Of a stretch of 64,000 bases of DNA, positions 1-64,000 are shown piece after piece. The stretch covers positions 2,055,746 to 2,119,745 of the forward strand of contig NZ_ARVW01000001.1 in the NCBI RefSeq assembly GCF_000384315.1. Reading direction: 5' to 3'. Under the pieces are notes generated by a model, which saw nothing but the letters and a program-made list of their open reading frames with translations, did not search any database and was not told where the DNA came from. The position numbers and the translations under genes were made by a program. How positions within the stretch are numbered: position 1 is the stretch's first letter; each line of letters opens with the position of its first letter. Source of the stretch: Amycolatopsis nigrescens CSC17Ta-90. GTDB taxonomy: Bacteria > Actinomycetota > Actinomycetes > Mycobacteriales > Pseudonocardiaceae.

Positions 1-213
1 CCGCCAAGGATCCGGGCTCTTGTAGTCGTACACGGTCCAGACGCACAGCTCATTCGAGAAACAGTCCTCGGGAGCCATTGGCTGCACCTGCCCCGAATTG
101 GCGCTCGCGGCTTGCGCAGGCGCCGCCGCGATGACACCCGCCCCGATACAAGCGGCCAGTGCCAGCGTGCGTCGTTTGACAACAGATACTCGAACACCGA
201 AATTGTCCACCAT
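1..213 (-). CDS. Secreted small protein, peptidase inhibitor I36-like (3' part missing)
   Basis: The reading frame starts at ATG 213 and runs off the left edge, giving 71 residues. The start is basic (VVKRRTLALAA), followed by a hydrophobic stretch and an alanine-rich signal peptidase site (APAQA). The mature part begins with a Cys pattern, DCFSNELCVWTVYDY, which resembles the first Cys loop of Streptomyces peptidase inhibitor I36 (SMPI) family proteins. A purine-rich GGAAGGGA lies about 14 nt upstream of the start, an acceptable but loose ribosome binding site. The family call rests on the N-terminal motif only. A second protein of the same general type is at 62422-62811. Export from the cell is well supported; inhibitor activity is inference. 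Confidence 0.65.
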   Translation of the reverse strand, partial: MVDNFGVRVSVVKRRTLALAACIGAGVIAAAPAQAASANSGQVQPMAPEDCFSNELCVWTVYDYKSPDPWR

Positions 214-348
214 TTGCACCGCACATCCCTTCCGATTCTGCCGATCCCTCGACTCATCGTCGATGACTCGACTTTTATACCCAGTCGCCCGGGGAGGGGT
301 CCCGAAAGGAACTGTTTCAAGATCGGGCCGCGGTGCCGGAATTCGGCA

Positions 349-714
349 CTAAAGGATCTGCCGGAGCGAGTCCTCGTCCCTGCCGAGAACCGCGGTGGCG
401 CCGTCGATCAGGATCGGCCGCTCGATGAGCACCGGGTTGTCCACCAGCAACCTGATCCAGCGTTCGCGGTTCGCCGCATCCCGCGGCAGGTCCGCGACGC
501 CGAGCTCCTTGGCGACCGGCTCCTTCGTGCGCGCGATGTCCCACGGCTCCCGGCCGAGCTTGCCGAGCACCTCGGTCAGTTCGACCGCGGTCGGTGGGGT
601 ATCGAGGTAGCGCCGCTCGGTGTACTCCGTGCCGGCCTCGTCCAGTGCCTTCTTCGCCGCCCGCGACTTGGAGCACCGCGGGTTGTGCCAGATCTCCATC
701 CCGCCATTGTCCAT
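349..714 (-). CDS. ArsC/Spx-type arsenate reductase family protein
   Basis: About 121 residues with the thioredoxin-fold ArsC signature near the N terminus: IWHNPRCSKSRAAKKAL, where the Cys is the expected catalytic thiol, and RPILIDG near the C terminus matching the conserved cis-Pro strand. Length is typical for the family (110-140). I chose ATG 714 because GGATGGA precedes it by 6 nt and the gene then clears the upstream stop at 741; ATG 699 is an alternative. It lies 26 nt downstream of the NAD(P)-binding gene and is probably cotranscribed with it. The family includes glutaredoxin-dependent arsenate reductases and proteins of unknown substrate, and no ars transporter or ArsR lies nearby, so real arsenate reduction is unproven. 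Confidence 0.85.
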   Translation of the reverse strand: MDNGGMEIWHNPRCSKSRAAKKALDEAGTEYTERRYLDTPPTAVELTEVLGKLGREPWDIARTKEPVAKELGVADLPRDAANRERWIRLLVDNPVLIERPILIDGATAVLGRDEDSLRQIL

Positions 715-740
715 GCACAGTCCATCCGAGCATGCGTTCG

Positions 741-1499
741 TCAGGGCTGGGTGTCGAGCCACAGCTGGAAGGTGGGGCCGGCCAGCTTGGCGTGCGGGCC
801 GGGCAGGAGACCGCCGGCGGCGGCGTACTCGGCATCGGGCAGATCGGGGTTGTCCACGCCGACGACCTTGATGTTCCGGCGGGCGCCGAGGAGCTGGGCC
901 GCCTCGGCCACGGTCTCCCGGCGGGGCCCGGCGATCTCGGGAATCGGCGTTCCGGGCGCGGGCTCATCCGGGTCGGTGGCAAGGTCGACCAACTCCTCGG
1001 CCACGGTGCGACCGGCCACGAGCTGGCTGGGCCATGCCGGGACGTAGGCCACGTCGCCCTGCTGCCATTCCAGGAGCTGACCGACGAATTCGTGGAACTG
1101 CGCGGCACGCAGGATTCGGACCGGCAGCAGCCCGGACAGGTGGAGTTCCTCGTGCACCTTCTTGGCGGCGCCGAAACCGGCGGTGGCCCCGTCGATGCCG
1201 ATGATGGATGCCACGGTGATCCGGGCGACTCCCGCCCGCTGGCCTTCCTCGTGCAGGTTGCGGGCCGACGTGCGGAAGAACTGCGTCGCCGCGTCCTCCT
1301 CCGAGGCGTGCCACGACGCGACGTCGATGATGACGTCGACCCCGCTAAGTGCCTCGGCGAGACCGTTACCGGTGATGATGTCCACGCCGGTGGCCCGTGA
1401 GATGGGCACGACCTGCTGCCCCCGTTCGACGAGGACGTCGACGACGTGGCGTCCCAGCCGCCCGGTTGCTCCGGCCACGGCGAACTTGCTGGTGCTCAT
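741..1499 (-). CDS. NAD(P)-binding NmrA/epimerase-like oxidoreductase of an ECF41 module
   Basis: 252 residues, atypical short-chain dehydrogenase. The N terminus FAVAGATGRLGRHVV carries the GxxGxxG dinucleotide-binding loop. There is no clear Tyr-x-x-x-Lys catalytic pair; AKKVHEE occupies that area, as in NmrA-like proteins. The start has a strong GGAGAAAGGTAAGG upstream. It follows the AhpD-like gene (1536-2042) by 36 nt and both diverge from the ECF41 sigma factor at 2226. ECF41 sigma factors are known to neighbour carboxymuconolactone decarboxylase, oxidoreductase or epimerase genes (the COE genes), and this trio fits that rule. The substrate is unknown. Induction by the neighbouring sigma factor is likely from the promoter at 2132-2158. 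Confidence 0.85.
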   Translation of the reverse strand: MSTSKFAVAGATGRLGRHVVDVLVERGQQVVPISRATGVDIITGNGLAEALSGVDVIIDVASWHASEEDAATQFFRTSARNLHEEGQRAGVARITVASIIGIDGATAGFGAAKKVHEELHLSGLLPVRILRAAQFHEFVGQLLEWQQGDVAYVPAWPSQLVAGRTVAEELVDLATDPDEPAPGTPIPEIAGPRRETVAEAAQLLGARRNIKVVGVDNPDLPDAEYAAAGGLLPGPHAKLAGPTFQLWLDTQP

Positions 1500-1535
1500 G
1501 TTCCTTACCTTTCTCCAGTGCCAAGGGGTTGCCGG

Positions 1536-2042
1536 TCAGTCGCGGTAGTTCCGGCCGGGCGGCATACCCGGGATCGGTTTCGCGATCAGGGCGGCCGGGG
1601 TGAAGAAGCCGATATGAGCGATCGCCATGATGAGCGACCAGAGCGCCTTGTCGTCGTAGTGCTCGGACGCCTTGGCGTACAGCTCTTCGGGGACGCGCTC
1701 GCGGAACGGGTTCGGCAAGAGGACGGCCTCCACGAGCTCCAGTGCGACCCGTTCGGCGTCGCTGAAGTAGGTGGCGTCCCGCCAGGTCGCCACGGCGGTG
1801 ATGCGGTCCTCTGCTTCCCCGGCCTCGCGGAGGTTGCGGGTTTCCCGGATGGTGAAGTACGTGCTGCCGAGCAGCTGCCCTGCGCGGAGCTGCAACAGGC
1901 TGACGGTCGTCCGCGGAATCGGGCCGTCCTGGATGACCTTGTGCAAACCCGCGGCGACTTCCGCCATCTCAGGGACGAACGGGATGGGGTTGGGCATTCG
2001 CGACCGGAGGTTCTCCTGCTCGGGTGGCGTGGGTGTGGTCAT
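1536..2042 (-). CDS. Carboxymuconolactone decarboxylase/AhpD-like protein lacking the redox cysteines
   Basis: 168 residues from ATG 2042, preceded by GGGAAG. The helical AhpD fold is recognisable (LLQLRAGQLLGSTYFTIRET, then AVATWRDATYFSDAERVALEL), matching the usual ...QINGCxxCxxxHT...LAAWRETPxFTDRERAAL order. The two catalytic Cys and the following His of AhpD proteins are replaced here (GSTYFTIRE), so peroxidase chemistry of the usual type is not expected. It is the first gene of the COE operon next to an ECF41 sigma factor. A structural, binding or altered catalytic role is possible. The frame is open further upstream to 2282, but those residues have no family similarity and cross the promoter region, so the shorter start is preferred. 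Confidence 0.85.
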   Translation of the reverse strand: MTTPTPPEQENLRSRMPNPIPFVPEMAEVAAGLHKVIQDGPIPRTTVSLLQLRAGQLLGSTYFTIRETRNLREAGEAEDRITAVATWRDATYFSDAERVALELVEAVLLPNPFRERVPEELYAKASEHYDDKALWSLIMAIAHIGFFTPAALIAKPIPGMPPGRNYRD

Positions 2043-2131
2043 GGTCTTCCCTTCTCGTGTTGCGTCGCCGTTCGGCGTCTTGGCGACCACGAGACGTTGG
2101 CGTCCGAATCCCCGTGACAGCGCGGTCTTGT

Positions 2132-2158
2132 GACGTGAGCCATCGATCGTGGGTGTCA
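2132..2158 (-). promoter_or_regulatory. ECF41-type promoter for the COE operon
   Basis: On the minus strand the sequence reads TGACACC (2158-2152), 16 nt, then CGTC (2135-2132). The published ECF41 consensus is TGTCACA-N16-CGTC; five of seven -35 bases and all of the -10 core match with exact spacing. It points to the AhpD-like gene 90 nt away. Its -35 overlaps the -35 of the divergent sigma promoter. Confidence 0.6.
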
Positions 2159-2180
2159 CAAAGCGGCCGGGACCGGCGTC
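2154..2180 (+). promoter_or_regulatory. ECF41-type autoregulatory promoter of the sigma factor gene
   Basis: TGTCACA at 2154-2160, 16 nt, then CGTC at 2177-2180: an exact match to the known ECF41 promoter. It lies 45 nt upstream of the sigma factor start at 2226, so positive autoregulation is the simple reading. Confidence 0.8.
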
Positions 2181-2225
2181 TCGTGCGCGTGACACAAGGT
2201 CAACGGCGAACAGGCAGGAGCCAGC

Positions 2226-3128
2226 ATGAGCGAGCGCACCGGACGAACCACGGACGCCGCCACCGAGGTGTTCGTCGCGCACCGCAACCTGCTGTTCACC
2301 GTGGCCTACGAGATGCTCGGTTCGGCCGCGGACGCCGAAGACGTGCTGCAGGAGACCTGGCTGCGGTGGGTGGGCGTCGATCTCGACGTCGTGCGCGAAG
2401 AACGTCCCTATCTGGTAAGGATCGTCACCCGGCTGGCGCTGGACCGGCTGCGGGTGCTCGGCCGGCGCCGGGAGTCCTACGTCGGCCCGTGGCTGCCCGA
2501 GCCGTTGCTGACCGCACCCGATGTGGCCGAAGACGTCGAGCTCGCCGAGAGCGTCTCGATGGCGATGCTGCTGGTGCTGGAGACGCTTCAGCCGACCGAG
2601 CGGGCGGTGTTCGTGCTGCGGGACGTATTCGCTCTGGACTACGGCGAGATCGCCGAAGCCGTCGGCAAAACTCCCTCAACGGTCCGTCAGATCGCCCGCC
2701 GGGCACGGGCGCACGTCGCCGCCCGCCGGCCACGCGGCGACGCCTCCCCGGCCGAGACCCGGGCCGCGCTCGGGGCCTTCCAGCGCGCGGTCGAAACCGG
2801 TGACCTGCAAAGCCTGCTCGACATCCTCGCGCCGGACGTGGTCGCCCTGAGCGACGGCGGCGGAATCAAACACGCCCTGCTTCGACCCGTGGTGGGAGTC
2901 GACCAGGTGGCTCGCCTGCTGGCCGCCGGCTGGTGGAAGCGCGGCGGCGAAAGGTCGCTACAGCCGGTGCAGATCAACGGTGGCCCTGGCCTGCTCGTCC
3001 GAGTCGACGGGGAGATCGACGGCGTGCTGGCGGTGCGGTTCGAAAACGGCTACATCACCGGCGCTTACCACGTGCGCAATCCCGAGAAGCTGTCACGTGT
3101 GGAGCGGGAGACCGCGGTCAGCCGCTGA
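2226..3128 (+). CDS. ECF41-family RNA polymerase sigma factor with C-terminal SnoaL-like domain
   Basis: 300 residues. The N-terminal half is sigma-70 region 2 (FVAHRNLLFTVAYEMLGSAADAEDVLQETWLRW) and region 4 (LQPTERAVFVLRDVFALDYGEIAEAVGKTPSTVRQIARRAR). The C-terminal ~110 residues form the SnoaL-like extension typical of ECF41, with the family hallmark DGGGIK (for DGGGK) and NPEKL (for NPDKL) at the end. In this family there is no classical anti-sigma factor; the extension itself modulates activity. GGAG precedes the ATG. The gene is divergent from the COE operon (2042 to 349) and both carry matching ECF41 promoters. The inducing signal is not deducible. Confidence 0.95.
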   Translation: MSERTGRTTDAATEVFVAHRNLLFTVAYEMLGSAADAEDVLQETWLRWVGVDLDVVREERPYLVRIVTRLALDRLRVLGRRRESYVGPWLPEPLLTAPDVAEDVELAESVSMAMLLVLETLQPTERAVFVLRDVFALDYGEIAEAVGKTPSTVRQIARRARAHVAARRPRGDASPAETRAALGAFQRAVETGDLQSLLDILAPDVVALSDGGGIKHALLRPVVGVDQVARLLAAGWWKRGGERSLQPVQINGGPGLLVRVDGEIDGVLAVRFENGYITGAYHVRNPEKLSRVERETAVSR

Positions 3129-3232
3129 GCCGGACGACGAGGATTTAGCCAGCTCATCAGGTATCGAAACTCCCCTGAAGTTGCTGTATTTTGAGGTGTC
3201 GTACGCCCAGGGCTTCCGGTAGGAGTGATTGC

Positions 3233-3820
3233 GTGGACTTCGCGAAAATCTTGCGGCGACGCCGCATGGTACGCAGCTACCGGCCGGACCCGGTCACCTC
3301 TGAGCAACTGGAAAGGATCGTCGGCGCGGTCCGGCACGCACCCAGCGCCGGATTTTGCCAGGCGCACCGGTTGTTCGTAGTGACAAAGAAGGAAACCCGA
3401 CGGGCGATCGCCAAGCTTTCAAACGAGGAAAAATACTTCGTCAAACCCTGGCTCTCGAATGCGGCTGCGCATATAGTCATAGGTTTTCGCGAAGGCGATT
3501 ATCACGATCGCTACCAAAAGCCCGACAAGCTGCAAGAGGACGGCACCGAGATCCCATGGCCGGTGCCGTTCTGGTATGTCGACGCCGGCGGCCTTGCCAT
3601 GCTGATCCAGCTGGCCGCGATCAACGAAGGACTGGGAGCGGCCTTCGTCGGACCGACGGACTGGGGACCGTACCGCGAGTTGCTGGAGATCCCGGACGAC
3701 GTCACGACGATCGGTATCGTCCTGATCGGCCATGCCGACCCCGACGAGCCAAAGCACATGAACACGGACACCCTCAAACAGCAGCGCAGGCCGACCGAAG
3801 ACCTCGTTCGCTGGGACTAG
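3233..3820 (+). CDS. Nitroreductase family FMN oxidoreductase
   Basis: 195 residues from GTG 3233, chosen because AGGAGT sits 6 nt upstream. It has the nitroreductase layout: RRRRMVRSYRPDPV (FMN phosphate-binding Arg cluster) at the N terminus, RHAPSAGFCQAHRLFVV, and a C-terminal EGLGAAFVGP segment before the final IPDDVTTIGIVLIGHAD strand. Expected reaction: NAD(P)H-dependent reduction of nitro compounds, quinones or flavins. Its stop codon overlaps that of the convergent SagB-type gene by 4 nt, and both belong to the nitroreductase superfamily, so a functional link is possible but unproven. A stretch of about 100 nt of lower GC separates it from the sigma factor gene and probably holds its promoter. 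Confidence 0.9.
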   Translation: MDFAKILRRRRMVRSYRPDPVTSEQLERIVGAVRHAPSAGFCQAHRLFVVTKKETRRAIAKLSNEEKYFVKPWLSNAAAHIVIGFREGDYHDRYQKPDKLQEDGTEIPWPVPFWYVDAGGLAMLIQLAAINEGLGAAFVGPTDWGPYRELLEIPDDVTTIGIVLIGHADPDEPKHMNTDTLKQQRRPTEDLVRWD

Positions 3821-4905
3821 GACCTGTCCGTCGGCGGGCCCACCGCCGAGATGCCGAGCACGATCTCGTCGGCGGGGTCGCACTGGATCAGGTCTTCGAG
3901 GCACTCGTCGCGTAACGCCGCGGTGTAGGTGATGTGCAGCCCCAGCGCGGCGGCGGCCAGATAGACCGTCTGGCTCAGGTGGCCGAGGTCCATCATCATG
4001 ATGCGATAGGTGCGGCTGATCGGGTACTTCCACTGACAACGGTCGATCACGCTGGTGTAGATCAGGAGCGCGGCGGCTCCGGCGACCCAGTCCTGGTCGC
4101 CTGCCGCCGCGACGATCTCGGCATCCGAAATGGCGCCGGTACCGAGCCGTTCCAGCGCGTGGCCACCGCCGTCGTAGTGGTAGAGCGAAGGTTCGAGTCC
4201 CTCGACGTTCCGGGCATAAACGTAGATTTCGGTGGGGTGCCGTGCTCCGCCCGACGGGCTGGTCTTGAACACGTTCCCGTTTTCGGCCATCGCCGGCCGG
4301 TCGGGCAGTTCCGTCGGCCGCCCGGCGATGTCCAGCAACGCGCCCAGCGCCGACAGCTCGAGCGGAGAGTCGCCGAATTCCCGGTTGCTGCGGCGCTGGT
4401 ACAGCACGTCTGCGAAATCGTGGAGTTCCCAGCGCGCCGCGGCTCTGAAGGGCAGCGAAATGCGAGGAACGTCCGGGTATGGCTTGAAAGGTGGAGGCGG
4501 CGGCTCCTCGAGGAGCTTCTCCCGCACCTGAGCGCGCGACTCGTCCACGGTGACGAACGGCGTGGACCGGTGGGAACGGGTCGCGAAATGAAACGCCCGG
4601 GTGGACGGACCCCAGGCCGACCATGACCGCAGCACTCGCTGCTCGGCGCGGTGGCGCGGGGAGTCCTCCTCGATCAGGATTTCGCGGCCGAGCATCTGCT
4701 CGGTGAAGGTCCGCAAGCGGGCACGGGCAGCGGGGTCGGGATCCAGCTCCTCGATCGAGGACACCTCTCGCCACGAGACGAACCAGCGAAGAACGCGTTC
4801 GGTGCCATCGGTCAGCGCGAGCTGCCGATGCCCGAGATAGTCGTCCCAGACCAGCCTGCCGTCGTCCCAGAACATGCTCCCGCACGCCGAGACCCGTACT
4901 CGCAT
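3817..4905 (-). CDS. SagB-type (ThcOx) dehydrogenase, FMN-dependent RiPP oxidase family
   Basis: 362 residues. An N-terminal region of about 150 residues is followed by the nitroreductase-fold SagB domain with all hallmark motifs: RRSNREF at 171-177, SPSGGARHP at 216-224, and KYPISRTYR at 293-301 followed by GHLSQ at 308-312, which hold FMN and the Lys-Tyr pair used in azoline oxidation by McbC/BcerB-type enzymes. GGAGGAAGG precedes ATG 4905. Known relatives oxidise thiazoline or oxazoline rings in peptide natural products after a YcaO cyclodehydratase; no YcaO gene is in the window. The 32-residue peptide gene starts 146 nt upstream on the same strand and is the natural substrate candidate. 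The true reaction here is open: dehydrogenation of a different bond is possible. Confidence 0.9.
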   Translation of the reverse strand: MRVRVSACGSMFWDDGRLVWDDYLGHRQLALTDGTERVLRWFVSWREVSSIEELDPDPAARARLRTFTEQMLGREILIEEDSPRHRAEQRVLRSWSAWGPSTRAFHFATRSHRSTPFVTVDESRAQVREKLLEEPPPPPFKPYPDVPRISLPFRAAARWELHDFADVLYQRRSNREFGDSPLELSALGALLDIAGRPTELPDRPAMAENGNVFKTSPSGGARHPTEIYVYARNVEGLEPSLYHYDGGGHALERLGTGAISDAEIVAAAGDQDWVAGAAALLIYTSVIDRCQWKYPISRTYRIMMMDLGHLSQTVYLAAAALGLHITYTAALRDECLEDLIQCDPADEIVLGISAVGPPTDRS

Positions 4906-4952
4906 GCCGCCTTCCTCCGAACTCCGGGGCAGCAGCCTCGGAGCCTCACTGA

Positions 4953-5051
4953 CTACCCTGAGACGTGCGGGATCCAGATGATGATGTCGTCATACTCGCC
5001 CTGGTAGGCCTCGAATGCTTGGACCTCCGTGGCCTTGGCTTCCTGCTCCAC
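4953..5051 (-). CDS. Candidate RiPP precursor peptide, 32 residues
   Basis: A GTG start at 5051 follows AAGGAGG by 9 nt, one of the best ribosome binding sites in the window, and the frame stops at TAG 4953-4955, 47 nt before the SagB-type gene. The N-terminal half is acidic, alanine- and glutamine-rich and helical in character (MEQEAKATEVQAFEAYQ), like a leader. The C-terminal half is GEYDDIIIWIPHVSG: an isoleucine run, one Trp, one Pro, one His, one Ser and no Cys or Thr. The gene lies between the SARP regulator and the dehydrogenase, all on one strand. The coding call rests on ribosome binding site, position and composition. Lack of Cys/Thr argues against ordinary thiazole chemistry. Confidence 0.6.
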   Translation of the reverse strand: MEQEAKATEVQAFEAYQGEYDDIIIWIPHVSG

Positions 5052-5080
5052 TTCGCGCGCACCTCCTTCCCATTAGCGAC

Positions 5081-5090
5081 GAACCGGTTC
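5081..5090. promoter_or_regulatory. Short palindrome upstream of the precursor peptide
   Basis: GAACCGGTTC, a perfect 10-bp palindrome, sits 30 nt upstream of the peptide start in the 59-nt gap after the SARP gene. It may be an operator. No clear SARP direct heptamer repeats or -10/-35 pair was found here, so readthrough from the SARP gene is also possible. Confidence 0.3.
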
Positions 5091-5110
5091 TGACCTGTGT
5101 ACGGAGTGGT

Positions 5111-7996
5111 TCAGGTGATCGGATTCTGGCTGTTGCAGTCTTCGAGCTGGCGGCGTACGTCCTCAGTCTCGGGTACCCCGAGGTCGGTGTAAAGACCGAG
5201 TGCATGTTGCCAGTGGCGGCGGGCGGCCGGCAGCCGACCGAACTTGCGGTGGGCGTCGGCGATCCCGCGATGGGCACGGGCCTCCTCGTGCCGGTTGCCG
5301 ATCACCCCGCTGATGGCGAGCGCCTGCTGGTGGTGCGCGAGAGCGTCGGTGGGACTGCTGGTGGCGGTCTCGCCGAGCCCGTTGAGCACCTCGGATTCGA
5401 GGTCGCGATTGCCGGCTTCGCGAGCGAGCGCAAGCGCTTGCTCGAGGTGGGTGAGCGCCTGCTCGACCCGACCAAGGCCCCCGTTGACGAGCCCGAGGCC
5501 GTATAGGGCGTAGCCCTCGATGTGGCGATGGCCGGAGCGCTGTGCGAGGGCCAGCCCCTCCTCGAGGTAGATCAGGCCCTCGTCATAGCGCTTCGCGTGC
5601 CAGCAGACGAGGCCGAGGTTGTCCAGCGCACGGCCTTCGACGTCGCGGTCGCCGGCCTCCTTGGCCAGGGTCAGCGCCTGCTTGAGGTAGACGTGCGCCT
5701 GGTCGAGCTGCCCCATCCGCCAGTAGACGAGCCCGACGTCGCCCACCGCGCGGCGTTCCAGCACCCGGTCGCCGACCTCGCGGGTGAGCTCCAGCCCCTC
5801 TTCGAGGTGGATGAGCGCCTGGTCGTAGCGCCCCAGTCGCCAGTAGACGATGCCGAGGCCGTGCAGTGCCTTCGTTTCGAGGTCGCGGTCGCCCGTGTCG
5901 CGGGCGGTGGTGAGGGCGTGCGTGTGCAGGGTCAGCGCTTCATCGCGGTAGCCGCCGATGTCGAGATAGCGGTACAGGATGGTGGACAGGTAACCGGTGT
6001 AGGCGTGCCAGCCCCGGCTGTCGGCGTGGGCGGCCGCGGCCAGCAGATTGTGCCGTTCGGTCTCCAGCCACGACCATGCCTCGTGGGAATCGGACAGCGG
6101 CGGAGCGGGCGTGCCGGGTGCGCTGACGACGGGCCGGTGGTGTTTCTCCTTGGGGTACACGGCGTCCATCGCCGCGGACGCGACGTGCAGGTAGTGGTCG
6201 AACATCCCGGTCAGTGCCGCGCACCTGCTGTCGTCGGTTTCGGCCTCGGTGACGAGCTGCGCGGCGTAGGCACGCAGCAGGTCGTGGAACTGGTACCGGC
6301 CGGAGGTCGGCTGCCGGAGCAGGTGCACGTCCAGCAGCTCCTCGAGCAGCCGGTCTGCCTCGTCGAGCTCGATACCCGCCAGCGCGGCGGCCTGGTAGGC
6401 GTCGAAGTCGGTGCCGGGGTGCAGGCCGAGCAGCCGGAACAGGCGCTTGTGGCCCGCATCGAGGTGCTGGTAGGAGAGCGTGAACGCGGCGGCGACGCTG
6501 CGGTCGCCGGTGGCCAGCTCCCGCAGCCGCTGCTGGCCCCGCATGCGCTCGGCCACGTGCCTGATCGTCCAGGTCGGGCGGGTGCGCAGCCGGGACGCGA
6601 TGATCCGGATCGCCAGCGGGAGGTAACCGCACAGCCGCACCACCTCGTCGGCCCAGCCGCGCTCGGCCGTGACCCGCTCGTTCCCCACCGCACGGGCGAA
6701 CAACGTGACGGCTTCCTCCGGCCGGAGGACGTCGGTGGAGAAGGTGTGCGCTGCTTCGAGGTCGCTGAGCTGCTGCCGGCTGGTGATCAGCACCAGGCAC
6801 GCGGGGTTACCGGGGAGCAACGGGCGCACCTGGGCCGCGCTCGCGGCGTTGTCCAGCACCACCAGCGTCCTGCGGTTGGCCAGCTCCGCCCGCCAGAATC
6901 CGGCCCGTTCCTCCAGCCCGTCCGGAATCCGTTCACCCGGCACGCCGAGCTGGCGCAGCAAGGTGTCCAGCGCGGCGGCCGGTTCGGTTGGTTCGTGCCC
7001 GGCGGTGTGCGCGTGCAGGTCGATGAACAGCTGCGCGTCGGGGTACCGATCGGTGAGCTGATGGCCCGCGTGGATGGCCAATGTCGTCTTGCCGACCCCG
7101 GCCATGCCGTCGATGGCGTTGATCAGCACGGCCAGGTTGGCGCCCTCCACCATCGGCAGCGTGGCGATGAGCTGGTCGAGCTCGAGATCGCGCCCGGTGA
7201 AGTCGTCTATATCGCGAGGCAGGTAGTTGCAGCCGGCCGGCCGGGCGGTTTCCTGCGGGCGCTCGGCGACCTTCCCGGTGAGGACCTGCTGGTGCAGGCG
7301 TTGGAGCTCGTCCCCCGGCTCGATCCCCAGTTCGTTGACCAGCGCCCGCCGTACTGTCTGAAACGCCTGTACCGCCGCGGCCGAGCGGCCACAGCGGTAC
7401 AGGGTGAGCATGAGCTGGCCGGCCAGCCGCTCGTCCAGCGGGTGCGCCACGGCTCTCGCGGACACCTCCACCAGCAGCTTGGTGTGCAGGCCGAGGCGAA
7501 GCGCGACATCGTTGCGGTCGAGCTCGGCGGCCAGCCGTTCCTGGTCGAGCGTCTCCCGCATCGCGGCGAACCACGGGGTTTCCAGGGTGGCGAAGGCATC
7601 TCCGTGCCACAGTCCCAGCACCTGGTCGAAGACCGCCAGAGCACGAGCGTCGCCCTCGATCTTGCGGGCTTGCCCGACCAGTTCCCGGAAGCGATGCAGG
7701 TCCACCGCCGCCGGGTCGACCGCCAGCAGGTACCCGCCAGGCCGGCGGGCGATCCGGACATCGCCGACGGCCAGTATCCGGCGAAGCCGGGACAAGTAGC
7801 TGTACAGCGTCTCGCGGGGCCGATGGGGCGGGGAGCCGCCCCACACCCGGTCGACCAGCTGGTCGACCGAAACCGGCTGGTTGGCGTCGGCGAGCAAGGC
7901 CGCGAGGACATACCGTTGCCGCAGGGAGCCAACATCGATCAGCCGGCCGTCGTGGTGTACCTCAAGATCACCAAGTACCTGGAACTCCACCGTCAC
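5111..7996 (-). CDS. SARP (AfsR-like) regulator: DNA-binding/BTAD, NB-ARC, TPR
   Basis: About 961 residues. The order is: an OmpR-like winged helix (VEFQVLGDLEVHHDGRLIDV...YVLAALLADANQPVSVDQLVDRVWG), a BTAD domain, an NB-ARC ATPase with Walker A GMAGVGKTTLA and the sensor segment LVLITSRQQLSDL, then at least six tetratricopeptide repeats (RDLETKALHGLGIVYWRLGRYDQA type) to the C terminus. This matches large SARP activators of antibiotic clusters such as AfsR. GTG 7996 places the winged helix at the very N terminus as in other SARPs; TTG 8059 and ATG 8035 are in frame alternatives. The next genes downstream on the same strand are the candidate peptide and the SagB-type enzyme, so it is probably their activator. 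Confidence 0.9.
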   Translation of the reverse strand: MTVEFQVLGDLEVHHDGRLIDVGSLRQRYVLAALLADANQPVSVDQLVDRVWGGSPPHRPRETLYSYLSRLRRILAVGDVRIARRPGGYLLAVDPAAVDLHRFRELVGQARKIEGDARALAVFDQVLGLWHGDAFATLETPWFAAMRETLDQERLAAELDRNDVALRLGLHTKLLVEVSARAVAHPLDERLAGQLMLTLYRCGRSAAAVQAFQTVRRALVNELGIEPGDELQRLHQQVLTGKVAERPQETARPAGCNYLPRDIDDFTGRDLELDQLIATLPMVEGANLAVLINAIDGMAGVGKTTLAIHAGHQLTDRYPDAQLFIDLHAHTAGHEPTEPAAALDTLLRQLGVPGERIPDGLEERAGFWRAELANRRTLVVLDNAASAAQVRPLLPGNPACLVLITSRQQLSDLEAAHTFSTDVLRPEEAVTLFARAVGNERVTAERGWADEVVRLCGYLPLAIRIIASRLRTRPTWTIRHVAERMRGQQRLRELATGDRSVAAAFTLSYQHLDAGHKRLFRLLGLHPGTDFDAYQAAALAGIELDEADRLLEELLDVHLLRQPTSGRYQFHDLLRAYAAQLVTEAETDDSRCAALTGMFDHYLHVASAAMDAVYPKEKHHRPVVSAPGTPAPPLSDSHEAWSWLETERHNLLAAAAHADSRGWHAYTGYLSTILYRYLDIGGYRDEALTLHTHALTTARDTGDRDLETKALHGLGIVYWRLGRYDQALIHLEEGLELTREVGDRVLERRAVGDVGLVYWRMGQLDQAHVYLKQALTLAKEAGDRDVEGRALDNLGLVCWHAKRYDEGLIYLEEGLALAQRSGHRHIEGYALYGLGLVNGGLGRVEQALTHLEQALALAREAGNRDLESEVLNGLGETATSSPTDALAHHQQALAISGVIGNRHEEARAHRGIADAHRKFGRLPAARRHWQHALGLYTDLGVPETEDVRRQLEDCNSQNPIT

Positions 7997-8147
7997 CTCG
8001 ACGCCCTGGAAGTGAGCACTCCCTCGTACTGGCATAGCAGCTACGAGAAAGTGATTCAAGGTCTATCCACAGCAAGTCTAGACAGCTTTACGACAGGAGT
8101 GGCCGTGTCCGGCTCACCAATCGCAAGGTTACGCAGAGTACCTGAGG

Positions 8148-9842
8148 TCAGGCGGTGAAGCCGACCTTCGTCCAGTCCGGCGTGGCGAACCCGAACGCGC
8201 CGAAATTGGCCACGTTCGACCGCACGCCGATCGCGTCGGGACGCTGGTAGAGCGGTATCGAATGGAATTCCCGCCAGATCGCATCGTCGATCCGGTTCCC
8301 GAGCTCCATCCGCTTCTGATCGTCCAATTCCGCTTGCGCCACCCGGAAAAGGTCACCGATACCCTGGGTGTCCGGCACTCGCCCGTAGTTCCGCCGCACC
8401 AGGTTCGGATCGTAGGTGTAGATGTCGCTGATCTGACCGAGCGGGAAGGGCGTGCCGAGCCAGGACATGTTCAGCAAGTCGAAGTTGCCGACCGTGAGGT
8501 ACCGGTTCTGCCAGGAGTCCAGGTCGACCGTCTCGACGGTGATCTTGATGCCGATCTCCCCGAGCTGGCGCTGCACGAGCTGGGCCTCGTCGGAGCTCAC
8601 CTTGACCCCGGCCGGCACGACGAACCGCAGCTCCAGCGGCTTGCCGTCCTTGGTCCGGACACCGGTGCCCCCGTCGACCCAGCCGGCCTCGTCCAGGAGC
8701 TGGGCGGCCTTGCCCTTGTCGTAGCCGTATTCCGTGCCGTTCTGCCGGTAACCCTGCTGCCCGCCGACGTAGATGTGGTTCTGCAGCGGGGTCGCGTCCG
8801 GCACGATGGGACCGAGGATCGCCCTGACCAGGGTGGTCCGGTCGATTCCCTGGAAGACCGCCTGCCGGACCTTGAGATCCCGCAGCGGGCTGCCTTCGCG
8901 GGCCCCGACGTGCAGCACCCGCCAGTTGGGGGACAACGCCTTGCGCACAACCGCGCCCGGGGTCTGGCTGATCGCCTGGAAGGACGGGACGCTGGAACCG
9001 ATGTCGATGGCGTCGAGCGCGCCGCTGGCGAAGGCCTGCGGACCCGCGTCCTGGGTCGCGACCTGGAACACGATGACGTCCAGCTTCGGCTTGTCGCCCC
9101 ACCAGGTCGGGTCGGCCTCCACGGTGACCGTCTTCGCCGCGTCGTCGATGTTCTTCATCCGGAACGGTCCCCCGGTCACCGGGACCTTGCCGATCCAGCC
9201 CTTGTTGAACTTCTCCGGGGTGTCCATCTCGGCGGCCGGATACAGGAACTGGATCATGCCCTTCCACTCGGCGTACGGCCTGGCGAAAGTGATCTTCACA
9301 TCCTGGTCGTCCGCGCCGCGTTCCACCTTCGCGACATTCTCGAACCCGGCGGTTACCGCGGGTTGGAAGCCGGGGGTCTTGCCGCTGTTGGCGTTGACGG
9401 CGGCCTCGAAATCCCGCCAGGTGATGGGCGTGCCATTGGACCATTTGGCCCTGCGATTGATTTTGATTTCCACCACTTGGGGGTCGCCGGAAATGACCTC
9501 GGCGGATTCGACGTAGTTCTTGTTCACCTCCACCGAACCATCCGCTTTCCCGACGAAGGGCTGGGGCATGATCGGCCGGAGCAGCCGCTGGACGTCTCCG
9601 AAGGCACCTTGGGCGTGCTGGTAGTTGTACTGCTGGATGACGCCGGTGAGCGGGAAGGTGAACGTACCGCCCTGCTTGACCTTCTCCGGCGGCTGCTCGT
9701 TGATGTCGATCGTGCCCTGCTGACGCACCTGGATGTTGTTTCCCTGGCCGTTACCGGTGCCACCACCGCAGGCGGACAACGCGAGCGCGGCGACCACGGC
9801 ACACACCAGCGGAGCCAGTCCTCGGTGCCGGGTTCTCGTCAC
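8148..9842 (-). CDS. Peptide/oligopeptide ABC transporter substrate-binding lipoprotein (SBP family 5)
   Basis: 564 residues from GTG 9842, preceded by AAGGAGGAAGC. The signal sequence (RTRHRGLAPLVCAVVAALALSAC) ends in a lipobox, LSAC, so the protein is anchored outside the membrane. The mature part has the family 5 pattern: GGTFTFPLTGVIQQYN at the start, WSNGTPITWRDFEAAV (the family signature around WSDGxPxTAxDF), and LRDLKVRQAVFQGIDR. Expected role: capture of peptides or similar ligands for the permease/ATPase genes just upstream (25 nt gap). A SARP gene follows on the same strand 150 nt downstream, so an involvement in uptake of a signal or product of that cluster can be considered. Confidence 0.93.
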   Translation of the reverse strand: MTRTRHRGLAPLVCAVVAALALSACGGGTGNGQGNNIQVRQQGTIDINEQPPEKVKQGGTFTFPLTGVIQQYNYQHAQGAFGDVQRLLRPIMPQPFVGKADGSVEVNKNYVESAEVISGDPQVVEIKINRRAKWSNGTPITWRDFEAAVNANSGKTPGFQPAVTAGFENVAKVERGADDQDVKITFARPYAEWKGMIQFLYPAAEMDTPEKFNKGWIGKVPVTGGPFRMKNIDDAAKTVTVEADPTWWGDKPKLDVIVFQVATQDAGPQAFASGALDAIDIGSSVPSFQAISQTPGAVVRKALSPNWRVLHVGAREGSPLRDLKVRQAVFQGIDRTTLVRAILGPIVPDATPLQNHIYVGGQQGYRQNGTEYGYDKGKAAQLLDEAGWVDGGTGVRTKDGKPLELRFVVPAGVKVSSDEAQLVQRQLGEIGIKITVETVDLDSWQNRYLTVGNFDLLNMSWLGTPFPLGQISDIYTYDPNLVRRNYGRVPDTQGIGDLFRVAQAELDDQKRMELGNRIDDAIWREFHSIPLYQRPDAIGVRSNVANFGAFGFATPDWTKVGFTA

Positions 9843-9867
9843 AGCTTCCTCCTTCGTCCGCAAGCCC

Positions 9868-12800
9868 TTACGCGTGGTGACACGAGTGCCTGTGGTCACC
9901 GCCCTGTTGCCGCGAACGTGGTTCCCGTTCGATGCACAGTGCCCGTTTCCTATCGTCCAGGGCGGTGAAGACGAAACACCGCGAACGGAAACGACAACCG
10001 GATGGCGGATCGGCCGGGTCCGGCAGCTCACCAGGGAGCACGATGCGTTCGCGGTGCCGCTCGACCGGAGGATCGGGAATGGGCACCGCGGAGAGCAGCG
10101 CCCTGGTGTACGGGTGCGCGGGCGCGCTGAACACGCGCGCGACCTCGCCGATCTCCACGATCTGCCCGAGGTACATCACGGCGACCCGGTCGGCGAGCTG
10201 CCTGATCACCGACAGGTCGTGCGTCACCAGCAGGTAGCACAGCCCCAGCCGGTCCCTGAGCTCGGCCAGCAGGTTGATCACCCCGGCCCGGATGGAGACG
10301 TCCAGCGCGGAGACCGGTTCATCGAGCACGATCAGCTTCGGCCGCAACGCCAGCGCCCGCGCGATGCCGATCCGCTGCCGTTGCCCGCCGGAGAACTCCG
10401 CCGGATACGCGCTCGCGTGCTCCGGTCGCAGGCCGACCAGTTCGAGCAGCTCCGGCACCCGCTCGGCGATGGCCTGCCGGTCCGCACCGTGCACCCGCAT
10501 CGGCTCGGCGACGAGTTCGGCGACCGGCAGCCGCGGGTCCAGCGACGCCATCGGATCCTGGAACACCACCTGGAGGTCGCGGCGCACCGCCCGCCGGCCG
10601 GCGACGCTCAGCTCCGCCACGTCCTCGCCGAACACGCTGACGCCGCCGCCCGCCGGCGCGGAAAGCGACAGGATCTCCAGCAAGGTCGTGGTCTTGCCGC
10701 AGCCCGACTCCCCGACCAGGCCCAGCGTTTCGCCCTCGGCCACGTCGAACGAGATACCGTCCACCGCGCGCACGGTGCCCACCTTGCGCCGGAACACGCC
10801 CCTGGTCACCGGGAAGGTTTTCACCAGGTCCCTGACCTCGAGCACGGTGTCGCGCCGCTCGCGGGGAGCCAGCACGGCCGCCTGCGCTGTGGTCTCGGTG
10901 GTCTCGGTGCCGTAGATCGCGGCGGCATCGCCGTTCGAACCCGCTGTCTCGTCGGTACGAATGCAGGCCGCCCGATGTCCGGCACCGACCTCGACCATGC
11001 CGGGCTCGGCGTCGCGGCACGCCTTGACGGCTATCGGGCAACGCGGGGAGAACGGGCACCCCGGTGGCAGCTCCGCCATCGACGGCGGCTGTCCCTCGAT
11101 GGGCACCAACGGCCCGTGCCCTGGCGCGTCCAGCCGGGGCACCGAGCCGAGCAGGCCGAGCGTGTAGGGCATCCGGGGGCGGGCGTAGACCTCGTCGACC
11201 GGGCCGGCTTCCACCGCCCGGCCGGCGTACATCACCAGCAGGCGGTCGGCGAATCCCGCCACCACGCCGAGATCGTGCGTGATCAGGACGATGCCGGCAC
11301 CGGTGACCTGCTGCGCGGTCTTCAGCACGTCGAGGATCTGGGCCTGCACGGTCACGTCCAACGCGGTGGTCGGCTCGTCGGCGATGATCAGGTCGGGATC
11401 GTTCGCGATCGCGATCGCGATCACCACCCGCTGGCGCATCCCACCGGAGAACTCGTGCGGGAAGGCCCGTGCCCGGCGGCGCGCGTCCGGGATGCCGACC
11501 AGTTCGAGCAGCTCGACCGCGCGCTCGGCGGCCGCCCGCTTGCCGATCTTTCCGTGCACCAGCAACGCTTCGGCCACCTGGTCGCCCACCGTGAAGACCG
11601 GGGTCAGCGCGGACAGCGGATCCTGGAAGATCATCGAGATGCGCTTGCCGCGGATCGCGGACAGCTCGGTGTCGGACAGCCCGAGCAGTTCCCTGCCCCG
11701 GAACCGCACGGAACCCGACACGTGCGCGTGGTCCGGCTGGAGTCCCAGCACCGCGAGCGAGGACACCGACTTTCCGGCGCCGGACTCACCGACGATGCCG
11801 AGCACCTCGCCCGGCCGCACCTGGTAGTTCAGTCCGCGTACGACGTGCACCTGGCCGGACTCGCCGGGGAAGGAGACTTCGAGACCGGAGACTTCGAGCA
11901 GCGGAGCGGCTTCACTCGACTCGGACGCGGTACCGACGCTCGCGGGCGTCGGCGGGGCGGCTGCCGCGGTTTTCTGCCAGCCCTTCTCCTTCCGCCTCGC
12001 GTTCGGATCCAGCGCGTCACGCAGGCCGTCCCCGACGAAGGTGAGCGCGAGCACGCTGACGATCAGCGTCAGGCCGGCGGGCAGGAACAACCACGGCGAG
12101 GTGAGCGCGAACGGGTAGCCGTCCCGGATCAGGGTGCCCAGCGAAACGTCCGGCGGCTGCACGCCGAAGCCGAAGAAGCTCAAGCCCGCCTCGGTCAGCA
12201 CCGCCCAGCTGACGTTGATGGTCGCGTGCACGATCAGCACCGACGAGATGTTCGGCAGGACGTGCCGGACGATGATCTTCCCCGGCCGTTCGCCCATGAA
12301 CTGGGCCGCCCGCACGAAGTCCTGTTCGGCCACCGTCAGCGTCATCCCGCGGACCATCCGCGCGGCGATCATCCAGCTGAACCCGGCGAGCGCGAGCACC
12401 ACGACGAACCAGTTCCCGCCGGGAAAGACCCGGCTCATGATCGCGAGGATCAGGAACACCGGCAGCACCAGCATCAGGTCCACGAACCACATCAGCACCC
12501 GGCCGGTCCGTCCGCGGAAGTAACCGGCGGAGGCGCCGACGACCGCGGCGAGCACGGTGGACAGCAGCGCGACCAGCAGCCCGATGGACAGCGAGCGCTG
12601 CAACCCGGCCATGGTCTGCACGAAGATGTCGCCGCCGATCTGCGTGGTGCCGAACCAGTGCCGGGGGCTCGGCGGCTCCAGAAACGCGGAGTAGTCCTGG
12701 CTGTCATAGGTCCACGGGGTGAGCTTCGCGCCGAGAAACGCACCGAAGAACAGCACGGCGAGCACGACCAGGCCGAGGACGGCCGGCCAGCTTCCCAGTA

Positions 12801-12873
12801 ACCGGCGCAGGACCACGCCCCGCCTGGTGACGACCCGGCCCGGCTCGCTCGGCCCGGAAGGTGTGGCGGTCAT
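9868..12873 (-). CDS. Fused peptide ABC transporter: DppC permease, DppD ATPase and DppF ATPase in one chain
   Basis: 1001 residues. Residues about 1-300 are a DppC/OppC permease ([22 protein letters not shown]; the EAA-type loop [27 protein letters not shown]). A short linker rich in Ala/Pro follows. Then two complete ATPases: Walker A GESGAGKS, signature FSGGMRQR and Walker B LIIADEPT in the first; [16 protein letters not shown] and [12 protein letters not shown] in the second. Each ends with the Cys-containing oligopeptide ATPase C-terminal motif (GCPFSPRCP...; GCRFRSRC). These functions are usually three genes. It sits 4 nt after the DppB gene and 25 nt before the binding protein, so all subunits of the importer come from three genes. 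No frame break is visible at the joints. Confidence 0.93.
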
Positions 12874-12877
12874 CGCG

Positions 12878-13855
12878 TCACCGGATCCTGATCCGCGGGT
12901 CGAGCACGACGTGGAACAGGTCGGAAAGCCAGCCCGAGACCAGCACGCACACCCCGACGAACAGGGTGACCGTGGCGGTGATGTTGATGTCCTGGCCGCT
13001 GATGCCGACCACCAGCCAGTCCCCCATGCCGTACCAGTTGAACAGTCGCTCGGTGAACACGCCGCCGGTGATCAGCAGGCCGAAGCCGAAGGCGAACGGG
13101 GTGGCCATCGGGATCAGCGCGGTGCGCAGGCCGTGTTTGAGCACGGCCTGGCGCCGGGTCAGGCCCTTCGCGCGAGCGGTGCGCAGGTAGTCGCTGCCGA
13201 GCACGTCGAGCATGGCGCCGCGCTGGTAGCGGCTGTACAAGGCGACCAGCCCGAGCGCGATGGTCAGCGTGGGCAGCACCAGGTGCCGCAGCCGGTCGAG
13301 CAGTTCCGCGCCGAAGCTCCCGCTGAAGTTCGGGGTCACCTCGCCGGTGAACTCGAGCAAGTTCCAGCCCAGCGACTGGTTGATCGCGAGCGTGCCCTGT
13401 TTCAGCAGCATGCCGAGCACGAACACCGGCGTGGCCAGCAGCGCGGAGGAAAGGATCGTGATGGCGTGGTCGGCGAACCGGTACTGGCGGACGGCGCCCA
13501 GCACGCCGAGCAGCACGCCGAGCACGATGCCGACGACGGCTCCGATCAGGAACAGCCGGACGCTGACCCCCGCGCGGGTCCACAGCTCCTGGCTGACCGG
13601 CGCGCCGGCCACCGTGGTGCCGAAGTCGCCGCTGAGCACCCCCGACAGCCAGCTCACGAACCGTTGCGGGATCGGCTGGTCCAGGCCCAACTCGTGGGCT
13701 TTGGCCGCGAGTACCGCCTCGGACGGCGGCGGATTCTGCTGCCGCAGCTCATCGAGCGGGTGGAAGGTCGCGCCGGCGAGCGCGAACGCCAGGAACGTCG
13801 CGATCAGGGACAACGCGACATAGCTGGCGAAGCGCCGAAGCAGGAAACCGGCCAC
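12878..13855 (-). CDS. Peptide ABC transporter permease, DppB-like
   Basis: 325 residues starting at GTG 13855 after GGGAGGGAC. Six membrane segments are evident, the first at [20 protein letters not shown]. The binding-protein-dependent loop [28 protein letters not shown] is the canonical EAA motif of DppB/OppB permeases. It is the first gene of a unidirectional run that continues through the fused permease-ATPases, the binding protein, the SARP gene, the small peptide and the SagB-type enzyme. It diverges from a TetR gene at 13941, with a 32-bp dyad between them (13906-13937), so transport is probably under control of that repressor. Confidence 0.93.
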
Positions 13856-13905
13856 GTCCCTCCCGTCGTGTTCACGGACCTCACCCTAACCAGCGCCGCT
13901 TTCTG

Positions 13906-13937
13906 GTAACGTCGTGTTTCTAGAAACGTACTGTTAC
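13906..13937. promoter_or_regulatory. TetR operator: nested dyad between dppB and tetR genes
   Basis: A perfect inner palindrome GTTTCTAGAAAC (13916-13927) is flanked symmetrically by GTAAC (13906-13910) and GTTAC (13933-13937), all centred on 13921.5. A TACTGT -10-like hexamer (13929-13934) lies inside, 6 nt before the TetR ATG, which suggests a leaderless transcript under autorepression. Confidence 0.65.
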
Positions 13938-13940
13938 TGA

Positions 13941-14567
13941 ATGGATGGCCGGGTGTCCAGGTTGACGCGGGCGCAGCAGCAGCAGCGGACGCACGAACGG
14001 CTGCTGGCAGCCGGGCGGTCGGTGTTCGTCCGGCGCGGTTTCCTCGCCGCGACGGTGGAGGAGATCGTGGCCGAGGCCGGCTACACGCGAGGGGCGCTGT
14101 ACAAGCACTTCGGTGGCAAGGAGGGGCTGTGGCTGGCGATCACCGAAGCACAGGCCGAGCAGCACCTCCTGCACCTCGGGGAACGCCTCGGCAACGCGTC
14201 CGATCGCGACGAGCTGATCGCCGCGCTGATTCCCGGCGGGCCAGCGTTCGGCGAAGGCGAGCCCCGCTGGAGCGTGGCCACCTACGAGTTCGCGGCCTGG
14301 ATCGCCAGCCAGCCGGAGCTCGCCGGCACCGTGGTCGCCGGCCAGCGGCTCCGCGAGGAACGGATCGTGGAGCTGCTGGAGCGGAACTGCGCGCGCCTCG
14401 GCATCCGGCCCGTCCTGCCGCTGCCGCAGGTTGTCGTGCTGATCGGCGCGCTCGGCGGCAGCCTCGCCCTGCGCCGCGCGGTCGACCCGGCCACCGACGT
14501 GCGGGCCGTCGAGGCCGGTGTCATCGCCGCCGTGTTCCCGATGCCTTCAGGAAAGGGAAAATCGTGA
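13941..14567 (+). CDS. TetR/AcrR family transcriptional repressor
   Basis: 208 residues. The N-terminal helix-turn-helix is canonical: ERLLAAGRSVFVRRGFLAATVEEIVAEAGYTRGALYKHFGGKEGLW. The remaining ~140 residues are the variable ligand-binding domain (EFAAWIASQPELAGTVVAGQRL). The gene is divergent from the peptide transporter operon and overlaps the following hydrolase by 4 nt (GTGA), so the two are translationally coupled. The dyad operator covers its own promoter. Likely targets are the transporter operon and the tetR-hydrolase pair; a hydrolase substrate or product may be the effector. Confidence 0.93.
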   Translation: MDGRVSRLTRAQQQQRTHERLLAAGRSVFVRRGFLAATVEEIVAEAGYTRGALYKHFGGKEGLWLAITEAQAEQHLLHLGERLGNASDRDELIAALIPGGPAFGEGEPRWSVATYEFAAWIASQPELAGTVVAGQRLREERIVELLERNCARLGIRPVLPLPQVVVLIGALGGSLALRRAVDPATDVRAVEAGVIAAVFPMPSGKGKS

Positions 14568-15403
14568 CCGTCCAGTTCGCCCGCAACGGCGACATCGAGA
14601 TCGCCTACGAAACGTTCGGCGCCGCGCCGGGGCGCCCGCTGCTGCTGATCCACGGTGCCGGGGCACCGATGCTGGGCTGGCCGGAGGAGTTCTGCGCGGC
14701 GCTGGTCGAGCGGGGCTTCCACGTCGCCCGCTGCGACAACCGGGACGCCGGCCGCTCCTCCCGCGCGAGGAGGCCCTACACCGTCGCGGACATGGCCACC
14801 GACGGGCTGTCCGTATTGGACACACTGGGCTGGCCGGCCGCACACCTCGTCGGCGTGTCCCTCGGCGGCATGATCGGCCAGGTGATGGCCGCCCGGCACC
14901 AGGACCGGGTGCTGAGCCTGACCTCGATGTGCTCGGCGCCGGACGCGTCCATGCGGCGCACCAAGATCGGCGTCATGGCGCGGTACTTCGCGCTGAACTG
15001 GCGGAAACCAGCCGGACCGGAGGCCGCGGGCGAGCGGCTGGTCAAGCTGCTCCGGCTGGTCGGCTCGACCGGTCATCCGCAGGACGAGGACTGGCTGCGC
15101 CGAATCGGCAGCGAAGGCCATCCGCATCGCACCGATTTCGCCGCCGCCCGGCGCCAGGCCGCCGCGGCTCGCGCGTCCGGCGACCGACGGACGGAGCTGT
15201 CCACCATCACGGCCCCCACCCTCGTGCTGAGCGGCGACGCCGACCCGCTGCAACCGCCGCGAGCGGGGAAAGCGACCGCCGACGCCATCCCGGGAGCGCG
15301 ATTCGTCAGCTATCCCGGCATGGGCCACGATCTGCCACCCGCGCTCTGGCCCGCGATCATCGACGACATCGACGCGATCGCCACGACACCGACCAGCCGC
15401 TGA
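14564..15403 (+). CDS. Alpha/beta hydrolase
   Basis: 279 residues from GTG 14564, overlapping the TetR stop. The catalytic triad is visible: nucleophile Ser in GVSLGG, acid in LSGDADPLQP, and His in YPGMGHDLP. The oxyanion region is LLIHGAGAPM. The form RCDNRDAGRSS and the length match the epoxide hydrolase/proline iminopeptidase/aclacinomycin methylesterase-like (RdmC) group. A similar domain is fused to a methyltransferase at 59561-61225, with the same DNRDAGRSS or DHRDTGRST pattern. The substrate is unknown; the position after TetR suggests removal of a small ester or related molecule sensed by that regulator. Confidence 0.88.
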   Translation: MTVQFARNGDIEIAYETFGAAPGRPLLLIHGAGAPMLGWPEEFCAALVERGFHVARCDNRDAGRSSRARRPYTVADMATDGLSVLDTLGWPAAHLVGVSLGGMIGQVMAARHQDRVLSLTSMCSAPDASMRRTKIGVMARYFALNWRKPAGPEAAGERLVKLLRLVGSTGHPQDEDWLRRIGSEGHPHRTDFAAARRQAAAARASGDRRTELSTITAPTLVLSGDADPLQPPRAGKATADAIPGARFVSYPGMGHDLPPALWPAIIDDIDAIATTPTSR

Positions 15404-15418
15404 CCAGCCTGGAATCGC

Positions 15419-16174
15419 TCAGTGCGCGGTGAGCCCGCCGTCGACGACGAGTTCGGCCCCGGTGACGAAGGAGGATTCGTCGCAGGCCAGAAAGAGCATG
15501 GCGGGCGCGATCTCGGCGGGGTCGCCCGCACGGCGCATCGGGGTGCGCACGATGTCGGGTTGCCGGTCGCCCTGCTCGTCGAGCAGGTCCTGGATCATCG
15601 GCGTGGCAACGACTCCGGGGTGCACGGAGTTGACCCGCACGCCCTGGGTGGCGTATTCGACGGCGGCGGTCTTGGTCAGCAGCCGCACGGCTCCCTTGGA
15701 CGCCTGGTATGCGGCGGCGGCCCCGCTGCCGACGAGACCGAGCACCGAGGACGTGTTGATGATCGAGGCGTTGCCGGAGGCGCGCAGCAGGGCCATCGCG
15801 GTCTTCATGCCGAGCCAGGTGCCGGTCTGGTTGACCGCGATCACCCGATCCCAGGCGTCCTGCGTGGTGTTCTCGATGCCGGGCCAGTCCACGATCCCGG
15901 CGACGTTGACCAGCACGTCGAGGCGGCCGAAGCGCTGCCGGGTCAGCTCGATCACCTCCTGCCAGTTCCCGGCCGAAGAAACGTCCAAGCGAGCCGCCAG
16001 CACGTCGGCGCCCGCGGACTCCAAGCGCGCGGCGAGCGCCCGCAGCGCGTCCTCGTCCACGTCGGTGACGACAAGGCGGGCGCCTTCGCCGGCGAACGTG
16101 ACCGCGGTGGCCGATCCGATGCCACCGGTCGCGCCCGTGATCAGCGCGACCTTGCCGGTGAGCCGTCCAGTCAT
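15419..16174 (-). CDS. Short-chain dehydrogenase/reductase (classical SDR)
   Basis: 251 residues. Cofactor loop TGATGGIGSA near residue 15, the acidic residue after the second strand (VVTDVDED) favouring NAD(H), NVAG in the fourth strand, and the active-site set Ser (NTSSVLG) and Tyr-x-x-x-Lys (YQASKGA). The C-terminal segment SFVTGAELVVDGGL is standard for the family. ATG 16174 follows AAGGGAGGA. It lies 34 nt downstream of a second SDR (16209-16973), and the pair forms an operon. Such pairs usually oxidise or reduce alcohols and ketones; nothing in the sequence names the substrate. Confidence 0.92.
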   Translation of the reverse strand: MTGRLTGKVALITGATGGIGSATAVTFAGEGARLVVTDVDEDALRALAARLESAGADVLAARLDVSSAGNWQEVIELTRQRFGRLDVLVNVAGIVDWPGIENTTQDAWDRVIAVNQTGTWLGMKTAMALLRASGNASIINTSSVLGLVGSGAAAAYQASKGAVRLLTKTAAVEYATQGVRVNSVHPGVVATPMIQDLLDEQGDRQPDIVRTPMRRAGDPAEIAPAMLFLACDESSFVTGAELVVDGGLTAH

Positions 16175-16208
16175 GACTCGGTCCTCCCTTGTTCTCTGTC
16201 GTGCTGAG

Positions 16209-16973
16209 TCAGGCGGCCGTGTAGCCGCCGTCGGCGGCGACGACCGCGCCGGTGATGAAGGAGGACCGGGGCGAAGCCAGGAACCCGATCACCTCGGCGA
16301 TCTCCTCGGGCTGCGCGACACGGCCCAGTGGGTGAACCTCGCCGAACGAGCGCAGGTACTGCCGGCTGTCGGCGCGGAAGTTGTCCAGCAGGTCGGTCTC
16401 GATCACGCCGGGGGCGACGACGTTGGCGCGGATGCCGTGCGGGCCTCCCTCCAGCGCGAGCACCTTCGTGAGCTGCGCCAGCGCCCCCTTGGACGCGCTG
16501 TAGGCCGCGGCCTCGGCCAAGCCGACGGTGCAGGCGAACGATCCGACGGTGACGATCGCGCCGCCGCGCTCGCACATGGCCCGGAACGCCTCCCTGGCAT
16601 GCAGGAACGCGCCGCGGGCGTTGACGGACATCAGCTCGTCCCAATCGAGCGCGGTGGTCTCGGTGATCGGCTTGTTGACCGATCGTCCGGCGTTGCTGAT
16701 GAGGATGTCCAAGCCTCCGAACCGGTCGAGCGCCGCGGCCACCGAACGCACCGCGGTGTCCTCGCTGGACACCTCACCCACCAAAGTGGACACACCATCG
16801 AACCGCATCGCCAGGTCGTCCACCTCTGGACGGAGGTCGGTGGCGAGCACCCGCGCGCCACGGGCGCACAGCCAACCGACCGTGGCCGCGCCGACCCCGC
16901 GGGCGGCGCCGGTGACCAGCGCGACCTTGCCCTCCAGCTCCCCGGCCTTGCCGTCATCGGTGGGTGTGCTCAT
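16209..16973 (-). CDS. Short-chain dehydrogenase/reductase (classical SDR), first of a pair
   Basis: 254 residues with TGAARGVGAA, the acidic D after the second strand (ATDLRPE), SNAGRS, Ser in TVGSFACT and the catalytic YSASKGA. C-terminal SFITGAVVAADGG is the usual dimer strand. It starts the two-gene SDR operon and is divergent from the XRE-MmyB regulator at 17108. In actinobacteria, MmyB-type XRE regulators often lie next to SDR genes and control them; that arrangement is seen here and again, with an NmrA-like protein, at 34682-36952. Regulation by the divergent protein through the 17058-17072 palindrome is therefore likely. Confidence 0.92.
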   Translation of the reverse strand: MSTPTDDGKAGELEGKVALVTGAARGVGAATVGWLCARGARVLATDLRPEVDDLAMRFDGVSTLVGEVSSEDTAVRSVAAALDRFGGLDILISNAGRSVNKPITETTALDWDELMSVNARGAFLHAREAFRAMCERGGAIVTVGSFACTVGLAEAAAYSASKGALAQLTKVLALEGGPHGIRANVVAPGVIETDLLDNFRADSRQYLRSFGEVHPLGRVAQPEEIAEVIGFLASPRSSFITGAVVAADGGYTAA

Positions 16974-17057
16974 CGCCGTGCCTTTCCGTGCTGGGCGTCC
17001 TGTCGCGCTTCCCAGCCTCGCCCTCGGCCGGGGGACCTGGCAGGACGCGCGGTGACC

Positions 17058-17072
17058 GGGTGTGCCACACCC
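17058..17072. promoter_or_regulatory. 15-bp palindrome, candidate XRE-MmyB operator
   Basis: GGGTGTG-C-CACACCC, a perfect 7-1-7 inverted repeat in the 134-nt gap between the SDR operon and the XRE gene. A TAGCCT -10-like hexamer (17096-17101) ends 6 nt before ATG 17108, which suggests a leaderless transcript. The second XRE-MmyB gene has a palindrome with the same 7-C-7 design. Confidence 0.5.
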
Positions 17073-17107
17073 ACCCTGCCGCGCGGACGGTGACCTAGCC
17101 TGGCGTC

Positions 17108-17947
17108 ATGGACGGTGGTGAACTGGGTGAGTTCCTGCGGGCGCGCCGCGCGGCGCGGTCCCCCGAAGACGCGGGCGTGCTCTACTCCGGACGGCGCAAG
17201 GTGACCGGGCTGCGCCGCGAAGAAGTCGCCGTGCTCGCCGGGGTGAACGCCGACTACTACACCCGCCTGGAACAGGGCCGCGAGACGCATCCGTCGCCGC
17301 AGGTGCTCGACGCCCTGTGCCGCGCGCTGGATCTCGACCCCGACGCCCGCGACCACCTGTACCGGCTGGCCCGGACCGCACCCGAGAGCGGGCCCCCGCC
17401 GGTGCCGCGGACCGTGAGCCAGGAGCTACGGCAGCTCATGGACGGTTACCCGCACACCCCCGCCTTCGTGCTCGACCGCGCCCTGGACGTACTGGCCACC
17501 AACGCACTGGCCGACGCGCTGTTCTCACCGTTCCGCGCGGTGGACAACCTCGCCCGCATGACCTTCCTCGACCCCGCAGGACGACGGTTCTACGCACGCT
17601 GGGACTGGACGACACAGGCCACCGTGGCGAATCTGCGGGTAGCGGCGGGCTTCGACCCGCACGATCCGCGCCTGCGGCAGCTGCTGTCCGAACTCGGCGC
17701 GGGCAGCGAACAGTTCCGCGCGCTGTGGGAAACCCACCAGGTGCGTGGCAAGACCCGTGAGCCCAAGCACCTCGTGCACCCGGACGTCGGCCCACTCACC
17801 CTGACCTACCAGGCATTCGACGTACGCAGCGCTCCTGGACAGCAACTGATCATCTACCACGCCGAGCCCGCCACCCCCAGCGCCCACGCTCTCGCGCTGT
17901 TGAGCAGTCTCCACGCCACCGCCAGAGACGGCTCACGCCAGTCCTAA
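17108..17947 (+). CDS. XRE family regulator with MmyB-like ligand-binding domain
   Basis: 279 residues. N-terminal helix-turn-helix: LGEFLRARRAARSP... VTGLRREEVAVLAGVNADYYTRLEQGRETHPSPQVLDALCRAL, the typical start of this actinobacterial family. The C-terminal ~180 residues are the MmyB-like PAS-type domain (VLATNALADALFSPF, NLARMTFLDPAGRRFYARWDW, then LTYQAFDVRSAPGQQLIIYHAEP). Members repress or activate neighbouring oxidoreductases; some MmyB domains bind fatty acids. It is divergent from two SDR genes, and its end overlaps the convergent ferredoxin reductase by 4 nt. A paralogue lies at 36104-36952. Confidence 0.93.
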   Translation: MDGGELGEFLRARRAARSPEDAGVLYSGRRKVTGLRREEVAVLAGVNADYYTRLEQGRETHPSPQVLDALCRALDLDPDARDHLYRLARTAPESGPPPVPRTVSQELRQLMDGYPHTPAFVLDRALDVLATNALADALFSPFRAVDNLARMTFLDPAGRRFYARWDWTTQATVANLRVAAGFDPHDPRLRQLLSELGAGSEQFRALWETHQVRGKTREPKHLVHPDVGPLTLTYQAFDVRSAPGQQLIIYHAEPATPSAHALALLSSLHATARDGSRQS

Positions 17948-19161
17948 GCGATCCGGGCGACATGCTGCCTGAGGTCGAAGTCCTCGCCGACATCCGAAGG
18001 ACGCAACGAGCCGCCCGCGGTGAACAGGCGCCGGGCCGCCATGTGGTCGGGCACCCGGTTGACCGACTCCACGGCGACCAGCCGCCGTTCGCGGAAGCAG
18101 AACACCGAGAACCCGCCGTCGTCCGGTCTGCCGTGCACCACCGCCTCGTCGTGGCCGGCGGCGATGCCGGCGATCTGCAGCCTGGCGTCGAACTGGTTGC
18201 TCCAGAACCACGGCACGGACGCGTAGGGCTCGGCCGCGCCGGTGAGGCGGGCGGCCAGGCACCTGGCGTGGTCGACGGCGTTCTGCACCGACTCCGAGCG
18301 CACCTGGCCGCCCGCGTGCCTGCTGGGATATGCGGCGCAGTCACCGATCGCGGAGATGTCTGGGTCCGACGTGGACATATGTTCGTCGACGACGATGCCG
18401 TTGTCGACGGCGAGGCCGGCCTCCGCTGCGAGTTCGGTGTTGGGCACCACGCCGATGCCAACGACGACGAGGTCGGCCGGCAGCACCGTGCCGTCCGCGA
18501 GCTCGACGGCGGTCACGTGCCCGGTGCCGTGCAGGCCCGCGACGGCAACGCCGGACAGCACGCGGTTGCCCTGCCGCTCGTGCAGGACGCGGTAGTGCTG
18601 GGACACCGTTGGCGACACGGCGCGGCGCATCAGCCGATCCGCCAACTCGACCACGGTCACCGACACCCCGAGCCGGGCGGCCGACGCGGCGAACTCCAGG
18701 CCGATGAAACCGCCGCCGATCACCACCACGTCGCGGGCCGTGCCGAGTCGTTCGCGGAGCCGGTCGGCGTCGGCCATGGTCCGCAGGCCGAGCACGCCGT
18801 CGAGGTTGCCGCCGGGCCCTGGCAGCCGTCGGTTGCGCGCGCCGGTGGCGAGCACGAGGTGCCCGTACGGCAGGGATCGGCCGCCGGCTAGTCGGAGCCG
18901 GTGGTGCTCGCGGTCGATGGCCACTGCCCGGCCCGCGACCAGCTCGATGTCGTGCTTGTCGTAGAACAACCTCGGACGCAGCGCGAGCTTGTCGCCGGGC
19001 AGGGTGCCGGTGAGGTAGGCCTTGGACAGCGGCGGCCGCTGGTAGGGCACGCCGGGTTCGTCGCCGACGAGCACCACTCGGTGGGGATAACCCTTGTCGC
19101 GCAACGAGGCGGCGGCCTGGAAACCCGCGTGCCCGGCACCGACGATCACCGCGGCTCTCAC
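17944..19161 (-). CDS. FAD-dependent NAD(P)H:ferredoxin reductase (putidaredoxin reductase type)
   Basis: 405 residues from GTG 19161. It has two Rossmann motifs: N-terminal VIVGAGHAGFQAAASLR for FAD and VVIGGGFIGLEFAASAARLG for NAD(P)H, then the second FAD segment SAIGDCAAYP. The layout matches BphA4/putidaredoxin reductase and rhodocoxin reductase. It overlaps the [2Fe-2S] ferredoxin gene by 4 nt, so the two are made together as an electron transfer chain from NAD(P)H. The usual terminal enzyme is a cytochrome P450 or a Rieske oxygenase; neither is in the window, so the partner must be encoded elsewhere. Confidence 0.93.
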   Translation of the reverse strand: MRAAVIVGAGHAGFQAAASLRDKGYPHRVVLVGDEPGVPYQRPPLSKAYLTGTLPGDKLALRPRLFYDKHDIELVAGRAVAIDREHHRLRLAGGRSLPYGHLVLATGARNRRLPGPGGNLDGVLGLRTMADADRLRERLGTARDVVVIGGGFIGLEFAASAARLGVSVTVVELADRLMRRAVSPTVSQHYRVLHERQGNRVLSGVAVAGLHGTGHVTAVELADGTVLPADLVVVGIGVVPNTELAAEAGLAVDNGIVVDEHMSTSDPDISAIGDCAAYPSRHAGGQVRSESVQNAVDHARCLAARLTGAAEPYASVPWFWSNQFDARLQIAGIAAGHDEAVVHGRPDDGGFSVFCFRERRLVAVESVNRVPDHMAARRLFTAGGSLRPSDVGEDFDLRQHVARIA

Positions 19162-19481
19162 ACCTGCTCCTCGGGAACGAGGACGACGAGACCGTCCAGT
19201 TCGCTGCCCACCTTGAGCTGGCAGGACAGCCGACTGTTGGGTTCGCGGGGGCTGGCCGTGTTGTCCAGCATCGCGTCCTCGTGGCTGCCCGGCTCGGGCA
19301 GCCAGTCGAGCTGCTCCGGGTCGACGTAGACGTGGCAGGTGGCGCAGATGGCGTTGCCGCCGCACTCGGCGAGGATGCCGTCGACGCCGCCCTCCAGTGC
19401 GGCCTCCATGACCGATATCCCCGCGGGCACGTCGAACGACTCCGCCGAACCGTCCTGCTGAACATAGGTGATCTTCGACAT
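19158..19481 (-). CDS. [2Fe-2S] ferredoxin, adrenodoxin/putidaredoxin type
   Basis: 107 residues from ATG 19481 (GGAGCAGG upstream). Cluster ligands are C-x5-C-x2-C in ECGGNAICATCHVYV and the fourth Cys in RLSCQLKV, spacing typical of adrenodoxin-like ferredoxins. It is cotranscribed with and overlaps the FAD reductase. Function: one-electron carrier between that reductase and an oxygenase. An in-frame upstream ATG at 19514 is possible but the extra residues are not conserved in the family. Confidence 0.93.
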   Translation of the reverse strand: MSKITYVQQDGSAESFDVPAGISVMEAALEGGVDGILAECGGNAICATCHVYVDPEQLDWLPEPGSHEDAMLDNTASPREPNSRLSCQLKVGSELDGLVVLVPEEQV

Positions 19482-20080
19482 CGTCCTGCTCCGACCTATC
19501 TTCTCCAGGGCCATTTCAGGCCGACGATGAGGTGAATGCCGCTCTGCCAGGGAAAGTTAGCAGCCTTGTGTTGCCGGAATGTTAGGTCCAGCCGCGCGAG
19601 CCGGGATCTTCCTGTGCGGAAGAGATCCGCACCGGAAATCATGTCAGCCACGTGACCCGCCCATTAACTAATGATTGCGAAGATCTCTCGCGATCTAGCT
19701 TCGCCGGTGATTTCGAGAGAATCAGCCCGACCGGTGGCGTCACCTGCAAGCATTAGACGTTACGCCGGCGCGCGCTGTCAAGGACATCCGGGCTGCGCGG
19801 AACCGGTCAGGCCAGTGGCACGTATTTGCCCGTCCGGGCCATTAACTAGCACTCGACGCGATCCTCGGCGAATCCGCGAGGCCCACGCTCGCATACTGCG
19901 AAAATGGCATCTCGCACCATGTTTCTCGCAGATGTCCGAATATTTCACAGCGCGAATCCAGCGCCTTTGGCCGTCGCTGGTCAGAAGCGCCGGGACTGTG
20001 CCACCATGGCCCTTCGGCAAATCCAACATTCTCATATCGGCGCACTCGCCACCTGAGAATAAGCTGGGAAAGAGAAATCG
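19482..20080. other. Intergenic region between ferredoxin and CopC-CopD genes
   Basis: 599 nt of lower GC than the neighbours, with no convincing gene. It holds a hairpin-forming GGATCTTCC...GGAAGAGATCC (19604-19628, one bulge) and two copies of CCATTAACTA (19661-19670 and 19839-19848), 178 nt apart. The promoter of the copper region probably lies here, since GGGAAAGAG before ATG 20081 shows a leadered start. Confidence 0.5.
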
Positions 20081-21844
20081 ATGGCGGTGTGTTCGCGCAG
20101 GCTGGTCGTCGCACTCGGGGTATTCGTGATCGCGATGATCTCCAGCCAGGGCACGGCCTCGGCGCACGCGGTGCTGGTGGGCAGCACACCGGGAAGTTTC
20201 GAGGTGCTCGGTACCTCGCCGTCCGAGGTGACCTTGCGGTTCAACGAATCCGTCAGCATCGGCGTGGCCGAGATCCGCCTCATCGGCCCGGGTGGCGCCG
20301 ACGTCGCGGGCGTCTCGAAGCCGGCGCATCCACCGGACAGCCCCGAGGTCGTCGCGGCGACCCTGCCGGCCGGGCTGGCCAAGGGCACCTACACGGTGTC
20401 CTACCGGGTGGTGTCCGCCGACTCCCATCCCGTGCAGGGGGCTTTCGCGTTCAGCGTCGGCGAAGTCACCGGCGGCGTCGCGGCCGGCACGGACGCCGGT
20501 ACCGCGAGCGGAGCGGTGTCGCTGCTGTACGGCATCACCCGCTGGCTCGCGTACGCCGGACTGGCCCTGCTGATCGGATCGGCCTTCTTCGTGGCCGTGT
20601 GCTGGCCGGGCGGCGAGGCGATGGCCGGGGCGCGCCGATTGCTGTGGACCGGCTGGGGAACCCTGACCGGAGCCACCGTGGGGACGCTGCTCATCTACGG
20701 CCCGTACGCGGCCGGCGGATCGATGGGCGACCTCACGGATCCGGCGTTGCTCGGCTCGACGCTGGCCGACCGGATGGGCGTGACGCTCGCCGTCCGGCTG
20801 GTACTGCTCGGCCTGATCGCCGTGGGACTGCGATACCTGCGCCGCAGCACGCCTTTCGGGCAGTACCAGGTCCGCAACCACCGCCGCCGAGCGGTGGTGG
20901 TGCTCGCGACCGGTGCCGCGCTGGCGGTGACCTGGAGCCTGGCCAACCACAGCGCGACCGGAGCGCAGGTCGGACTGGCCATCCCCGCCGACGCGATCCA
21001 TCTGCTCGCGATGGCGGTCTGGCTCGGCGGCCTGCCCGTGCTGCTCGGCGTTCTGCTGCGCTCGGGTGACGTGGGCGGTATGCGGACCGCGATCCCCCGA
21101 TTCTCGGCCACCGCGCCGATCTGCGTCGGTGTCCTGATGGTGACGGGCACCTATCAGGCCTGGCGCGAAGTCGGCACGCCGGCGGCCTTGTTCGGCACGG
21201 CATACGGGCTCGTGCTCGCCGCGAAGGTGGGCGTGGTCGTCGTGCTGGTGGGGCTGGGCGGGCTGGCCCGCAACTGGGTGCGCCGGCACTACGCCTTCGA
21301 GGTCGTCACGGTCTCCGACAAGCGGCGGGCGCGCAGAGGGCCGGCGGAACGTGAGGTCGGCCGCTTCCGCCGGATGATCTCGGTGGAGGTCACCGTCGCC
21401 AGCGTGCTGCTCGGGTTGACCGCGTCGCTGGTGAGTGCCGAGCCCGCCGCGGCCGAGCTGACCAGGATCCGCGCGCTGGAGTCGATCCCGGAGCGTACCG
21501 GGCCGGTGAACGTGGTGCTGCCGTTCGACGCCGGGGGCGGCGAGCAGGGGGCCGGCAAGCTGGCGGCGTTGGTCATGCCCGGTGCGGTCGGCCGGAACGA
21601 GGTGCACCTCGCGGTGCTCGACGTGCACGGGAAACCCAAGCAGGTACCCGAGTTGCGCGCGGAGCTGAGGTTGCCGGCCAGGTCCATCGGGCCGCTGCCC
21701 GTCGAGATGCGGCTGATCAGCGGTGATCACGCGATCGCGCAGAACGCGCCCATCACGATGCCGGGGCAGTGGGAGCTCGCCGTCACCGTGCGCACGTCCG
21801 AAGTCGACCAGGCCGTGGTGCGGATTCCAGTCGGCGTGCGCTGA
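20081..21844 (+). CDS. Copper resistance/uptake fusion protein CopC-CopD (copper ligands intact)
   Basis: 587 residues. After a signal peptide the mature protein would begin at His29 (TASA-HAVLVGSTPG), and SADSHPVQG gives Asp114 and His116: together the Cu(II) site of CopC. CopC spans about 29-125. A CopD membrane domain with about eight helices follows (about 145-460), with histidines in WSLANHSATG and AIHLLAMA. The C terminus (about 480-587) is an extracytoplasmic beta domain seen in actinobacterial YcnJ/CopCD proteins. Expected role: binding extracellular Cu(II) and moving it through the membrane. It opens the copper region. A second CopCD (26871-28532) keeps the fold but not these ligands. 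Confidence 0.9.
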   Translation: MAVCSRRLVVALGVFVIAMISSQGTASAHAVLVGSTPGSFEVLGTSPSEVTLRFNESVSIGVAEIRLIGPGGADVAGVSKPAHPPDSPEVVAATLPAGLAKGTYTVSYRVVSADSHPVQGAFAFSVGEVTGGVAAGTDAGTASGAVSLLYGITRWLAYAGLALLIGSAFFVAVCWPGGEAMAGARRLLWTGWGTLTGATVGTLLIYGPYAAGGSMGDLTDPALLGSTLADRMGVTLAVRLVLLGLIAVGLRYLRRSTPFGQYQVRNHRRRAVVVLATGAALAVTWSLANHSATGAQVGLAIPADAIHLLAMAVWLGGLPVLLGVLLRSGDVGGMRTAIPRFSATAPICVGVLMVTGTYQAWREVGTPAALFGTAYGLVLAAKVGVVVVLVGLGGLARNWVRRHYAFEVVTVSDKRRARRGPAEREVGRFRRMISVEVTVASVLLGLTASLVSAEPAAAELTRIRALESIPERTGPVNVVLPFDAGGGEQGAGKLAALVMPGAVGRNEVHLAVLDVHGKPKQVPELRAELRLPARSIGPLPVEMRLISGDHAIAQNAPITMPGQWELAVTVRTSEVDQAVVRIPVGVR

Positions 21845-21865
21845 TTCTCGAAACGGGGAGAACAG

Positions 21866-22561
21866 ATGAACAGGGACATCCGCGACGGCGACGCGCGCAG
21901 CCTGCCGGCGGACGCGCTGGAGCGGCTGCGTCGCCAGGTCGTCGCCGCGGTCGAGTCCGGCTTTCCGCACGAGCAGGCCGCGCGCGTCTTCGGCGTTTCG
22001 CGGAAGACCGTGGGCACCTGGGTCCGCACCTACCAGGCCGGCGGCGAACAGGCGCTCCAGCCGAGACGCCGAGGGCGCCGCGCCGGTGATCGGCTGGCGC
22101 TTTCCGCGGCACAGCAGGCGTGGGTGGTCAAGACCGTCGCGAGCGGACCGCCGGACGACCTTGGCCTGCCGTGTCTGTTGTGGACGCGGCGGGCGGTCGC
22201 CGAGCTGATCCGCGGGAAGTTCTCGATCGCGCTCAGCACGGCGACGATCGACCAGTACCTGTCGCGATGGGATCTGATCACCGAATCCCGCCCGCCGGCA
22301 GCGGAACCGGACGCTGCCTTGTGGGTGGCGTGGACCTGCCCGCGCCCGGTCACCAGCCCCGCCCGGTTGAACGCGCTGGTGGCCCGCACCAATCGTGGGG
22401 TGCTGCTGTTCCTAGTGAGCGAACGACCCTTCGACCGCGAACGACTGACCGATTTCCGGAAAAGGCTGCGGGTGCAGCTCGCGCGGGACGTGCGCGTGGT
22501 CGTCCGCGGCTGGCCCGGCGCACAGGCCGAACTGCTCGACTGCTGGCAGCACGATGACTGA
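21866..22561 (+). CDS. Domesticated IS630-type transposase derivative, HTH protein (copy 1)
   Basis: 231 residues. The N terminus is a homeodomain-like helix-turn-helix (EQAARVFGVSRKTVGTWVRTYQAGGEQAL) followed by the winged helix of IS630 transposases (LWTRRAVAELIRGKFSIALSTATIDQYLSRW). The C-terminal ~85 residues look like a shrunken DDE domain, but the expected catalytic residues are gone: ALWVAWT stands where IS630 has an Asp-Glu pair, and VVVRGWP where it has an Asp. GGGGAGAA precedes ATG 21866. No inverted repeats flank it. A paralogue at 29943-30788 has lost the same residues in the same way, so a retained DNA-binding role is more likely than decay. It is coupled to the CopCD gene (21 nt gap) and overlaps nothing downstream. 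Confidence 0.75.
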   Translation: MNRDIRDGDARSLPADALERLRRQVVAAVESGFPHEQAARVFGVSRKTVGTWVRTYQAGGEQALQPRRRGRRAGDRLALSAAQQAWVVKTVASGPPDDLGLPCLLWTRRAVAELIRGKFSIALSTATIDQYLSRWDLITESRPPAAEPDAALWVAWTCPRPVTSPARLNALVARTNRGVLLFLVSERPFDRERLTDFRKRLRVQLARDVRVVVRGWPGAQAELLDCWQHDD

Positions 22562-22577
22562 AACCAGGAGGCCAAGC

Positions 22578-23435
22578 ATGCGAATTCGCCGCTGCTTCTC
22601 GTTCGGCGTGCTGATGCTCGTCTGCTTCACGGGCACGGCGGTGGGGGCCGTGCCCGCGGACCCGGTACTAGCCTCGAGCTGCGCGACCGTGATGGAGGGG
22701 GTGGCCGGTCAGGCGGTCGTGCTGGACCCGCGGGCGGTGGGCGAGCCGATCACGGAAGTCCTCAAAGGACTGGACCCGCTCGGCATCCTGGTGGCACCGT
22801 TCCGGCAGGTGTGGAACGGCTTGCCGCCGGTCCCCCTCGGTACCGTCCCGGTCGGTGAGCTGATGATCGACGGGACACACGTCGCCGAGGCCGTGGTCCA
22901 GCGGCTGCGGGAGATTCCTTTGCTGGCGCCGGTTCTTGAGCTGCTGGTGCCACCGGTGCGCTCGGTGCTCGGCGCGGCCTGCGGCATTCTGGCCCGCGCC
23001 GCCGACCAGCCCGATGTCCCCGACCCGGAAGCTCCGGCACCCCCGCTCGGGCCGAGTGCCCCTGGCGACTCCCCGGGACTGTCGGACCGTCCAGGTCGTC
23101 CACGGTGGAACTGGGATACGACGGGAGCTTCGTACGACCCGATCGCGGGCGGCAAGGGCGGCGGCACCCGGTTCGGTACCCGCCTCGGGCAGCCATTTCC
23201 GGCCGGGGCAGCGATCGGTTTCCGTGCCCCCGGTGCCGCCCCGGGACAGGGTGTTCCTGGCCCGGACGCGCCGAGCCCGTTGGTGGCGAACGCTCGGCGG
23301 CCCGCCGGCACGGCGGTGGCGCTGCCGGCCGAGCGGAAGCAGCTTTCCCAGCCGGTGGCGCTGCTCGCCGTGCTGCTGCTCACCGTGGTCAGCGCGCAAC
23401 TGGTCCGCACCTGGGTGCTCCGCGCCCAGCACTGA
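22578..23435 (+). CDS. Secreted, C-terminally membrane-anchored protein of unknown function (copy 1)
   Basis: 285 residues from ATG 22578 (CCAGGAGGCC upstream). A signal peptide is followed by a conserved domain of about 110 residues with two Cys (SSCATVMEG and GAACGIL) and the motif LDPLGILVAPFRQVWNGLPPVP. A Pro/Gly-rich linker leads to one C-terminal membrane helix and a short basic tail (LVRTWVLRAQH), so the domain faces outward. I do not recognise a named family. A clear paralogue is at 32576-33388, with the same Cys, motif and tail, preceded by an MmpS-like gene. Because both copies are in the copper region and the two Cys are conserved, a metal- or redox-related surface role is a guess. 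Confidence 0.75.
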   Translation: MRIRRCFSFGVLMLVCFTGTAVGAVPADPVLASSCATVMEGVAGQAVVLDPRAVGEPITEVLKGLDPLGILVAPFRQVWNGLPPVPLGTVPVGELMIDGTHVAEAVVQRLREIPLLAPVLELLVPPVRSVLGAACGILARAADQPDVPDPEAPAPPLGPSAPGDSPGLSDRPGRPRWNWDTTGASYDPIAGGKGGGTRFGTRLGQPFPAGAAIGFRAPGAAPGQGVPGPDAPSPLVANARRPAGTAVALPAERKQLSQPVALLAVLLLTVVSAQLVRTWVLRAQH

Positions 23436-23612
23436 AACATTTTCCGAGCACCTTCCACTATTCGCATATCCACCTCGGGAAGTATTCAGATTCGCCGACC
23501 GGCAATCAATTACTTACACATTTCTTCACCAGGCGCCCAGAATTGCGAGCACGTTCCTTTACATTCAATTAACCCGCACGCATCCGTCGTCGAACACTCA
23601 GCGTGCTGTAAT

Positions 23613-23638
23613 TTTTTCGTCCGAATTCGGACGAAAAA
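23613..23638. promoter_or_regulatory. Perfect 26-bp palindrome before the cupredoxin gene
   Basis: A 13+13 inverted repeat, TTTTTCGTCCGAA and its complement, with no loop, ending 13 nt before ATG 23652. It lies beside the ribosome binding site GAAAGGA. Either an operator or a hairpin that masks the ribosome binding site. As a terminator it would be unusual because it has no loop and sits in the leader. Confidence 0.6.
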
Positions 23639-23651
23639 GAAAGGAATGCCC

Positions 23652-25994
23652 ATGTCCTTAAAAGCTCCTCCGGGAGCCCGAAGTAAGCGATACCGCTTCA
23701 AGGGGGCGGTCTTGCTGGCTATCGGAGCGGTCGGGGCTTCGGCGGTGGCCGCGGTGCCCGCCACCGCGTTGCCGGTCGGAGTCGGTCCGGTGCCGATCAC
23801 CTTCAACCTGAACGACAGCAACGGAAACTGGTTCGACTCCGGGCTCGAGCTGTTCGGCGGCAAGTCGCTCGCGGTGGCGGAACTGCCGCGGCTCGGCACC
23901 ACCGCACTGGACGGCGGGATCATCCCCAAGCTGCCCGACCTCGGCCTCGGCCTCGGCGGCTTGGCACCGCAGGAGTCCGGTGGCCTGATGAACCTGAACC
24001 TGGTCGACTCGCTCACCGGCCTGGTGAAGGACGCGACCAAGTCGGCTCCGTTGCTCGGCGAGACCGGGGTGAACCTCGGTGAAATGCTCAACCTGGACAG
24101 CACCCTGTCCGCCGTCAAGTCGATCGCCGGGGCCAAGCCGGAGGCGGCAGCGGCCGCCGGCAAGGCCGAAGGGCTGCTCGGTCAGTTCTCCTCGGTGATG
24201 GCCGGACTGCCGGCCGACGCGCCGATCAGCCTGAACAGCCTTCCGGTCGGTCTCGACCTCCAGAAGGCGCTGGACGACCTCGCCACGTTCGCCGTGAAGG
24301 GCCCCGCGGTCACGGCGAACTTCAAGATCGAGGATCCGGCCAGCGAGTCGCTGCACGACATCACCTCGCTGATCTGGCCGGAGAACGCGCCCTATTTCGA
24401 GCAGATGGGTGCTTTCGCCGGCGAGGACTCCACGCAGCTCACCGAGCCGGGTCTGTACGCCTGGACGTGCACCATCCATCCGTACATGCTCGGCGCGACC
24501 GTCGTCGACGATCCGCTCACCATCGGGCTCGACTTCGGCAAGAGCCTCAAGGTCAACTCGCGGAACATGACCGTTCCGTCGAGCGCGGACGTCATCCAGC
24601 AGCTGGTGCGGTCGTTCTTCACGATCACCGTGCCGGACAACTGGCAGAAGTACAGCGCGACCGAGTCGTCCAGCTGGAACCCCCTGTTCCCGCCGGCGCC
24701 GATCCTGCAGTACGACGAAAACGGCAACCCGCTGCTGATTCCCATCCTGGACGCCTACTACGACAAGAAGTTCAACTATCCCAAGACGCTGGACGCGCTG
24801 ACCCCACCGAAGACACCAGGGGTGGGTGAAGTCTGGATCGACACCCAGATGGAGGAATACGCCGGTAAGGACTACGTGGGTGCGGCCACGAAGGTCAACG
24901 TGGAGAACTGGAAGGTCGATCGGAAGATCTCCGGTTCGAGCATCAATCTGAACAATCCGCACAACATGTGGACGGACAAGGACTACAAGTACCTGTACCA
25001 GACGCAATGGTTCGACGACGAGCTGTCGGTGTTCGACCGAGATACCGGCGCGCACGTCCGAACTGTCGAAGTCGGGCCGGATCCATCACACGTGATGACC
25101 CGGACCGATACCGACCAGGTGCAGGTGGCGATCAACGGTGGTACGGATGTCGTGGAGCTCTCACCGGGTGCCACGAAGATCGACCGGCGCATTCCGGTCG
25201 GGCCGATGGGAGCGAACATGGCCCCGCAGCATCCGCACGCGTTCTGGCTCAGCGGTGACGGCAAGACCACCATCACGCCGAACGTCAACCCGTACGACGC
25301 CAGTGTGGTCGACAACGAAACAGGTACCTGGAAGAAGGAACCGACCGGCGAATTGCCGATCGCTTCCGGAATGATGTCGGACCAGTCGAAGTTCTACATG
25401 GCAGACTTCCTCGGGGCGAGCATTTCGTGTGTCTCGCTCGCGGAGGACGCCTGCATGCAGGACGGCAAGGCGGTGCACAACTCCAGCATCAACCTGTGGG
25501 AGAACTACGACCCGGTCGCCGGGCGGGACGGCACCAAGCCGTGGGGTGGCCTCACCATCCAGCTCCCGGTCAGCCCCGACGACAAGGCGCTGCTGGCCGC
25601 GAACACCTTCAGCGGCACGGTTTCGGTCATCGACCCGAAGACCGACAAGGTGCTCAAGGAGCTGCCTTGCAACGCCGGCTGTCACGGCATCAACTTCGGT
25701 GCCAAGAAGGGCGGCGGCTACTACGGCTACGTGTCCAACAAGTTCTCCAACGCCGCGCAGGTCATCGACATCGACCCGAACGGTGACGGCAACATCTCGG
25801 ACGCCGCCATCGCCGGCCAGCTGGTGCTCAACCAGACGGCCGACACGAAAATGGAGGACACCCTCACCGGGCAATCCGGCATGGGTGGACAGGGCGTGCT
25901 GCCGATTCCGCTGGTCTACAACGGATGGTCGCAGCAGGTCCCGGCCGGATGGCGGGAGAAGCTGACGCCCGAGCAGCTCAACCCGATCGGCTGA
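23652..25994 (+). CDS. Secreted cupredoxin-beta-propeller protein
   Basis: 780 residues. ATG 23652 is preferred over 23646 because GAAAGGA needs the spacing. A signal peptide ends near VPATALPVG. Residues about 215-290 hold a type-1 copper site: His235 (LHDITS), then Cys273, His276 and Met279 in WTCTIHPYMLG, as in plastocyanin-like domains. From about 400 on there are YVTN-like beta-propeller blades (FDRDTGAHVRTVEVGPDPSHV; NTFSGTVSVIDPKTDKVLKEL) with a Cys pair CNAGCHG. The N-terminal 200 residues are Leu/Gly-rich and unassigned. The likely role is an extracellular electron-transfer or oxidase protein that receives copper from the surrounding CopCD/YcnI proteins. It is transcribed alone, between a palindrome and a terminator. 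Confidence 0.85.
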   Translation: MSLKAPPGARSKRYRFKGAVLLAIGAVGASAVAAVPATALPVGVGPVPITFNLNDSNGNWFDSGLELFGGKSLAVAELPRLGTTALDGGIIPKLPDLGLGLGGLAPQESGGLMNLNLVDSLTGLVKDATKSAPLLGETGVNLGEMLNLDSTLSAVKSIAGAKPEAAAAAGKAEGLLGQFSSVMAGLPADAPISLNSLPVGLDLQKALDDLATFAVKGPAVTANFKIEDPASESLHDITSLIWPENAPYFEQMGAFAGEDSTQLTEPGLYAWTCTIHPYMLGATVVDDPLTIGLDFGKSLKVNSRNMTVPSSADVIQQLVRSFFTITVPDNWQKYSATESSSWNPLFPPAPILQYDENGNPLLIPILDAYYDKKFNYPKTLDALTPPKTPGVGEVWIDTQMEEYAGKDYVGAATKVNVENWKVDRKISGSSINLNNPHNMWTDKDYKYLYQTQWFDDELSVFDRDTGAHVRTVEVGPDPSHVMTRTDTDQVQVAINGGTDVVELSPGATKIDRRIPVGPMGANMAPQHPHAFWLSGDGKTTITPNVNPYDASVVDNETGTWKKEPTGELPIASGMMSDQSKFYMADFLGASISCVSLAEDACMQDGKAVHNSSINLWENYDPVAGRDGTKPWGGLTIQLPVSPDDKALLAANTFSGTVSVIDPKTDKVLKELPCNAGCHGINFGAKKGGGYYGYVSNKFSNAAQVIDIDPNGDGNISDAAIAGQLVLNQTADTKMEDTLTGQSGMGGQGVLPIPLVYNGWSQQVPAGWREKLTPEQLNPIG

Positions 25995-26029
25995 GCCGAT
26001 TTCGTTCTGACCGTCCACTCCCGATAACT

Positions 26030-26070
26030 GCGGCCCGGAGCTGGGTACCCCTTCCCCGGCTCCGGGCCGC
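26030..26070 (+). terminator. Intrinsic-type hairpin after the cupredoxin gene
   Basis: GCGGCCCGGAGC (26030-26041) pairs perfectly with GCTCCGGGCCGC (26059-26070), a 12-bp GC-rich stem with a 17-nt loop, no U tract, 36 nt after the stop. This form is common in actinobacteria. It separates the gene from the YcnI operon. Confidence 0.75.
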
Positions 26071-26097
26071 GCCATCCCGGCTCTCCCGGAGACTCCC

Positions 26098-26874
26098 ATG
26101 GCTCATCATCCGAACATCCGCCGCTTCCTGACCGTGCTGCTCGCCTCGGTGCTCGCGACCGCGACCGGCCTGCTGGTCACGGCCGCACCCGCCGGCGCCC
26201 GAGTGTCCATTGTGCCCGGTGCCGCGAAAGGCGGCGGCACGGAGACCTTCGCCTTCCGGCTGGCCAACGAGCGGCCGGACACCTCGAGCGACCGGCTCGA
26301 ACTCGTCTTTCCCCAGGACCTGCCCATCGCCTTCGTCGAAGTGGCGCCGGCCAGGGGCTGGACCGCGACTGTCGTCCCCCGCCCGCTGGAGCCGCCGGTC
26401 CAGGTCGGCGACCAGACGGTCAGCGAGGTCGCCGGCTCCATCGTGCTGACCGGCGGACCGGTCGGGCCCGGCCAGTTCGAGCAGTTCCTGATCACCTTGG
26501 GGCCGCTCCCGGCGGACGGCAGGCTGGTGTTCGAAGCCAGCCAGGGCTTCACCAACGGCGCCGTCGAGCGGTGGGCCAACGCCGCGCCCGGCTCACCGGC
26601 GATCACCATCGGCGCCGGTGCCGGGGCCCCGGCACCGTCCGCGCGCGCGAACCAGGGCGGGTCCGCGTCCGACCCGATGGGTCAGACCGTGGTCGAGGAC
26701 ACCGGCGATGCGCCGCCGACGGTCGCCGTCCTGTGGGGCGCGCTCATCCTCGCCGCCCTCACCGTCGCCCTCGTCGGGCTCCGGGCGCACCTGCGCCGCA
26801 TCCGGCCGCGGTCACCGGAAACGGACCCGGAAATCGCTGAATCGCCGGAGTCCTCGAAGGTGGTCAGCACATGA
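26098..26874 (+). CDS. YcnI-like (DUF1775) protein with N-terminal His replaced by Arg
   Basis: 258 residues: signal peptide, a DUF1775 beta-sandwich (SIVPGAAKGGGTETFAFRLANERPD... VEVAPARGWTATVV... IVLTGGPVGPGQFEQFLI), a Pro/Ala linker, one C-terminal membrane helix (VAVLWGALILAALTVALVGL) and a charged tail. Known YcnI proteins bind Cu(II) with the His that becomes residue 1 after signal cleavage. Here the predicted cut (AGA-RVSIVP) leaves Arg35, so that ligand is absent. The paralogue at 30868-31560 keeps the His. The gene overlaps the CopCD copy 2 by 4 nt and starts an operon that also holds the PepSY protein. Confidence 0.85.
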   Translation: MAHHPNIRRFLTVLLASVLATATGLLVTAAPAGARVSIVPGAAKGGGTETFAFRLANERPDTSSDRLELVFPQDLPIAFVEVAPARGWTATVVPRPLEPPVQVGDQTVSEVAGSIVLTGGPVGPGQFEQFLITLGPLPADGRLVFEASQGFTNGAVERWANAAPGSPAITIGAGAGAPAPSARANQGGSASDPMGQTVVEDTGDAPPTVAVLWGALILAALTVALVGLRAHLRRIRPRSPETDPEIAESPESSKVVST

Positions 26875-28532
26875 CGTTGGTCAAGGATCGCCCGCGCGGT
26901 ACGAAGACCAGCACCGGCACGTCGGCCGCCGGACTCGCTTTCGCACTGCTGGTGGCGGCCTGCTGGGCGACGCTGCTCGCGGTGGCGTCGCCGGTGTCCA
27001 CCGAGGTCCCGGTGCTGAGGTCGACCTCGCCGGGGGCCGGGGTGACCGCGCGACCGGACGAGCTGGTGCTGACCTTCGACCGGCCGGTGCCCGCGGGACT
27101 GGCCACGGTGCGCCTGACCGACCCGTACCACCGGGAGATCGACCCCGGCGTGCCCACCCACCCGGACGGCCGCGCGGACACGATCTCGGTGCCGATCCCG
27201 AAGCAGAAGTACGCCGGCACCTACAGCGTGGCGTGGAGCGTGCCGACCGAACGGCTCGAGTCCGTCAGCGGGACCTTCACCTTCGACCTCGCGTCCCGCA
27301 GCTCGGTGCAGGACGCGCCGCAGCTCGCCACCAAGCCCGGCACGGTGGTGACGGTGTTGTACGCGGTGGCCCAGTTCGGCGCGCTCGCCGCGTTGGCACT
27401 ACTGGTCGGCGCGGTGTTCTTCGTCGCGGTGAGCTGGCCGGCCGGTGCCTCGTCCAAGGTCGCGCGCCGGGTGGTCAAGTACGCGTGGGCGGCACTGGCC
27501 GGGTGCACGCTCGGGGCACTGGTGCTGTTCGGGCCGTATGCGGCCAAGCTACCGCTGACCGACGTCTTCAAGGGCGGGCTGCTTTCCGGCACGTTCGAGT
27601 CCGGCGTTGGCGCCACCTTCCGCGCGCGGCTGCTCCTGCTCGTGCTGACCGGGATCAGCACGGTGCAGTTCATCGCCAGTGCGCCCGCGAAGACGACAGG
27701 CGAACGTTGGCTGCGCGGTGGCGCGGTGCTGGGCTGCGCGGCAGCGCTGGTGGCGACCTGGAGTTTTTCCGGGCACAGCGCGCCGGTGCCGCTTTCGCTG
27801 GCCGTCGACATCGTCCACCTCACCACGATGGCGGTGCTGGCCGGTGGCCTGGCGATGCTGTGCGTGATCCCGCGCCGCAAACGCGAGCTTGCCGAGGTAC
27901 CTCGGTTTTCGCGGCTCGCACTGGTATCCGCGGGGCTGCTCGTGGTCACTGGTGCCTACGAGTTCTGGCGGCAGGTCGGTGGTTTCGCCGCGGTGACCAC
28001 CTTTCCGGGCTGGCTGTGGGCCGCGAAGGTCGGGCTCGTCGTGGTGCTGGCCGTAACCGTCCTGGCCGTGCGCTGGTGGAGGTCCAGGAGGGGTCCGGCC
28101 GTGGCCGGGGTCGTCGCGGCCGGGCTGCTGCTGGCCGTCACCACGGTGCTGGCGATCAGCCGGCCCGCACGCGTCGCGGATGCCGCGGCCCGGCACCAGG
28201 CGCCGCCCGCGCGGCTGGAGTTCGACACCGGTGGCCAGGACGGCAGGGGCTGGCTGGATCTGGCCGTGGTACCGGCCAAGGTCGGCGAGAACGAAGTGCA
28301 CCTCTCGGTTCTCGACCGAAGGCTCGCCACGGCCACGGACCAGTTCGCGGTCACCGCCGTGCTGAGCACAGCGGACCAGTCCGGGAAACCGATACCGCTC
28401 ACCCGGGTCGGCAAGGGCTATTCGACCGGCTCGGTGCACCTCCCGGGTCCCGGTCAATGGGAACTCGCACTCACCTTCCAGTCCGCGGACGGCAAGCAGC
28501 AGACCAGCTACGGCGTCGTCGACGTCACCTGA
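26871..28532 (+). CDS. CopC-CopD fusion paralogue lacking the CopC copper ligands
   Basis: 553 residues with the same design as the 20081-21844 protein: an N-terminal membrane/signal segment, a CopC-like domain, about eight CopD helices (from about 150 to 430) and a C-terminal extracytoplasmic domain (LDLAVVPAKVGENEVHLSVLDR, close to the equivalent stretch of copy 1). The CopC ligands are gone: STEVPVLRSTSP replaces the N-terminal His motif and PTERLESVSG replaces SADSHPVQG. CopD-type histidines remain (FSGHSAP, DIVHLTTMA). It overlaps the Arg-type YcnI gene, so both copper-ligand-free proteins are made together. They may bind a different metal or serve as partners of the intact copies. Confidence 0.85.
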   Translation: MTLVKDRPRGTKTSTGTSAAGLAFALLVAACWATLLAVASPVSTEVPVLRSTSPGAGVTARPDELVLTFDRPVPAGLATVRLTDPYHREIDPGVPTHPDGRADTISVPIPKQKYAGTYSVAWSVPTERLESVSGTFTFDLASRSSVQDAPQLATKPGTVVTVLYAVAQFGALAALALLVGAVFFVAVSWPAGASSKVARRVVKYAWAALAGCTLGALVLFGPYAAKLPLTDVFKGGLLSGTFESGVGATFRARLLLLVLTGISTVQFIASAPAKTTGERWLRGGAVLGCAAALVATWSFSGHSAPVPLSLAVDIVHLTTMAVLAGGLAMLCVIPRRKRELAEVPRFSRLALVSAGLLVVTGAYEFWRQVGGFAAVTTFPGWLWAAKVGLVVVLAVTVLAVRWWRSRRGPAVAGVVAAGLLLAVTTVLAISRPARVADAAARHQAPPARLEFDTGGQDGRGWLDLAVVPAKVGENEVHLSVLDRRLATATDQFAVTAVLSTADQSGKPIPLTRVGKGYSTGSVHLPGPGQWELALTFQSADGKQQTSYGVVDVT

Positions 28533-28549
28533 ACACCCGAGGAGATGTC

Positions 28550-29950
28550 TTGGCCACGTCCGGCACCGACCAGCAGTCCCGCGACCCGGCTCCTCAGGTC
28601 AAAGCGAAGCGGCCAGCCGCCGGCCGGGGCAGCGCCGTGCGGGTGCTCGCCCGCCGGCTGCATTTCCTGGCCGGGATCGTGGTCGCACCGTTCCTCGTCG
28701 CGCAGTGCCTGACCGGGCTCGTCTACGTGTTCAGCCCGCAGATCCACGACAGCCTGTATGCATCGCAGCTCTACGTGGACAGCCAGAACGGCGAGCGGCG
28801 GCCGGTTTCCGAACAGGTCTCCGCGGCGCTCACCGCGCACCCGGAAGCGACGGCGAGGTCGGTCATCACCCGGCCCGAACCGGACCGCACCACCCGGGTC
28901 CTGCTGTCGGTACCCGGTGCGGAGGGCATCGGTGCCGCCGCCAAGGCCAGGACCGTGTTCGTGGACCCGTACACCAACTACCTCAACGGCGAGCTGACCA
29001 CAGCCGACAACCGGATGCCGGCCAACACCTGGCTCCGCGACCTGCACAGCAACCTGCACCTGGGTGCGCCCGGACGGCTGTACGCGGAACTCGCGGCGAG
29101 TTGGCTGCCACTCATCATCGTCGGCGGACTGGTGCTCTGGCTCGCCCAGCCCCGCCGCCGGAAACGGGTGCGCACAAGAGAACTGCTCGTGCCCTCGGCC
29201 CGCGCCAAGGGCGGCTGGTCCCGGCTGCGCGGCGTGCACGGACCGCTCGGCCTGTGGCTGGCGCTCGGCCTGCTCCTGGTCGGAATCACCGGCCTGGCCA
29301 TGTCCCAGTACGCCGGTGGCCGGGCGAATCAGGAGGTCGACCCGCTGCACCTGCGAGCGCCGGCACTGGTCGCGGCACCGGTCGAGATACCGCCGAACGC
29401 CGCGCCGATCGGCCTTGACCGGGCGCTGGCCGTGGCCGAGGCCGAAGGACTCACCGGCGAGCTGATCCTGACCTTGCCGCAGGGACCCGGTGGCGTGTTC
29501 ACCGCCGCCGAGCGGTCGGCGGGCCTGCCGGTCCAGCGGGACAGCATCGCGATCCACCCCTACACCGCACAGGTGACCGAGCGAATCGGCTGGGGCGACT
29601 ACTCGCTGGCCGCCGCGCTCAGCACCCTTGGCACCGAGTTCCACACCGGCACGCTGTTCGGCCTTGCCAACCAGATCCTGGTCACGGCGCTGGTGCTGGG
29701 TCTGCTCGTGCTGATCGTGCTGGGCTACCGGATGTGGTGGGTGCGCAGCCCCTACCGCGCCCGCTGGGCCTCGCTGCCGCCGCCGGCCTGGCGCCAGCTC
29801 CCCCGCCGAACCCTGCTCCTCACCCTGCCGGCCGCGGCCGCGCTCGGCTGGCTGCTGCCGGTGCTCGGCGTCAGCCTGGTCGGATTCATCCTCGTCGACG
29901 GCCTGCTCACCACGATCAACCGCCGACGGCGGCAGAAACCTCTCACTTGA
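28550..29950 (+). CDS. PepSY-associated membrane protein (possible metal/heme reductase)
   Basis: 466 residues from TTG 28550, placed by GAGGAGA 6 nt upstream. Four main membrane helices: LHFLAGIVVAPFLVAQCLTGLVYVF, SWLPLIIVGGLVLWLA, PLGLWLALGLLLVGITGLAM and ILVTALVLGLLVLIVLGYRMWW, with a PepSY-type extracytoplasmic domain and conserved His residues (RRLHFLAG, DLHSNLHLG, GVHGPLG) as in PepSY-TM proteins related to siderophore reductases such as FhuF-independent PiuB/ViuB-like proteins. A role in reducing metal at the membrane, here perhaps Cu(II) to Cu(I) for uptake, is an inference from context. It is the last gene of the YcnI-CopCD operon and its end overlaps the convergent HTH gene by 8 nt. 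Confidence 0.85.
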   Translation: MATSGTDQQSRDPAPQVKAKRPAAGRGSAVRVLARRLHFLAGIVVAPFLVAQCLTGLVYVFSPQIHDSLYASQLYVDSQNGERRPVSEQVSAALTAHPEATARSVITRPEPDRTTRVLLSVPGAEGIGAAAKARTVFVDPYTNYLNGELTTADNRMPANTWLRDLHSNLHLGAPGRLYAELAASWLPLIIVGGLVLWLAQPRRRKRVRTRELLVPSARAKGGWSRLRGVHGPLGLWLALGLLLVGITGLAMSQYAGGRANQEVDPLHLRAPALVAAPVEIPPNAAPIGLDRALAVAEAEGLTGELILTLPQGPGGVFTAAERSAGLPVQRDSIAIHPYTAQVTERIGWGDYSLAAALSTLGTEFHTGTLFGLANQILVTALVLGLLVLIVLGYRMWWVRSPYRARWASLPPPAWRQLPRRTLLLTLPAAAALGWLLPVLGVSLVGFILVDGLLTTINRRRRQKPLT

Positions 29951-30788
29951 ACGGAGAATCGGTGTTCAGCACGGTGACGCAGGGATCTTCACGCATCCAG
30001 GTCCGCAGCAGTTCGAACTTCTCCACCGGCCACCAGCAGACCACTATCTTGATGTTTCGCTTGAGCTGATCGCGCAACCTGGCCGAAAACCCGAAGATCT
30101 GCTCCGCTTCGTAGGCGTGCCGGTTCGCCAGGAAGAACAGGGTGGCCCGGTTGGAGACGGCGAGCAGCACGTCGGCGCGCTGGTACTCCACGCAGATCTC
30201 CAGCGGCGGCCGAACCCGCGTCCAGGCCACCCACAGCACCTCGGCCCCCGGCTCGGAGATCCGGCAGGCCACCGGTTCGGAGGTCCTTCGCTGGACCGGC
30301 AGCTCGGGGACGGGACCGTGGCGCAGCACGTCGAGCATGTTGGACTCCGGCACGAGCTGCCAGCGGACCAGGTACTGCCCGACGGTGGTCGCGCTGAGCG
30401 GGATGCCGAACTCCCGGTTGATCAGTTCCGCCACCGCGGCGCGGGTCCAGACCCGGTAGCGCAGCCCGGCCTCGTCCGGCGGGCCGTTCAGGATCGTCTT
30501 GAACAGCCAGGCCTGCTGTGAGCCCGCCAGCGCGAGATGCGCGCCGGGATGCCTGCCGCGCCGCCGGGCCCGGAACGCCTGTTCGCCGCCCTGGCGGTGG
30601 GCACGGACCCACACCCCCACCGTCTTTCTGGAAACGCCGTACAGCCGGGCGGCCTCGACCTGGGACATTCCCGATTCGACCGCGGCCACGGCTCTGCGGC
30701 GGAGCGCCTCCAGGGCGTCCGCGGACAGGCTGCGCGCGTCGGTGCCAAAACTGTTCAAACCCTGGTTTGTACGAGTGGTCCGATTCAT
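29943..30788 (-). CDS. Domesticated IS630-type transposase derivative, HTH protein (copy 2)
   Basis: 281 residues, paralogue of 21866-22561: the HTH (QVEAARLYGVSRKTVGVWVRAHRQGGEQAF), the winged helix (VWTRAAVAELINREFGIPLSATTVGQYLVRW) and the reduced C-terminal domain. VLWVAWT and IVVCWWP stand at the positions of the lost catalytic residues, matching copy 1. A ~35-residue insert follows the winged helix. GAGGAACGG precedes ATG 30788. Both copies flank the central copper genes and each sits beside CopCD/YcnI genes, so they are good candidates for local transcription regulators. No terminal inverted repeats or target duplications were seen, so it is not a mobile element now. Confidence 0.75.
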   Translation of the reverse strand: MNRTTRTNQGLNSFGTDARSLSADALEALRRRAVAAVESGMSQVEAARLYGVSRKTVGVWVRAHRQGGEQAFRARRRGRHPGAHLALAGSQQAWLFKTILNGPPDEAGLRYRVWTRAAVAELINREFGIPLSATTVGQYLVRWQLVPESNMLDVLRHGPVPELPVQRRTSEPVACRISEPGAEVLWVAWTRVRPPLEICVEYQRADVLLAVSNRATLFFLANRHAYEAEQIFGFSARLRDQLKRNIKIVVCWWPVEKFELLRTWMREDPCVTVLNTDSPFK

Positions 30789-30867
30789 GTCCGTTCCTCG
30801 TGGGTAAACGTTTTGTCACGTGCCGCCGAACGGTCGGATTCGGGCCGTCATCGCGCCCGGTGCGCGG

Positions 30868-31560
30868 TCAGAGCCGGATGGTCTCCTCGGCGGCGCGGCC
30901 CTGCCGGCGGCCGGCACCGGCCGGGCGGGTGCGGCGGATCGCCACCCAGCCGGCGGCGGCCAGCGCGACCGCCAGCCCGGCACCGCCGAGCACCCTGGCC
31001 GTTGTGTCCACATCGGACTCGACGACCGGGGTGGCGGTCGCCGCGACCCGCAGGGACGGCGCGGGGTACGCCGGCTCCGGACTGCCGGGCTCGGCCGCGT
31101 CGATCCAGCGCACCACCTCGCCGTCGGAGTAGGTCTGCAGCGCCTTGAACACCAGGGACTCCGCGCCGTGGGGAGTGGAGAAGCCGACCGGGAACTCCTG
31201 GAACTGGCCGGGCGGTATCTGTCCACCGGACCAGCGCACCGAGGTGACCGCCTCGGTCAGCTCCCCATGTTCGGTGCTCACCGGGTTGGCCAGCTGCTGC
31301 TTCTCGACCGTGATGTGCCAGCCCGGCAGAGCCTTCGGCGAGACCGAAGACACCGGATGCTCGGTGGGCATCGTGACGACCAGCTCGACCGTGGAGGTGT
31401 TGTCCCTTTCGTTCGGCACCCGGAATGCCGCCGTCACCCGTTTGCCGGGTTCGGCGATTTCCGGTGACACCGAGACGTGCGCGAAGGCGGCCGGCCCGGC
31501 GAACAGGACTCCGGCGGCGGACAGCAACCCTACCGCGATCGAGCGGAACCAGCGCGGCAT
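30868..31560 (-). CDS. YcnI-like (DUF1775) copper-binding protein, His intact
   Basis: 230 residues. Signal peptide ending in FA, with His28 as the predicted first mature residue (AFA-HVSVSPEIAEPGKRVTAAFRVPNERDN), the mono-histidine copper site of YcnI. The domain continues through LPGWHITVEK and VRWSGGQIPPGQFQEFPVGF, then a linker, one membrane helix (VLGGAGLAVALAAAGWVAI) and a basic tail. Known role in Bacillus: extracellular copper binding in the ycnKJI copper acquisition operon. It follows the HTH copy 2 by 79 nt on the same strand. GGAGATTTC is upstream of ATG 31560. Confidence 0.9.
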   Translation of the reverse strand: MPRWFRSIAVGLLSAAGVLFAGPAAFAHVSVSPEIAEPGKRVTAAFRVPNERDNTSTVELVVTMPTEHPVSSVSPKALPGWHITVEKQQLANPVSTEHGELTEAVTSVRWSGGQIPPGQFQEFPVGFSTPHGAESLVFKALQTYSDGEVVRWIDAAEPGSPEPAYPAPSLRVAATATPVVESDVDTTARVLGGAGLAVALAAAGWVAIRRTRPAGAGRRQGRAAEETIRL

Positions 31561-32083
31561 GAAATCTCCTTACTTCGTGGTGGGCCAATTACGGCAACGA
31601 GGCGTTTCCGGCAAAACGCGCCACTGTTAACCGAGGGTAACAAGCGGCACATTCAAATCAATTAGAGAGGTGATTGACAGAGATATTCAAGACTCCAGCG
31701 AGATTCACTCAGCCAGTAGAGGTTGCAGTTTATCCGACGGCTTCAAGACGGCCCATCGGCGCAAATAGAACAATACGATGAGAACCTTCTGACACCTATT
31801 TGACTTGCGAGCGTCAGGGGTTGCATCGGCCATCTCGCCCAGCGGCGAAGGCAAGGGCCAACCGGCCAACTTGCTTGCACAGCACGCTGAACTGCACGAA
31901 CGTCGCGCGCCCTGACGTCACCACTGACTGTTTCCGCGATATGAACGCGCCGCCCCAGCCCACCCTGACCCTGAAACGGTGGAACCTGGTCAGGAATGCC
32001 GGCAGCGTGCGAGTATGTCGCGACCCCAGGTTCCTACAAAAATTCCTCCGGCACCTGAGAGAACACCAAGAAAGTGAGCGCGG
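31561..32083. other. Divergent intergenic region of low GC
   Basis: 523 nt between YcnI (minus) and the MmpS-like gene (plus), clearly lower in GC than the rest, especially 31600-31800. Seen: GTTAACCGAGGGTAAC (31626-31641, imperfect inverted repeat) near the YcnI side and a TTGACA-like hexamer near 31673. No gene is convincing. It probably holds both divergent promoters. Confidence 0.45.
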
Positions 32084-32557
32084 GTGAAAGACTTCACAGC
32101 GCCACCGGAAAGGCCCGGGCTGCTGCTGGCCAGGAAGACCTGGTGGCTGCCCTGGCTGCTCGGTGCCGCGGTACTGACCACCGGCGCGGTCACCGTGGCG
32201 CAGTACCTCGGCGACTCCGGCAGGGCGGCCGGCGGGGACCAGCTGCGGTCGCCGGGCGGCCGGCACCGGGTCGCCTACGAGATCACCGGGGGCGGGAGTT
32301 CCCCGGAGATCCGGTATGTGGTGGACGGCGTCGCGACCACGGCGCGGGCGGAAAGTGCGCCCTTGCCGTGGCGCGAGGAGTTCGACCTCCAGGTCGGCGC
32401 CGGGCGCGGCGTGGTCCAGGTGCTGGCCGCGAACGACGGGACGGTCCCCCTCTCCTGTGCGATCAGGGTGGACGGCGTGGTCGTGCAGCAGAGCACCGCG
32501 CCCGGCGGCGCATCCTCGGTCTCCTGTTCCTCGGTCCTGCGCTCCGGTCCGAACTAG
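32084..32557 (+). CDS. MmpS-like membrane-anchored protein
   Basis: 157 residues from GTG 32084. One N-terminal helix (WWLPWLLGAAVLTTGAVTVAQYL) anchors an outward beta domain containing YEITGGGSSPEIRYVVDG and PWREEFDLQVGAGRGVVQVLAANDGTVPLSCAIRVDGVVV, the usual pattern of MmpS/MtrA-type transport accessory proteins of mycobacteria and relatives. In those organisms MmpS works with an MmpL exporter; no MmpL gene is in the window. It precedes the second surface protein by 18 nt. Confidence 0.8.
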   Translation: MKDFTAPPERPGLLLARKTWWLPWLLGAAVLTTGAVTVAQYLGDSGRAAGGDQLRSPGGRHRVAYEITGGGSSPEIRYVVDGVATTARAESAPLPWREEFDLQVGAGRGVVQVLAANDGTVPLSCAIRVDGVVVQQSTAPGGASSVSCSSVLRSGPN

Positions 32558-32575
32558 CCGGTTGGGAGAGTCCAC

Positions 32576-33388
32576 ATGCGACGGTTCGCCGCCTCGGCGC
32601 TGCTCGTGGTCGCGTTGAGCGGTACCGCCGCGGCCGCGCAGCCGCTGGTCGCCACCGGCTGCGCGTCGACCGTGCGTGGTGAACCTGGCGCCGAGGTGCT
32701 GCTGCATCCGGCGGCGGTGGCGCAGCCGGTGCTGGACGTGCTGGCCAAGGTGGACCCGCTCGGCGTGCTGGTACCGCCGGTGCGCGAGGTGTGGAGCGGC
32801 ATGCCGCCGATCCCGGTCGGTGTCGTGCCGGCGGGCACCGGGGTGATCACCGGGGTCACCATCGCCGACGCGGTGCTGCTGCGGCTGGCCGAGATCCCGG
32901 TGCTGTCGCCGGTCTTCGGTGCGGTCGCGCCGCCGTTGCGGACGGTGCTGGCAGCCAGCTGCTCGATCGTGGTCGAGGGCGGTCCGCCGGATGCGCCCCC
33001 GCCTGGGAATCCCGGTGTCCCGCCCGGCCGTGGCGAACCGGAAGTCCCGCCCGCCGCGGTGCCGCCGCCCGCGGCCGGGGTTCCTCCCGGAACCTCCGAT
33101 GGCGCTGCCCCGGACGGGGACCGCGGGCCGGCGCCAGAAGGTGCCGGGCTGCCGCCGGCGGGCATCTCGTTCGGCTACAACGCCGGCGGTGTACCGGAAA
33201 TCGGGCTGACCGTGGCCGACGCCCGGCAGGAGTCGCGAAACCAGACCCGCGCGGCCGGGTCCGCGGAAGTGCTGCCTTATGCCGGCCCCGGCGGCTTCAA
33301 CAGGCCGGTGCTGCTCGCCGCCCTGCTGCTGACCCTGGTCGCCACGCAGCTCTTGCGCACCTGGGTGCTCCGCCGTGCGAAGCGCTGA
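32576..33388 (+). CDS. Secreted, C-terminally membrane-anchored protein of unknown function (copy 2)
   Basis: 270 residues, paralogue of 22578-23435. Signal peptide, then the shared domain with two Cys (ATGCASTVRG and AASCSIV) and the motif VDPLGVLVPPVREVWSGMPPIPVG, a Pro-rich linker with PPG repeats, one membrane helix and the tail LLRTWVLRRAKR. GGGAGAGTCC precedes ATG 32576. Its position after an MmpS-like gene differs from copy 1, which follows an HTH gene, so the two copies have moved relative to their partners. Function unknown. Both lie at the edges of the copper region. Confidence 0.75.
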   Translation: MRRFAASALLVVALSGTAAAAQPLVATGCASTVRGEPGAEVLLHPAAVAQPVLDVLAKVDPLGVLVPPVREVWSGMPPIPVGVVPAGTGVITGVTIADAVLLRLAEIPVLSPVFGAVAPPLRTVLAASCSIVVEGGPPDAPPPGNPGVPPGRGEPEVPPAAVPPPAAGVPPGTSDGAAPDGDRGPAPEGAGLPPAGISFGYNAGGVPEIGLTVADARQESRNQTRAAGSAEVLPYAGPGGFNRPVLLAALLLTLVATQLLRTWVLRRAKR

Positions 33389-33980
33389 CCCGGTACGGCG
33401 GCTCGCCGCGCTGACCCCGACCTTCACCGCCGCCGCGGCCGCACGGGTGCGGCTGTGCGGCCGTGACCTGCGCCGGTTGTGCGATGCCGGGGCGGTGGTG
33501 CGGCTTTCGCGCGGGGTCTACCGCAGGGCGGACGCCCCGGCAGGCGCACACCTGAACCTGATCGCGGTGGCGCACCGGGCGCCGGAAGCGGTGATCTGCC
33601 TCGGTTCCGCGCTGGCCCTGCACGGGCTGGCCGCCGAAGTGCCCGCCGTGGTGCGGATCGCGATCCGGGAGGGCCGCAACCGGCCGCGGATCACCAGCCC
33701 GGCGACCAGGGTCTCGCTGTTCGCCGCGCGAACCTTCGACCTCGGCCTGAGCACCGTCGAAGTGCTGCCCGGCGAACCGGTGCGGGTGTACGACCCCGCC
33801 CGCGCGGTGGTCGACGCCCTGCGCCTCCGGCACCAGCTCGGCGGCTCGATCGCCATCGACGCGCTGCGCCGCTATCTCGCCCGTCCGAACGAGGATCCGG
33901 CCGAACTGTTCGGTTATGCCGACGCGCTGGGCGTCAGCGGATACCTGGGTCGTGCCGTGGCCGCCGGGCTCGGTGAGTGA
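33375..33980 (+). CDS. AbiEi-like type IV antitoxin family protein, orphan
   Basis: 201 residues from GTG 33375, overlapping the previous stop by 14 nt. The N-terminal winged helix is DLRRLCDAGAVVRLSRGVYRRADA, the standard AbiEi/abortive-phage-resistance antitoxin pattern. The rest continues with IAVAHRAPEAVICLGSALALHGLA and VYDPARAVVDALRLR, as in many actinobacterial members. The AbiEii nucleotidyltransferase toxin normally follows; here the next gene is a convergent reductase, so the toxin is missing. It may act as a regulator or be left over from a lost pair. Confidence 0.85.
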   Translation: MRSADPVRRLAALTPTFTAAAAARVRLCGRDLRRLCDAGAVVRLSRGVYRRADAPAGAHLNLIAVAHRAPEAVICLGSALALHGLAAEVPAVVRIAIREGRNRPRITSPATRVSLFAARTFDLGLSTVEVLPGEPVRVYDPARAVVDALRLRHQLGGSIAIDALRRYLARPNEDPAELFGYADALGVSGYLGRAVAAGLGE

Positions 33981-34613
33981 TCAGCCATCGACGCGGGTGA
34001 ACGTCACATGCGTGACTCCGCTGGGCGAAGAAGTGGCCTCGACGTTGTAGTCCTTTTCGAGGCCCTCCAGCCCGTCCCAGAGGCGCACGCCCCGACCGAG
34101 CAGGATCGGGACCACCACCGCGTGCAGGTAGTCGACGAGCCCGGCAGCGAGGAAGTCGCGGATCACGGTGGAACCTCCGCCGATGCGTACGTCCTTGCCG
34201 CCCGCGGCCTTGCGGGCCGTCTCGAGCGCCTCGGCCGGCGAAGCGTCGATGAAGTGGAACGTCGTGCCGCCCTCCATCTCGATCGACGAGCGTGCGTGAT
34301 GGGTGAGCACGAAGACCGGTGTGTGGAACGGCGGGTTGGGGCCCCACGCGCCCTTCCACTCGGGGTCCTCGTGCCATCCGGGGTGACCGAACTTCCCTGC
34401 CCCCATGATCTCGGCGCCGATCCCCGGATCGTGCTGCTGGACGAAAGCGTCGTCCACCCCGCCGCTACCGCCGGGCTGCCACCACCGGGTGGCGAACATC
34501 CATTGGTGCAGCCGGTCCCCGGCGTGCCCGAAATGTGCCTGATCGCTCTGGCCCTCACCGGTGCCGAAGCCGTCGAGTGAGATGGAGAAGTTGTGCACGC
34601 GGGCTAGTGACAT
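33981..34613 (-). CDS. Dihydrofolate reductase-like protein (RibD C-terminal family)
   Basis: 210 residues. ARVHNFSISLDGFGTG at the start, FVLTHHARSSIEMEGGTTFHFI, the cofactor region VRIGGGSTVIRDFLAAGLVDYLHAVVVPILLGRGVRLWDGLEGL: the usual pattern of actinobacterial DHFR-like RibD-C proteins. It would use NADPH. AAGGAGCACC precedes ATG 34613. The substrate is unknown; members are commonly stand-alone. It meets the AbiEi-like gene tail to tail with no gap. Confidence 0.9.
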   Translation of the reverse strand: MSLARVHNFSISLDGFGTGEGQSDQAHFGHAGDRLHQWMFATRWWQPGGSGGVDDAFVQQHDPGIGAEIMGAGKFGHPGWHEDPEWKGAWGPNPPFHTPVFVLTHHARSSIEMEGGTTFHFIDASPAEALETARKAAGGKDVRIGGGSTVIRDFLAAGLVDYLHAVVVPILLGRGVRLWDGLEGLEKDYNVEATSSPSGVTHVTFTRVDG

Positions 34614-34681
34614 GGTCGGTGCTCCTTCGGTGATGGTACCGGTTTCCGTTTACCGGTATGGACCAGCGGCGAGCCGGAAAC

Positions 34682-35542
34682 TCATCGGTCGCTCGCGGCC
34701 GAATCGACGTTCCCCCATTCGGCCGCGTGGTCCTTGACGAATTCGGCGAAGGTCCGGGGCGGACGGCCGGTCAGGTCCAGTACCGCGGTGCTGACCTGAT
34801 CTTCCCGGCCGGCCCGGATGCCGTCTTCCACGCTGGCGAGGGCGGCGGCGAACTCGGCGGGTATGCCCGCGGCCCGGAGGCCGGCCGCCTGTTCGCCGGT
34901 CCCGATCGGCACCACCCGGACCGGTCGTCCGGTGCCGGCGGTGATGATCGCCGCCGCGTCCGGGTAGCTCAACGCCTTCGGCCCGGTGAGCAGATAGTCG
35001 CGCTGCTCGCCGGACCCGGTCAGCAGAGCGGCGGCGGCCGCCGCGATGTCCCGCGCGTCGATCCAACCCAGCCGGCCGTCGCCGGCGGCGGTGCGGATCT
35101 CGCCGTGCCGCCTGATCCGCTCGCCCATCGGGTGCGGGCTCAGGAAGTTCTGCATGAACCCGGACGCGCGCAGCACGACCCACCCAGGCTGAGCGCGCAC
35201 CCGCGCGGCCATTTCCAGCGCGCTGGGCGCGTTCGGCAGCACGATGGCGGAACCGAGGAGCACCACCCGGCGCACGCCGAGCCGTTGTGCCTCGGCCAGG
35301 AACGGCCCGACCAACGGCATCGGATCCACGCTCTCCACCGGGGGCACCAGGAAGACCCGATCCACCCCGCGCAGCGCGGGCGGGTGGGTTTCCGGGTCGC
35401 CCCAGTCGAACCGGACCGCGTCCGGGGCACCGGCGGACGGGTTGCGGCTGGCCACCCGGACCGGAACGCCCTCGCCGCGCAGCAGTTCCACCAGCGCGCC
35501 GCCGGTCTTCCCGGTGCCGCCGGTCACCAGCACGCCGGTCAT
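34682..35542 (-). CDS. NmrA-like NAD(P)-binding protein
   Basis: 286 residues. GVLVTGGTGKTGGALVELL dinucleotide loop, VRVASRNPSA after the second strand, VVLLGSAIV, and the C-terminal FAEFVKDHAAEW common to NmrA/azoreductase-type proteins (ytfG, QOR2 group). Overlaps the preceding SnoaL-like gene by 4 nt, so they are one operon. Together with the divergent XRE-MmyB regulator at 36104 it forms a unit like the SDR/XRE unit at 15419-17947. It may reduce quinones or act as a redox sensor. Confidence 0.88.
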   Translation of the reverse strand: MTGVLVTGGTGKTGGALVELLRGEGVPVRVASRNPSAGAPDAVRFDWGDPETHPPALRGVDRVFLVPPVESVDPMPLVGPFLAEAQRLGVRRVVLLGSAIVLPNAPSALEMAARVRAQPGWVVLRASGFMQNFLSPHPMGERIRRHGEIRTAAGDGRLGWIDARDIAAAAAALLTGSGEQRDYLLTGPKALSYPDAAAIITAGTGRPVRVVPIGTGEQAAGLRAAGIPAEFAAALASVEDGIRAGREDQVSTAVLDLTGRPPRTFAEFVKDHAAEWGNVDSAASDR

Positions 35543-35982
35543 CGGGCGGCCTCGGAGCGCAGCGAGTCGAGCAGCTCGGGCAGCGTCCCGGCCGCCGAGG
35601 CGGTGGCCAGCGGGCTCCAGTAGTCCCGATAGCGGGTGATCAGACCGTCCTGGGCGGTGATCACCGCGATGTAGTCCAGCCGGTAGGGCTCTCCGGTGCG
35701 CAGCGTGCGCCCGGTCCCGGTGAACTCGACGACAATGGTGTCCGGCCGTTCCGTGTGGTGCACGGTGACCGCAGGGATCTCTTGCACGTCCATCAGCTCC
35801 GGCAGGCGGCCCAGGTAGACGCGGATCTGTTCCCGCCCGGTCAGCAGGCGCGGCGAGTTTCCCACGGCGAACGGGAACTCGGCGGTGCCGTCTTCCGCCC
35901 ACAAGGCGGCGACGGCGTCCGTGTCCTTGGCCAACATCAGCTCCAGCAGCCGACGGAACGCTTCTTCGGGAGTGCTCGGCAC
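35539..35982 (-). CDS. SnoaL-like/NTF2-fold protein
   Basis: 147 residues from GTG 35982, chosen for GGAGG 5 nt upstream (GTG 35994 has none). The cone fold is seen in PEEAFRRLLELMLAKDTDAVAALWAEDGTAEFPF, then PYRLDYIAVITAQDGLITRYRDYWSP. This is the limonene-epoxide hydrolase/ketosteroid isomerase-like group. It is the first gene of a two-gene operon with the NmrA-like protein and diverges from the XRE-MmyB gene. A small-molecule binding or isomerase role is possible; nothing specific is visible. Confidence 0.85.
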   Translation of the reverse strand: MPSTPEEAFRRLLELMLAKDTDAVAALWAEDGTAEFPFAVGNSPRLLTGREQIRVYLGRLPELMDVQEIPAVTVHHTERPDTIVVEFTGTGRTLRTGEPYRLDYIAVITAQDGLITRYRDYWSPLATASAAGTLPELLDSLRSEAAR

Positions 35983-36061
35983 GGTGTCCTCCACTGTTCA
36001 ACGGGTGTGACCAGTCCAGATTGGACGCCGGCCCGCAGCCGGGGAACGGACAGCTGAGCCC

Positions 36062-36076
36062 CGGACTGCCAGTCCG
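36062..36076. promoter_or_regulatory. 15-bp palindrome, candidate XRE-MmyB operator
   Basis: CGGACTG-C-CAGTCCG, perfect 7-1-7 inverted repeat 27 nt before ATG 36104 in the divergent gap. A weaker GTCCA-GAT-TGGAC lies at 36014-36026. Same design as the site at 17058-17072 but different arms. Confidence 0.5.
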
Positions 36077-36103
36077 TGGCTAAGCCAGGCGCCTCGTGCC
36101 ACC

Positions 36104-36952
36104 ATGGGTGGTGTGAGCAGAGGTGATCTCGCCGACTTTCTGCGCCGCAGGCGGGAAGCACTGCGTCCGGATCAGGTGCCGGCCAGCGTCACCCACCCGC
36201 CGGGCCGGCGCGCCAGGCGCACTCCCGGGCTGCGCCGCGAAGAGGTGGCCGCGTCGGCCGGGGTGTCGGTCAGCTACTACGAACGACTGGAGCAGGCCCG
36301 CGCACCCCGTCCCTCCCCGGAAGTGCTGGCCGCACTGGGCACCGCGCTGCGGCTCACCGCCGCGGAACGCGAGCACCTGGCGCGGCTGGCGGGGCAGGTC
36401 CCGCCCGGCACGGGCACCGATCGGGAGCCGGTGCCCGCCGACGCCCGCCGGCTGCTGGACCGGCTCGGGCCGATACCCGCCTACCTGGTCGACGAGCGGC
36501 AGGACATCGTGGCCTGGAACGGCGCGTCGGCCGCGTTGATCACCGATTTCGGGCTGCTGCCCGCCGAGGAGCGCAACACCGTGCGGCTGTCCATCCGGCG
36601 GGGCGGCACCCTCTGCTCGGCACCGGCGGGCGCGGAGGGCGAGTTCGCCCGGCAGTTCGCCGCCCAGCTGCGCGCGGCCGGCGTCCGCCACCCTGGCGAC
36701 CGCGCCCTCGGCGAGCTGGTCAACGAGCTCGCCGCGCACAGCCCGGACTTCGCCGCCGGCTGGCGCGACCACGACGTACGCCCCATACCGACGCTGCGCA
36801 AGCACCTGCACCACCCCGAGCTGGGCGAGCTGGAGCTGGACTGCCAAACCCTGCTGCTGCCCGGCACCGACCTGCGACTGGTGCTGTACACCGCGGAACC
36901 GGGCAGCCCGAGCGCCACCGCACTGGCCCGGTTGGCGGGAGTCTCCCCTTAG
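36104..36952 (+). CDS. XRE family regulator with MmyB-like domain (second copy)
   Basis: 282 residues. HTH: LADFLRRRREALRPDQV... RTPGLRREEVAASAGVSVSYYERLEQARAPRPSPEVLAALGTAL. The MmyB-like domain follows (AYLVDERQDIVAWNGASAALITDFGLLPAEERN... LDCQTLLLPGTDLRLVLYTAEPGS). It is a paralogue of 17108-17947. It diverges from the SnoaL-like/NmrA-like operon and is expected to control it. The start has no clear ribosome binding site, which fits a leaderless or weakly translated message. Confidence 0.92.
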   Translation: MGGVSRGDLADFLRRRREALRPDQVPASVTHPPGRRARRTPGLRREEVAASAGVSVSYYERLEQARAPRPSPEVLAALGTALRLTAAEREHLARLAGQVPPGTGTDREPVPADARRLLDRLGPIPAYLVDERQDIVAWNGASAALITDFGLLPAEERNTVRLSIRRGGTLCSAPAGAEGEFARQFAAQLRAAGVRHPGDRALGELVNELAAHSPDFAAGWRDHDVRPIPTLRKHLHHPELGELELDCQTLLLPGTDLRLVLYTAEPGSPSATALARLAGVSP

Positions 36953-36984
36953 CCCTAGCCGGCCTCGCGTCGCCGGCAAGGCGA

Positions 36985-37550
36985 CTAGAAGGGTGGTGGC
37001 CCGTTGGTGATCTTCGGTGGTGGTGGCGGATCGAGCAGTGGTTCGGGTCTGGTGGTGTATGTGAGTGGTGACCGTGAGATCGGCCGTTTCGGGGTCGACC
37101 TCGAAGGTCCAGCCCCGTTGTCCGACCACGCGGTGCAGTGGTTCCGCGTCGCAGTGCTGCGCGGGCCGGTTGCAGCGCGGCGCTCGGCAGGTGCGGTCGC
37201 GGATTCGAACCAGTTCGGCGAGATCGGCCGGCGGACGGTAGCGGGTGCGGCCGACATCCCGGACAGTGCCTGACACCAGATCGGTCAACACTTCCGCCAC
37301 ATCGAACCGGGCTGGTTCATGATCTGACGCCCGATCTCACCCGGGATCGGGCCATGACCGACCAGCTAGCAGCCGTCATCGCGGATACCGAGGGCGGTAT
37401 CGAGCGGGATCCATCGTGCGGGTTTCATCGCCGACCCGAAGCTTCCGGGCCAGCATGTCGATCCGGGCATACACCGCGGTCGCGATCTCGACCGGAAGAT
37501 ACGCCCACAGTGAGGCTGGCCACCACGCGAGTGACCGTTTTCCGGCCGGC
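36985..37550 (-). pseudogene. Decayed partial copy of the DUF222/HNH gene
   Basis: Aligned with the intact gene downstream (37744-38976), this stretch repeats the C terminus (PPFxxITNGPPP end, TAG at 36985-36987), RDRTCRAPRCNRPAQHCDAE, PVSGTVRDVGRTRYRPPADLAEL, and then LPVEIATAVYARIDMLARKLRVGDETRTMD and a TVTRVVAS fragment. At least three internal deletions remove the second half of the HNH motif, the domain before the HNH and the basic segment, and frames shift between pieces. The shared ends are 759 nt apart, so a tandem duplication followed by decay is likely. Confidence 0.8.
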
Positions 37551-37743
37551 GCCGCGGGACAGAGTGCTAGCCACACCGGCCGGCGAGTCCCGCGTTGGCG
37601 CTCGGCGAGTCGACCACTCGGGTGTGCGAACTTCCACCCGCAGGCAATGCCGACCACAAGCTGCGGGACCACCACGAGGGGAGTGGTTACCCGGGCTGGG
37701 CGTGGGCTGGCGGGGTGAGTGCCTCGCGTCGCCCGCAAGGCGA

Positions 37744-38976
37744 CTAGAAGGGTGGTGGCCCGTTGGTGATCTTCGGTGGTGGCGGATCGAGCAGCGGCTC
37801 CGGTCTGGTCGAGTAGCTGCGTCCGGTCGGAGTGGTGACCGTTAAATCGGCCGTGTCGGGATCGAACTCGAAAGTCCAGCCGGGCTCGTCTTTCAAGCCG
37901 TGGTGGTGGCGGCACAGGCAGCAGAGGTTGTGTTCGCAGGTGTCCCCGTTTTGCGACCATGCGGTGCAGTGGTCGGCGTCGCAGCGTTGCGCGGGCCGGT
38001 TGCAGCCCGGTGCCCGGCAGGTGCGGTCACGCACTCGGACCAGTTCGGCGAGGTCGGCTGGTGGGCGGTAGCGGGTGCGGCCGATATCCCGGACAGTGCC
38101 CGATACCGGATCGGTCAGGACTTTCCGCCACACCGAACCGGGCTGGTTCATGAGCTGGCGCCCGATCTCACCCGGGATCGGGCCATGACCGACCAGCTCG
38201 CACCCGTCATCACGGATACCGAGGGCGGTGTCGAGCGGGATGTGGATGAACACCTGAGCGGCCAAGCCTTCCCAGCCTTTGCCGAGCAGCAACTCCGCGA
38301 GCACATCGGCTCGAAGTTGGTCCATCGTGCGGGTTTCATCGCCGACCCGGAGTTTGCGGGCCAGCATGTCGATGCGGGCATACACGGCGGTCGCGATTTC
38401 GACCGGGAGGTAGGCCCAGAGTGAGGCCATCGCGTCGGGCTCGTGGTGCAATTCGACCCGGCGCTGCTTACGGCGGGCCTCCGCGCGGGCGCGTTGACCC
38501 TCGGGATCGAGACTCGCCACCACGCGCGTTACCGTTTTCCGCCAGTTGCTGGGATTCTTTTCGCCGATGCGATCGGCCAGGATTTCGTCGGCCTGGCGGG
38601 CTAAATCGTCCGACAACACCGCCACCCCATCAAAGGCTTGACGGGCCTTCTCGATATCCAACTCGCCCTCGGTCATCGCCGCCAGCAAACACGGCATCCG
38701 GGACACCAGCGCTTTCGCCAAGGCTACCCGGGTCGCGGTCGTTTCACGGGACAACCGCAACTCCGGCGCCAACTCATCCGCCACCCACCGCGCACCACCA
38801 CGGGCCCGGCTGACCTGCGCGATCGCGCGGGCCTGCACCGCCTGCATACGACAGATCGCCCGCCGAGCCGAGATCACCACTCCCACCGCCTGCGACACAT
38901 CGAGCCGCTCAATCGACGCCGCATTCATCGACGCCAACCAATCCGGCGGTAACATACTGAAATCAACATACAACAT
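37744..38976 (-). CDS. DUF222 (13E12 repeat) protein with C-terminal HNH endonuclease domain
   Basis: 410 residues from ATG 38976. The N-terminal DUF222 region covers about 1-270 (helical, with SRARGGARWVADELAPELRLSRETTATRVALAKAL). The HNH domain follows near 310-375: CRAPGCNRPAQRCDADHCTAWSQNG, then CEHNLCCLCRHHHGLKDE, with both zinc-binding Cys pairs and the D-x-D-H catalytic motif intact. Such genes are multicopy in mycobacteria and relatives and are often linked to genome plasticity; target and role are unknown. The adjoining decayed copy shows local duplication. Its GC is a little lower upstream, where a promoter would lie. Confidence 0.9.
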   Translation of the reverse strand: MLYVDFSMLPPDWLASMNAASIERLDVSQAVGVVISARRAICRMQAVQARAIAQVSRARGGARWVADELAPELRLSRETTATRVALAKALVSRMPCLLAAMTEGELDIEKARQAFDGVAVLSDDLARQADEILADRIGEKNPSNWRKTVTRVVASLDPEGQRARAEARRKQRRVELHHEPDAMASLWAYLPVEIATAVYARIDMLARKLRVGDETRTMDQLRADVLAELLLGKGWEGLAAQVFIHIPLDTALGIRDDGCELVGHGPIPGEIGRQLMNQPGSVWRKVLTDPVSGTVRDIGRTRYRPPADLAELVRVRDRTCRAPGCNRPAQRCDADHCTAWSQNGDTCEHNLCCLCRHHHGLKDEPGWTFEFDPDTADLTVTTPTGRSYSTRPEPLLDPPPPKITNGPPPF

Positions 38977-39596
38977 GCGAACCCCCGTAGTTTGAATGTA
39001 CCTCCATAATACCGCCAAACCCCGACAAAAACCGCCAGAGGCCAAACACGAAAGAGGGAAAAGTGCAGGCCTTTTGTCGCCGCGGCGCTATCTCTCCGGA
39101 CGGGCCGCCCTCCCGTGCGGCGAGCCCGGACCACCTGGCAGCAACACCAAGGCTCCGAAACCAATCAATAGCCAATTCAAGACGCCCGACCCGCGATGCG
39201 CGCAAAGGTCTTCCCCAGCGGTACGGCCAACGGACCCACCGGCAACCGGGCTGTCACGGCTCGGCGCGGAAGACGCTGAAGAGTCCTGGGACCGCAACTG
39301 GCCGCAACTGACCGGCTGGAAGCGCCGGCTCGCGGTGACCGGAGCGGTGGACCGGCCGTCCGCGCGATACCCCGAGGTCGAGTTCGCCTCCGAGGCCGAG
39401 TTGCCCTAGCACACGGTCAGGTTGTGAACCGAAAGGACAATTCTCCGACCTCGACCTGCCCTTTCAGCCGATGCAACTGCCTGCCGCGCCCCACTAACTT
39501 GATCACCGCCGGGAAGAGTGATGGTCCGTGACCAGCCCTTCTTCCCCGGTCAACAGGACAAAAGCGGACAGGAGTTACCCCCTATCACTTTTGCTA

Positions 39597-39625
39597 TTGA
39601 CAATCACGGCTTCTAGTTATACCCT
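39597..39625 (+). promoter_or_regulatory. Sigma-70-like promoter
   Basis: TTGACA (39597-39602), 17 nt, TACCCT (39620-39625). The -35 is perfect and the -10 fits the actinobacterial TAnnnT rule. It reads toward the HTH gene at 39893, about 260 nt downstream, leaving room for a long leader or a small RNA. Confidence 0.55.
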
Positions 39626-39687
39626 CTAACCAGAGTTTGTCGCGCCACCTCAGGTCACCAGCTCAGCCGCTGAACGAGGAGTAGGGC

Positions 39688-39783
39688 ATGCCCGGCACGC
39701 CGCCGATCAGGTCGGCACGACCCGAGAACCGCGGACCGTTGTGGCATGCTGGCTGTCGTGGCGGGAGCCCGCCACTGGAATGA
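39688..39783 (+). CDS. Possible short peptide, 31 residues
   Basis: ATG 39688 follows GAGGAG by 6-8 nt and the frame ends at TGA 39781. It encodes a Pro/Gly/Arg-rich peptide (MPGTPPIRSARPENRG... ending GGSPPLE) with one Trp and one Cys. It lies downstream of the 39597 promoter. It could be a leader peptide or spurious: composition is what GC-rich non-coding DNA would give. Confidence 0.25.
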   Translation: MPGTPPIRSARPENRGPLWHAGCRGGSPPLE

Positions 39784-39892
39784 AGCGCCTGGCCGGCCGC
39801 CCGGTTCACTCCGGACACCTTCCCGATTCGTGAGGGCCGGCCGCTGAAACCTGGTTGTCTCGCTTTCCTGCGAAAAGCAGTTGGGAAGGATA

Positions 39893-40312
39893 ATGCCAGA
39901 AAACAAGCACGAGGAAGAGCTCGCGCATCAGTCGGGTGCGGACATTCCGGATCCCGTCGGCGCAGCGGACGCCCAGGAGTACGTACGGCGGTTGAACGTG
40001 CTCCGCGTGTGGGTCGGCCGGCCTTCGATCCGGCGGTTGAGCCGGCTTGGCGGGCACACGACCTCCTCGACCGGAGCCGTTGTCGTCGCGATTCCGCCGA
40101 GCACCATCTCTCGCATACTGCGCGGACGAACCCTGCCCGCACTGCCACGAATGCGCTTTGTCGATCACTTCGTGTCGGCTTGCCTGCGAGAAGCGGAGAT
40201 CCCGCCGGACGTGGCTGAAGACCAGCTGCAGGTCTGGCGGGATGCCTGGCGGAAGCTGGCCCTGCGGGACGAGGTGAACAGCTCAGCCGGAAGCCTTCCC
40301 TCCGACAAATAG
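39893..40312 (+). CDS. Small helix-turn-helix protein
   Basis: 139 residues from ATG 39893 (GGGAAGGATA upstream). The middle has a helix-turn-helix-like stretch VRRLNVLRVWVGRPSIRRLSRLGG... IPPSTISRILRGRTLPALPRMRFVDHFVSACL, resembling the N-terminal DNA-binding domain found in many actinobacterial XRE-type regulators that carry TPR or ATPase domains elsewhere; here it stands alone. It lies about 360 nt before the preQ0/NRPS cluster, in the same direction, so it may be a pathway regulator, though no evidence beyond position supports that. Confidence 0.6.
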   Translation: MPENKHEEELAHQSGADIPDPVGAADAQEYVRRLNVLRVWVGRPSIRRLSRLGGHTTSSTGAVVVAIPPSTISRILRGRTLPALPRMRFVDHFVSACLREAEIPPDVAEDQLQVWRDAWRKLALRDEVNSSAGSLPSDK

Positions 40313-40674
40313 GCGAAGATCCACCGCACCAACCTGCCGCGGCGACCGGGATCGCCGTGCCCGAGTTATGCCACCGCCACCAGGTTGCGTAAACCAGTCG
40401 TATCTTTTCGTCCTGCGTTGTCCCATGGTGTTCCAGACTGTGCCATCCAGGCTAGTTCCATCTCGTTTGCGGGGATGTCTTGCGTGCTACCGGTAGTAGC
40501 CTGATAAAAAGCTTCCGGTACACGATCAGGTGAACCTGACGCGCTTTCGGGAGGGGCGTGCGGTTCCTTAGAGCGCAGCTAAAAGTAACTGCCGAATCGA
40601 CGTCCACCTATCCGGCCGGCGCGCAAATCCGGTCGAGGACTGCCTGGACCTAGGGCTATATCTCTCATTCACGA
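40313..40674. other. Upstream region of the preQ0/NRPS cluster
   Basis: 362 nt without a gene. It contains CTACCGGTAG (40487-40496), a perfect 10-bp palindrome, with a related TTCCGGTACA 20 nt later, and a TATATC stretch (40657-40662) just before the first gene. The promoter and operator of the cluster are expected here. Confidence 0.45.
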
Positions 40675-41361
40675 ATGGGCGTGGAAATGCCGAAGTCGGT
40701 TTTGTTGTTCTCCGGTGGAGTCGAGTCGACGGTACTTGCCCATCAATTGGCACAAAAAGAGCACGAACTACACCTGCTGGCCATCGACTACGGGCAGCGG
40801 CATCGCAATGAGCACGTCTTCGCGCGCATCACCGCCGACCGGCTGGGTGCCTCGCTCGATGTGCTCGACATCAGGGAGGTCGGCGGCCTGCTGCCGGGGA
40901 ATTCGCTGACCGATCGCCGGGTCGACGTGCCGGACTACGATCCCGCGATCCTCGGCACGGATCATGTGGTGCCCAACCGGAACGCCATCCTGCTGACGGT
41001 CGCCTTCGCGGTCGCGGTCTGCGTGCGAGCGGATGAGGTGGCCATCGGTTCGATAGCGGGTGATTCGCGGACCGGGGATTGCACCGCGGAGTTCTTCGCC
41101 GCCTTCAATGCGATGGAGCGGTTGGTCACCGCGGAATTCGCACCGCTGCAGGTCACATTGGTGACACCACTGATCGGCCTGCAAAAGTCCGAGGTGATCC
41201 TTCTCGGCGAATCGCTCGGAGTTCGCTGGCGCGATACCTGGAGCTGCTTCCGGGGCGGCGAGACGCAGTGCGGCACCTGCGCGACCTGCCATGACCGCCG
41301 CACCGCCTTCATCAAAGCAGGAGTCAAAGACCCCACTGTCTACGCGGAGGCTTCGCAGTAA
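40675..41361 (+). CDS. queC: 7-cyano-7-deazaguanine (preQ0) synthase, QueC
   Basis: 228 residues. PP-loop ATPase motif SGGVES at 13-18 (the family usually has SGGxDS, so Asp is Glu here), AIDYGQRHRNEHVFA, the conserved VPNRNAILL, and the C-terminal zinc site SCFRGGETQCGTCATCHDR. It converts 7-carboxy-7-deazaguanine with ammonia and ATP to preQ0. The gene overlaps queD by one nucleotide (TAATG). Weak ribosome binding sites exist at both ATG 40675 and ATG 40687, so the true start is not fixed. With queD, queE and folE it forms a complete preQ0 pathway at the head of a biosynthetic cluster, not a tRNA-queuosine locus. Confidence 0.95.
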   Translation: MGVEMPKSVLLFSGGVESTVLAHQLAQKEHELHLLAIDYGQRHRNEHVFARITADRLGASLDVLDIREVGGLLPGNSLTDRRVDVPDYDPAILGTDHVVPNRNAILLTVAFAVAVCVRADEVAIGSIAGDSRTGDCTAEFFAAFNAMERLVTAEFAPLQVTLVTPLIGLQKSEVILLGESLGVRWRDTWSCFRGGETQCGTCATCHDRRTAFIKAGVKDPTVYAEASQ

Positions 41362-41726
41362 TGCTACGTATCACCAAGGACTTCCAGTTCTCGGCCAGCC
41401 ACCGGCTGGAACACCTGCCCGACGACCATCAGTGCGCGCGCCTGCACGGGCACAATTACGTCGTCCAGCTGGAGTTGTCCGCGTCGTCGCCGGACGACCT
41501 CAACGAGGCCGGCTTCGTGCGCGACTACGGCGAGCTGGCGGATTTCAAGAAGTGGCTGGACGCCGAACTCGACCACCGTCATCTCAACGACGTGGTTCCC
41601 GACCGCAATCCGTCGGCGGAAAATCTTGCCGTCTGGATTTTCGACCTGTGGTCGGCGCGCTTCGCCGAGATCTCCGCGGTGCGGGTTTCCGAAACACCGA
41701 AGACCTGGGCGGAGTACCGGCCTTGA
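41361..41726 (+). CDS. queD: 6-carboxy-5,6,7,8-tetrahydropterin synthase, QueD
   Basis: 121 residues, standard QueD/PTPS length. Zinc and catalytic residues are visible: His in FSASHRLEHL, Cys and two His in DHQCARLHGHNYVV, and the catalytic Asp/His in AELDHRHLND. It converts 7,8-dihydroneopterin triphosphate to 6-carboxytetrahydropterin, the second step to preQ0. It lies between queC and queE with overlaps on both sides (1 nt and 4 nt), so the pathway is translationally coupled. Confidence 0.96.
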   Translation: MLRITKDFQFSASHRLEHLPDDHQCARLHGHNYVVQLELSASSPDDLNEAGFVRDYGELADFKKWLDAELDHRHLNDVVPDRNPSAENLAVWIFDLWSARFAEISAVRVSETPKTWAEYRP

Positions 41727-42475
41727 GCCGGCCGACGGTCCTTGCCGAAGAGGACAGACGGAACCAGCCGTTGATCGTCGTCAACGAGATCTTCGGTCCC
41801 ACCGTGCAAGGTGAGGGGCCGGCCGCCGGCAGGCGCTGCGGGTTCCTGCGGCTCGGCGGCTGCAACCTGTCGTGCAGCTGGTGCGACACGCCCTACACCT
41901 GGGACTGGAAGGGCGTCAGCGATACCGGTGTGGCCCACGACCCGCGGAAGGAGCTGGTCGGGCGCCCGGTCGAAGAGATCCTGGGTGAGCTGCTCGCGAT
42001 GCAGGTTCCGCTCGTGGTAGTCAGCGGCGGCGAGCCGATGACCCAGCAGGAGCGGCTTCTCCCGCTGTTGCGCGCGCTGCTGGACCACGGCGTGTCGGTC
42101 GAGATCGAGACGAACGGCACCGTCGTCCCGTCCGACGAAATAGTCGAACTCGCGGTGCGGTTCAACGTGTCCCCCAAATTGGCCCATTCCGGAGATCCGG
42201 AGCACCGCAGAATCAAGCCGGCGGCACTGCGCAAACTGCAGGGCACGAACGGCGTGGCGTTCAAGTTCGTCTGCCGGTCGACCGAAGACCTGGCCGACGT
42301 CGCCGAACTGCAGAACCGGATCGGATTCGAACCTGTCTGGATCATGCCCGAAGGAAGGAACGAGCATGAAGTCGTCGGGAACCTACGAATGATCGCAGCC
42401 GAAACGGTGCGCCGTGGCTGGAATCTCACGACCCGGTTGCATGTACTGGCCTGGGGCGACAAGCGAGGAGTATGA
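41723..42475 (+). CDS. queE: 7-carboxy-7-deazaguanine synthase, QueE (radical SAM)
   Basis: 250 residues from TTG 41723, which overlaps the queD stop (TTGA). Substrate loop FGPTVQGEGPAAG, the radical SAM cluster C47-x3-C51-x2-C54 in CNLSCSWCDTPYTWDW, the GGEP motif (VVSGGEPMTQQ) and IETNGT. It contracts 6-carboxytetrahydropterin to 7-carboxy-7-deazaguanine with SAM and Mg2+. The conserved Trp/Asp segment after the cluster fits the larger actinobacterial QueE type. It ends one nucleotide before folE. Confidence 0.96.
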   Translation: MSRPTVLAEEDRRNQPLIVVNEIFGPTVQGEGPAAGRRCGFLRLGGCNLSCSWCDTPYTWDWKGVSDTGVAHDPRKELVGRPVEEILGELLAMQVPLVVVSGGEPMTQQERLLPLLRALLDHGVSVEIETNGTVVPSDEIVELAVRFNVSPKLAHSGDPEHRRIKPAALRKLQGTNGVAFKFVCRSTEDLADVAELQNRIGFEPVWIMPEGRNEHEVVGNLRMIAAETVRRGWNLTTRLHVLAWGDKRGV

Positions 42476-42476
42476 A

Positions 42477-43094
42477 ATGGCTGTCACTCTGGATCCGGAG
42501 CAGGCCGAGAATCACCTGGCCAAGGAAGAGCGCCGGCCGGGATCTTTGGAAGAAATCGCGCGGGACCTGCTCATCGCGATCGGCGAGGACCCCGACCGCG
42601 CGGGACTCGTCGACACACCGCGCCGTTATGCGCAGTGGTGGCGCGAGTTCTCCCAGTACGACGCCGGTGGCATCGAGACCTTGTTCGAGACGGTCAACGA
42701 AAGCCAGCTGGTATTCGTGTCGGATATCCGGGTCTGGTCGCTGTGCGAGCACCACCTCTTGCCGTTCAACTGCACTCTGAGCATCGCGTACCGCTGCGGC
42801 GACAGCCTGCTCGGCTTGTCCAAATTCGCCCGGATCGCGCACAAACACGCGCACAAACTGCAGGTGCAGGAACGGCTGGTTTCGGACGTGGCCACCGAGA
42901 TCTCCACGATAACCGGTTCGCCGGACGTCGCCGTGATCGGCCGAGGAGAGCACCTGTGCATGACCATGCGCGGCATTCGCACCGGCGCCCAGATGACCTC
43001 GGCCGTGTTCCGCGGAGTTTTCGAGTCGAACGGTCCGGAACGGACCCAGCTCATGACGCTCGCGCATTCTCCCGACCGCTCGGGCCGGTGGTGA
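42477..43094 (+). CDS. folE: GTP cyclohydrolase I, FolE (cluster copy)
   Basis: 205 residues from ATG 42477 (GAGGAGTATGAA upstream). Signature segments: zinc and active-site SLCEHHLLPFNCT, ISKFARIA-like LLGLSKFARIAHKHAHKLQVQERL, and VIGRGEHLCMTMRGIRTGAQM. Converts GTP to 7,8-dihydroneopterin triphosphate, the entry step of preQ0 synthesis. Organisms of this kind normally have a separate housekeeping folE next to folate genes, so this copy is a dedicated supply for the cluster. Confidence 0.95.
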   Translation: MAVTLDPEQAENHLAKEERRPGSLEEIARDLLIAIGEDPDRAGLVDTPRRYAQWWREFSQYDAGGIETLFETVNESQLVFVSDIRVWSLCEHHLLPFNCTLSIAYRCGDSLLGLSKFARIAHKHAHKLQVQERLVSDVATEISTITGSPDVAVIGRGEHLCMTMRGIRTGAQMTSAVFRGVFESNGPERTQLMTLAHSPDRSGRW

Positions 43095-43157
43095 GTCTTG
43101 CGTTCGCAGCGCGACGAGGCACCGATACCGGGCCGTGCCGGCAGAAGGGATGACCAA

Positions 43158-43847
43158 GTGAACGCGACCTTCTCCACCCTGGAGGGCTTCTACCTTCCGC
43201 GCAGTAGCGGCGAGTCGAGCCTGTTCCAGATCTGGGAACGAGGTGAAGCGCGTGGGGACTCCGTCACACCGTCCACCTACTCGGCCGCCTACCGGGACTG
43301 GATGCACGAAAAACTGGTGGCCGCGATCAAGGACAACGAGACCGACCGGCTGCTCAGCCTTGGCAGCGGCAACGCGACGCTGGAGCGCTGCATCGTGCAG
43401 GACGGCTACCGGGTGCTCGCGGTCGACGCGATCCAGGAAGCGGTCGACCTGGCCAGGTCCAAGGACGTGGACGCGGTGTGCGCGGACGTGATGGCGTGGA
43501 CTCCCGACGGCACCTGGCCCGTGATCTACGCCGATGGCCTGCTCGGTCACCTCTACGATGCCGACCGCGGTCTGGCGCCGGTGTTCCGGCGAATCCGCTC
43601 CTGGCTGGCCGATGGGCCCGGCGGCGGCACCTTCATCGCCTCCAACGACAGCCCCGCGGGCACGCATCCGGCACAGGCCGCGCCCGGAGTCCCCGGATTC
43701 CACTGGCTGTCCCCCGGCTACTTGCGGGACGAGGCCCTCGCGGGGGGCTTCACCGAAATCAGCACCGACCTGTTCCACTACGACCGCCCCCTGTCGGGAA
43801 GGCGGACCCGCGCGGTGATCACCGCGAACCTCGAACCCACTTCTTGA
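43158..43847 (+). CDS. Class I SAM-dependent methyltransferase (TblA-like position)
   Basis: 229 residues from GTG 43158 (AAGGGA upstream). The SAM motif I is LLSLGSGNATLE with VLAVDAIQEAVDLARSK after the second strand and VIYADGLLGHLY as the substrate strand; GSGNATLE shows the usual G-x-G-x-G is altered to GSGNAT. The N terminus (STLEGFYLPRSSGESSLFQIWERGEARGDSVTPSTYS) is specific and unassigned. It sits between the preQ0 genes and the decarboxylase. In the tabtoxin pathway a one-carbon unit from methionine is used and a protein of this type is encoded, which is why I note the parallel; the substrate is unproven. Confidence 0.8.
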   Translation: MNATFSTLEGFYLPRSSGESSLFQIWERGEARGDSVTPSTYSAAYRDWMHEKLVAAIKDNETDRLLSLGSGNATLERCIVQDGYRVLAVDAIQEAVDLARSKDVDAVCADVMAWTPDGTWPVIYADGLLGHLYDADRGLAPVFRRIRSWLADGPGGGTFIASNDSPAGTHPAQAAPGVPGFHWLSPGYLRDEALAGGFTEISTDLFHYDRPLSGRRTRAVITANLEPTS

Positions 43848-43864
43848 GTGCAGGGAAACACATC

Positions 43865-45157
43865 ATGCCGATGAGCGAAGACTTCGCGCTGCGCCTGGAT
43901 GCGGTGCTGCAACCGGCCGTCGAGCGTTTCGGGACGCCTTTCCACATCTACGACGAGCAAGGTATCGGCGAAACCTGCGCGGCGTTCGATACGGCCTTCG
44001 AAGGAACCCCGTACCGGGAGCACTTCGCGGTCAAAGCACTGCCCAATCCGATCCCGCTGCGATTGCTCGCCGAACGCGGGCTGGGCTTCGACTGCAGTTC
44101 GCTGCCGGAACTGGCACTGGCCGCCAAGGCGGGGGCCGTTGGCCACGACATCTGCTTCACTTCGAACAACACCAGCAGCGCCGAACTCGCGGCCGCACTG
44201 GCACTCGGGGCGTTGATCAACGTGGACGACGTGACGGTGTTCGACAAGCTGGTGGCGATCGGCGACGTGCCCGACACCCTGTGCTTCCGGGTGCACCCCG
44301 GGATAGCGGGTTCCCTTGTCGGCGAGTCCTACCTCGGCAACCCCGATTCGGCCAAGTTCGGTGTCCCGGCCGACCAGCTGATCGGGGTGTGCGCCCGCGC
44401 ACGGCGACACGGTGTGCGGCACTTCGGCCTGCACATGATGCTCGGTTCGGGATTCCTGTCCGGACAACCCTTCCTGCGCAGCCTCGACCTTCTGCTGGAG
44501 CAGGCGGCTCGGCTGCACGAGTCGTCGGGCATCACCGTCGAGTTCGTGAATCTCGGCGGCGGAATCGGCATCCCCTACCGGCCGGACGAGCCGGTCTTCG
44601 ACCTGGCCGGGCTGGGCATGGCCATCGGGGACAAGTTGTCGTCGTGGGCCCGGCGCCACGGCCTGCCGCGCCCCACGGTGCTGTTCGAAAGCGGCCGCTA
44701 CGTCACCGGGCCGCACGGCGTGCTGGTCACCCGCGTGCTGAACAGGATGAGCAAAGGGCGGGAGTACGTCGGCGTCGACGCCGGCATGAGCGCGCTGATG
44801 CGGCCAGGGATGTACGCCGCCTATCACCACGTCACCGTTCCCGGCGGTGCGGGACGGCCGCACGAGATCGTGGACGTGGTCGGCTCGCTGTGCGAGAACA
44901 ACGACAAGTTCGCCCAGCAGCGGGAGATTCCCGCGACGGCGGAGGGCGACCTGGTGCTCATCCACGACACCGGGGCACATGCCCTGTCCATGGGGTTCAA
45001 CTACAACGGACGGCTGCGCCCGCAGGAACTGCTGCTCCGTGCGGACGGCAGCGTGGAGCGGATTCGCCGGGCGGAAGCCGAGAGCGACTACTTCGCCACC
45101 CTGGACTTCCCGCCGCTGCGCCTGTCCCCGAGTGAGCTGTCGGTGGGCGCGGCGTGA
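43865..45157 (+). CDS. PLP-dependent decarboxylase, LysA/DAP decarboxylase-like
   Basis: 430 residues from ATG 43865. Fold-type III PLP enzyme: Lys57 in FAVKALPNP binds the cofactor, GFDCSSLPELALA, SGFLSGQPF, FVNLGGGIGIPY and LFESGRYVTGPHG phosphate loops. SLCENNDKFAQQREIP corresponds to the C-x-x-x-D active-site segment contributed by the second subunit. This matches diaminopimelate decarboxylase-like enzymes and TabA of the tabtoxin cluster; LysA of lysine synthesis would normally sit near thrA/argS. It probably acts on a substituted diaminopimelate-like acid, or may have lost decarboxylation. The next gene overlaps by 4 nt. Confidence 0.88.
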   Translation: MPMSEDFALRLDAVLQPAVERFGTPFHIYDEQGIGETCAAFDTAFEGTPYREHFAVKALPNPIPLRLLAERGLGFDCSSLPELALAAKAGAVGHDICFTSNNTSSAELAAALALGALINVDDVTVFDKLVAIGDVPDTLCFRVHPGIAGSLVGESYLGNPDSAKFGVPADQLIGVCARARRHGVRHFGLHMMLGSGFLSGQPFLRSLDLLLEQAARLHESSGITVEFVNLGGGIGIPYRPDEPVFDLAGLGMAIGDKLSSWARRHGLPRPTVLFESGRYVTGPHGVLVTRVLNRMSKGREYVGVDAGMSALMRPGMYAAYHHVTVPGGAGRPHEIVDVVGSLCENNDKFAQQREIPATAEGDLVLIHDTGAHALSMGFNYNGRLRPQELLLRADGSVERIRRAEAESDYFATLDFPPLRLSPSELSVGAA

Positions 45158-46293
45158 AGGCCGGGCAGTTGTGGCACCGGGAGCAACTGCTGGCACTGGC
45201 GGCCGAGCACGGCCATGTACCGCTGGACCTCTCGCTCGGGGTGGCGGCCGATCCGGAACCGGCACCGGCTCCCGCGAGTGGCCGGCACCGGGAACCGGCT
45301 CGTTACCCGCCCAGCAGGGGGACCCCGCGGCTGCTGACGGCGGCCGCGGGGTATCTGCTGCGCCGGTTCGGGGTCACCGTGCCCACCTCCTCGATCGCCG
45401 CCTGCGCCGGCGCCAAGGAGTTCATCGCCACCGCACCGCTGTTCCTGAGCCGGACGCGGGCCGCCACCGGACGCCCGCGTGACACCGTGCTGATCCCGAC
45501 CCTCGGCTATCCGCCCTACGAAATGGGTGCCGGCCTCGCCGGGCTGCGGTCGCACCGAGTACCCGTCGACGACGGCTTCCGGATGCGGCTGGACCTGCTC
45601 CCGCCGGAGGTCGTGGACAGGGCGCTCTGCCTGTGGGTGAACAGCCCGGCGAACCCGACCGGAGTCGTCGAACCCCTCGCGGCGATCGCCGAGTGGGGGC
45701 GGGCCCGGGGTGTGGTCGTGCTTTCGGACGAGGCGTACGCGGACACGACCTGGCTGCACGAGCCCCGCACCGTCTTGTCCAGCGGCCTGGACGGGGTGCT
45801 CGCGGTGCACAGCCTGTCCAAGAGGTCCAACGCGCCGGGACTTCGGGTCGGCACCTATGCCGGTGACCCCCGGCTGGTCGACGAGCTGACCGGGCTCCGG
45901 CGTCAGGCCGGGCTCATCGCCGCCGAAACCGCACAGGCCGGCGCCGCGCTGCTGCTCGACGACGACCGGCATGCCGAAGAGCAGCGGGCGCGCAACGCGG
46001 CACGGATCGAGGCGCTGGTCGAGGAGTGCAACGCGAACGGCCTGCGGTGCACCGCACCGGAGGGCGGCTTGTTCCTGTGGCTGGCCGTGCCCGGTGGTGA
46101 CGCGGCGACGTTCGCGCGGGAAGCGGCCGTGCACGCCGGGATCGTGCTGGCGCAGGGCGATGCCTACGGACCGGCCGGGCGAGGACACGTACGGATTTCC
46201 GCGGTGCACGACCGGAGTGTCATCGCATCGCGCTTGAAGCTGTTGTCCACCCGGCCGTCCGGCCGGACCAGGGCGTCGATGTGCATTCAGTGA
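45154..46293 (+). CDS. Class I aminotransferase, DapC-like
   Basis: 379 residues from GTG 45154. PLP Lys in HSLSKRSNAPGLRVG, the motif typical of actinobacterial N-succinyldiaminopimelate aminotransferases; VNSPANPTG and VVLSDEAYAD complete the site, and RISA-type Arg (HVRISAV) binds the substrate carboxylate. In the lysine pathway DapC aminates N-succinyl-2-amino-6-ketopimelate. Here it lies with a DapD-like and a LysA-like gene, so it is expected to aminate an acylated keto acid made by the cluster. The N terminus (residues 20-50) is Pro/Ala-rich and variable. Confidence 0.88.
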   Translation: MKAGQLWHREQLLALAAEHGHVPLDLSLGVAADPEPAPAPASGRHREPARYPPSRGTPRLLTAAAGYLLRRFGVTVPTSSIAACAGAKEFIATAPLFLSRTRAATGRPRDTVLIPTLGYPPYEMGAGLAGLRSHRVPVDDGFRMRLDLLPPEVVDRALCLWVNSPANPTGVVEPLAAIAEWGRARGVVVLSDEAYADTTWLHEPRTVLSSGLDGVLAVHSLSKRSNAPGLRVGTYAGDPRLVDELTGLRRQAGLIAAETAQAGAALLLDDDRHAEEQRARNAARIEALVEECNANGLRCTAPEGGLFLWLAVPGGDAATFAREAAVHAGIVLAQGDAYGPAGRGHVRISAVHDRSVIASRLKLLSTRPSGRTRASMCIQ

Positions 46294-46304
46294 AGGGAAA
46301 ACAT

Positions 46305-47315
46305 ATGTCCAACGTCCTTCCCGTCCTCGATCTGCGGGACGCGGACCGGGGGCCGTCGACCCGCGCGGACTTCCTCGCCGAGCTGCGGGCCGCCGTGCAC
46401 GACATCGGTTTCTTCCAGCTCGTCGGGCACGGAATCGACAACGGTGCCGAAATCCTGCGGCTGACCCAGTCGTTCTTCGCCCTGCCGGAGAGCGATCTCG
46501 CCGAACTCAGCATCCTCAAGTCGCCGCACCTGCGCGGCTACTCCGAGGTGGGGCGCGAACTCACCAAGGGCGCACCCGACCAGCGGCGCCAGCTCGACAT
46601 CGGGCCGGAGCGCGATCCCAGCCCGGCCGATCCGGACGCCGCGCCGTACCTGTGGCTGGTCGGCCCGAACCAGTGGCCGGCCGCGATGCCGGAACTCCGG
46701 CCCGCGATCACCGCCGCGATGGACGCGCTGACCGCGGTCTCCCACCGGCTGCTCCGGCTCATCCTGGCCGCCCTCGACGCGCCGGAGGACTTCCTGGACC
46801 CGATCGTGTCGCCCGATCCGCAGGTGCACCTGAAGCTGCTGCACTACCCGGGCCGCCGGGCCGAGCGACCGGACGAAGACCAGGGCATCGGCGTGCACAA
46901 GGACTACGGCCTGCTCACCCTGCTCCTGCAGGACCACCACGGCGGCCTGCAGGTTTCGCTCACCGAGGGCGAGTTCATCGACGTCCCGCCGGTTCCGGGT
47001 GCGTTCGTGGTCAACCTCGGTGAGCTGCTGGAGGTCGCGACCCGCGGGTACCTCCGCGCCACCACGCACCGGGTGGTCAGCCCGCCGGCGGGGGTGGACC
47101 GCCACTCCGTTCCGTTCTTCTACAACCCCCGGCTGGACGCGACGATGCTGCCGCTGCCGACGCGTGCCGTCCGTGACGCGGGCGGTGTCGTGCACGATCC
47201 GGACAACCCGTTGACCAACAGCTATGGCGCCAACGTGCTGCGCGGCATGCTGCGGGCCTTCCCCGACCTCATCGCGCTGCACCACCCCGAGTTGCTCGGC
47301 TACTCGTCACGATGA
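46305..47315 (+). CDS. Isopenicillin N synthase-like Fe(II)/2-oxoglutarate dioxygenase
   Basis: 336 residues from ATG 46305 (GAAGGGAAAA upstream). N-terminal DIOX_N region (LPVLDLRDADRGPSTRADFLAELRAAVHDIGFFQLVGHGI), iron ligands His-x-Asp in VHKDYGLLTLLLQD and His in ATTHRVV, and Arg-x-Ser in DRHSVPFFYNP for 2-oxoglutarate. The substrate cannot be read from sequence; members hydroxylate or cyclise amino acids and small molecules. In the cluster it could oxidise the amino acid made by the Dap-like enzymes. It overlaps the DapD-like gene by 4 nt. Confidence 0.9.
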   Translation: MSNVLPVLDLRDADRGPSTRADFLAELRAAVHDIGFFQLVGHGIDNGAEILRLTQSFFALPESDLAELSILKSPHLRGYSEVGRELTKGAPDQRRQLDIGPERDPSPADPDAAPYLWLVGPNQWPAAMPELRPAITAAMDALTAVSHRLLRLILAALDAPEDFLDPIVSPDPQVHLKLLHYPGRRAERPDEDQGIGVHKDYGLLTLLLQDHHGGLQVSLTEGEFIDVPPVPGAFVVNLGELLEVATRGYLRATTHRVVSPPAGVDRHSVPFFYNPRLDATMLPLPTRAVRDAGGVVHDPDNPLTNSYGANVLRGMLRAFPDLIALHHPELLGYSSR

Positions 47316-48145
47316 CCACGACGAGCCCGATTCCCCCGGCCATCGACGAGCTGTGGCAGGTCCGCGCCGACCTCACGGCCGGTGACCGCGAGGCGCTGCC
47401 GATCGTGTCCTCGGCGCTGGCCCTGCTGGACTGCGGCGGGGCCAGGGTCTCGTGGGTCGACTCCGGCAGCGACGAGGTCGTCGTGGACGAACGGGCCCGC
47501 CGGGCGATCCTGTTGTCGTTCAAGCTGTTCGCGATGCGCGAGAGCAAGGTCGGGCCGTTCCACCAGCACGACCGGTTGCCGCTGAAGTCGGCCTTTCCCG
47601 GCGTCCGGGTGGTGCCCGGTGCGATCGCCAGGTACGGCAGCCACATCGCGCCCGGCGCGGTGCTGATGCCGTCGTTCGTGAACATCGGCGCGCACGTCGG
47701 GGCCGGCACCCTGGTCGACACCTGGGCGACGGTCGGCTCCTGCGCCCAGGTGGCGGCGAACGTGCACCTGTCCGGCGGTGTCGGCCTCGGCGGAGTGCTC
47801 GAACCGGCGGGGGCCGCGCCGGTCGTGGTGGAGGAGGACGCGTTCGTCGGGTCCCGTTCCATCGTGGTCGAGGGCGCCCGCGTGCGACGGGGTGCCAAGC
47901 TCGGCGCCGGTGTCCTGCTGACCGGCACCAGCCGCGTCTTCGATGCCGAGACCGGCGAGGAGCTGCCACGAGGCGAGGCTCCCGCCTGGTCCGTGTGCGT
48001 GAGCGCGACCAGGACCCGATCGTTCCCCGGTGGCGAATTCGGGGTGCCGTGCCTGCTGGTGATCAAACGGCTGGCGCCCGGCGAGCGGCACGACAAGCTC
48101 CTGCTGGACAGCCTGTTCCGAGAGCACGGCGGCAGCAATGCCTGA
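47312..48145 (+). CDS. Tetrahydrodipicolinate N-succinyltransferase-like protein (DapD/TabB-like)
   Basis: 277 residues, the length of the proteobacterial DapD and of TabB rather than the longer mycobacterial DapD. Left-handed beta-helix repeats from about 95: FPGVRVVPGAIARYGSHIAPGAVLMPSFVNIGAHVGAGTLVDTWATVGSCAQVAANVHLSGGVGLGGVLEP, then VVEEDAFVGSRSIVVEG and KLGAGVLL. It transfers a succinyl or related acyl group to the amine of tetrahydrodipicolinate in lysine synthesis. A cluster copy, paired with DapC-like and LysA-like genes, points to an acylated side pathway. An intact ordinary dapD is expected elsewhere in the genome. Confidence 0.93.
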   Translation: MTTTSPIPPAIDELWQVRADLTAGDREALPIVSSALALLDCGGARVSWVDSGSDEVVVDERARRAILLSFKLFAMRESKVGPFHQHDRLPLKSAFPGVRVVPGAIARYGSHIAPGAVLMPSFVNIGAHVGAGTLVDTWATVGSCAQVAANVHLSGGVGLGGVLEPAGAAPVVVEEDAFVGSRSIVVEGARVRRGAKLGAGVLLTGTSRVFDAETGEELPRGEAPAWSVCVSATRTRSFPGGEFGVPCLLVIKRLAPGERHDKLLLDSLFREHGGSNA

Positions 48146-48190
48146 CGCGTTGACACGGAATTGTTTCCAGACCGAGAAAGAACGCGTGAT

Positions 48191-49438
48191 ATGACCATTA
48201 CTGGACCTGCGGTTCTTCTGGTGGACCCGACCCTCAACGGGGCCGGCTACAAGGCGGCGGCCCGCGACCTCGGGTTCGCCGTGGTCTCGCTGTACACCTG
48301 CGAATACACCGCCACGGCACCGGATCATGCCGCGGGCGACGACCTGTCGTACTACGCCGGCGAGCCGGAAGAGGCGGTGCACGCGGTCACCGAGGCCGGG
48401 CTGGACCTCCGTGCGGTGGTGCCCGCGATGGAGGTGAGCACCCATATCGCGGACCGGATCGCCGAACTGCTCGACCTGCCCGGCAACGAGCACGCACTCG
48501 CCGGATCCCGGCGCAACAAGGCCGCCATGCGAGAACGTGCCCGCCACGCCGGCCTTCGCATTCCCGAGTTCCACCTTGTCCACGCACTGGACGAAATCGC
48601 GCCCGCGGCGCACGACATCGGGTTTCCGGCCATTCTCAAGCCCACTTCGGGTGCGGGCTCGCAAGGCGTGACGCTGATTCCCGATGCCGAAGCGTTGCGT
48701 GATCTCGGTGGCCTGGAAACGCATGACGCCTTCGACATGCCCATCACCGAATGGCTCGTCGAGCGCTATATCAGGGGACGGCAGATTTCGGCGAACTACT
48801 ACAGCTTCGCCGGTGAGCACCGGCTGGTGGACATGTGGGAGTTCCGCCAGCCCGACGACCGGGACTACGACTTCCCCATCTGGGACAACATGCAGATCGA
48901 CGACGGCCACCCCGAGTGGCACAAGGTCGACGGCTACGTGCGCGAAGTCCTGGACGCCTACGGCATCGAGCGTGGCCCGAGCCATACCGAGGTCAAGTGC
49001 TCGGACGGCGAGGTCTACCTGCTGGAGGTCGCCGCCCGGCTGCCGGGCGGCCCGATGGTCGGCATGTGGACCGAGCACAGCGCGCTGCGGCCGTACCACG
49101 ATTCGATCCGGTGTTTCCTCGGTGAGCGTCCGGCGATGTTCGAAGCGCCGCTCACCTTCGATGCGCGCTGCGGCGCCATCGCGATCCGCAACGACGATGA
49201 ACCGGGCACCCTGGTCGCGATCGAGGGCCTGGACGCCGTGCGCGAACTTCCGGGCATCGAAGAGGTGCTGATCGGTTATCAGCCGGGAGACCAGGTTCCG
49301 GTCACCCGGGACGATCTCACCATTCCGCTCGGGTTCTACTTTTCCGGGGCCGACCGCGACGAGGTGCTTCGCATGCTCAAGGAGATCCGGTCCAGGGTGT
49401 CGCTGCGCATTGAACGCCCGTCCGGAGCGGCGCGATGA
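48191..49438 (+). CDS. ATP-grasp ligase
   Basis: 415 residues from ATG 48191. Three ATP-grasp parts: the N-terminal alpha/beta domain (AVLLVDPTLNGAGYKAAARDLG), the ATP-binding lid FPAILKPTSGAGSQGVTLI, and the metal-binding strand HTEVKCSDGEVYLLEVAARLPGG. The C terminus is a beta domain found in amino acid ligases such as BacD and carnosine synthase. Expected reaction: ATP-dependent ligation of an amino acid to another amine. In tabtoxin the final Thr is added by a protein of this class. It overlaps the next NRPS gene by 4 nt. The coupled substrates are unknown. Confidence 0.9.
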   Translation: MTITGPAVLLVDPTLNGAGYKAAARDLGFAVVSLYTCEYTATAPDHAAGDDLSYYAGEPEEAVHAVTEAGLDLRAVVPAMEVSTHIADRIAELLDLPGNEHALAGSRRNKAAMRERARHAGLRIPEFHLVHALDEIAPAAHDIGFPAILKPTSGAGSQGVTLIPDAEALRDLGGLETHDAFDMPITEWLVERYIRGRQISANYYSFAGEHRLVDMWEFRQPDDRDYDFPIWDNMQIDDGHPEWHKVDGYVREVLDAYGIERGPSHTEVKCSDGEVYLLEVAARLPGGPMVGMWTEHSALRPYHDSIRCFLGERPAMFEAPLTFDARCGAIAIRNDDEPGTLVAIEGLDAVRELPGIEEVLIGYQPGDQVPVTRDDLTIPLGFYFSGADRDEVLRMLKEIRSRVSLRIERPSGAAR

Positions 49439-52400
49439 CTGAATTCACCGCGGCGCAACGGAGATTGCGCGAAGAGGTGCGATCCCTGCTGGGACGGCCC
49501 GAGCTCCAGGACGAGCTGACCGCACTGGGCGGCGGGGCCACCCCTGGCCACCCGGAACGCCATCCGGAGCACCTGTACCGCCAGCTCGGCGCGCGCGGCC
49601 TGATCGCGCCGCACTGGCCGGTGCGTTACGGCGGGCGCGGGCTGGGCTGGGTGGAGGCGGGCATCGTCGCGGAGGAACTGGCCCTGCACGGTGTGCCGGA
49701 CACGGCCATCGTCAACGGGATCTACAACACGGGCCAGATCGTGCTCACCGCGGGCACTCCGGCTCAGCGGCAGCGCGTGCTGCCCTGGCTCGCTTCCGGA
49801 CACCGGCTCGCCACCGCGCTGCTCACCGAGCCGGAAGCGGGTTCCGATCTGGCTTCGCTGCGCAGCACGGCAACCCGGACCGCCACCGGCTGGACGCTGA
49901 GCGGGACCAAGATCTGGAACGCCAAGGCACATCTGGCGGAGGTGGCGATCTGCGCGGCCCGCACCGGCCAAGGCGACGGATACACCGGTATCAGCCTGTT
50001 CCTGGTGCCGTTGCGGGCCGAGCAGATCCGGGTCACCGCACTGGACACGACCAATGTCGAGACGCTGTACGAGGTGACGTTCACCGAGCTGCCGCTGGCG
50101 GCGGACCAGCTTCTCGGTTCGGCCGGTGAAGGGTGGCCGCTGCTGGTCGGTGCGCTGACCCTGGAACGAGCCGGGCTGGGCTACCACGGACGCGCAAGCC
50201 GCTGGCTCACCGCGCTCGCCGAGTACCTGAGCCACCTCGACGGCCCGGCCGGCGCCGAGCTCGACCACCGGGTGTCGGCACTGTGGCGTCGGCTGCGGGC
50301 CGGCCGCGAGCTGGCCTGGCAGGCGGTGCGAACCGTTGCCGCACAAGGCGTGGAGGCCGCGGCGGTGCCCGCGGCGACGGCGAAGTGGTTCAACACCGAA
50401 CTCGCGGCCGATGTCACCGACCTCGCCCAGGCGGTCGATGGCGAGCTGTCCGCCGGAGCGTCGTCTTCCCCGCTGGTCGCGGCCCACCGGGAAGCGGTCG
50501 GCCTCACCCTGGCGGCGGGGACGTCGGAGATGATGCTCACGATCGTGCAAGCGAACCTCCGCGGCCTGCTCGGCGGTGCGACAGACGACAGAGCCAACAC
50601 AGCCGACACGGCGGGAAGTCTCACCGCGGCCCTGCGCTCAGCCCACAATGCCGGTGACGCGGGTCTTGCGTCGCCTGACCTCGGCCGGGTGGCACTCGCC
50701 CAGCTCGACTCCGAGCGCGTTGTCGCCGAAGAGAAGGCGGTGTTGATCGCATCGGCGGAACGCGGGCACGACAGTCCGCTGCGGCCCGGCCCGCTCAAGG
50801 TCCAGAACCGTCCCGGCGGCGGCTGGTCGGTCACCGGAACCCGCTGGGCACAGGCAGTGCAGCCAGCGGGCACGGACCCGATCGAACTGCTGCTCCCGAT
50901 CTCACTCGACGATTCGAGCATCACGGTGGCCCTGTTGCCGGCCGACCGGCCCGGGGTGGTGGTCGAACCGGCACCTACGGTCGAGCCACCAGTGCCATCG
51001 GTGCCTTGCCGGATCCACCTGCACGATGTGGACGTCGAACCCGCCGACGTGCTCCGTTCCCCGGACCCGTCCGGCTATCCGGCCGCTCTCGCCCGTGCCC
51101 GGCTGGTGGCCGCGGGATATCTGCTCGGCGGCTGCCGCCGGATGCTCCGCACCGCACTGCGCCGCGCCGACACCCGCCACCAGTTCGGCCGCCCGCTGTC
51201 GGCGAACCAGTCGATCGGGCACACCCTGGCCGCCGCCTGGGGACGGACCCACGCCGCCTGGTCACTCGCCGAACGGGTGGCGGCGGACCTCGATCGGGGC
51301 GCCGCGGCCGACGAAGTCGCCGCGGTTCTGGTCCTCGCCGCCGAGGCGACCACCGAGGTGATCCGGCTCGCGACCCGCGTGTCCGGGGCGAGCGGCTTGC
51401 TGCGCCTCGGGCCGGTGCAGGACTTCGCCCGCCTTGCCCGCTACCCCACCTCGGCGTTGGGCACGCTGTCCGCGGTGCGCGCCGAAGCCGCGGACGTGCG
51501 GCTGACCGGAGACGGGACCGACCACGCCGACCCCGAGCCCCACGACTGCCTCGAGCCCGCGCACGAGTCGGTGCTCCCGGAATACCGGCTGTTCGAGCAG
51601 CAGGCGCGGCGGACACCGACCGCTGTCGCACTGGTCTGCGGGACCGAACACGTGACCTATGCGGACCTCGACGCACGGGCGAACCGGCTCGCGCACGCCC
51701 TGCGCCGGCACGGAGCGGGGCCGGACGTTCCGGTGGGCGTGTGCCTGCAGCGGTCGGCCGACCTTGTCGTCGCGGTGCTCGCCGTGCTCAAAGCCGGGAG
51801 TGCTTACGTTCCGCTCGATCCCGCGTATCCGCCGGCACGCCTGCACGACATGATCCGCGACTCCGACCCCGCCGTGGTGCTCACGCAGGAGTGGATGCGC
51901 GAATGGCTGCCCGCCGACCGGCTGCTGCTGTGCCTGGACACCGACGAGACGGTGCCGGCCCAGCCGGACACGGAACTGCCGGGCGACCCGCACCCCGCCA
52001 ACCTCATGTACGTCATGTACACCTCGGGCTCCACCGGGCGGCCCAAGGGCGTCATGGTGCCGCACGGAGCGATCGCCAACCGCATGGCTTGGGACCGGGC
52101 GACGTTCCCGATCTCGGCGGCGGATGCCGTCCTGCAGCTCACGTCGATCAGTTTCGACCCGTCCGTGTGGGAGATCTTCTGCGCGCTCACCAGCGGTGCG
52201 CGGCTGGTGCTCCCGCCTCCGGACGCCCACCTCGACCCGCCCGGCGTGATCGACCTGATCCTGCGGGAAGGCGTTACCGCGCTGACCGCGGTGCCGTCCC
52301 AGATCGCCCTGCTGGCCGAGCAGGAACCCGGCCTGCTGGACTGCCCGTCGTTGCGGTACGTGTTCTGCGGCGGAGACGTGCTGCCGCAAGCGCTTGCGGA

Positions 52401-53289
52401 CCGGTTCTCCCCGTACCGGCAGCCCACGTTGTACAACATGTACGGCCCGACCGAGGTCTCGATCGACGCCACCGCCTGGCGGCACGCGAGCTTCGACGGC
52501 CCGGTGCCGATCGGCAGCCCGATCGGGGGCGTAGCGGCACTGGTGCGAGATGACCGGCTTCAAGAAGTCGGCGACGGGCAGGTCGGTGAGCTGTGGGTCG
52601 GCGGTGCCGGGCTGGCACGGGGCTACTGGGGGCGGCCGGCCGAGACGGCCGACGCCTTCCGGCCGGCCCCGGCCGGAGCCCGCGTCTACCGCACCGGTGA
52701 CCAGGTGCGCCGGCTGGCCGGCGGCGAGTTGGAGTTCCACGGCCGGATCGACCGCCAGGTGAAGATCCGCGGGCACCGGGTCGAACCGGGGGAAGCCGAG
52801 GCCGCGCTGCTCCGGCTGCCGGACGTCCTGGAGGCCGCCGTGCTCTCCGTGGCGGGGCGGCTGGTCGCGTTCGTCGTCGTCGCCGCGGACACGGACGTCG
52901 CCGACGTGCGCCGGCGGTTGCGCAAGCAGGCGCCGGACCACCTCGTGCCGTCGCGGCTGGTGCCGGTCGCCGAGCTGGCCCGCGGTCCGTCGGGAAAGGT
53001 CGACTACAGCCGGCTGCAGGAGCTGGCCGGGCCCCCGCGACCGTCCACTTCGGACGTTCCCGCGGATCCGGAGTCGGCGCTCACCCACCTCGTCGCCAGG
53101 ATGCTGGGCATCGCGGAGGTCACCGCCGACGACGAGTTCTTCGCACTCGGCGGTGACTCGCTGAGCGCCGCGCAGCTGGTCACCCGCGCGGCGCGGGAAC
53201 TGCGGCTGCCCCTGACCATGGAGATGCTGCTCCGCGCGCCCTCGTTGCGGGAGCTCATCGCGATGGCCGGGGGAAACAACACCAGATGA
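49435..53289 (+). CDS. Fused acyl-CoA dehydrogenase x2, adenylation domain and carrier protein (NRPS)
   Basis: 1284 residues. Residues about 1-385 are an acyl-CoA dehydrogenase (TALLTEPEAGSDLASL, GTKIWNAKA, and GTSEMMLTIVQANL near the end). About 400-690 is a second, degenerate one (VTGTRWAQAV, RARLVAAGYLLGG, RADTRHQFGRPLSANQSIGHTLA). About 695-1200 is an adenylation domain (YTSGSTGRPKG, SFDPSVWEIF, NMYGPTEVSID, YRTGDQVR, GPSGKVDY). A carrier domain ends it, with phosphopantetheine Ser1242 in LGGDSLSA. There is no condensation domain. By hand alignment to GrsA the specificity residues read D,P,W,T,F,G,M,I,D, a code I do not recognise. Likely role: activate an amino acid, hold it, and dehydrogenate it while attached. 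Confidence 0.9.
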   Translation: MTEFTAAQRRLREEVRSLLGRPELQDELTALGGGATPGHPERHPEHLYRQLGARGLIAPHWPVRYGGRGLGWVEAGIVAEELALHGVPDTAIVNGIYNTGQIVLTAGTPAQRQRVLPWLASGHRLATALLTEPEAGSDLASLRSTATRTATGWTLSGTKIWNAKAHLAEVAICAARTGQGDGYTGISLFLVPLRAEQIRVTALDTTNVETLYEVTFTELPLAADQLLGSAGEGWPLLVGALTLERAGLGYHGRASRWLTALAEYLSHLDGPAGAELDHRVSALWRRLRAGRELAWQAVRTVAAQGVEAAAVPAATAKWFNTELAADVTDLAQAVDGELSAGASSSPLVAAHREAVGLTLAAGTSEMMLTIVQANLRGLLGGATDDRANTADTAGSLTAALRSAHNAGDAGLASPDLGRVALAQLDSERVVAEEKAVLIASAERGHDSPLRPGPLKVQNRPGGGWSVTGTRWAQAVQPAGTDPIELLLPISLDDSSITVALLPADRPGVVVEPAPTVEPPVPSVPCRIHLHDVDVEPADVLRSPDPSGYPAALARARLVAAGYLLGGCRRMLRTALRRADTRHQFGRPLSANQSIGHTLAAAWGRTHAAWSLAERVAADLDRGAAADEVAAVLVLAAEATTEVIRLATRVSGASGLLRLGPVQDFARLARYPTSALGTLSAVRAEAADVRLTGDGTDHADPEPHDCLEPAHESVLPEYRLFEQQARRTPTAVALVCGTEHVTYADLDARANRLAHALRRHGAGPDVPVGVCLQRSADLVVAVLAVLKAGSAYVPLDPAYPPARLHDMIRDSDPAVVLTQEWMREWLPADRLLLCLDTDETVPAQPDTELPGDPHPANLMYVMYTSGSTGRPKGVMVPHGAIANRMAWDRATFPISAADAVLQLTSISFDPSVWEIFCALTSGARLVLPPPDAHLDPPGVIDLILREGVTALTAVPSQIALLAEQEPGLLDCPSLRYVFCGGDVLPQALADRFSPYRQPTLYNMYGPTEVSIDATAWRHASFDGPVPIGSPIGGVAALVRDDRLQEVGDGQVGELWVGGAGLARGYWGRPAETADAFRPAPAGARVYRTGDQVRRLAGGELEFHGRIDRQVKIRGHRVEPGEAEAALLRLPDVLEAAVLSVAGRLVAFVVVAADTDVADVRRRLRKQAPDHLVPSRLVPVAELARGPSGKVDYSRLQELAGPPRPSTSDVPADPESALTHLVARMLGIAEVTADDEFFALGGDSLSAAQLVTRAARELRLPLTMEMLLRAPSLRELIAMAGGNNTR

Positions 53290-53909
53290 GTGCGGAAGAA
53301 CCGGCCATCCGGCTGCTCTGCTTCCCGCCGGCAGGCGGTTATGCGGCGCCGTTTCGCGCTTGGCGTGCGGCGCTGCCGCCCGAGATCGCGGTTCATCCGA
53401 TCGAACCGCCCGACGGGTGCGTGGACGTCGATGCCGTGCTCGCTGCCGTGGAGCCCGAGGTGACCGCACTCGCCGATCGGCCGACCGCCTTGTTCGGCCA
53501 CAGCTTCGGCGCCCTGCTCGCCTACGAACTGGCGCACCGCCTCCGTGCTCGCCGCTTGCCGCTCGCCAGGCTCGCGGTATCGGCGAGCCCGGCACCGCGG
53601 CTGGTAACCCCCGGTTCCCACGCCGCCGCGTCGGACGGCTCGGCCAGGGTCGCGGCCTGGTTCGCGCTGGCGGACGGGTACCTCCCCCAGCCGCGGCCCG
53701 TGCTGGACTGCCCCGTCTCGGTTTTCGGCGGGCTGCAGGACACGACCGTGCAGAGATACCAGCTGGCCGCCTGGCGGGAGTGCACGGCCGGCACGTTCCG
53801 GCTCCGGGTGCTGCCCGGTTCCCACGATCTGCTGCGCGAAGGCGGCACCTACGTGATCCGGGCGCTGGAACGAGATCTCAGCGACGACATCCGATTACCG
53901 GAACTGTAG
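53286..53909 (+). CDS. Thioesterase, type II (contains a TTA codon)
   Basis: 207 residues. LCFPPAGGYAAPFRAW start, nucleophile Ser in FGHSFGALLAYEL, acid in VFGGLQDTTV and His in LPGSHDLL: a stand-alone type II thioesterase. It overlaps the NRPS by 4 nt and would clear the carrier domain or release the product, since the NRPS has no thioesterase domain. A TTA leucine codon lies at 53895-53897, four codons from the end (RLPEL), an unusual codon that in Streptomyces and relatives needs the bldA tRNA. That suggests translation control of the downstream exporter and MbtH through coupling, or simply of this gene. Confidence 0.92.
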   Translation: MSAEEPAIRLLCFPPAGGYAAPFRAWRAALPPEIAVHPIEPPDGCVDVDAVLAAVEPEVTALADRPTALFGHSFGALLAYELAHRLRARRLPLARLAVSASPAPRLVTPGSHAAASDGSARVAAWFALADGYLPQPRPVLDCPVSVFGGLQDTTVQRYQLAAWRECTAGTFRLRVLPGSHDLLREGGTYVIRALERDLSDDIRLPEL

Positions 53910-53921
53910 AAAGGAATCTTC

Positions 53922-54146
53922 GTGCCTCAGGCCGATGAGCCGGACGAGCGCAGCTACGCGGTCGTCGTCAATTCCGAGGAGCAGTACTCCATCTGGCGAT
54001 CCGACCAGGAAGTTCCCGACGGCTGGCAGCGGACCGGCGTATCGGGCACGAAAACCGAGTGCCTCGACCACATCGAATCGGTTTGGACGGACATGCGCCC
54101 GCTCTCCCTGCGGAAATGGATGCAAGAGCGGGCCGCGGCCGGATAG
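53922..54146 (+). CDS. MbtH-like NRPS activator protein
   Basis: 74 residues from GTG 53922 (GAAAGGAATC upstream). The MbtH family pattern is present: YAVVVNSEEQYSIWRSDQEVPDGWQRTG, the conserved Trp residues, and SVWTDMRPLSLRKWMQ. These small proteins bind adenylation domains and help them fold or act. It lies 12 nt after the thioesterase gene and belongs with the single adenylation domain of the cluster. Confidence 0.95.
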   Translation: MPQADEPDERSYAVVVNSEEQYSIWRSDQEVPDGWQRTGVSGTKTECLDHIESVWTDMRPLSLRKWMQERAAAG

Positions 54147-54201
54147 TTCCCCTCATCGCACAACGAAGGCAAGACACGGCAGAGCACGAGAGGACGATCC
54201 G

Positions 54202-55395
54202 ATGTCCGAAGGCGACGGACCCGCGCCACGGCTGCTCGTCGGCTACCGGGCGCTGCTTTCCGCACCGGGGAGCAGCAGGCTGGCGTCCGCGAGCCTGGTG
54301 TCGAAGCTGCCGATCAACATGTTCTCGGTGAGCACCCTGCTGCTGCTGGCCCCTGACTACTCCTATCCGGCGGCGGGTCTCGCGATCAGCACGATGCTGG
54401 TGGCGAACGCGGTGAGCAGCCCGCTGCGCGGCAGGCTCGCCGACCGGTACCCGATCCCCGCCGTGCTCGGCGCGTGCCTTGCCGGCTACCTGGTGGGGGT
54501 CGCCGGCCTGATCGCCGCCGTGGCCGCGCACCTGCCGCTCCTGCTCGTGGTGGCGTCCGTGGCGCTGCTCGGGTTGTGCTTCCCGCCGGTGAGCATCCTG
54601 GTGCGCAGCTACTGGGTCGAGGTCGCCGGCAAGGACAGCGTCACGTCGGTGAACTCGCTGGAGTCCGCGTTCATGGACGTCACGCTGATCACCGGCCCCG
54701 TGCTCGCCACCTGGCTGAGCACCAGCAGCTCGCAGTTCGCGCCGTTCGTCGCCGCCAGTGTGCTGATGGCGCTCGCGGTGGCGCTGATGTCGACGGTGCC
54801 GGTAGCCCCTCGCGGTTCGGGTGCGAGCACCGGCGACTGGCGCGGATCTCTGCGGTCGGTGCCCCTGCGATACCTGCTGGGCGCGCTTTTCTCCTTCTGC
54901 CTGGCGCTTTCCGCGATCGAAGTGCTGCTGCCCATCTACGCCGGGCAGCACGATGCCAGCGAATACAGCGGATGGTTCCTCGCCGGGCTTTCCGTGGGCA
55001 GCATCGCCGGCGCACTGGTGATCGGCCCGAGGCGCTCGTCGCCGCGGTTGATCCTGCCCGCGCTGCTCGGCTTGTTCGGCGCGGGCGCGGTCCTGCTGGC
55101 GCTCGCGATGAGTGCCGGGCCCGTCCTCGTGCTCATCGTGTGCCCGCTCGCCGGGCTCGCGATCGGGGCCACCTTCGCCCACCTCTACACGTCGGTGTGG
55201 AATGCGGCCACGCCCGGCTACGAGAACGAAACGCAGGGCTGGGCGACGAGCTGCTCGACCATCGGCTTCGCGGCCGGCGCGGCCGCCGGCTCCGCGGTCG
55301 CGGACGTCACCGGGGCACCGGCCGTGCTGTTCTTCAGCCCGGCCGTGCTGGCCGTCGCCGCCGGCCTGGTGCTGGCCGGCACCCGTTACCGTTAG
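54202..55395 (+). CDS. MFS transporter, 12 membrane segments
   Basis: 397 residues from ATG 54202 (GAGAGGACG upstream). Twelve hydrophobic segments, with the MFS loop SPLRGRLADRYPIPAVLG between segments 2 and 3 and the matching RRSSPRLILPALLG in the second half. Typical of drug-efflux type transporters that end antibiotic clusters. It may export the cluster product. It follows MbtH by 55 nt and precedes a TetR gene by 29 nt. Confidence 0.93.
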   Translation: MSEGDGPAPRLLVGYRALLSAPGSSRLASASLVSKLPINMFSVSTLLLLAPDYSYPAAGLAISTMLVANAVSSPLRGRLADRYPIPAVLGACLAGYLVGVAGLIAAVAAHLPLLLVVASVALLGLCFPPVSILVRSYWVEVAGKDSVTSVNSLESAFMDVTLITGPVLATWLSTSSSQFAPFVAASVLMALAVALMSTVPVAPRGSGASTGDWRGSLRSVPLRYLLGALFSFCLALSAIEVLLPIYAGQHDASEYSGWFLAGLSVGSIAGALVIGPRRSSPRLILPALLGLFGAGAVLLALAMSAGPVLVLIVCPLAGLAIGATFAHLYTSVWNAATPGYENETQGWATSCSTIGFAAGAAAGSAVADVTGAPAVLFFSPAVLAVAAGLVLAGTRYR

Positions 55396-55424
55396 CTGGC
55401 CCAGGTAACCGGAGGGGGTGCGAC

Positions 55425-56066
55425 ATGGCGGAGGCCGAGACCTCACCCCGCGAGCGTTACCGACGGCAAGTACGCGCGGAGATCAAGCAGCACGCGTGGG
55501 AGCAGATCGCCGTGGCCGGCGCGTCGGGGCTGTCCCTCAAAGCGATCGCCAGGCAGCTGGGCATGACCAGCCCCGCGTTGTACCGCTACTACACCAGCCG
55601 TGACGAACTGCTCACCGAGCTGATCCAGGACGCCTACCGCAGCCTCGCCGACACCATGGCCGCGGCCGCCGAGGACGGCGCCGACCTCGCCGGCCTCGGG
55701 CACGCGATGCGCCGCTGGGCACTCGCCGATCCCCACCGGTACCACCTGCTCTACGGCACACCCGTGCCCGGCTACCAGGCGCCGAAGGACACCACCGCCA
55801 TCGCCTCGCAGATCATGGGCACCTTGCTCCCCGCCTGCGACCAGCCGGCGCGGCATGCCCCGAAAACCGAGTTCGACGACCACCTCGAGCACCGGCTGCT
55901 CGCCGGGCAGCAACACCCGACCGGCGCCACCTTCCACCGCGCCCTGACCTTCTGGACCCGCCTGCACGGCGTGCTCTCCCTGGAACTCGCCGGCCATTTC
56001 ACCGGCATGGACTTCGACCCGGACCGCCTGTTCGAAGCGGAACTGGAGCGGCTGCTCGCTCCGTAG
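55425..56066 (+). CDS. TetR family regulator with WHG-type C-terminal domain
   Basis: 213 residues from ATG 55425 (GGAGGGGGTG upstream). HTH: HAWEQIAVAGASGLSLKAIARQLGMTSPALYRYYTSRDELLTELI. C-terminal part RRWALADPHRYHLLYGTPVPGYQAP... FWTRLHGVLSLELAGHFTGMDFDPDRLF, the WHG domain of many actinobacterial TetR proteins. It is 29 nt after the MFS transporter, so it probably is part of the same transcript and may regulate the exporter or the whole cluster. It meets the MerR gene tail to tail, 7 nt apart. Confidence 0.92.
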   Translation: MAEAETSPRERYRRQVRAEIKQHAWEQIAVAGASGLSLKAIARQLGMTSPALYRYYTSRDELLTELIQDAYRSLADTMAAAAEDGADLAGLGHAMRRWALADPHRYHLLYGTPVPGYQAPKDTTAIASQIMGTLLPACDQPARHAPKTEFDDHLEHRLLAGQQHPTGATFHRALTFWTRLHGVLSLELAGHFTGMDFDPDRLFEAELERLLAP

Positions 56067-56073
56067 CCCCGGG

Positions 56074-56892
56074 TCACTGCCAGGTGGCTGTCTCCGGGTC
56101 GATCCCGTGCGTGCGAGCGCATTCGTCGATGCTCTGCCGGAACCAGGAGGCCAGCCCGAACCGGATTCCGTCGTAGTGGGCGGAGAAGCCGGGGTCGGAC
56201 TCGAACATCCTGCCAAGGCACACCTGCATCTGTCGCGTGAGCGGGAAGAAGTTGGAAAATACTTCGCGGTGGCGTTCGACGAGCGCGTTCGCTTCCTGGC
56301 TGCCCGGAATGACCCCCCGATCGAGGGCACTGCCCAGCTCCAGCTGCAAGGTGGACATCGCCGCGGAGAGCGACTGCCATTGCTCCCGCGTGCGAGAAGC
56401 GGACCGCTCGGCGAACTGCGCCCATTGCGCGGAATCCCCCCACGCCGTGCGGGCCTGCCGGGATCGATGAGCGTCCCAGTCCGCCCCGAAGATCTCCGAC
56501 TGCGCTTCATCGTCGAGGAGGATGCCCCGCTCGTGAGCGTCGGTCATCCGTTCCAGGCGCTCGTCGAGCTGCCGCAGGTCCTTGATGCGCTCGGCGAGCT
56601 GGGCACGCTGCGCACGCAGGGTGTCGCCGATCTCCGCGGTCTGGTCATCGAGAACCTCGCGCACCGCGTCCAGCCCGAGACCAGCCTCCCGGTAGGCGAC
56701 GATTCGGTGCAGCCGTTGCAGGTCCGCGTCGGTGTACTGGCGATAGCCGGCGCTGGTGCGCACCGACGGTGACGCCAAGCCGATCTCGTCCCAGTGATGC
56801 AGCGTGCGGACGGTCACGCCCACCAGCTCGGCGGCCGCGCCCACCGCGACGCCGTCACGATGGGCGCGCTCGCGTTCAACCACGGACCCCAT
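56074..56892 (-). CDS. MerR family regulator with TipAS-type C-terminal domain
   Basis: 272 residues from ATG 56892 (GGAGGGTCACA upstream). Winged helix GVAVGAAAELVGVTVRTLHHWDEIGLASPSVRTSAGYRQYTDADLQRLHRIVAYREAGLGLDAV, coiled coil, then the TipAS-like antibiotic-binding domain (EAQSEIFGADWDAHRSRQARTAWGDS...). TipA-type regulators bind thiopeptides and other ligands. It overlaps the VOC gene by 17 nt and both are read from the MerR-type promoter at 57431-57460. Related genes are often self-activated. Confidence 0.92.
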   Translation of the reverse strand: MGSVVERERAHRDGVAVGAAAELVGVTVRTLHHWDEIGLASPSVRTSAGYRQYTDADLQRLHRIVAYREAGLGLDAVREVLDDQTAEIGDTLRAQRAQLAERIKDLRQLDERLERMTDAHERGILLDDEAQSEIFGADWDAHRSRQARTAWGDSAQWAQFAERSASRTREQWQSLSAAMSTLQLELGSALDRGVIPGSQEANALVERHREVFSNFFPLTRQMQVCLGRMFESDPGFSAHYDGIRFGLASWFRQSIDECARTHGIDPETATWQ

Positions 56893-57421
56893 TGTGACCC
56901 TCCTCCGCCGATCCCGGGGCGACGATCCCGACCGCGGCAAGATCACGCGCCTCCTGGCTGTCCGGATCGAACTCCTGCGCCGCGGTGAACACGACCCGCA
57001 CCCCCTCGGGGGTGATCACCTCGACGTCGCGAGTACGCCACGGCGTATCCCGCGGCCCGGTCACGCTGCCCGGCACGAGCTCCGAACACGCCTCGACCAG
57101 GGGATCGACCTCGCTCAGCACGCACAGGAAACTCACGCTCATCGCCGGCACCTCGGCCGGCTCGGCGCCGGCCGCGGCAGGAACGAGCAGGACATCCTGG
57201 AACGCCCACCGGCGCAGGTGGACCACCTGCCCCGGGACGCTGAACAGTTCGATGAAGCCGAACCCCCGCACCCAGAAATCCGTCGACGCCGCCAAGTCCG
57301 ACGTCGGAACCGTCACGAACACCGGCATCGCGTAGATACCGCGGAACACCTCCGGCGCGACCGCCTTCGGTCCACGCTCGGATACGGGTCCCAGCTCGAA
57401 TGCGTTGAAGAAATCACTCAT
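56876..57421 (-). CDS. VOC (glyoxalase/bleomycin resistance) family protein
   Basis: 181 residues from ATG 57421. VOC fold with paired beta-alpha-beta units: PVFVTVPTSDLAASTDFWVRGFGF and VSFLCVLSEVDPLVEACSEL, then RDVEVITPEGVRVVFTA. Conserved His/Glu pairs of metalloenzyme members are incomplete, so a binding role (as in bleomycin resistance proteins) is as likely as catalysis. It is the first gene of the operon with the MerR/TipAS regulator and lies right after the MerR operator. A combined ligand-sequestering and sensing pair is plausible. Confidence 0.88.
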   Translation of the reverse strand: MSDFFNAFELGPVSERGPKAVAPEVFRGIYAMPVFVTVPTSDLAASTDFWVRGFGFIELFSVPGQVVHLRRWAFQDVLLVPAAAGAEPAEVPAMSVSFLCVLSEVDPLVEACSELVPGSVTGPRDTPWRTRDVEVITPEGVRVVFTAAQEFDPDSQEARDLAAVGIVAPGSAEEGHNGVRG

Positions 57422-57436
57422 GCGGTCTACCGTCAT

Positions 57437-57459
57437 CCCTCACGCAACGTGAGGGTCAA
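57437..57459 (-). promoter_or_regulatory. MerR operator and promoter of the VOC-MerR operon
   Basis: Perfect CCCTCACG-CAA-CGTGAGGG inverted repeat (57437-57455) next to TTGACC (57459-57454, -35 on the minus strand), the standard MerR arrangement in which the operator fills the long spacer. It is 16-38 nt before ATG 57421. A -10 match (GACGGT at 19 nt spacing) is poor, as in MerR promoters that need activation. Confidence 0.75.
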
Positions 57460-57473
57460 GCCCACGGACCCAC

Positions 57474-58199
57474 CTAGCGCGCCGGCGCCGCCATCGGCGC
57501 CGCGGTGGCCCGCACCTCGTCGACGGCCTCCTCGAACAGGTTCACCACGTCCGCGACGAACCGCCACCTCGCCACCCCGAGCCGCCGCAGCGCGCGGCCG
57601 TGGCCCCAGGCCACGGTGACCACCGCACCGATCAGCACCAGCCGCCAGACCACCGTCACCACCGACCGGCCCGGCCGGGACATCGCCGCGAAGGAGTCCC
57701 GCAGCCGCCGGCAGTGGAAGGACACGTGCCGCTGCTCGTCGGCCAGCACCCGCGCGGCCACCTCCGAGGTCAGCGCGTCCCCGCTGCCGTCGCGCAGCGC
57801 CCGGTAGTACCGCAGCGCGACCACTTCGGCGACCATCAGCACCAGCAGTTCCGTGGTCAGGCCGAGAGCACGCCGCAACCGGACGAACACGGTGTCGGTC
57901 CAGTGGGCGGTGATCGTGCGCGTCTTCGCCGCGTTGAGCAGCAGCGCCAGCAGCCGCGCGTGGTTCTGCTCCTCGGCGACGAAGAACCGCACCGCGGTCG
58001 CGTAGGTCTGGTCCCCGGCCCGGTCCGCGCTGGCGATCAGCCTCGCCCCGTCGCCCGCCTCGCCGAGCTGGAACCGCTGGATGCTGCGCACCAGCGCGGG
58101 GTCGAGCCTGGCCCCGCGCGCCCAGTTCGGATCCCCCGCGGCGCGGCGGCGCGCGGCTTCGGCCTCGAAGTCCCGCAGCCACCTGGTGAAGCCGGTCAA
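57474..58199 (-). CDS. Ferritin-like di-iron domain protein with membrane segment
   Basis: 241 residues from TTG 58199, preferred for AGGGGAGACG upstream. Two Glu-x-x-His pairs, EEQNHARLL and DEQRHVSFH, with the companion Glu residues in LGEAGDGARLI and MVAEVVALRYY: the ferritin-like four-helix di-iron layout. A hydrophobic stretch (VVTVVWRLVLIGAVVTVAWG) near residue 185 suggests a membrane link. Function unknown: possible oxidase or hydroxylase. It is transcribed away from the MerR/VOC genes and beside the TetX-like gene. Confidence 0.8.
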   Translation of the reverse strand: MTGFTRWLRDFEAEAARRRAAGDPNWARGARLDPALVRSIQRFQLGEAGDGARLIASADRAGDQTYATAVRFFVAEEQNHARLLALLLNAAKTRTITAHWTDTVFVRLRRALGLTTELLVLMVAEVVALRYYRALRDGSGDALTSEVAARVLADEQRHVSFHCRRLRDSFAAMSRPGRSVVTVVWRLVLIGAVVTVAWGHGRALRRLGVARWRFVADVVNLFEEAVDEVRATAAPMAAPAR

Positions 58200-58314
58200 T
58201 TCGTCTCCCCTGCCATCGTTCCTCTTGAAAGGACGGTTGAGCACGTGCCGAGGTTGGCCCACGACTGCCCGGCCCTGGCACCGAGCAGCTCAAAGCCAGT
58301 AGCGTTGGCGAACC

Positions 58315-59439
58315 CTAGTCCCCGTGGAACAGGTCGGTCAGATGCTCGGGGAGGTTGTCGCCGAACACGCTTTCGAGGAGGAAGTCGTGCTCGATCGGGG
58401 TCGCGCTGCGGGTGAACATGGCCTGCTCGTATTCGGTGAGGGCCGCCTCGACGTCGCCGGGGTGTGCAGCGAGGGCCTTGCCGAGTTCCGCACCGTCCAA
58501 CATGGCCAGGTTGGCGCCTTCGCCGTTCGGGGCTGTGAGGTGGGCGGCGTCGCCGACGAGGGTTGCTCCCGGTAAGCGATCCCACCGGTGCCCGATCGGC
58601 AGGGTGTAGTGCGGGCGCTGGACCGGTGCGGTGTCGGCGTCGGTGATCAGTGCGGTGAGCTCCGGCGCCCAGCCGTCGAACTCCCGCGCGATCCGCGCGG
58701 CGGCCGCGGCCGGATCGGTGAAATCGATGGCGGCGAACCAGTCCAGCGGCCTGGCGAGATCCACGTAGGCGTGCAGGGTGTCGCCGCTTTCCCGGTGCGC
58801 GTTGATCGCCTTGCCCGGCGTCGGCCCGTGCACGAACATCGACCCGCCGCCGACCGCTTTCGCGGTGGCGGGGTGCCGGGTGTCGGCGTCGTACAGGTAG
58901 GTCTCGACGAACGACGTGCCGACGTACTCGGGTGTGGCGTCGATGAGTAGCGGCCGGACCCGTGACCAGGCGCCGTCCGCGCCGACCAGCAGGCTCGCGA
59001 CGACGGTGCTGCCGTCGGCGAAGGTCACCTCGTGGCGGCCCTCCCCCATGGCACGGACACCGCTGACCTTGTGGCCCCACCGGACGGTGCCGGCCGGCAG
59101 CGAGTCGAGCAGCAGCCGGCGCAGCTCGCCGCGCTGCACCTCGGGGCGGCCACCCGAGCCGTCGTCGACCTTGTCGAACAGGACGGTCCCGTCCTGGTCG
59201 AGGATCCGCATTGCCTGGCGGCCCTCCAGGATGAGGCCGCGGAACTCGTCCATCAGCCCGGCCGCCTCGACGGCGAGCTGCCCGTTGTAGTCGTGGATGT
59301 CGAGCATCCCGCCCTGCAGGCGCGACATGGGAGACGGCTCCGCCTCGTAGACCGTGACCGGGATTCCGTGCACGTGCAGCACGCGGGCGAGGGTGAGCCC
59401 GCCGAGTCCGGCACCGATGATCGTGACTGGGGTGTGCAT
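58315..59439 (-). CDS. FAD-dependent aromatic monooxygenase, TetX-like
   Basis: 374 residues from ATG 59439 (GAAGGAGCCGC upstream). FAD motif TIIGAGLGGLTLARVLHVHGI, the DG motif SLLVGADGAWSRVRP and the GD motif TLVGDAAHLTAPNGEGANLAM, the three classical elements of group A flavoprotein monooxygenases. Closest by pattern to TetX-like/PhzS-like actinobacterial members, which hydroxylate aromatic or polyketide compounds; resistance to tetracyclines cannot be claimed. It is divergent from the hydrolase-methyltransferase fusion at 59561, with the repeat-rich region 59494-59545 between them. Confidence 0.9.
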   Translation of the reverse strand: MHTPVTIIGAGLGGLTLARVLHVHGIPVTVYEAEPSPMSRLQGGMLDIHDYNGQLAVEAAGLMDEFRGLILEGRQAMRILDQDGTVLFDKVDDGSGGRPEVQRGELRRLLLDSLPAGTVRWGHKVSGVRAMGEGRHEVTFADGSTVVASLLVGADGAWSRVRPLLIDATPEYVGTSFVETYLYDADTRHPATAKAVGGGSMFVHGPTPGKAINAHRESGDTLHAYVDLARPLDWFAAIDFTDPAAAAARIAREFDGWAPELTALITDADTAPVQRPHYTLPIGHRWDRLPGATLVGDAAHLTAPNGEGANLAMLDGAELGKALAAHPGDVEAALTEYEQAMFTRSATPIEHDFLLESVFGDNLPEHLTDLFHGD

Positions 59440-59493
59440 TGCGGCTCCTTCGAGGTTGTGCCTGGACTTCCTTTCCAGACACTCGCGCGGGCC

Positions 59494-59545
59494 GCTGGCA
59501 CGGGGCGCACACGGCGCTGGCACACCCCTGACGCACCGTGCCAGC
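59494..59545. promoter_or_regulatory. Three GCTGGCAC repeats at 22-bp spacing
   Basis: GCTGGCAC at 59494-59501 and 59516-59523, then its inverse GTGCCAGC at 59538-59545. The starts are exactly 22 bp apart, about two helical turns, so all lie on one face. The outer two extend to a perfect 10-bp inverted repeat (GCTGGCACGG/CCGTGCCAGC). Lies in the divergent promoter gap. Candidate operator array; the regulator may be the winged-helix protein at 61311. Confidence 0.55.
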
Positions 59546-59560
59546 GCTACGGTGATGCGC

Positions 59561-61225
59561 ATGACCGAGCCCCTGTCCAGCGGCGAGAAGCTGCTCGAGA
59601 TCAACGGCGTCGAGCTGTGCGTCGAGACCTACGGCCGGCCCGCGAACCCGGCGGTGCTGCTGATCGGCGGTGCCACGGCGTCGATGCTGTGGTGGGAGGC
59701 CGAACTCTGCCAACGGATCGCGGCATGCGAGCGCTTCGTGATCCGCTACGACCACCGGGACACCGGCAGGTCCACCAGTTACCCGCCAGGGCAGCCGGGC
59801 TACACGATCACCGACCTGACCGCGGACGCGCTCGGCATCCTGTCCGCGTTCGGCGTCGAGCGCGGCCACCTCGTCTGCCAGTCGATGTTCGGCGGTATCG
59901 GGCTGATCGCCGGGGTGGACCACCCCGACCGGGTCGCCTCGCTCACGTTCGTCAGCACCACCACCGGCGAGGCCACCCTCCCGCCGCCGGTGGCCGAGCT
60001 GGCCGCAGACACCCCCGCCGCCCCGGACCCCGCCGATCCCGCCGCGGTGGTGAACTTCATCGTCGCGTCGGTGGAAGCGTGCTCGGGCGGCTCGCCCCAC
60101 TTCGACGAGGTCGCCACGCGTGCCCTGGCCGAACGCCACGTGGCCCGCGCGCGCAACATCGCGTCCACCCTCGCCAACCACTACGCCATCGAATTCGACG
60201 GCCCGGCCCGCGGTGGTTTCGGCGACATCACCGCGCCGACGCTGGTGGTGCACGGTGACCGGGACCCGCTTCTCCCGCTCCCGCACGGCGAGGCGCTGCG
60301 CGACGCGATTCCGGGCTCGAAGCTGCTGATCCTGGCAGGCGCCGGGCACGACCTGCCGGGTCCGCTGTGGGACGAGTTCGTCCCGGCACTGGTCCGGCAC
60401 ACAGCGCCGGACCGGCCATCGCCCCGGGCCGGCGACCTGTTCGACTACGACGCCGAGCTGCGCCGGCACAACGAGCTGTTCCGCGCCGCGACCGGTGTCC
60501 GGCCGCACGACCGGGTGCTGGACATCGGCTGCGGCGCGGGCCAGTCGACCCGCGAGGCCGCCCGTGCCGCCGTCGCCGGAAGCGCGCTGGGCGTGGACAC
60601 CTCCGCCCGGATGCTCGACCACGCCCGCCGGCTCAGCGACGAGGAGGGCCTGCGCAACGTCGCTTACCTGCAGGCCGACGCGCAGATCCACCGGTTCCCG
60701 CCGGCGCACTTCGACCTCTGCGTCAGCCGGTTCGGCACGATGTTCTTCGCCGACCTGGTCGCCACGTTCACCAACATCGCGCGCGCCCTGCGCCCAGCGG
60801 CGCGTCTTGTCCTGCTGGTCTGGCAGAGCCGCGAGCGCAACGAGTGGTCCACCGAGTTCCACCGGGCCCTTGCCGGAACCGCCGCACCGCCGGTTCCCGT
60901 TCCCGGCCAGGACCCGTTCTCACTCGCCGATCCGTCCACAACGGAAGCCATCCTGGCCGCGGCCGGTTTCGGGGAGATCCACTTCACCGACGTGCACGAG
61001 CCGGTCTACTACGGCCCGGACAGTGCCGCCGCCTACGACACGGTGCTCCGCCTGCGCGAGCCGCAGGACCTTCTATCCACAATGGACACCGAAGCGGCCG
61101 ATCACGCACGCCGGCGGCTCCGCGCCACCCTGGCCGCGCACGGCACCGATGACGGCGTGTACTTCGACTCGCGGGCCTGGCTCATCACGGCCCGCCACCA
61201 AGGCGCCCTTCCCGATTCCCAGTGA
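59561..61225 (+). CDS. Fused alpha/beta hydrolase and SAM-dependent methyltransferase
   Basis: 554 residues (ATG 59561; ATG 59555 in frame). The first ~285 residues are an alpha/beta hydrolase: GVELCVETYGRPANPAVLLIGG, RYDHRDTGRSTSY, Ser in CQSMFGGIG (Gln replaces the first Gly of GxSxG), Asp in VHGDRDPLL and His in AGAGHDLPG. The remaining ~265 are a class I methyltransferase: VLDIGCGAGQSTREAARA (SAM motif I), LGVDTSARML, FDLCVSRFGTMFFADLVA. The linker is RAGDLFDYDAELRRHNELF. Usually two separate proteins. No stop or frameshift separates them, so the fusion is real. It is divergent from the TetX-like gene, with the 22-bp repeats between, and may act on the same compound. Confidence 0.85.
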   Translation: MTEPLSSGEKLLEINGVELCVETYGRPANPAVLLIGGATASMLWWEAELCQRIAACERFVIRYDHRDTGRSTSYPPGQPGYTITDLTADALGILSAFGVERGHLVCQSMFGGIGLIAGVDHPDRVASLTFVSTTTGEATLPPPVAELAADTPAAPDPADPAAVVNFIVASVEACSGGSPHFDEVATRALAERHVARARNIASTLANHYAIEFDGPARGGFGDITAPTLVVHGDRDPLLPLPHGEALRDAIPGSKLLILAGAGHDLPGPLWDEFVPALVRHTAPDRPSPRAGDLFDYDAELRRHNELFRAATGVRPHDRVLDIGCGAGQSTREAARAAVAGSALGVDTSARMLDHARRLSDEEGLRNVAYLQADAQIHRFPPAHFDLCVSRFGTMFFADLVATFTNIARALRPAARLVLLVWQSRERNEWSTEFHRALAGTAAPPVPVPGQDPFSLADPSTTEAILAAAGFGEIHFTDVHEPVYYGPDSAAAYDTVLRLREPQDLLSTMDTEAADHARRRLRATLAAHGTDDGVYFDSRAWLITARHQGALPDSQ

Positions 61226-61310
61226 GCCGGCTGGCAGACGAGATCCGCTACGCGTATCTGTTGCCCATTCCCGCGGTCCTGTTATCGAACGGCCGCACCG
61301 AGGGGGAGAC

Positions 61311-62270
61311 ATGCTGCGCATCCTGTTCACGGCGGACGACCTGCTGTTGACCCGGTTCTTGCCCGAGCCGGCTCCGCTGATGGAGACGAAGTTCGCGCTC
61401 ATCGCGCTGGATCGCGGGAACGACGCGCCGTGGGGAGACCGGTGGCGTCGGCACGCGCGGGCCGGGTTTCCGGCATCGGCCCGTCCGGCCCGTGAACTCG
61501 TCTCCACCCACGCCGGGGCCTTCTCACCGACCGCGCTGAACGCCGATCTCGACGAAGCCCTGGAAACGGCGTTGAGGCTCGGGACGGACCGCGGCCGTGC
61601 GGAACTCACGCTGTGGTACGGCAACGGGAACATCGAGGCGCCTTCGTGGCTGCTCCATGCCGTCGAGGGACACCTCGAGGCCAGGCGGCTGCTGGTGCGT
61701 GGTTTCGCCAGCGCGTTCGCCGCGGTCCTGCAACCGTACTGGGAACAGATCCGTGCGCACTATCACCGTGAACTCGTCCGGCACAGCCGCGTGCTCGCCC
61801 GCCGCGGCGTCGGTGCCGCCCTGGTCAGCGCGATCCAGGGTGCTCGGTGGCGCGGTGACTGCCTGGAGATCGACAGCGCGCAGCAGCGGACGGTGTGCTT
61901 GCGGGGACGGGGGCTGGTGCTCGTACCGACGGCGTTCTGGACCGGTCCACCGCTGGTGGCGGACGCTCCCGACCAGCCAGTCCATCTGGCCTGCCCGGCG
62001 CGGGCCATGACGGGGCTGCGGATCGGTGACGAGCCGGACGCGCTGGAAGGGATTCTCGGCTGCACCCGTGCCGCGGTGCTGCGCCTGCTGACCGGGGAGA
62101 ACACCACCAGTGGCATCGCCCGTCAGCTCGGCATCAGCCAGGCGTCGGCTTCCGAACATGCGGCGGCGTTGCGGGCGGCCGGTCTGGTCATCAGCCGCCG
62201 CGAGGGCAAGGCCGTCGTACATCATGCCGGCGCGCTCGGCCTCGACCTGATCAGCACCAACACTCCGTAG
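61311..62270 (+). CDS. Winged-helix regulator with C-terminal ArsR-like domain
   Basis: 319 residues from ATG 61311 (AGGGGGAG upstream). The first ~250 residues are an actinobacterial domain of unknown function (LRILFTADDLLLTRFLPEPAPLMETKFALIALDR... LVLVPTAFWTGPP). The last ~70 form an ArsR-type winged helix: LGCTRAAVLRLLTGENTTSGIARQLGISQASASEHAAALRAAGLVISRREGKAVVHHAG. This arrangement (DUF5937-type ArsR regulators) is common in Streptomyces and relatives. It lies in the same direction as the hydrolase-methyltransferase gene (85 nt apart) and is the best candidate for controlling it. A strong terminator follows. Confidence 0.88.
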   Translation: MLRILFTADDLLLTRFLPEPAPLMETKFALIALDRGNDAPWGDRWRRHARAGFPASARPARELVSTHAGAFSPTALNADLDEALETALRLGTDRGRAELTLWYGNGNIEAPSWLLHAVEGHLEARRLLVRGFASAFAAVLQPYWEQIRAHYHRELVRHSRVLARRGVGAALVSAIQGARWRGDCLEIDSAQQRTVCLRGRGLVLVPTAFWTGPPLVADAPDQPVHLACPARAMTGLRIGDEPDALEGILGCTRAAVLRLLTGENTTSGIARQLGISQASASEHAAALRAAGLVISRREGKAVVHHAGALGLDLISTNTP

Positions 62271-62281
62271 CGCGCCGTTCC

Positions 62282-62313
62282 GCAATGGTTTCGGCCTGGG
62301 CCGAAACCATTGC
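62282..62313 (+). terminator. Hairpin terminator after the winged-helix gene
   Basis: GCAATGGTTTCGGC (62282-62295) and its exact complement (62300-62313) with a 4-nt loop CTGG: a 14-bp perfect stem, 11 nt after the stop, without a U run. Common actinobacterial type. Confidence 0.85.
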
Positions 62314-62421
62314 ACCCTCCGGCCCAGCGAGAACACAATCGAGTCGCAAATATCGGGGGAGGGATCGAAACATGCCCGAACATATTGGTCGCAGGCGCGT
62401 GGCGAAGGGGGAAAGGATCCG

Positions 62422-62811
62422 ATGATATCGACGAAAAGAATGGTCGCCGCCGTCGCGCTCGTGGCACCGATGGTTGCCGTTAATCCGCCGGTGGCCCAAG
62501 CGGGAGACGAATGCCGTCCCGGCGAACTGTGCCTGTACGAGGGACTGAGCTACGACGGCCCGGCCATCGCCAAAGATTGTGTGGAGCCCGGGTTCTACAA
62601 CATCGGCCGCGAACGCGCATGGAGCGACCGCACCCATTCGTTCCGGAACTACCTGCCACCCGGTACCCAGGTCTGGTTCTACGACTGGAACGGCGACCAG
62701 GAAAAGTGGGTGGAGGTGAGCCGATCGGTCGCACCGGACGAGGCGCACCACATCGTCAAAGGCGGGGCAGCGATCTCGGACGGGATCTTCATCAACGACT
62801 GCGGCCACTGA
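62422..62811 (+). CDS. Secreted peptidase inhibitor I36-like protein
   Basis: 129 residues. Signal peptide (ISTKRMVAAVALVAPMVAVNPPVAQA), then the conserved Cys pattern DECRPGELCLYEGLSYDGPAIAKDC, followed by FYNIGRERAWSDRTHSFRNYLPPGTQVWFYDWNG, the typical fold of Streptomyces metalloproteinase inhibitor (SMPI, I36) and the related beta-gamma crystallin-like proteins. ATG 62422 has AAAGGATCC upstream. Extracellular role; protease inhibition or calcium binding is possible. A partial relative is at 1-213. Confidence 0.85.
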   Translation: MISTKRMVAAVALVAPMVAVNPPVAQAGDECRPGELCLYEGLSYDGPAIAKDCVEPGFYNIGRERAWSDRTHSFRNYLPPGTQVWFYDWNGDQEKWVEVSRSVAPDEAHHIVKGGAAISDGIFINDCGH

Positions 62812-62831
62812 GGCGAATGCCGACCGCGTGT

Positions 62832-62892
62832 GGCCGGACCGCGGCCCGCATAGGATCATGCTGGCCAGTCAGAACTGGGGGTCGGTCCGGCC
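62832..62892. terminator. Large inverted repeat between convergent genes
   Basis: GGCCGGACCG (62832-62841) and CGGTCCGGCC (62883-62892), perfect 10-bp arms with a 41-nt loop, between the stops of the I36-like gene (62811) and the dehydratase (62901). It could serve both strands as a terminator. The long loop makes this tentative. Confidence 0.4.
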
Positions 62893-62900
62893 CTCGCTGG

Positions 62901-64000
62901 TCAGGTACCCAGGCCGAGGAAAACCTCGTGCAGTCCGGCCTTGGCCTCGAAACCGATCCCCGGCGCATCGGTGAGCGCGATCCGGCCGTTCTGCACCACG
63001 GCCGAATCCGCGAAACCACCGGTCGGCTGGAACTCCCCCGGATACGACTCATTGCCACCGAGTTTCAACGCGGCCGCGATGTGCAAGGAGAACTGATGCC
63101 CGCCGTGCGGAACGCAGCGGCGCGACGACCACCCGTGTCGGTGGAGCATGTCCTGGATCCGGAAGTACTCGACCAATCCGTAGCTGAGCACCGGATCGAC
63201 CTGGATGGTGTCGCGGTCCGGCCGCATTCCCGCGTAGCGGACGAGATTGCGCGCGTCCGCGCACGAGAACAGGTTCTCCCCGGTGGCCAGCGGGCCTGAA
63301 TACCGCTCGGCGACGGTGGCGTGCAGGGCGTAGTCCAGCGGGTCTCCCGGTTCCTCGTACCAGAAGAGGCCATAGGGCTCAAGGGCTTCGCCGTAGCGCA
63401 GGGCGGTGTCCAGATCGAACCTGCCGTTGGCGTCAACGGCGAGCCGGGAACCGTCCCCGCCGAGCACGGTCAGCACCGCTTCGATCCGCTCGAGGTCCTC
63501 GGCCAGCTCGGCCCCGGCTATCTTGATCTTCACCACCCGATAGCCGAGGTCGAGAAAACGCTTCATCTCGTCCTGGAGTTCGGATAGTCCCTTGCCGGGT
63601 GCGTAGTATCCGCCGGCCGCGTAGACGAATACGTCCTCGTCCGGTTCGCCGAGGCCGTAGCGCCGGGCCAGCCAATGGCACAGGGGCAGGTCGGCGATCT
63701 TGGCGGCGAGGTCGAACAGCGCCATGTCGACCACCCCGACCGCCACCGATCGTTCCCCGTGGCCGCCCGGTTTCTCGTTGCGCATCATCACCTCCCAGGC
63801 GCGCTCCGGGTCAATATTGGTGCCGTCTTCGGTCAGCAGCTCTTCAGGCGGGGCCTGGAGCAGCCGCGGGATGATGCGGCGGCGCAGGATCTCGCCCGCG
63901 CTGTAGCGGCCGTTCGAACTGAACCCGTAGCCCACCACCGGGTGCCCGTTGCGGGTCACGTCGGACACGACCGCGGCTATCGAGCAGTCCATTTCCCGGA
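62901..64000 (-). CDS. Enolase-superfamily dehydratase, D-tartrate dehydratase-like (5' end off the window)
   Basis: About 366 residues are visible; the N terminus lies beyond 64000 (the frame stays open past ATG 63992). Catalytic features: KIKIAG for the Lys pair, VDANGRFDL and FWYEEPGDP and LATGENLFS for the three metal ligands, and CVPHGGHQFSLH, whose His is the general base in the MLE/mandelate racemase group. The PHGGHQ motif and the FSSNGRYSAGEILRRRIIPRLL start fit D-tartrate dehydratase-like proteins. Reaction: dehydration of a sugar acid or hydroxy acid. The end is close to the I36 gene, separated by an inverted repeat. Confidence 0.88.
   Translation of the reverse strand, partial: REMDCSIAAVVSDVTRNGHPVVGYGFSSNGRYSAGEILRRRIIPRLLQAPPEELLTEDGTNIDPERAWEVMMRNEKPGGHGERSVAVGVVDMALFDLAAKIADLPLCHWLARRYGLGEPDEDVFVYAAGGYYAPGKGLSELQDEMKRFLDLGYRVVKIKIAGAELAEDLERIEAVLTVLGGDGSRLAVDANGRFDLDTALRYGEALEPYGLFWYEEPGDPLDYALHATVAERYSGPLATGENLFSCADARNLVRYAGMRPDRDTIQVDPVLSYGLVEYFRIQDMLHRHGWSSRRCVPHGGHQFSLHIAAALKLGGNESYPGEFQPTGGFADSAVVQNGRIALTDAPGIGFEAKAGLHEVFLGLGT

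Follow-up and report, generated by a model that had tools for sequence, protein, structure and literature searches.

A SARP-peptide-SagB cassette in Amycolatopsis points to a little-explored ribosomal natural product family without the usual ring-forming partner enzyme

Introduction

In pathways to linear azol(in)e peptides, SagB/McbC dehydrogenases act together with a YcaO cyclodehydratase on Cys, Ser and Thr residues. RiPP recognition elements (RREs) fused to dehydrogenases have been noted in cyanobactin, LAP and thiopeptide clusters, where they may be vestigial according to the RRE-Finder authors (accessible passages of PMC7470986). Nitroreductases of RiPP clusters that lack YcaO are described as rare and functionally uncharacterised in the available text of PMC12636437, which reports PflD, a YcaO-free MNIO-nitroreductase fusion that converts Phe to Z-dehydro-Phe with a loss of 2 Da, and whose authors consider that related enzymes could form other dehydroamino acids. 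Furthermore, SagB-like nitroreductases stand with predicted precursors, those of precursor clusters 367 and 1115, in ATP-grasp branch 6 loci (excerpted text of PMC8939145).

Here, we analyse a cassette of a SARP regulator, a 32-residue peptide and a SagB-type dehydrogenase in a stretch of 64,000 nucleotides of Amycolatopsis nigrescens, called the window throughout. With a probability of roughly 0.78, we read it as a minimal RiPP cassette in which a lone SagB docks the leader and oxidises the core directly. Its enzyme shares the domain family (TIGR03605) and an aligned Lys-Tyr pair with those SagB/McbC dehydrogenases, whereas no YcaO was found nearby and the core holds one Ser; the locus therefore shows neither the YcaO nor the Cys/Ser/Thr-rich core of the linear azol(in)e peptide/TOMM class. 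The likeness to PflD, drawn by description, is that of a nitroreductase-type enzyme on a RiPP without YcaO; PflD differs in its fusion to an MNIO and in a cluster with an HEXXH enzyme, a GNAT and transporters (PMC12636437, in the parts accessible). As regards graspetides, no ATP-grasp ligase adjoins the window precursor and none was matched by tblastn in the first 14 kb, the amino-acid-ligase-type gene 43 kb away belonging to another gene run. In the open-access literature searched, no description of a SARP-peptide-SagB cassette was found. Our data support the interpretation given in the initial annotation, although the new chemistry that it suggested has some precedent; since an ATP-grasp-SagB pairing (PMC8939145) and a YcaO-free nitroreductase (PMC12636437) are already in print, as far as the accessible text of both goes, the cassette is not categorically new among RiPPs. 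With a single enzyme, a single substrate of 32 residues and a docking block that can be mapped, it comes close to the minimum for such a system, and it raises the question of what a SagB does when azoline is absent.

Results and Discussion

Organization of the cassette

The three genes follow one another on the minus strand, with gaps of 59 nt between SARP and peptide and 47 nt between peptide and SagB. The features are as follows:

5111..8059, minus strand: SARP/AfsR-like regulator, 982 aa (Pfam BTAD, NB-ARC and TPR_12)
5061..5068, minus strand: Shine-Dalgarno sequence AAGGAGGT, 9 nt upstream of the GTG start
4953..5051, minus strand: precursor peptide gene, 32 residues, GTG start, TAG stop, with comparable peptides in related loci
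4992..5018, minus strand: leader block AFEAYQGEY, residues 12-20, proposed docking sequence (matrix from other loci)
4956..4991, minus strand: variable core DDIIIWIPHVSG, residues 21-32, after the common block
3817..4905, minus strand: SagB-type dehydrogenase, 362 aa (PF00881, 66 bits; TIGR03605)
4642..4905, minus strand: RRE-like (PqqD-like) region of SagB, residues 1-88 (hhalign)
3838..4401, minus strand: nitroreductase-fold (SagB) domain, residues 169-356 (Pfam PF00881)
4024..4029, minus strand: Lys293-Tyr294 of SagB, aligned with McbC Lys201-Tyr202 (phmmer alignment to 6gos chain C)
3233-3820, plus strand: free-standing nitroreductase, 195 aa, facing SagB and overlapping its end by 4 nt

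The regulator is a SARP by its BTAD domain (113 bits against a Pfam cut-off of 22.1), one of 37 BTAD matches in this 9.1-Mb genome, and its score of 634 against the AfsR equivalog cut-off of 1430 (NCBIfam) indicates that it is not AfsR itself. It also stays under the cut-off of the model for HaaT, the TPR protein of the HaaA cyclophane system (481 against 1125 bits).

The enzyme exceeds the TIGR03605 cut-off (109 against 78.4 bits). Its best-scoring NCBIfam model is TIGR04511 (SagB_rel_DH_2, putative peptide maturation dehydrogenase), with 156 bits over residues 67-357; this is below the cut-off of 240, so it is not a member of that family. The frame is intact and keeps all 18 columns that are invariant in an alignment of 43 SagB sequences, the window sequence included. 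The Lys293-Tyr294 pair, numbered by hand from the printed phmmer alignment, corresponds to a pair of McbC that we take to be catalytic; Lys293 is replaced by Arg in some relatives. As is usual in the family, the enzyme presumably depends on FMN. An AlphaFold2 model built from 12 sequences reached a pLDDT of 40, too low for use.

The peptide reads VEQEAKATEVQAFEAYQGEYDDIIIWIPHVSG. Between the preceding stop and the GTG, its frame contains no other ATG, GTG or TTG, and GC contents of 0.66/0.31/0.84 over the three codon positions are coding-like for GC-rich DNA. The word AAGGAGGT occurs once in the 64 kb, both strands counted; as 54 of 100 shuffles hold it at least once, the word in itself is not improbable, and what counts is its position 9 nt from the GTG. 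Thus, the large SARP, the short peptide with an outstanding ribosome binding site and the adjacent SagB-type enzyme that the initial annotation had described are all borne out, as is a C-terminal half lacking Cys and Thr, in which one Ser is present.

Around the cassette, Pfam recognises a nitroreductase, a sigma factor and an ABC substrate-binding protein, and no exporter was seen adjoining it. The free-standing nitroreductase was rejected as a cluster member because no homologue was called in 16 related 20-kb loci.

Relatives within Amycolatopsis

At E 1e-30, 24 of 80 genomes of the genus match the SagB (own genome included). A full-length SagB, 54-57% identical, was found in 19 other genomes, and each of these type A loci carries an acidic peptide of 39-40 residues that ends 52-59 nt upstream of SagB, together with a SARP upstream of the peptide in the same direction (19/19, tblastn). 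Across the 19 sequences pS is 0.25 and pN is 0.06, giving a pN/pS of 0.23, and the type A peptide is under purifying selection. Because all 19 relatives keep the arrangement and their peptide is under such selection, the cassette is more than a chance assembly. Nine type A loci, compared over 20 kb, share neighbours among themselves, and beyond SARP and SagB none of these neighbours has a counterpart among the genes of the window's first 20 kb; the three genes thus stay together in two different surroundings. A single-sequence scan of the genome contigs gave no match, and the alignment-based scan recovered 11 named Amycolatopsis loci with relatives of the window SagB.

Relatives in other genera

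In the family, 83 of 390 genomes (own genus included) match the SagB at E 1e-40. From the matches in other genera at E <= 6.7e-83 we read 33 of 47 loci, the 14 omitted all belonging to one genus (g8); eight more loci that were read came from a class-wide draw of 394 genomes, nine of which, counting the window's own, gave a match at E 1e-60. Two further arrangements emerged.

All 13 type B loci have a short peptide gene directly before SagB, and in 10 an MFS gene follows SagB. By tblastn a SARP adjoins in 11 of them, on the downstream side in convergent orientation in six and on the upstream side in divergent orientation in five; two of the type B SARPs were also scanned with Pfam. We estimate the chance of SARP adjacency at about 6% per independent placement, from the 37 BTAD matches in 9.1 Mb. 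Peptides are retained in all loci read that keep the SARP-SagB pair (19/19 in the genus and 11/11 SARP-bearing loci in other genera), the outcome on which the initial annotation had staked its claim.

In type C (21 loci, tblastn), the order is invariably precursor, ATP-grasp ligase, SagB, and no SARP was matched in any of the stretches of 11-13 kb. The peptides were selected by the leader-block pattern described below, six of them having already been called, free of the pattern, as a conserved small frame. Three ligases that were scanned resemble TIGR04187 and MvdC/MvdD below the cut-offs, and one scanned ligase matches solved ATP-grasp peptide ligases. These loci are probably the SagB-bearing part of ATP-grasp branch 6, which, in the portions of PMC8939145 at hand, likewise places a SagB-like enzyme beside short predicted precursors; their SagBs fall just outside the clade of the window enzyme, and they have a ligase and no SARP, whereas the window cassette is without a ligase.

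Close SagB relatives are therefore accompanied by a comparable short gene in all 19 loci of type A, all 13 of type B and all 21 of type C. A short ribosomal precursor and a modifying enzyme are conserved together, as is generally required of a RiPP gene cluster, and the peptide is very probably the dedicated substrate of the adjoining SagB.

Two loci whose peptides were picked by block score, L149 and L151, stand outside the three types. No intact peptide was found in two loci of the close clade with shortened SagB frames (L121 and L131), and the Shine-Dalgarno scan gave no clear candidate in L132, where SagB is also shortened, nor in L044. In L131 a short peptide remnant lies upstream, and SagB is split into two matches in both genomes concerned (G222/G223); these SagB genes are probably decaying copies. 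In a further locus (L152), assigned to no type, a SagB relative of 33% identity has a small frame, MIKIEPVEELTIIIQFSPS, upstream.

A common leader block and divergent cores

Most of the peptides share a leader block, AFEAYQGEY in the window, and diverge after it. Its clearest form is [AVT]-F-E-x-Y-x-x-[ED]-Y. Similar nine-residue blocks are represented in type B by AFESYSQDY, AFEPYSQEY, VFEELLDAY, AFEELLNSY and VVTELSEEY, in type C by AFEGYVNDY, TFEAFASAY and ALAEYAAEY, and in Amycolatopsis by FLYELEAEY. Departures include VLRPVAGCY (L102), Asn or His in the last place (L114 and L148, respectively) and a one-residue insertion (L151).

We picked the blocks visually, knowing the sequence of the window peptide. 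A matrix free of the window ranks its peptide first of 1000 open segments, with 17.8 bits against 11.0 for the next, and the score of the window block is reached by 4 of 100000 shuffles. When groups were left out one at a time, the window block being in the matrix, five of eight were clear (4 to 16 of 5000 shuffles); the three that were not are g23 (701), g1 (439) and g30b (276), so that the nearest relatives, g1, share the block weakly.

The most informative locus is L149, from another order and with a SagB 51% identical. Its 82-residue precursor (L149:4924-5172) is encoded some 1 kb upstream of SagB, from which a TPR gene separates it, and holds three repeats of the form V-F-E-[VT]-H-x-D-[DA]-Y; after each comes a short stretch that ends in NHNE. 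A single block in this precursor would be no independent test, as the locus was found by its block score (12.8 bits, window included in the matrix); an independent test is provided by block and core recurring together three times.

By direct search, no near copy of the window peptide exists among the 390 family genomes, which returned its own locus and 13 weak matches (E 0.19-0.98), mostly within long frames. The division into a leader-like and a core-like half made by the initial annotation fits a common block followed by divergent sequence, and the search for peptide homologues that it advised upheld the leader block, weakly in the nearest relatives, while the cores differ.

After the block, five of 20 cores lack Cys, Ser and Thr altogether (L102, L198 and L115 of type B; L104 and L119 of type C), and azoles cannot therefore be the common product. 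The earlier statement that azole-forming residues are missing is thus fully right for these five and nearly so for the window core, which has one Ser after the block. No residue is universal among the cores compared. An aromatic residue or His (W/F/Y/H) is present in 19 of 20, L151 having none, against 14.8 expected from an assumed background, with a P of 0.018 that holds only if the cores are independent, which related cores are not.

An RRE-like region at the N-terminus of SagB

By sequence profile, the first 88 or so residues of SagB resemble a PqqD-type recognition domain. Aligned with PqqD proteins by hhalign, they match end to end over 78 columns (score 30.9, P 2.3e-5, probability 76) in a profile made from 28 of 30 fetched loci, L176 and L184 being omitted. 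None of 200 column-shuffled controls reaches this score (best 19.1), and slices of the SagB profile without the N-terminus score at most 14.1, a slice from column 45, which overlaps it, scoring 23.8. Because the close-clade profile alone gives a probability of 28 (score 24.0) and the Pfam PqqD model (PF05402) has no match to SagB at E 1e-3, this likeness is support and not proof.

Phylogeny of SagB

A midpoint-rooted tree of 53 SagB sequences, comprising 8 of the 20 type A loci, 12 of the 13 type B loci and 12 of the 21 type C loci, groups the window SagB with SARP-type loci (support 100/98) in a set of 21 rows that includes L149 and two SARP-free type B loci, and within it joins the window to Amycolatopsis (98/94). 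The 12 rows with an ATP-grasp ligase fall into two groups beyond this set, and the position of L151 and of other long rows is unsure.

A distant and separate clade, D, collects 19 rows (100/100). Its peptides lack the block; aromatic residues or His account for 55 of the 216 residues within the final 12 positions and for 5 of 257 elsewhere, and the ends are aromatic or His-bearing in 18 of 18 peptides compared.

Proposed mechanism and alternatives

Switched on by the SARP, the peptide-sagB pair would yield a precursor whose leader block, itself observed, would dock into the RRE-like region at the SagB N-terminus; with this region inside the enzyme, neither a separate cyclodehydratase nor a recognition protein would be needed. 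The FMN domain might then remove two hydrogens from the core, perhaps giving dehydro-Trp as PflD gives dehydro-Phe, with Trp26 as the proposed target and His29 as second choice; Trp26 desaturation is proposed from the aromatic- or His-bearing cores together with the PflD precedent. Leader removal and export would fall to proteins encoded elsewhere in the strain. The pairing of peptide and SagB is well supported, and the reaction is what we infer. That it is a YcaO-independent oxidation we consider probable; that the product is specifically a dehydro-aromatic residue is a tentative assignment. Equally tentative is a new RiPP class, characterised by a SagB that does its own docking and needs no YcaO, by a leader block of FExYxxEY type and by desaturation of a core aromatic residue (Trp, Phe, Tyr, His). 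Its leader-RRE module would, in the course of evolution, have been joined to various partners (a SARP alone, a SARP with an MFS exporter, or an ATP-grasp ligase) and to cores in single or tandem copies. The system offers more than 50 natural variants, a triple-core precursor and cores without any azole-forming residue.

A different oxidation, namely a crosslink of Trp, His or Tyr or an oxidative decarboxylation at the C-terminus, is rather unlikely. Both would also be possible oxidations, Trp and His lie close together in the window core, and the aromatic-rich ends of the clade D peptides would suit such a product; against this, a two-aromatic spacing common to the 20 cores was not seen by eye, and the sole YcaO-free RiPP nitroreductase that we found in the literature makes dehydro-Phe (PMC12636437, in its available passages).

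SagB enzymes are classically azoline oxidisers, and with one YcaO in the genome and one Ser in the core, an azole pathway split over the genome may be conceived, in which the distant YcaO would cyclise Ser31 and the cassette SagB oxidise the azoline. That single YcaO match (5293791-5294780) lies 3.2 Mb away, about 1 kb from the only other SagB-like match of the genome (E 3.3e-6), and so does not clearly complete the pathway, as the initial annotation had allowed that a YcaO elsewhere might. Its remark that YcaO is missing is right locally, since tblastn with one query, the genome's own YcaO, matched nothing in the window and nothing in the 79 related stretches compared (8.5-20 kb), a search that a divergent YcaO could escape. 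Added to the five cores without Cys, Ser or Thr and to Ser/Thr columns that vary in g1, these results make a split pathway very improbable.

Little credence attaches, too, to a peptide that serves as a regulatory, uORF-like leader for sagB translation, SagB itself acting on a small molecule or a carrier-bound azoline, as has been proposed for nocobactins in Nocardia. The peptide is short and immediately upstream, and SagB-like genes occur in siderophore clusters (accessible text of PMC7413640); nevertheless, selection acts at the amino-acid level, the block recurs in precursors that precede an ATP-grasp gene and do not adjoin sagB, and neither the triple-repeat precursor nor the RRE-like region fits this explanation. 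Finally, a chance open frame in a degraded relic cassette, to which the lack of a close copy among the 390 family genomes would lend itself, is scarcely credible given the perfect Shine-Dalgarno sequence, the coding-like composition, the first rank of the block and an intact SagB with its 18 invariant residues.

Additional observations

Clade D (L038-L043, L122-L130, L133 and L153-L155) is preceded by mostly basic peptides of 20-31 residues, most with a strong Shine-Dalgarno sequence, ending either in aromatic stretches (FFWVWQHS, FVWWWSQS) or in NHPA-like tails (LLSNHPA), and is possibly another YcaO-free SagB RiPP family. A Peripla_BP_2 gene lies near the NHPA locus L040, with homologues in L041 and L044, and in L043 (10384-13026, plus strand) JmjC/cupin-type and MFS genes follow the clade D SagB, the peptide there ending in QLLHHPTT.

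In the window strain, the region C1:5291508-5296261 holds the single YcaO detected in the genome together with the second SagB-like match and a BTAD match; it is a separate region, probably of azole type. Within the window, copper genes of the CopC/CopD type occupy 20081-28532 (plus strand). A gene run at 43478-55395 (plus strand) encodes a PLP decarboxylase, an aminotransferase, a 2OG-Fe(II) oxygenase, an ATP-grasp amino-acid ligase, a fusion protein of 1284 aa with acyl-CoA dehydrogenase, AMP-binding and carrier parts, and an MFS protein, and looks like a cluster for a small amino-acid or dipeptide natural product.
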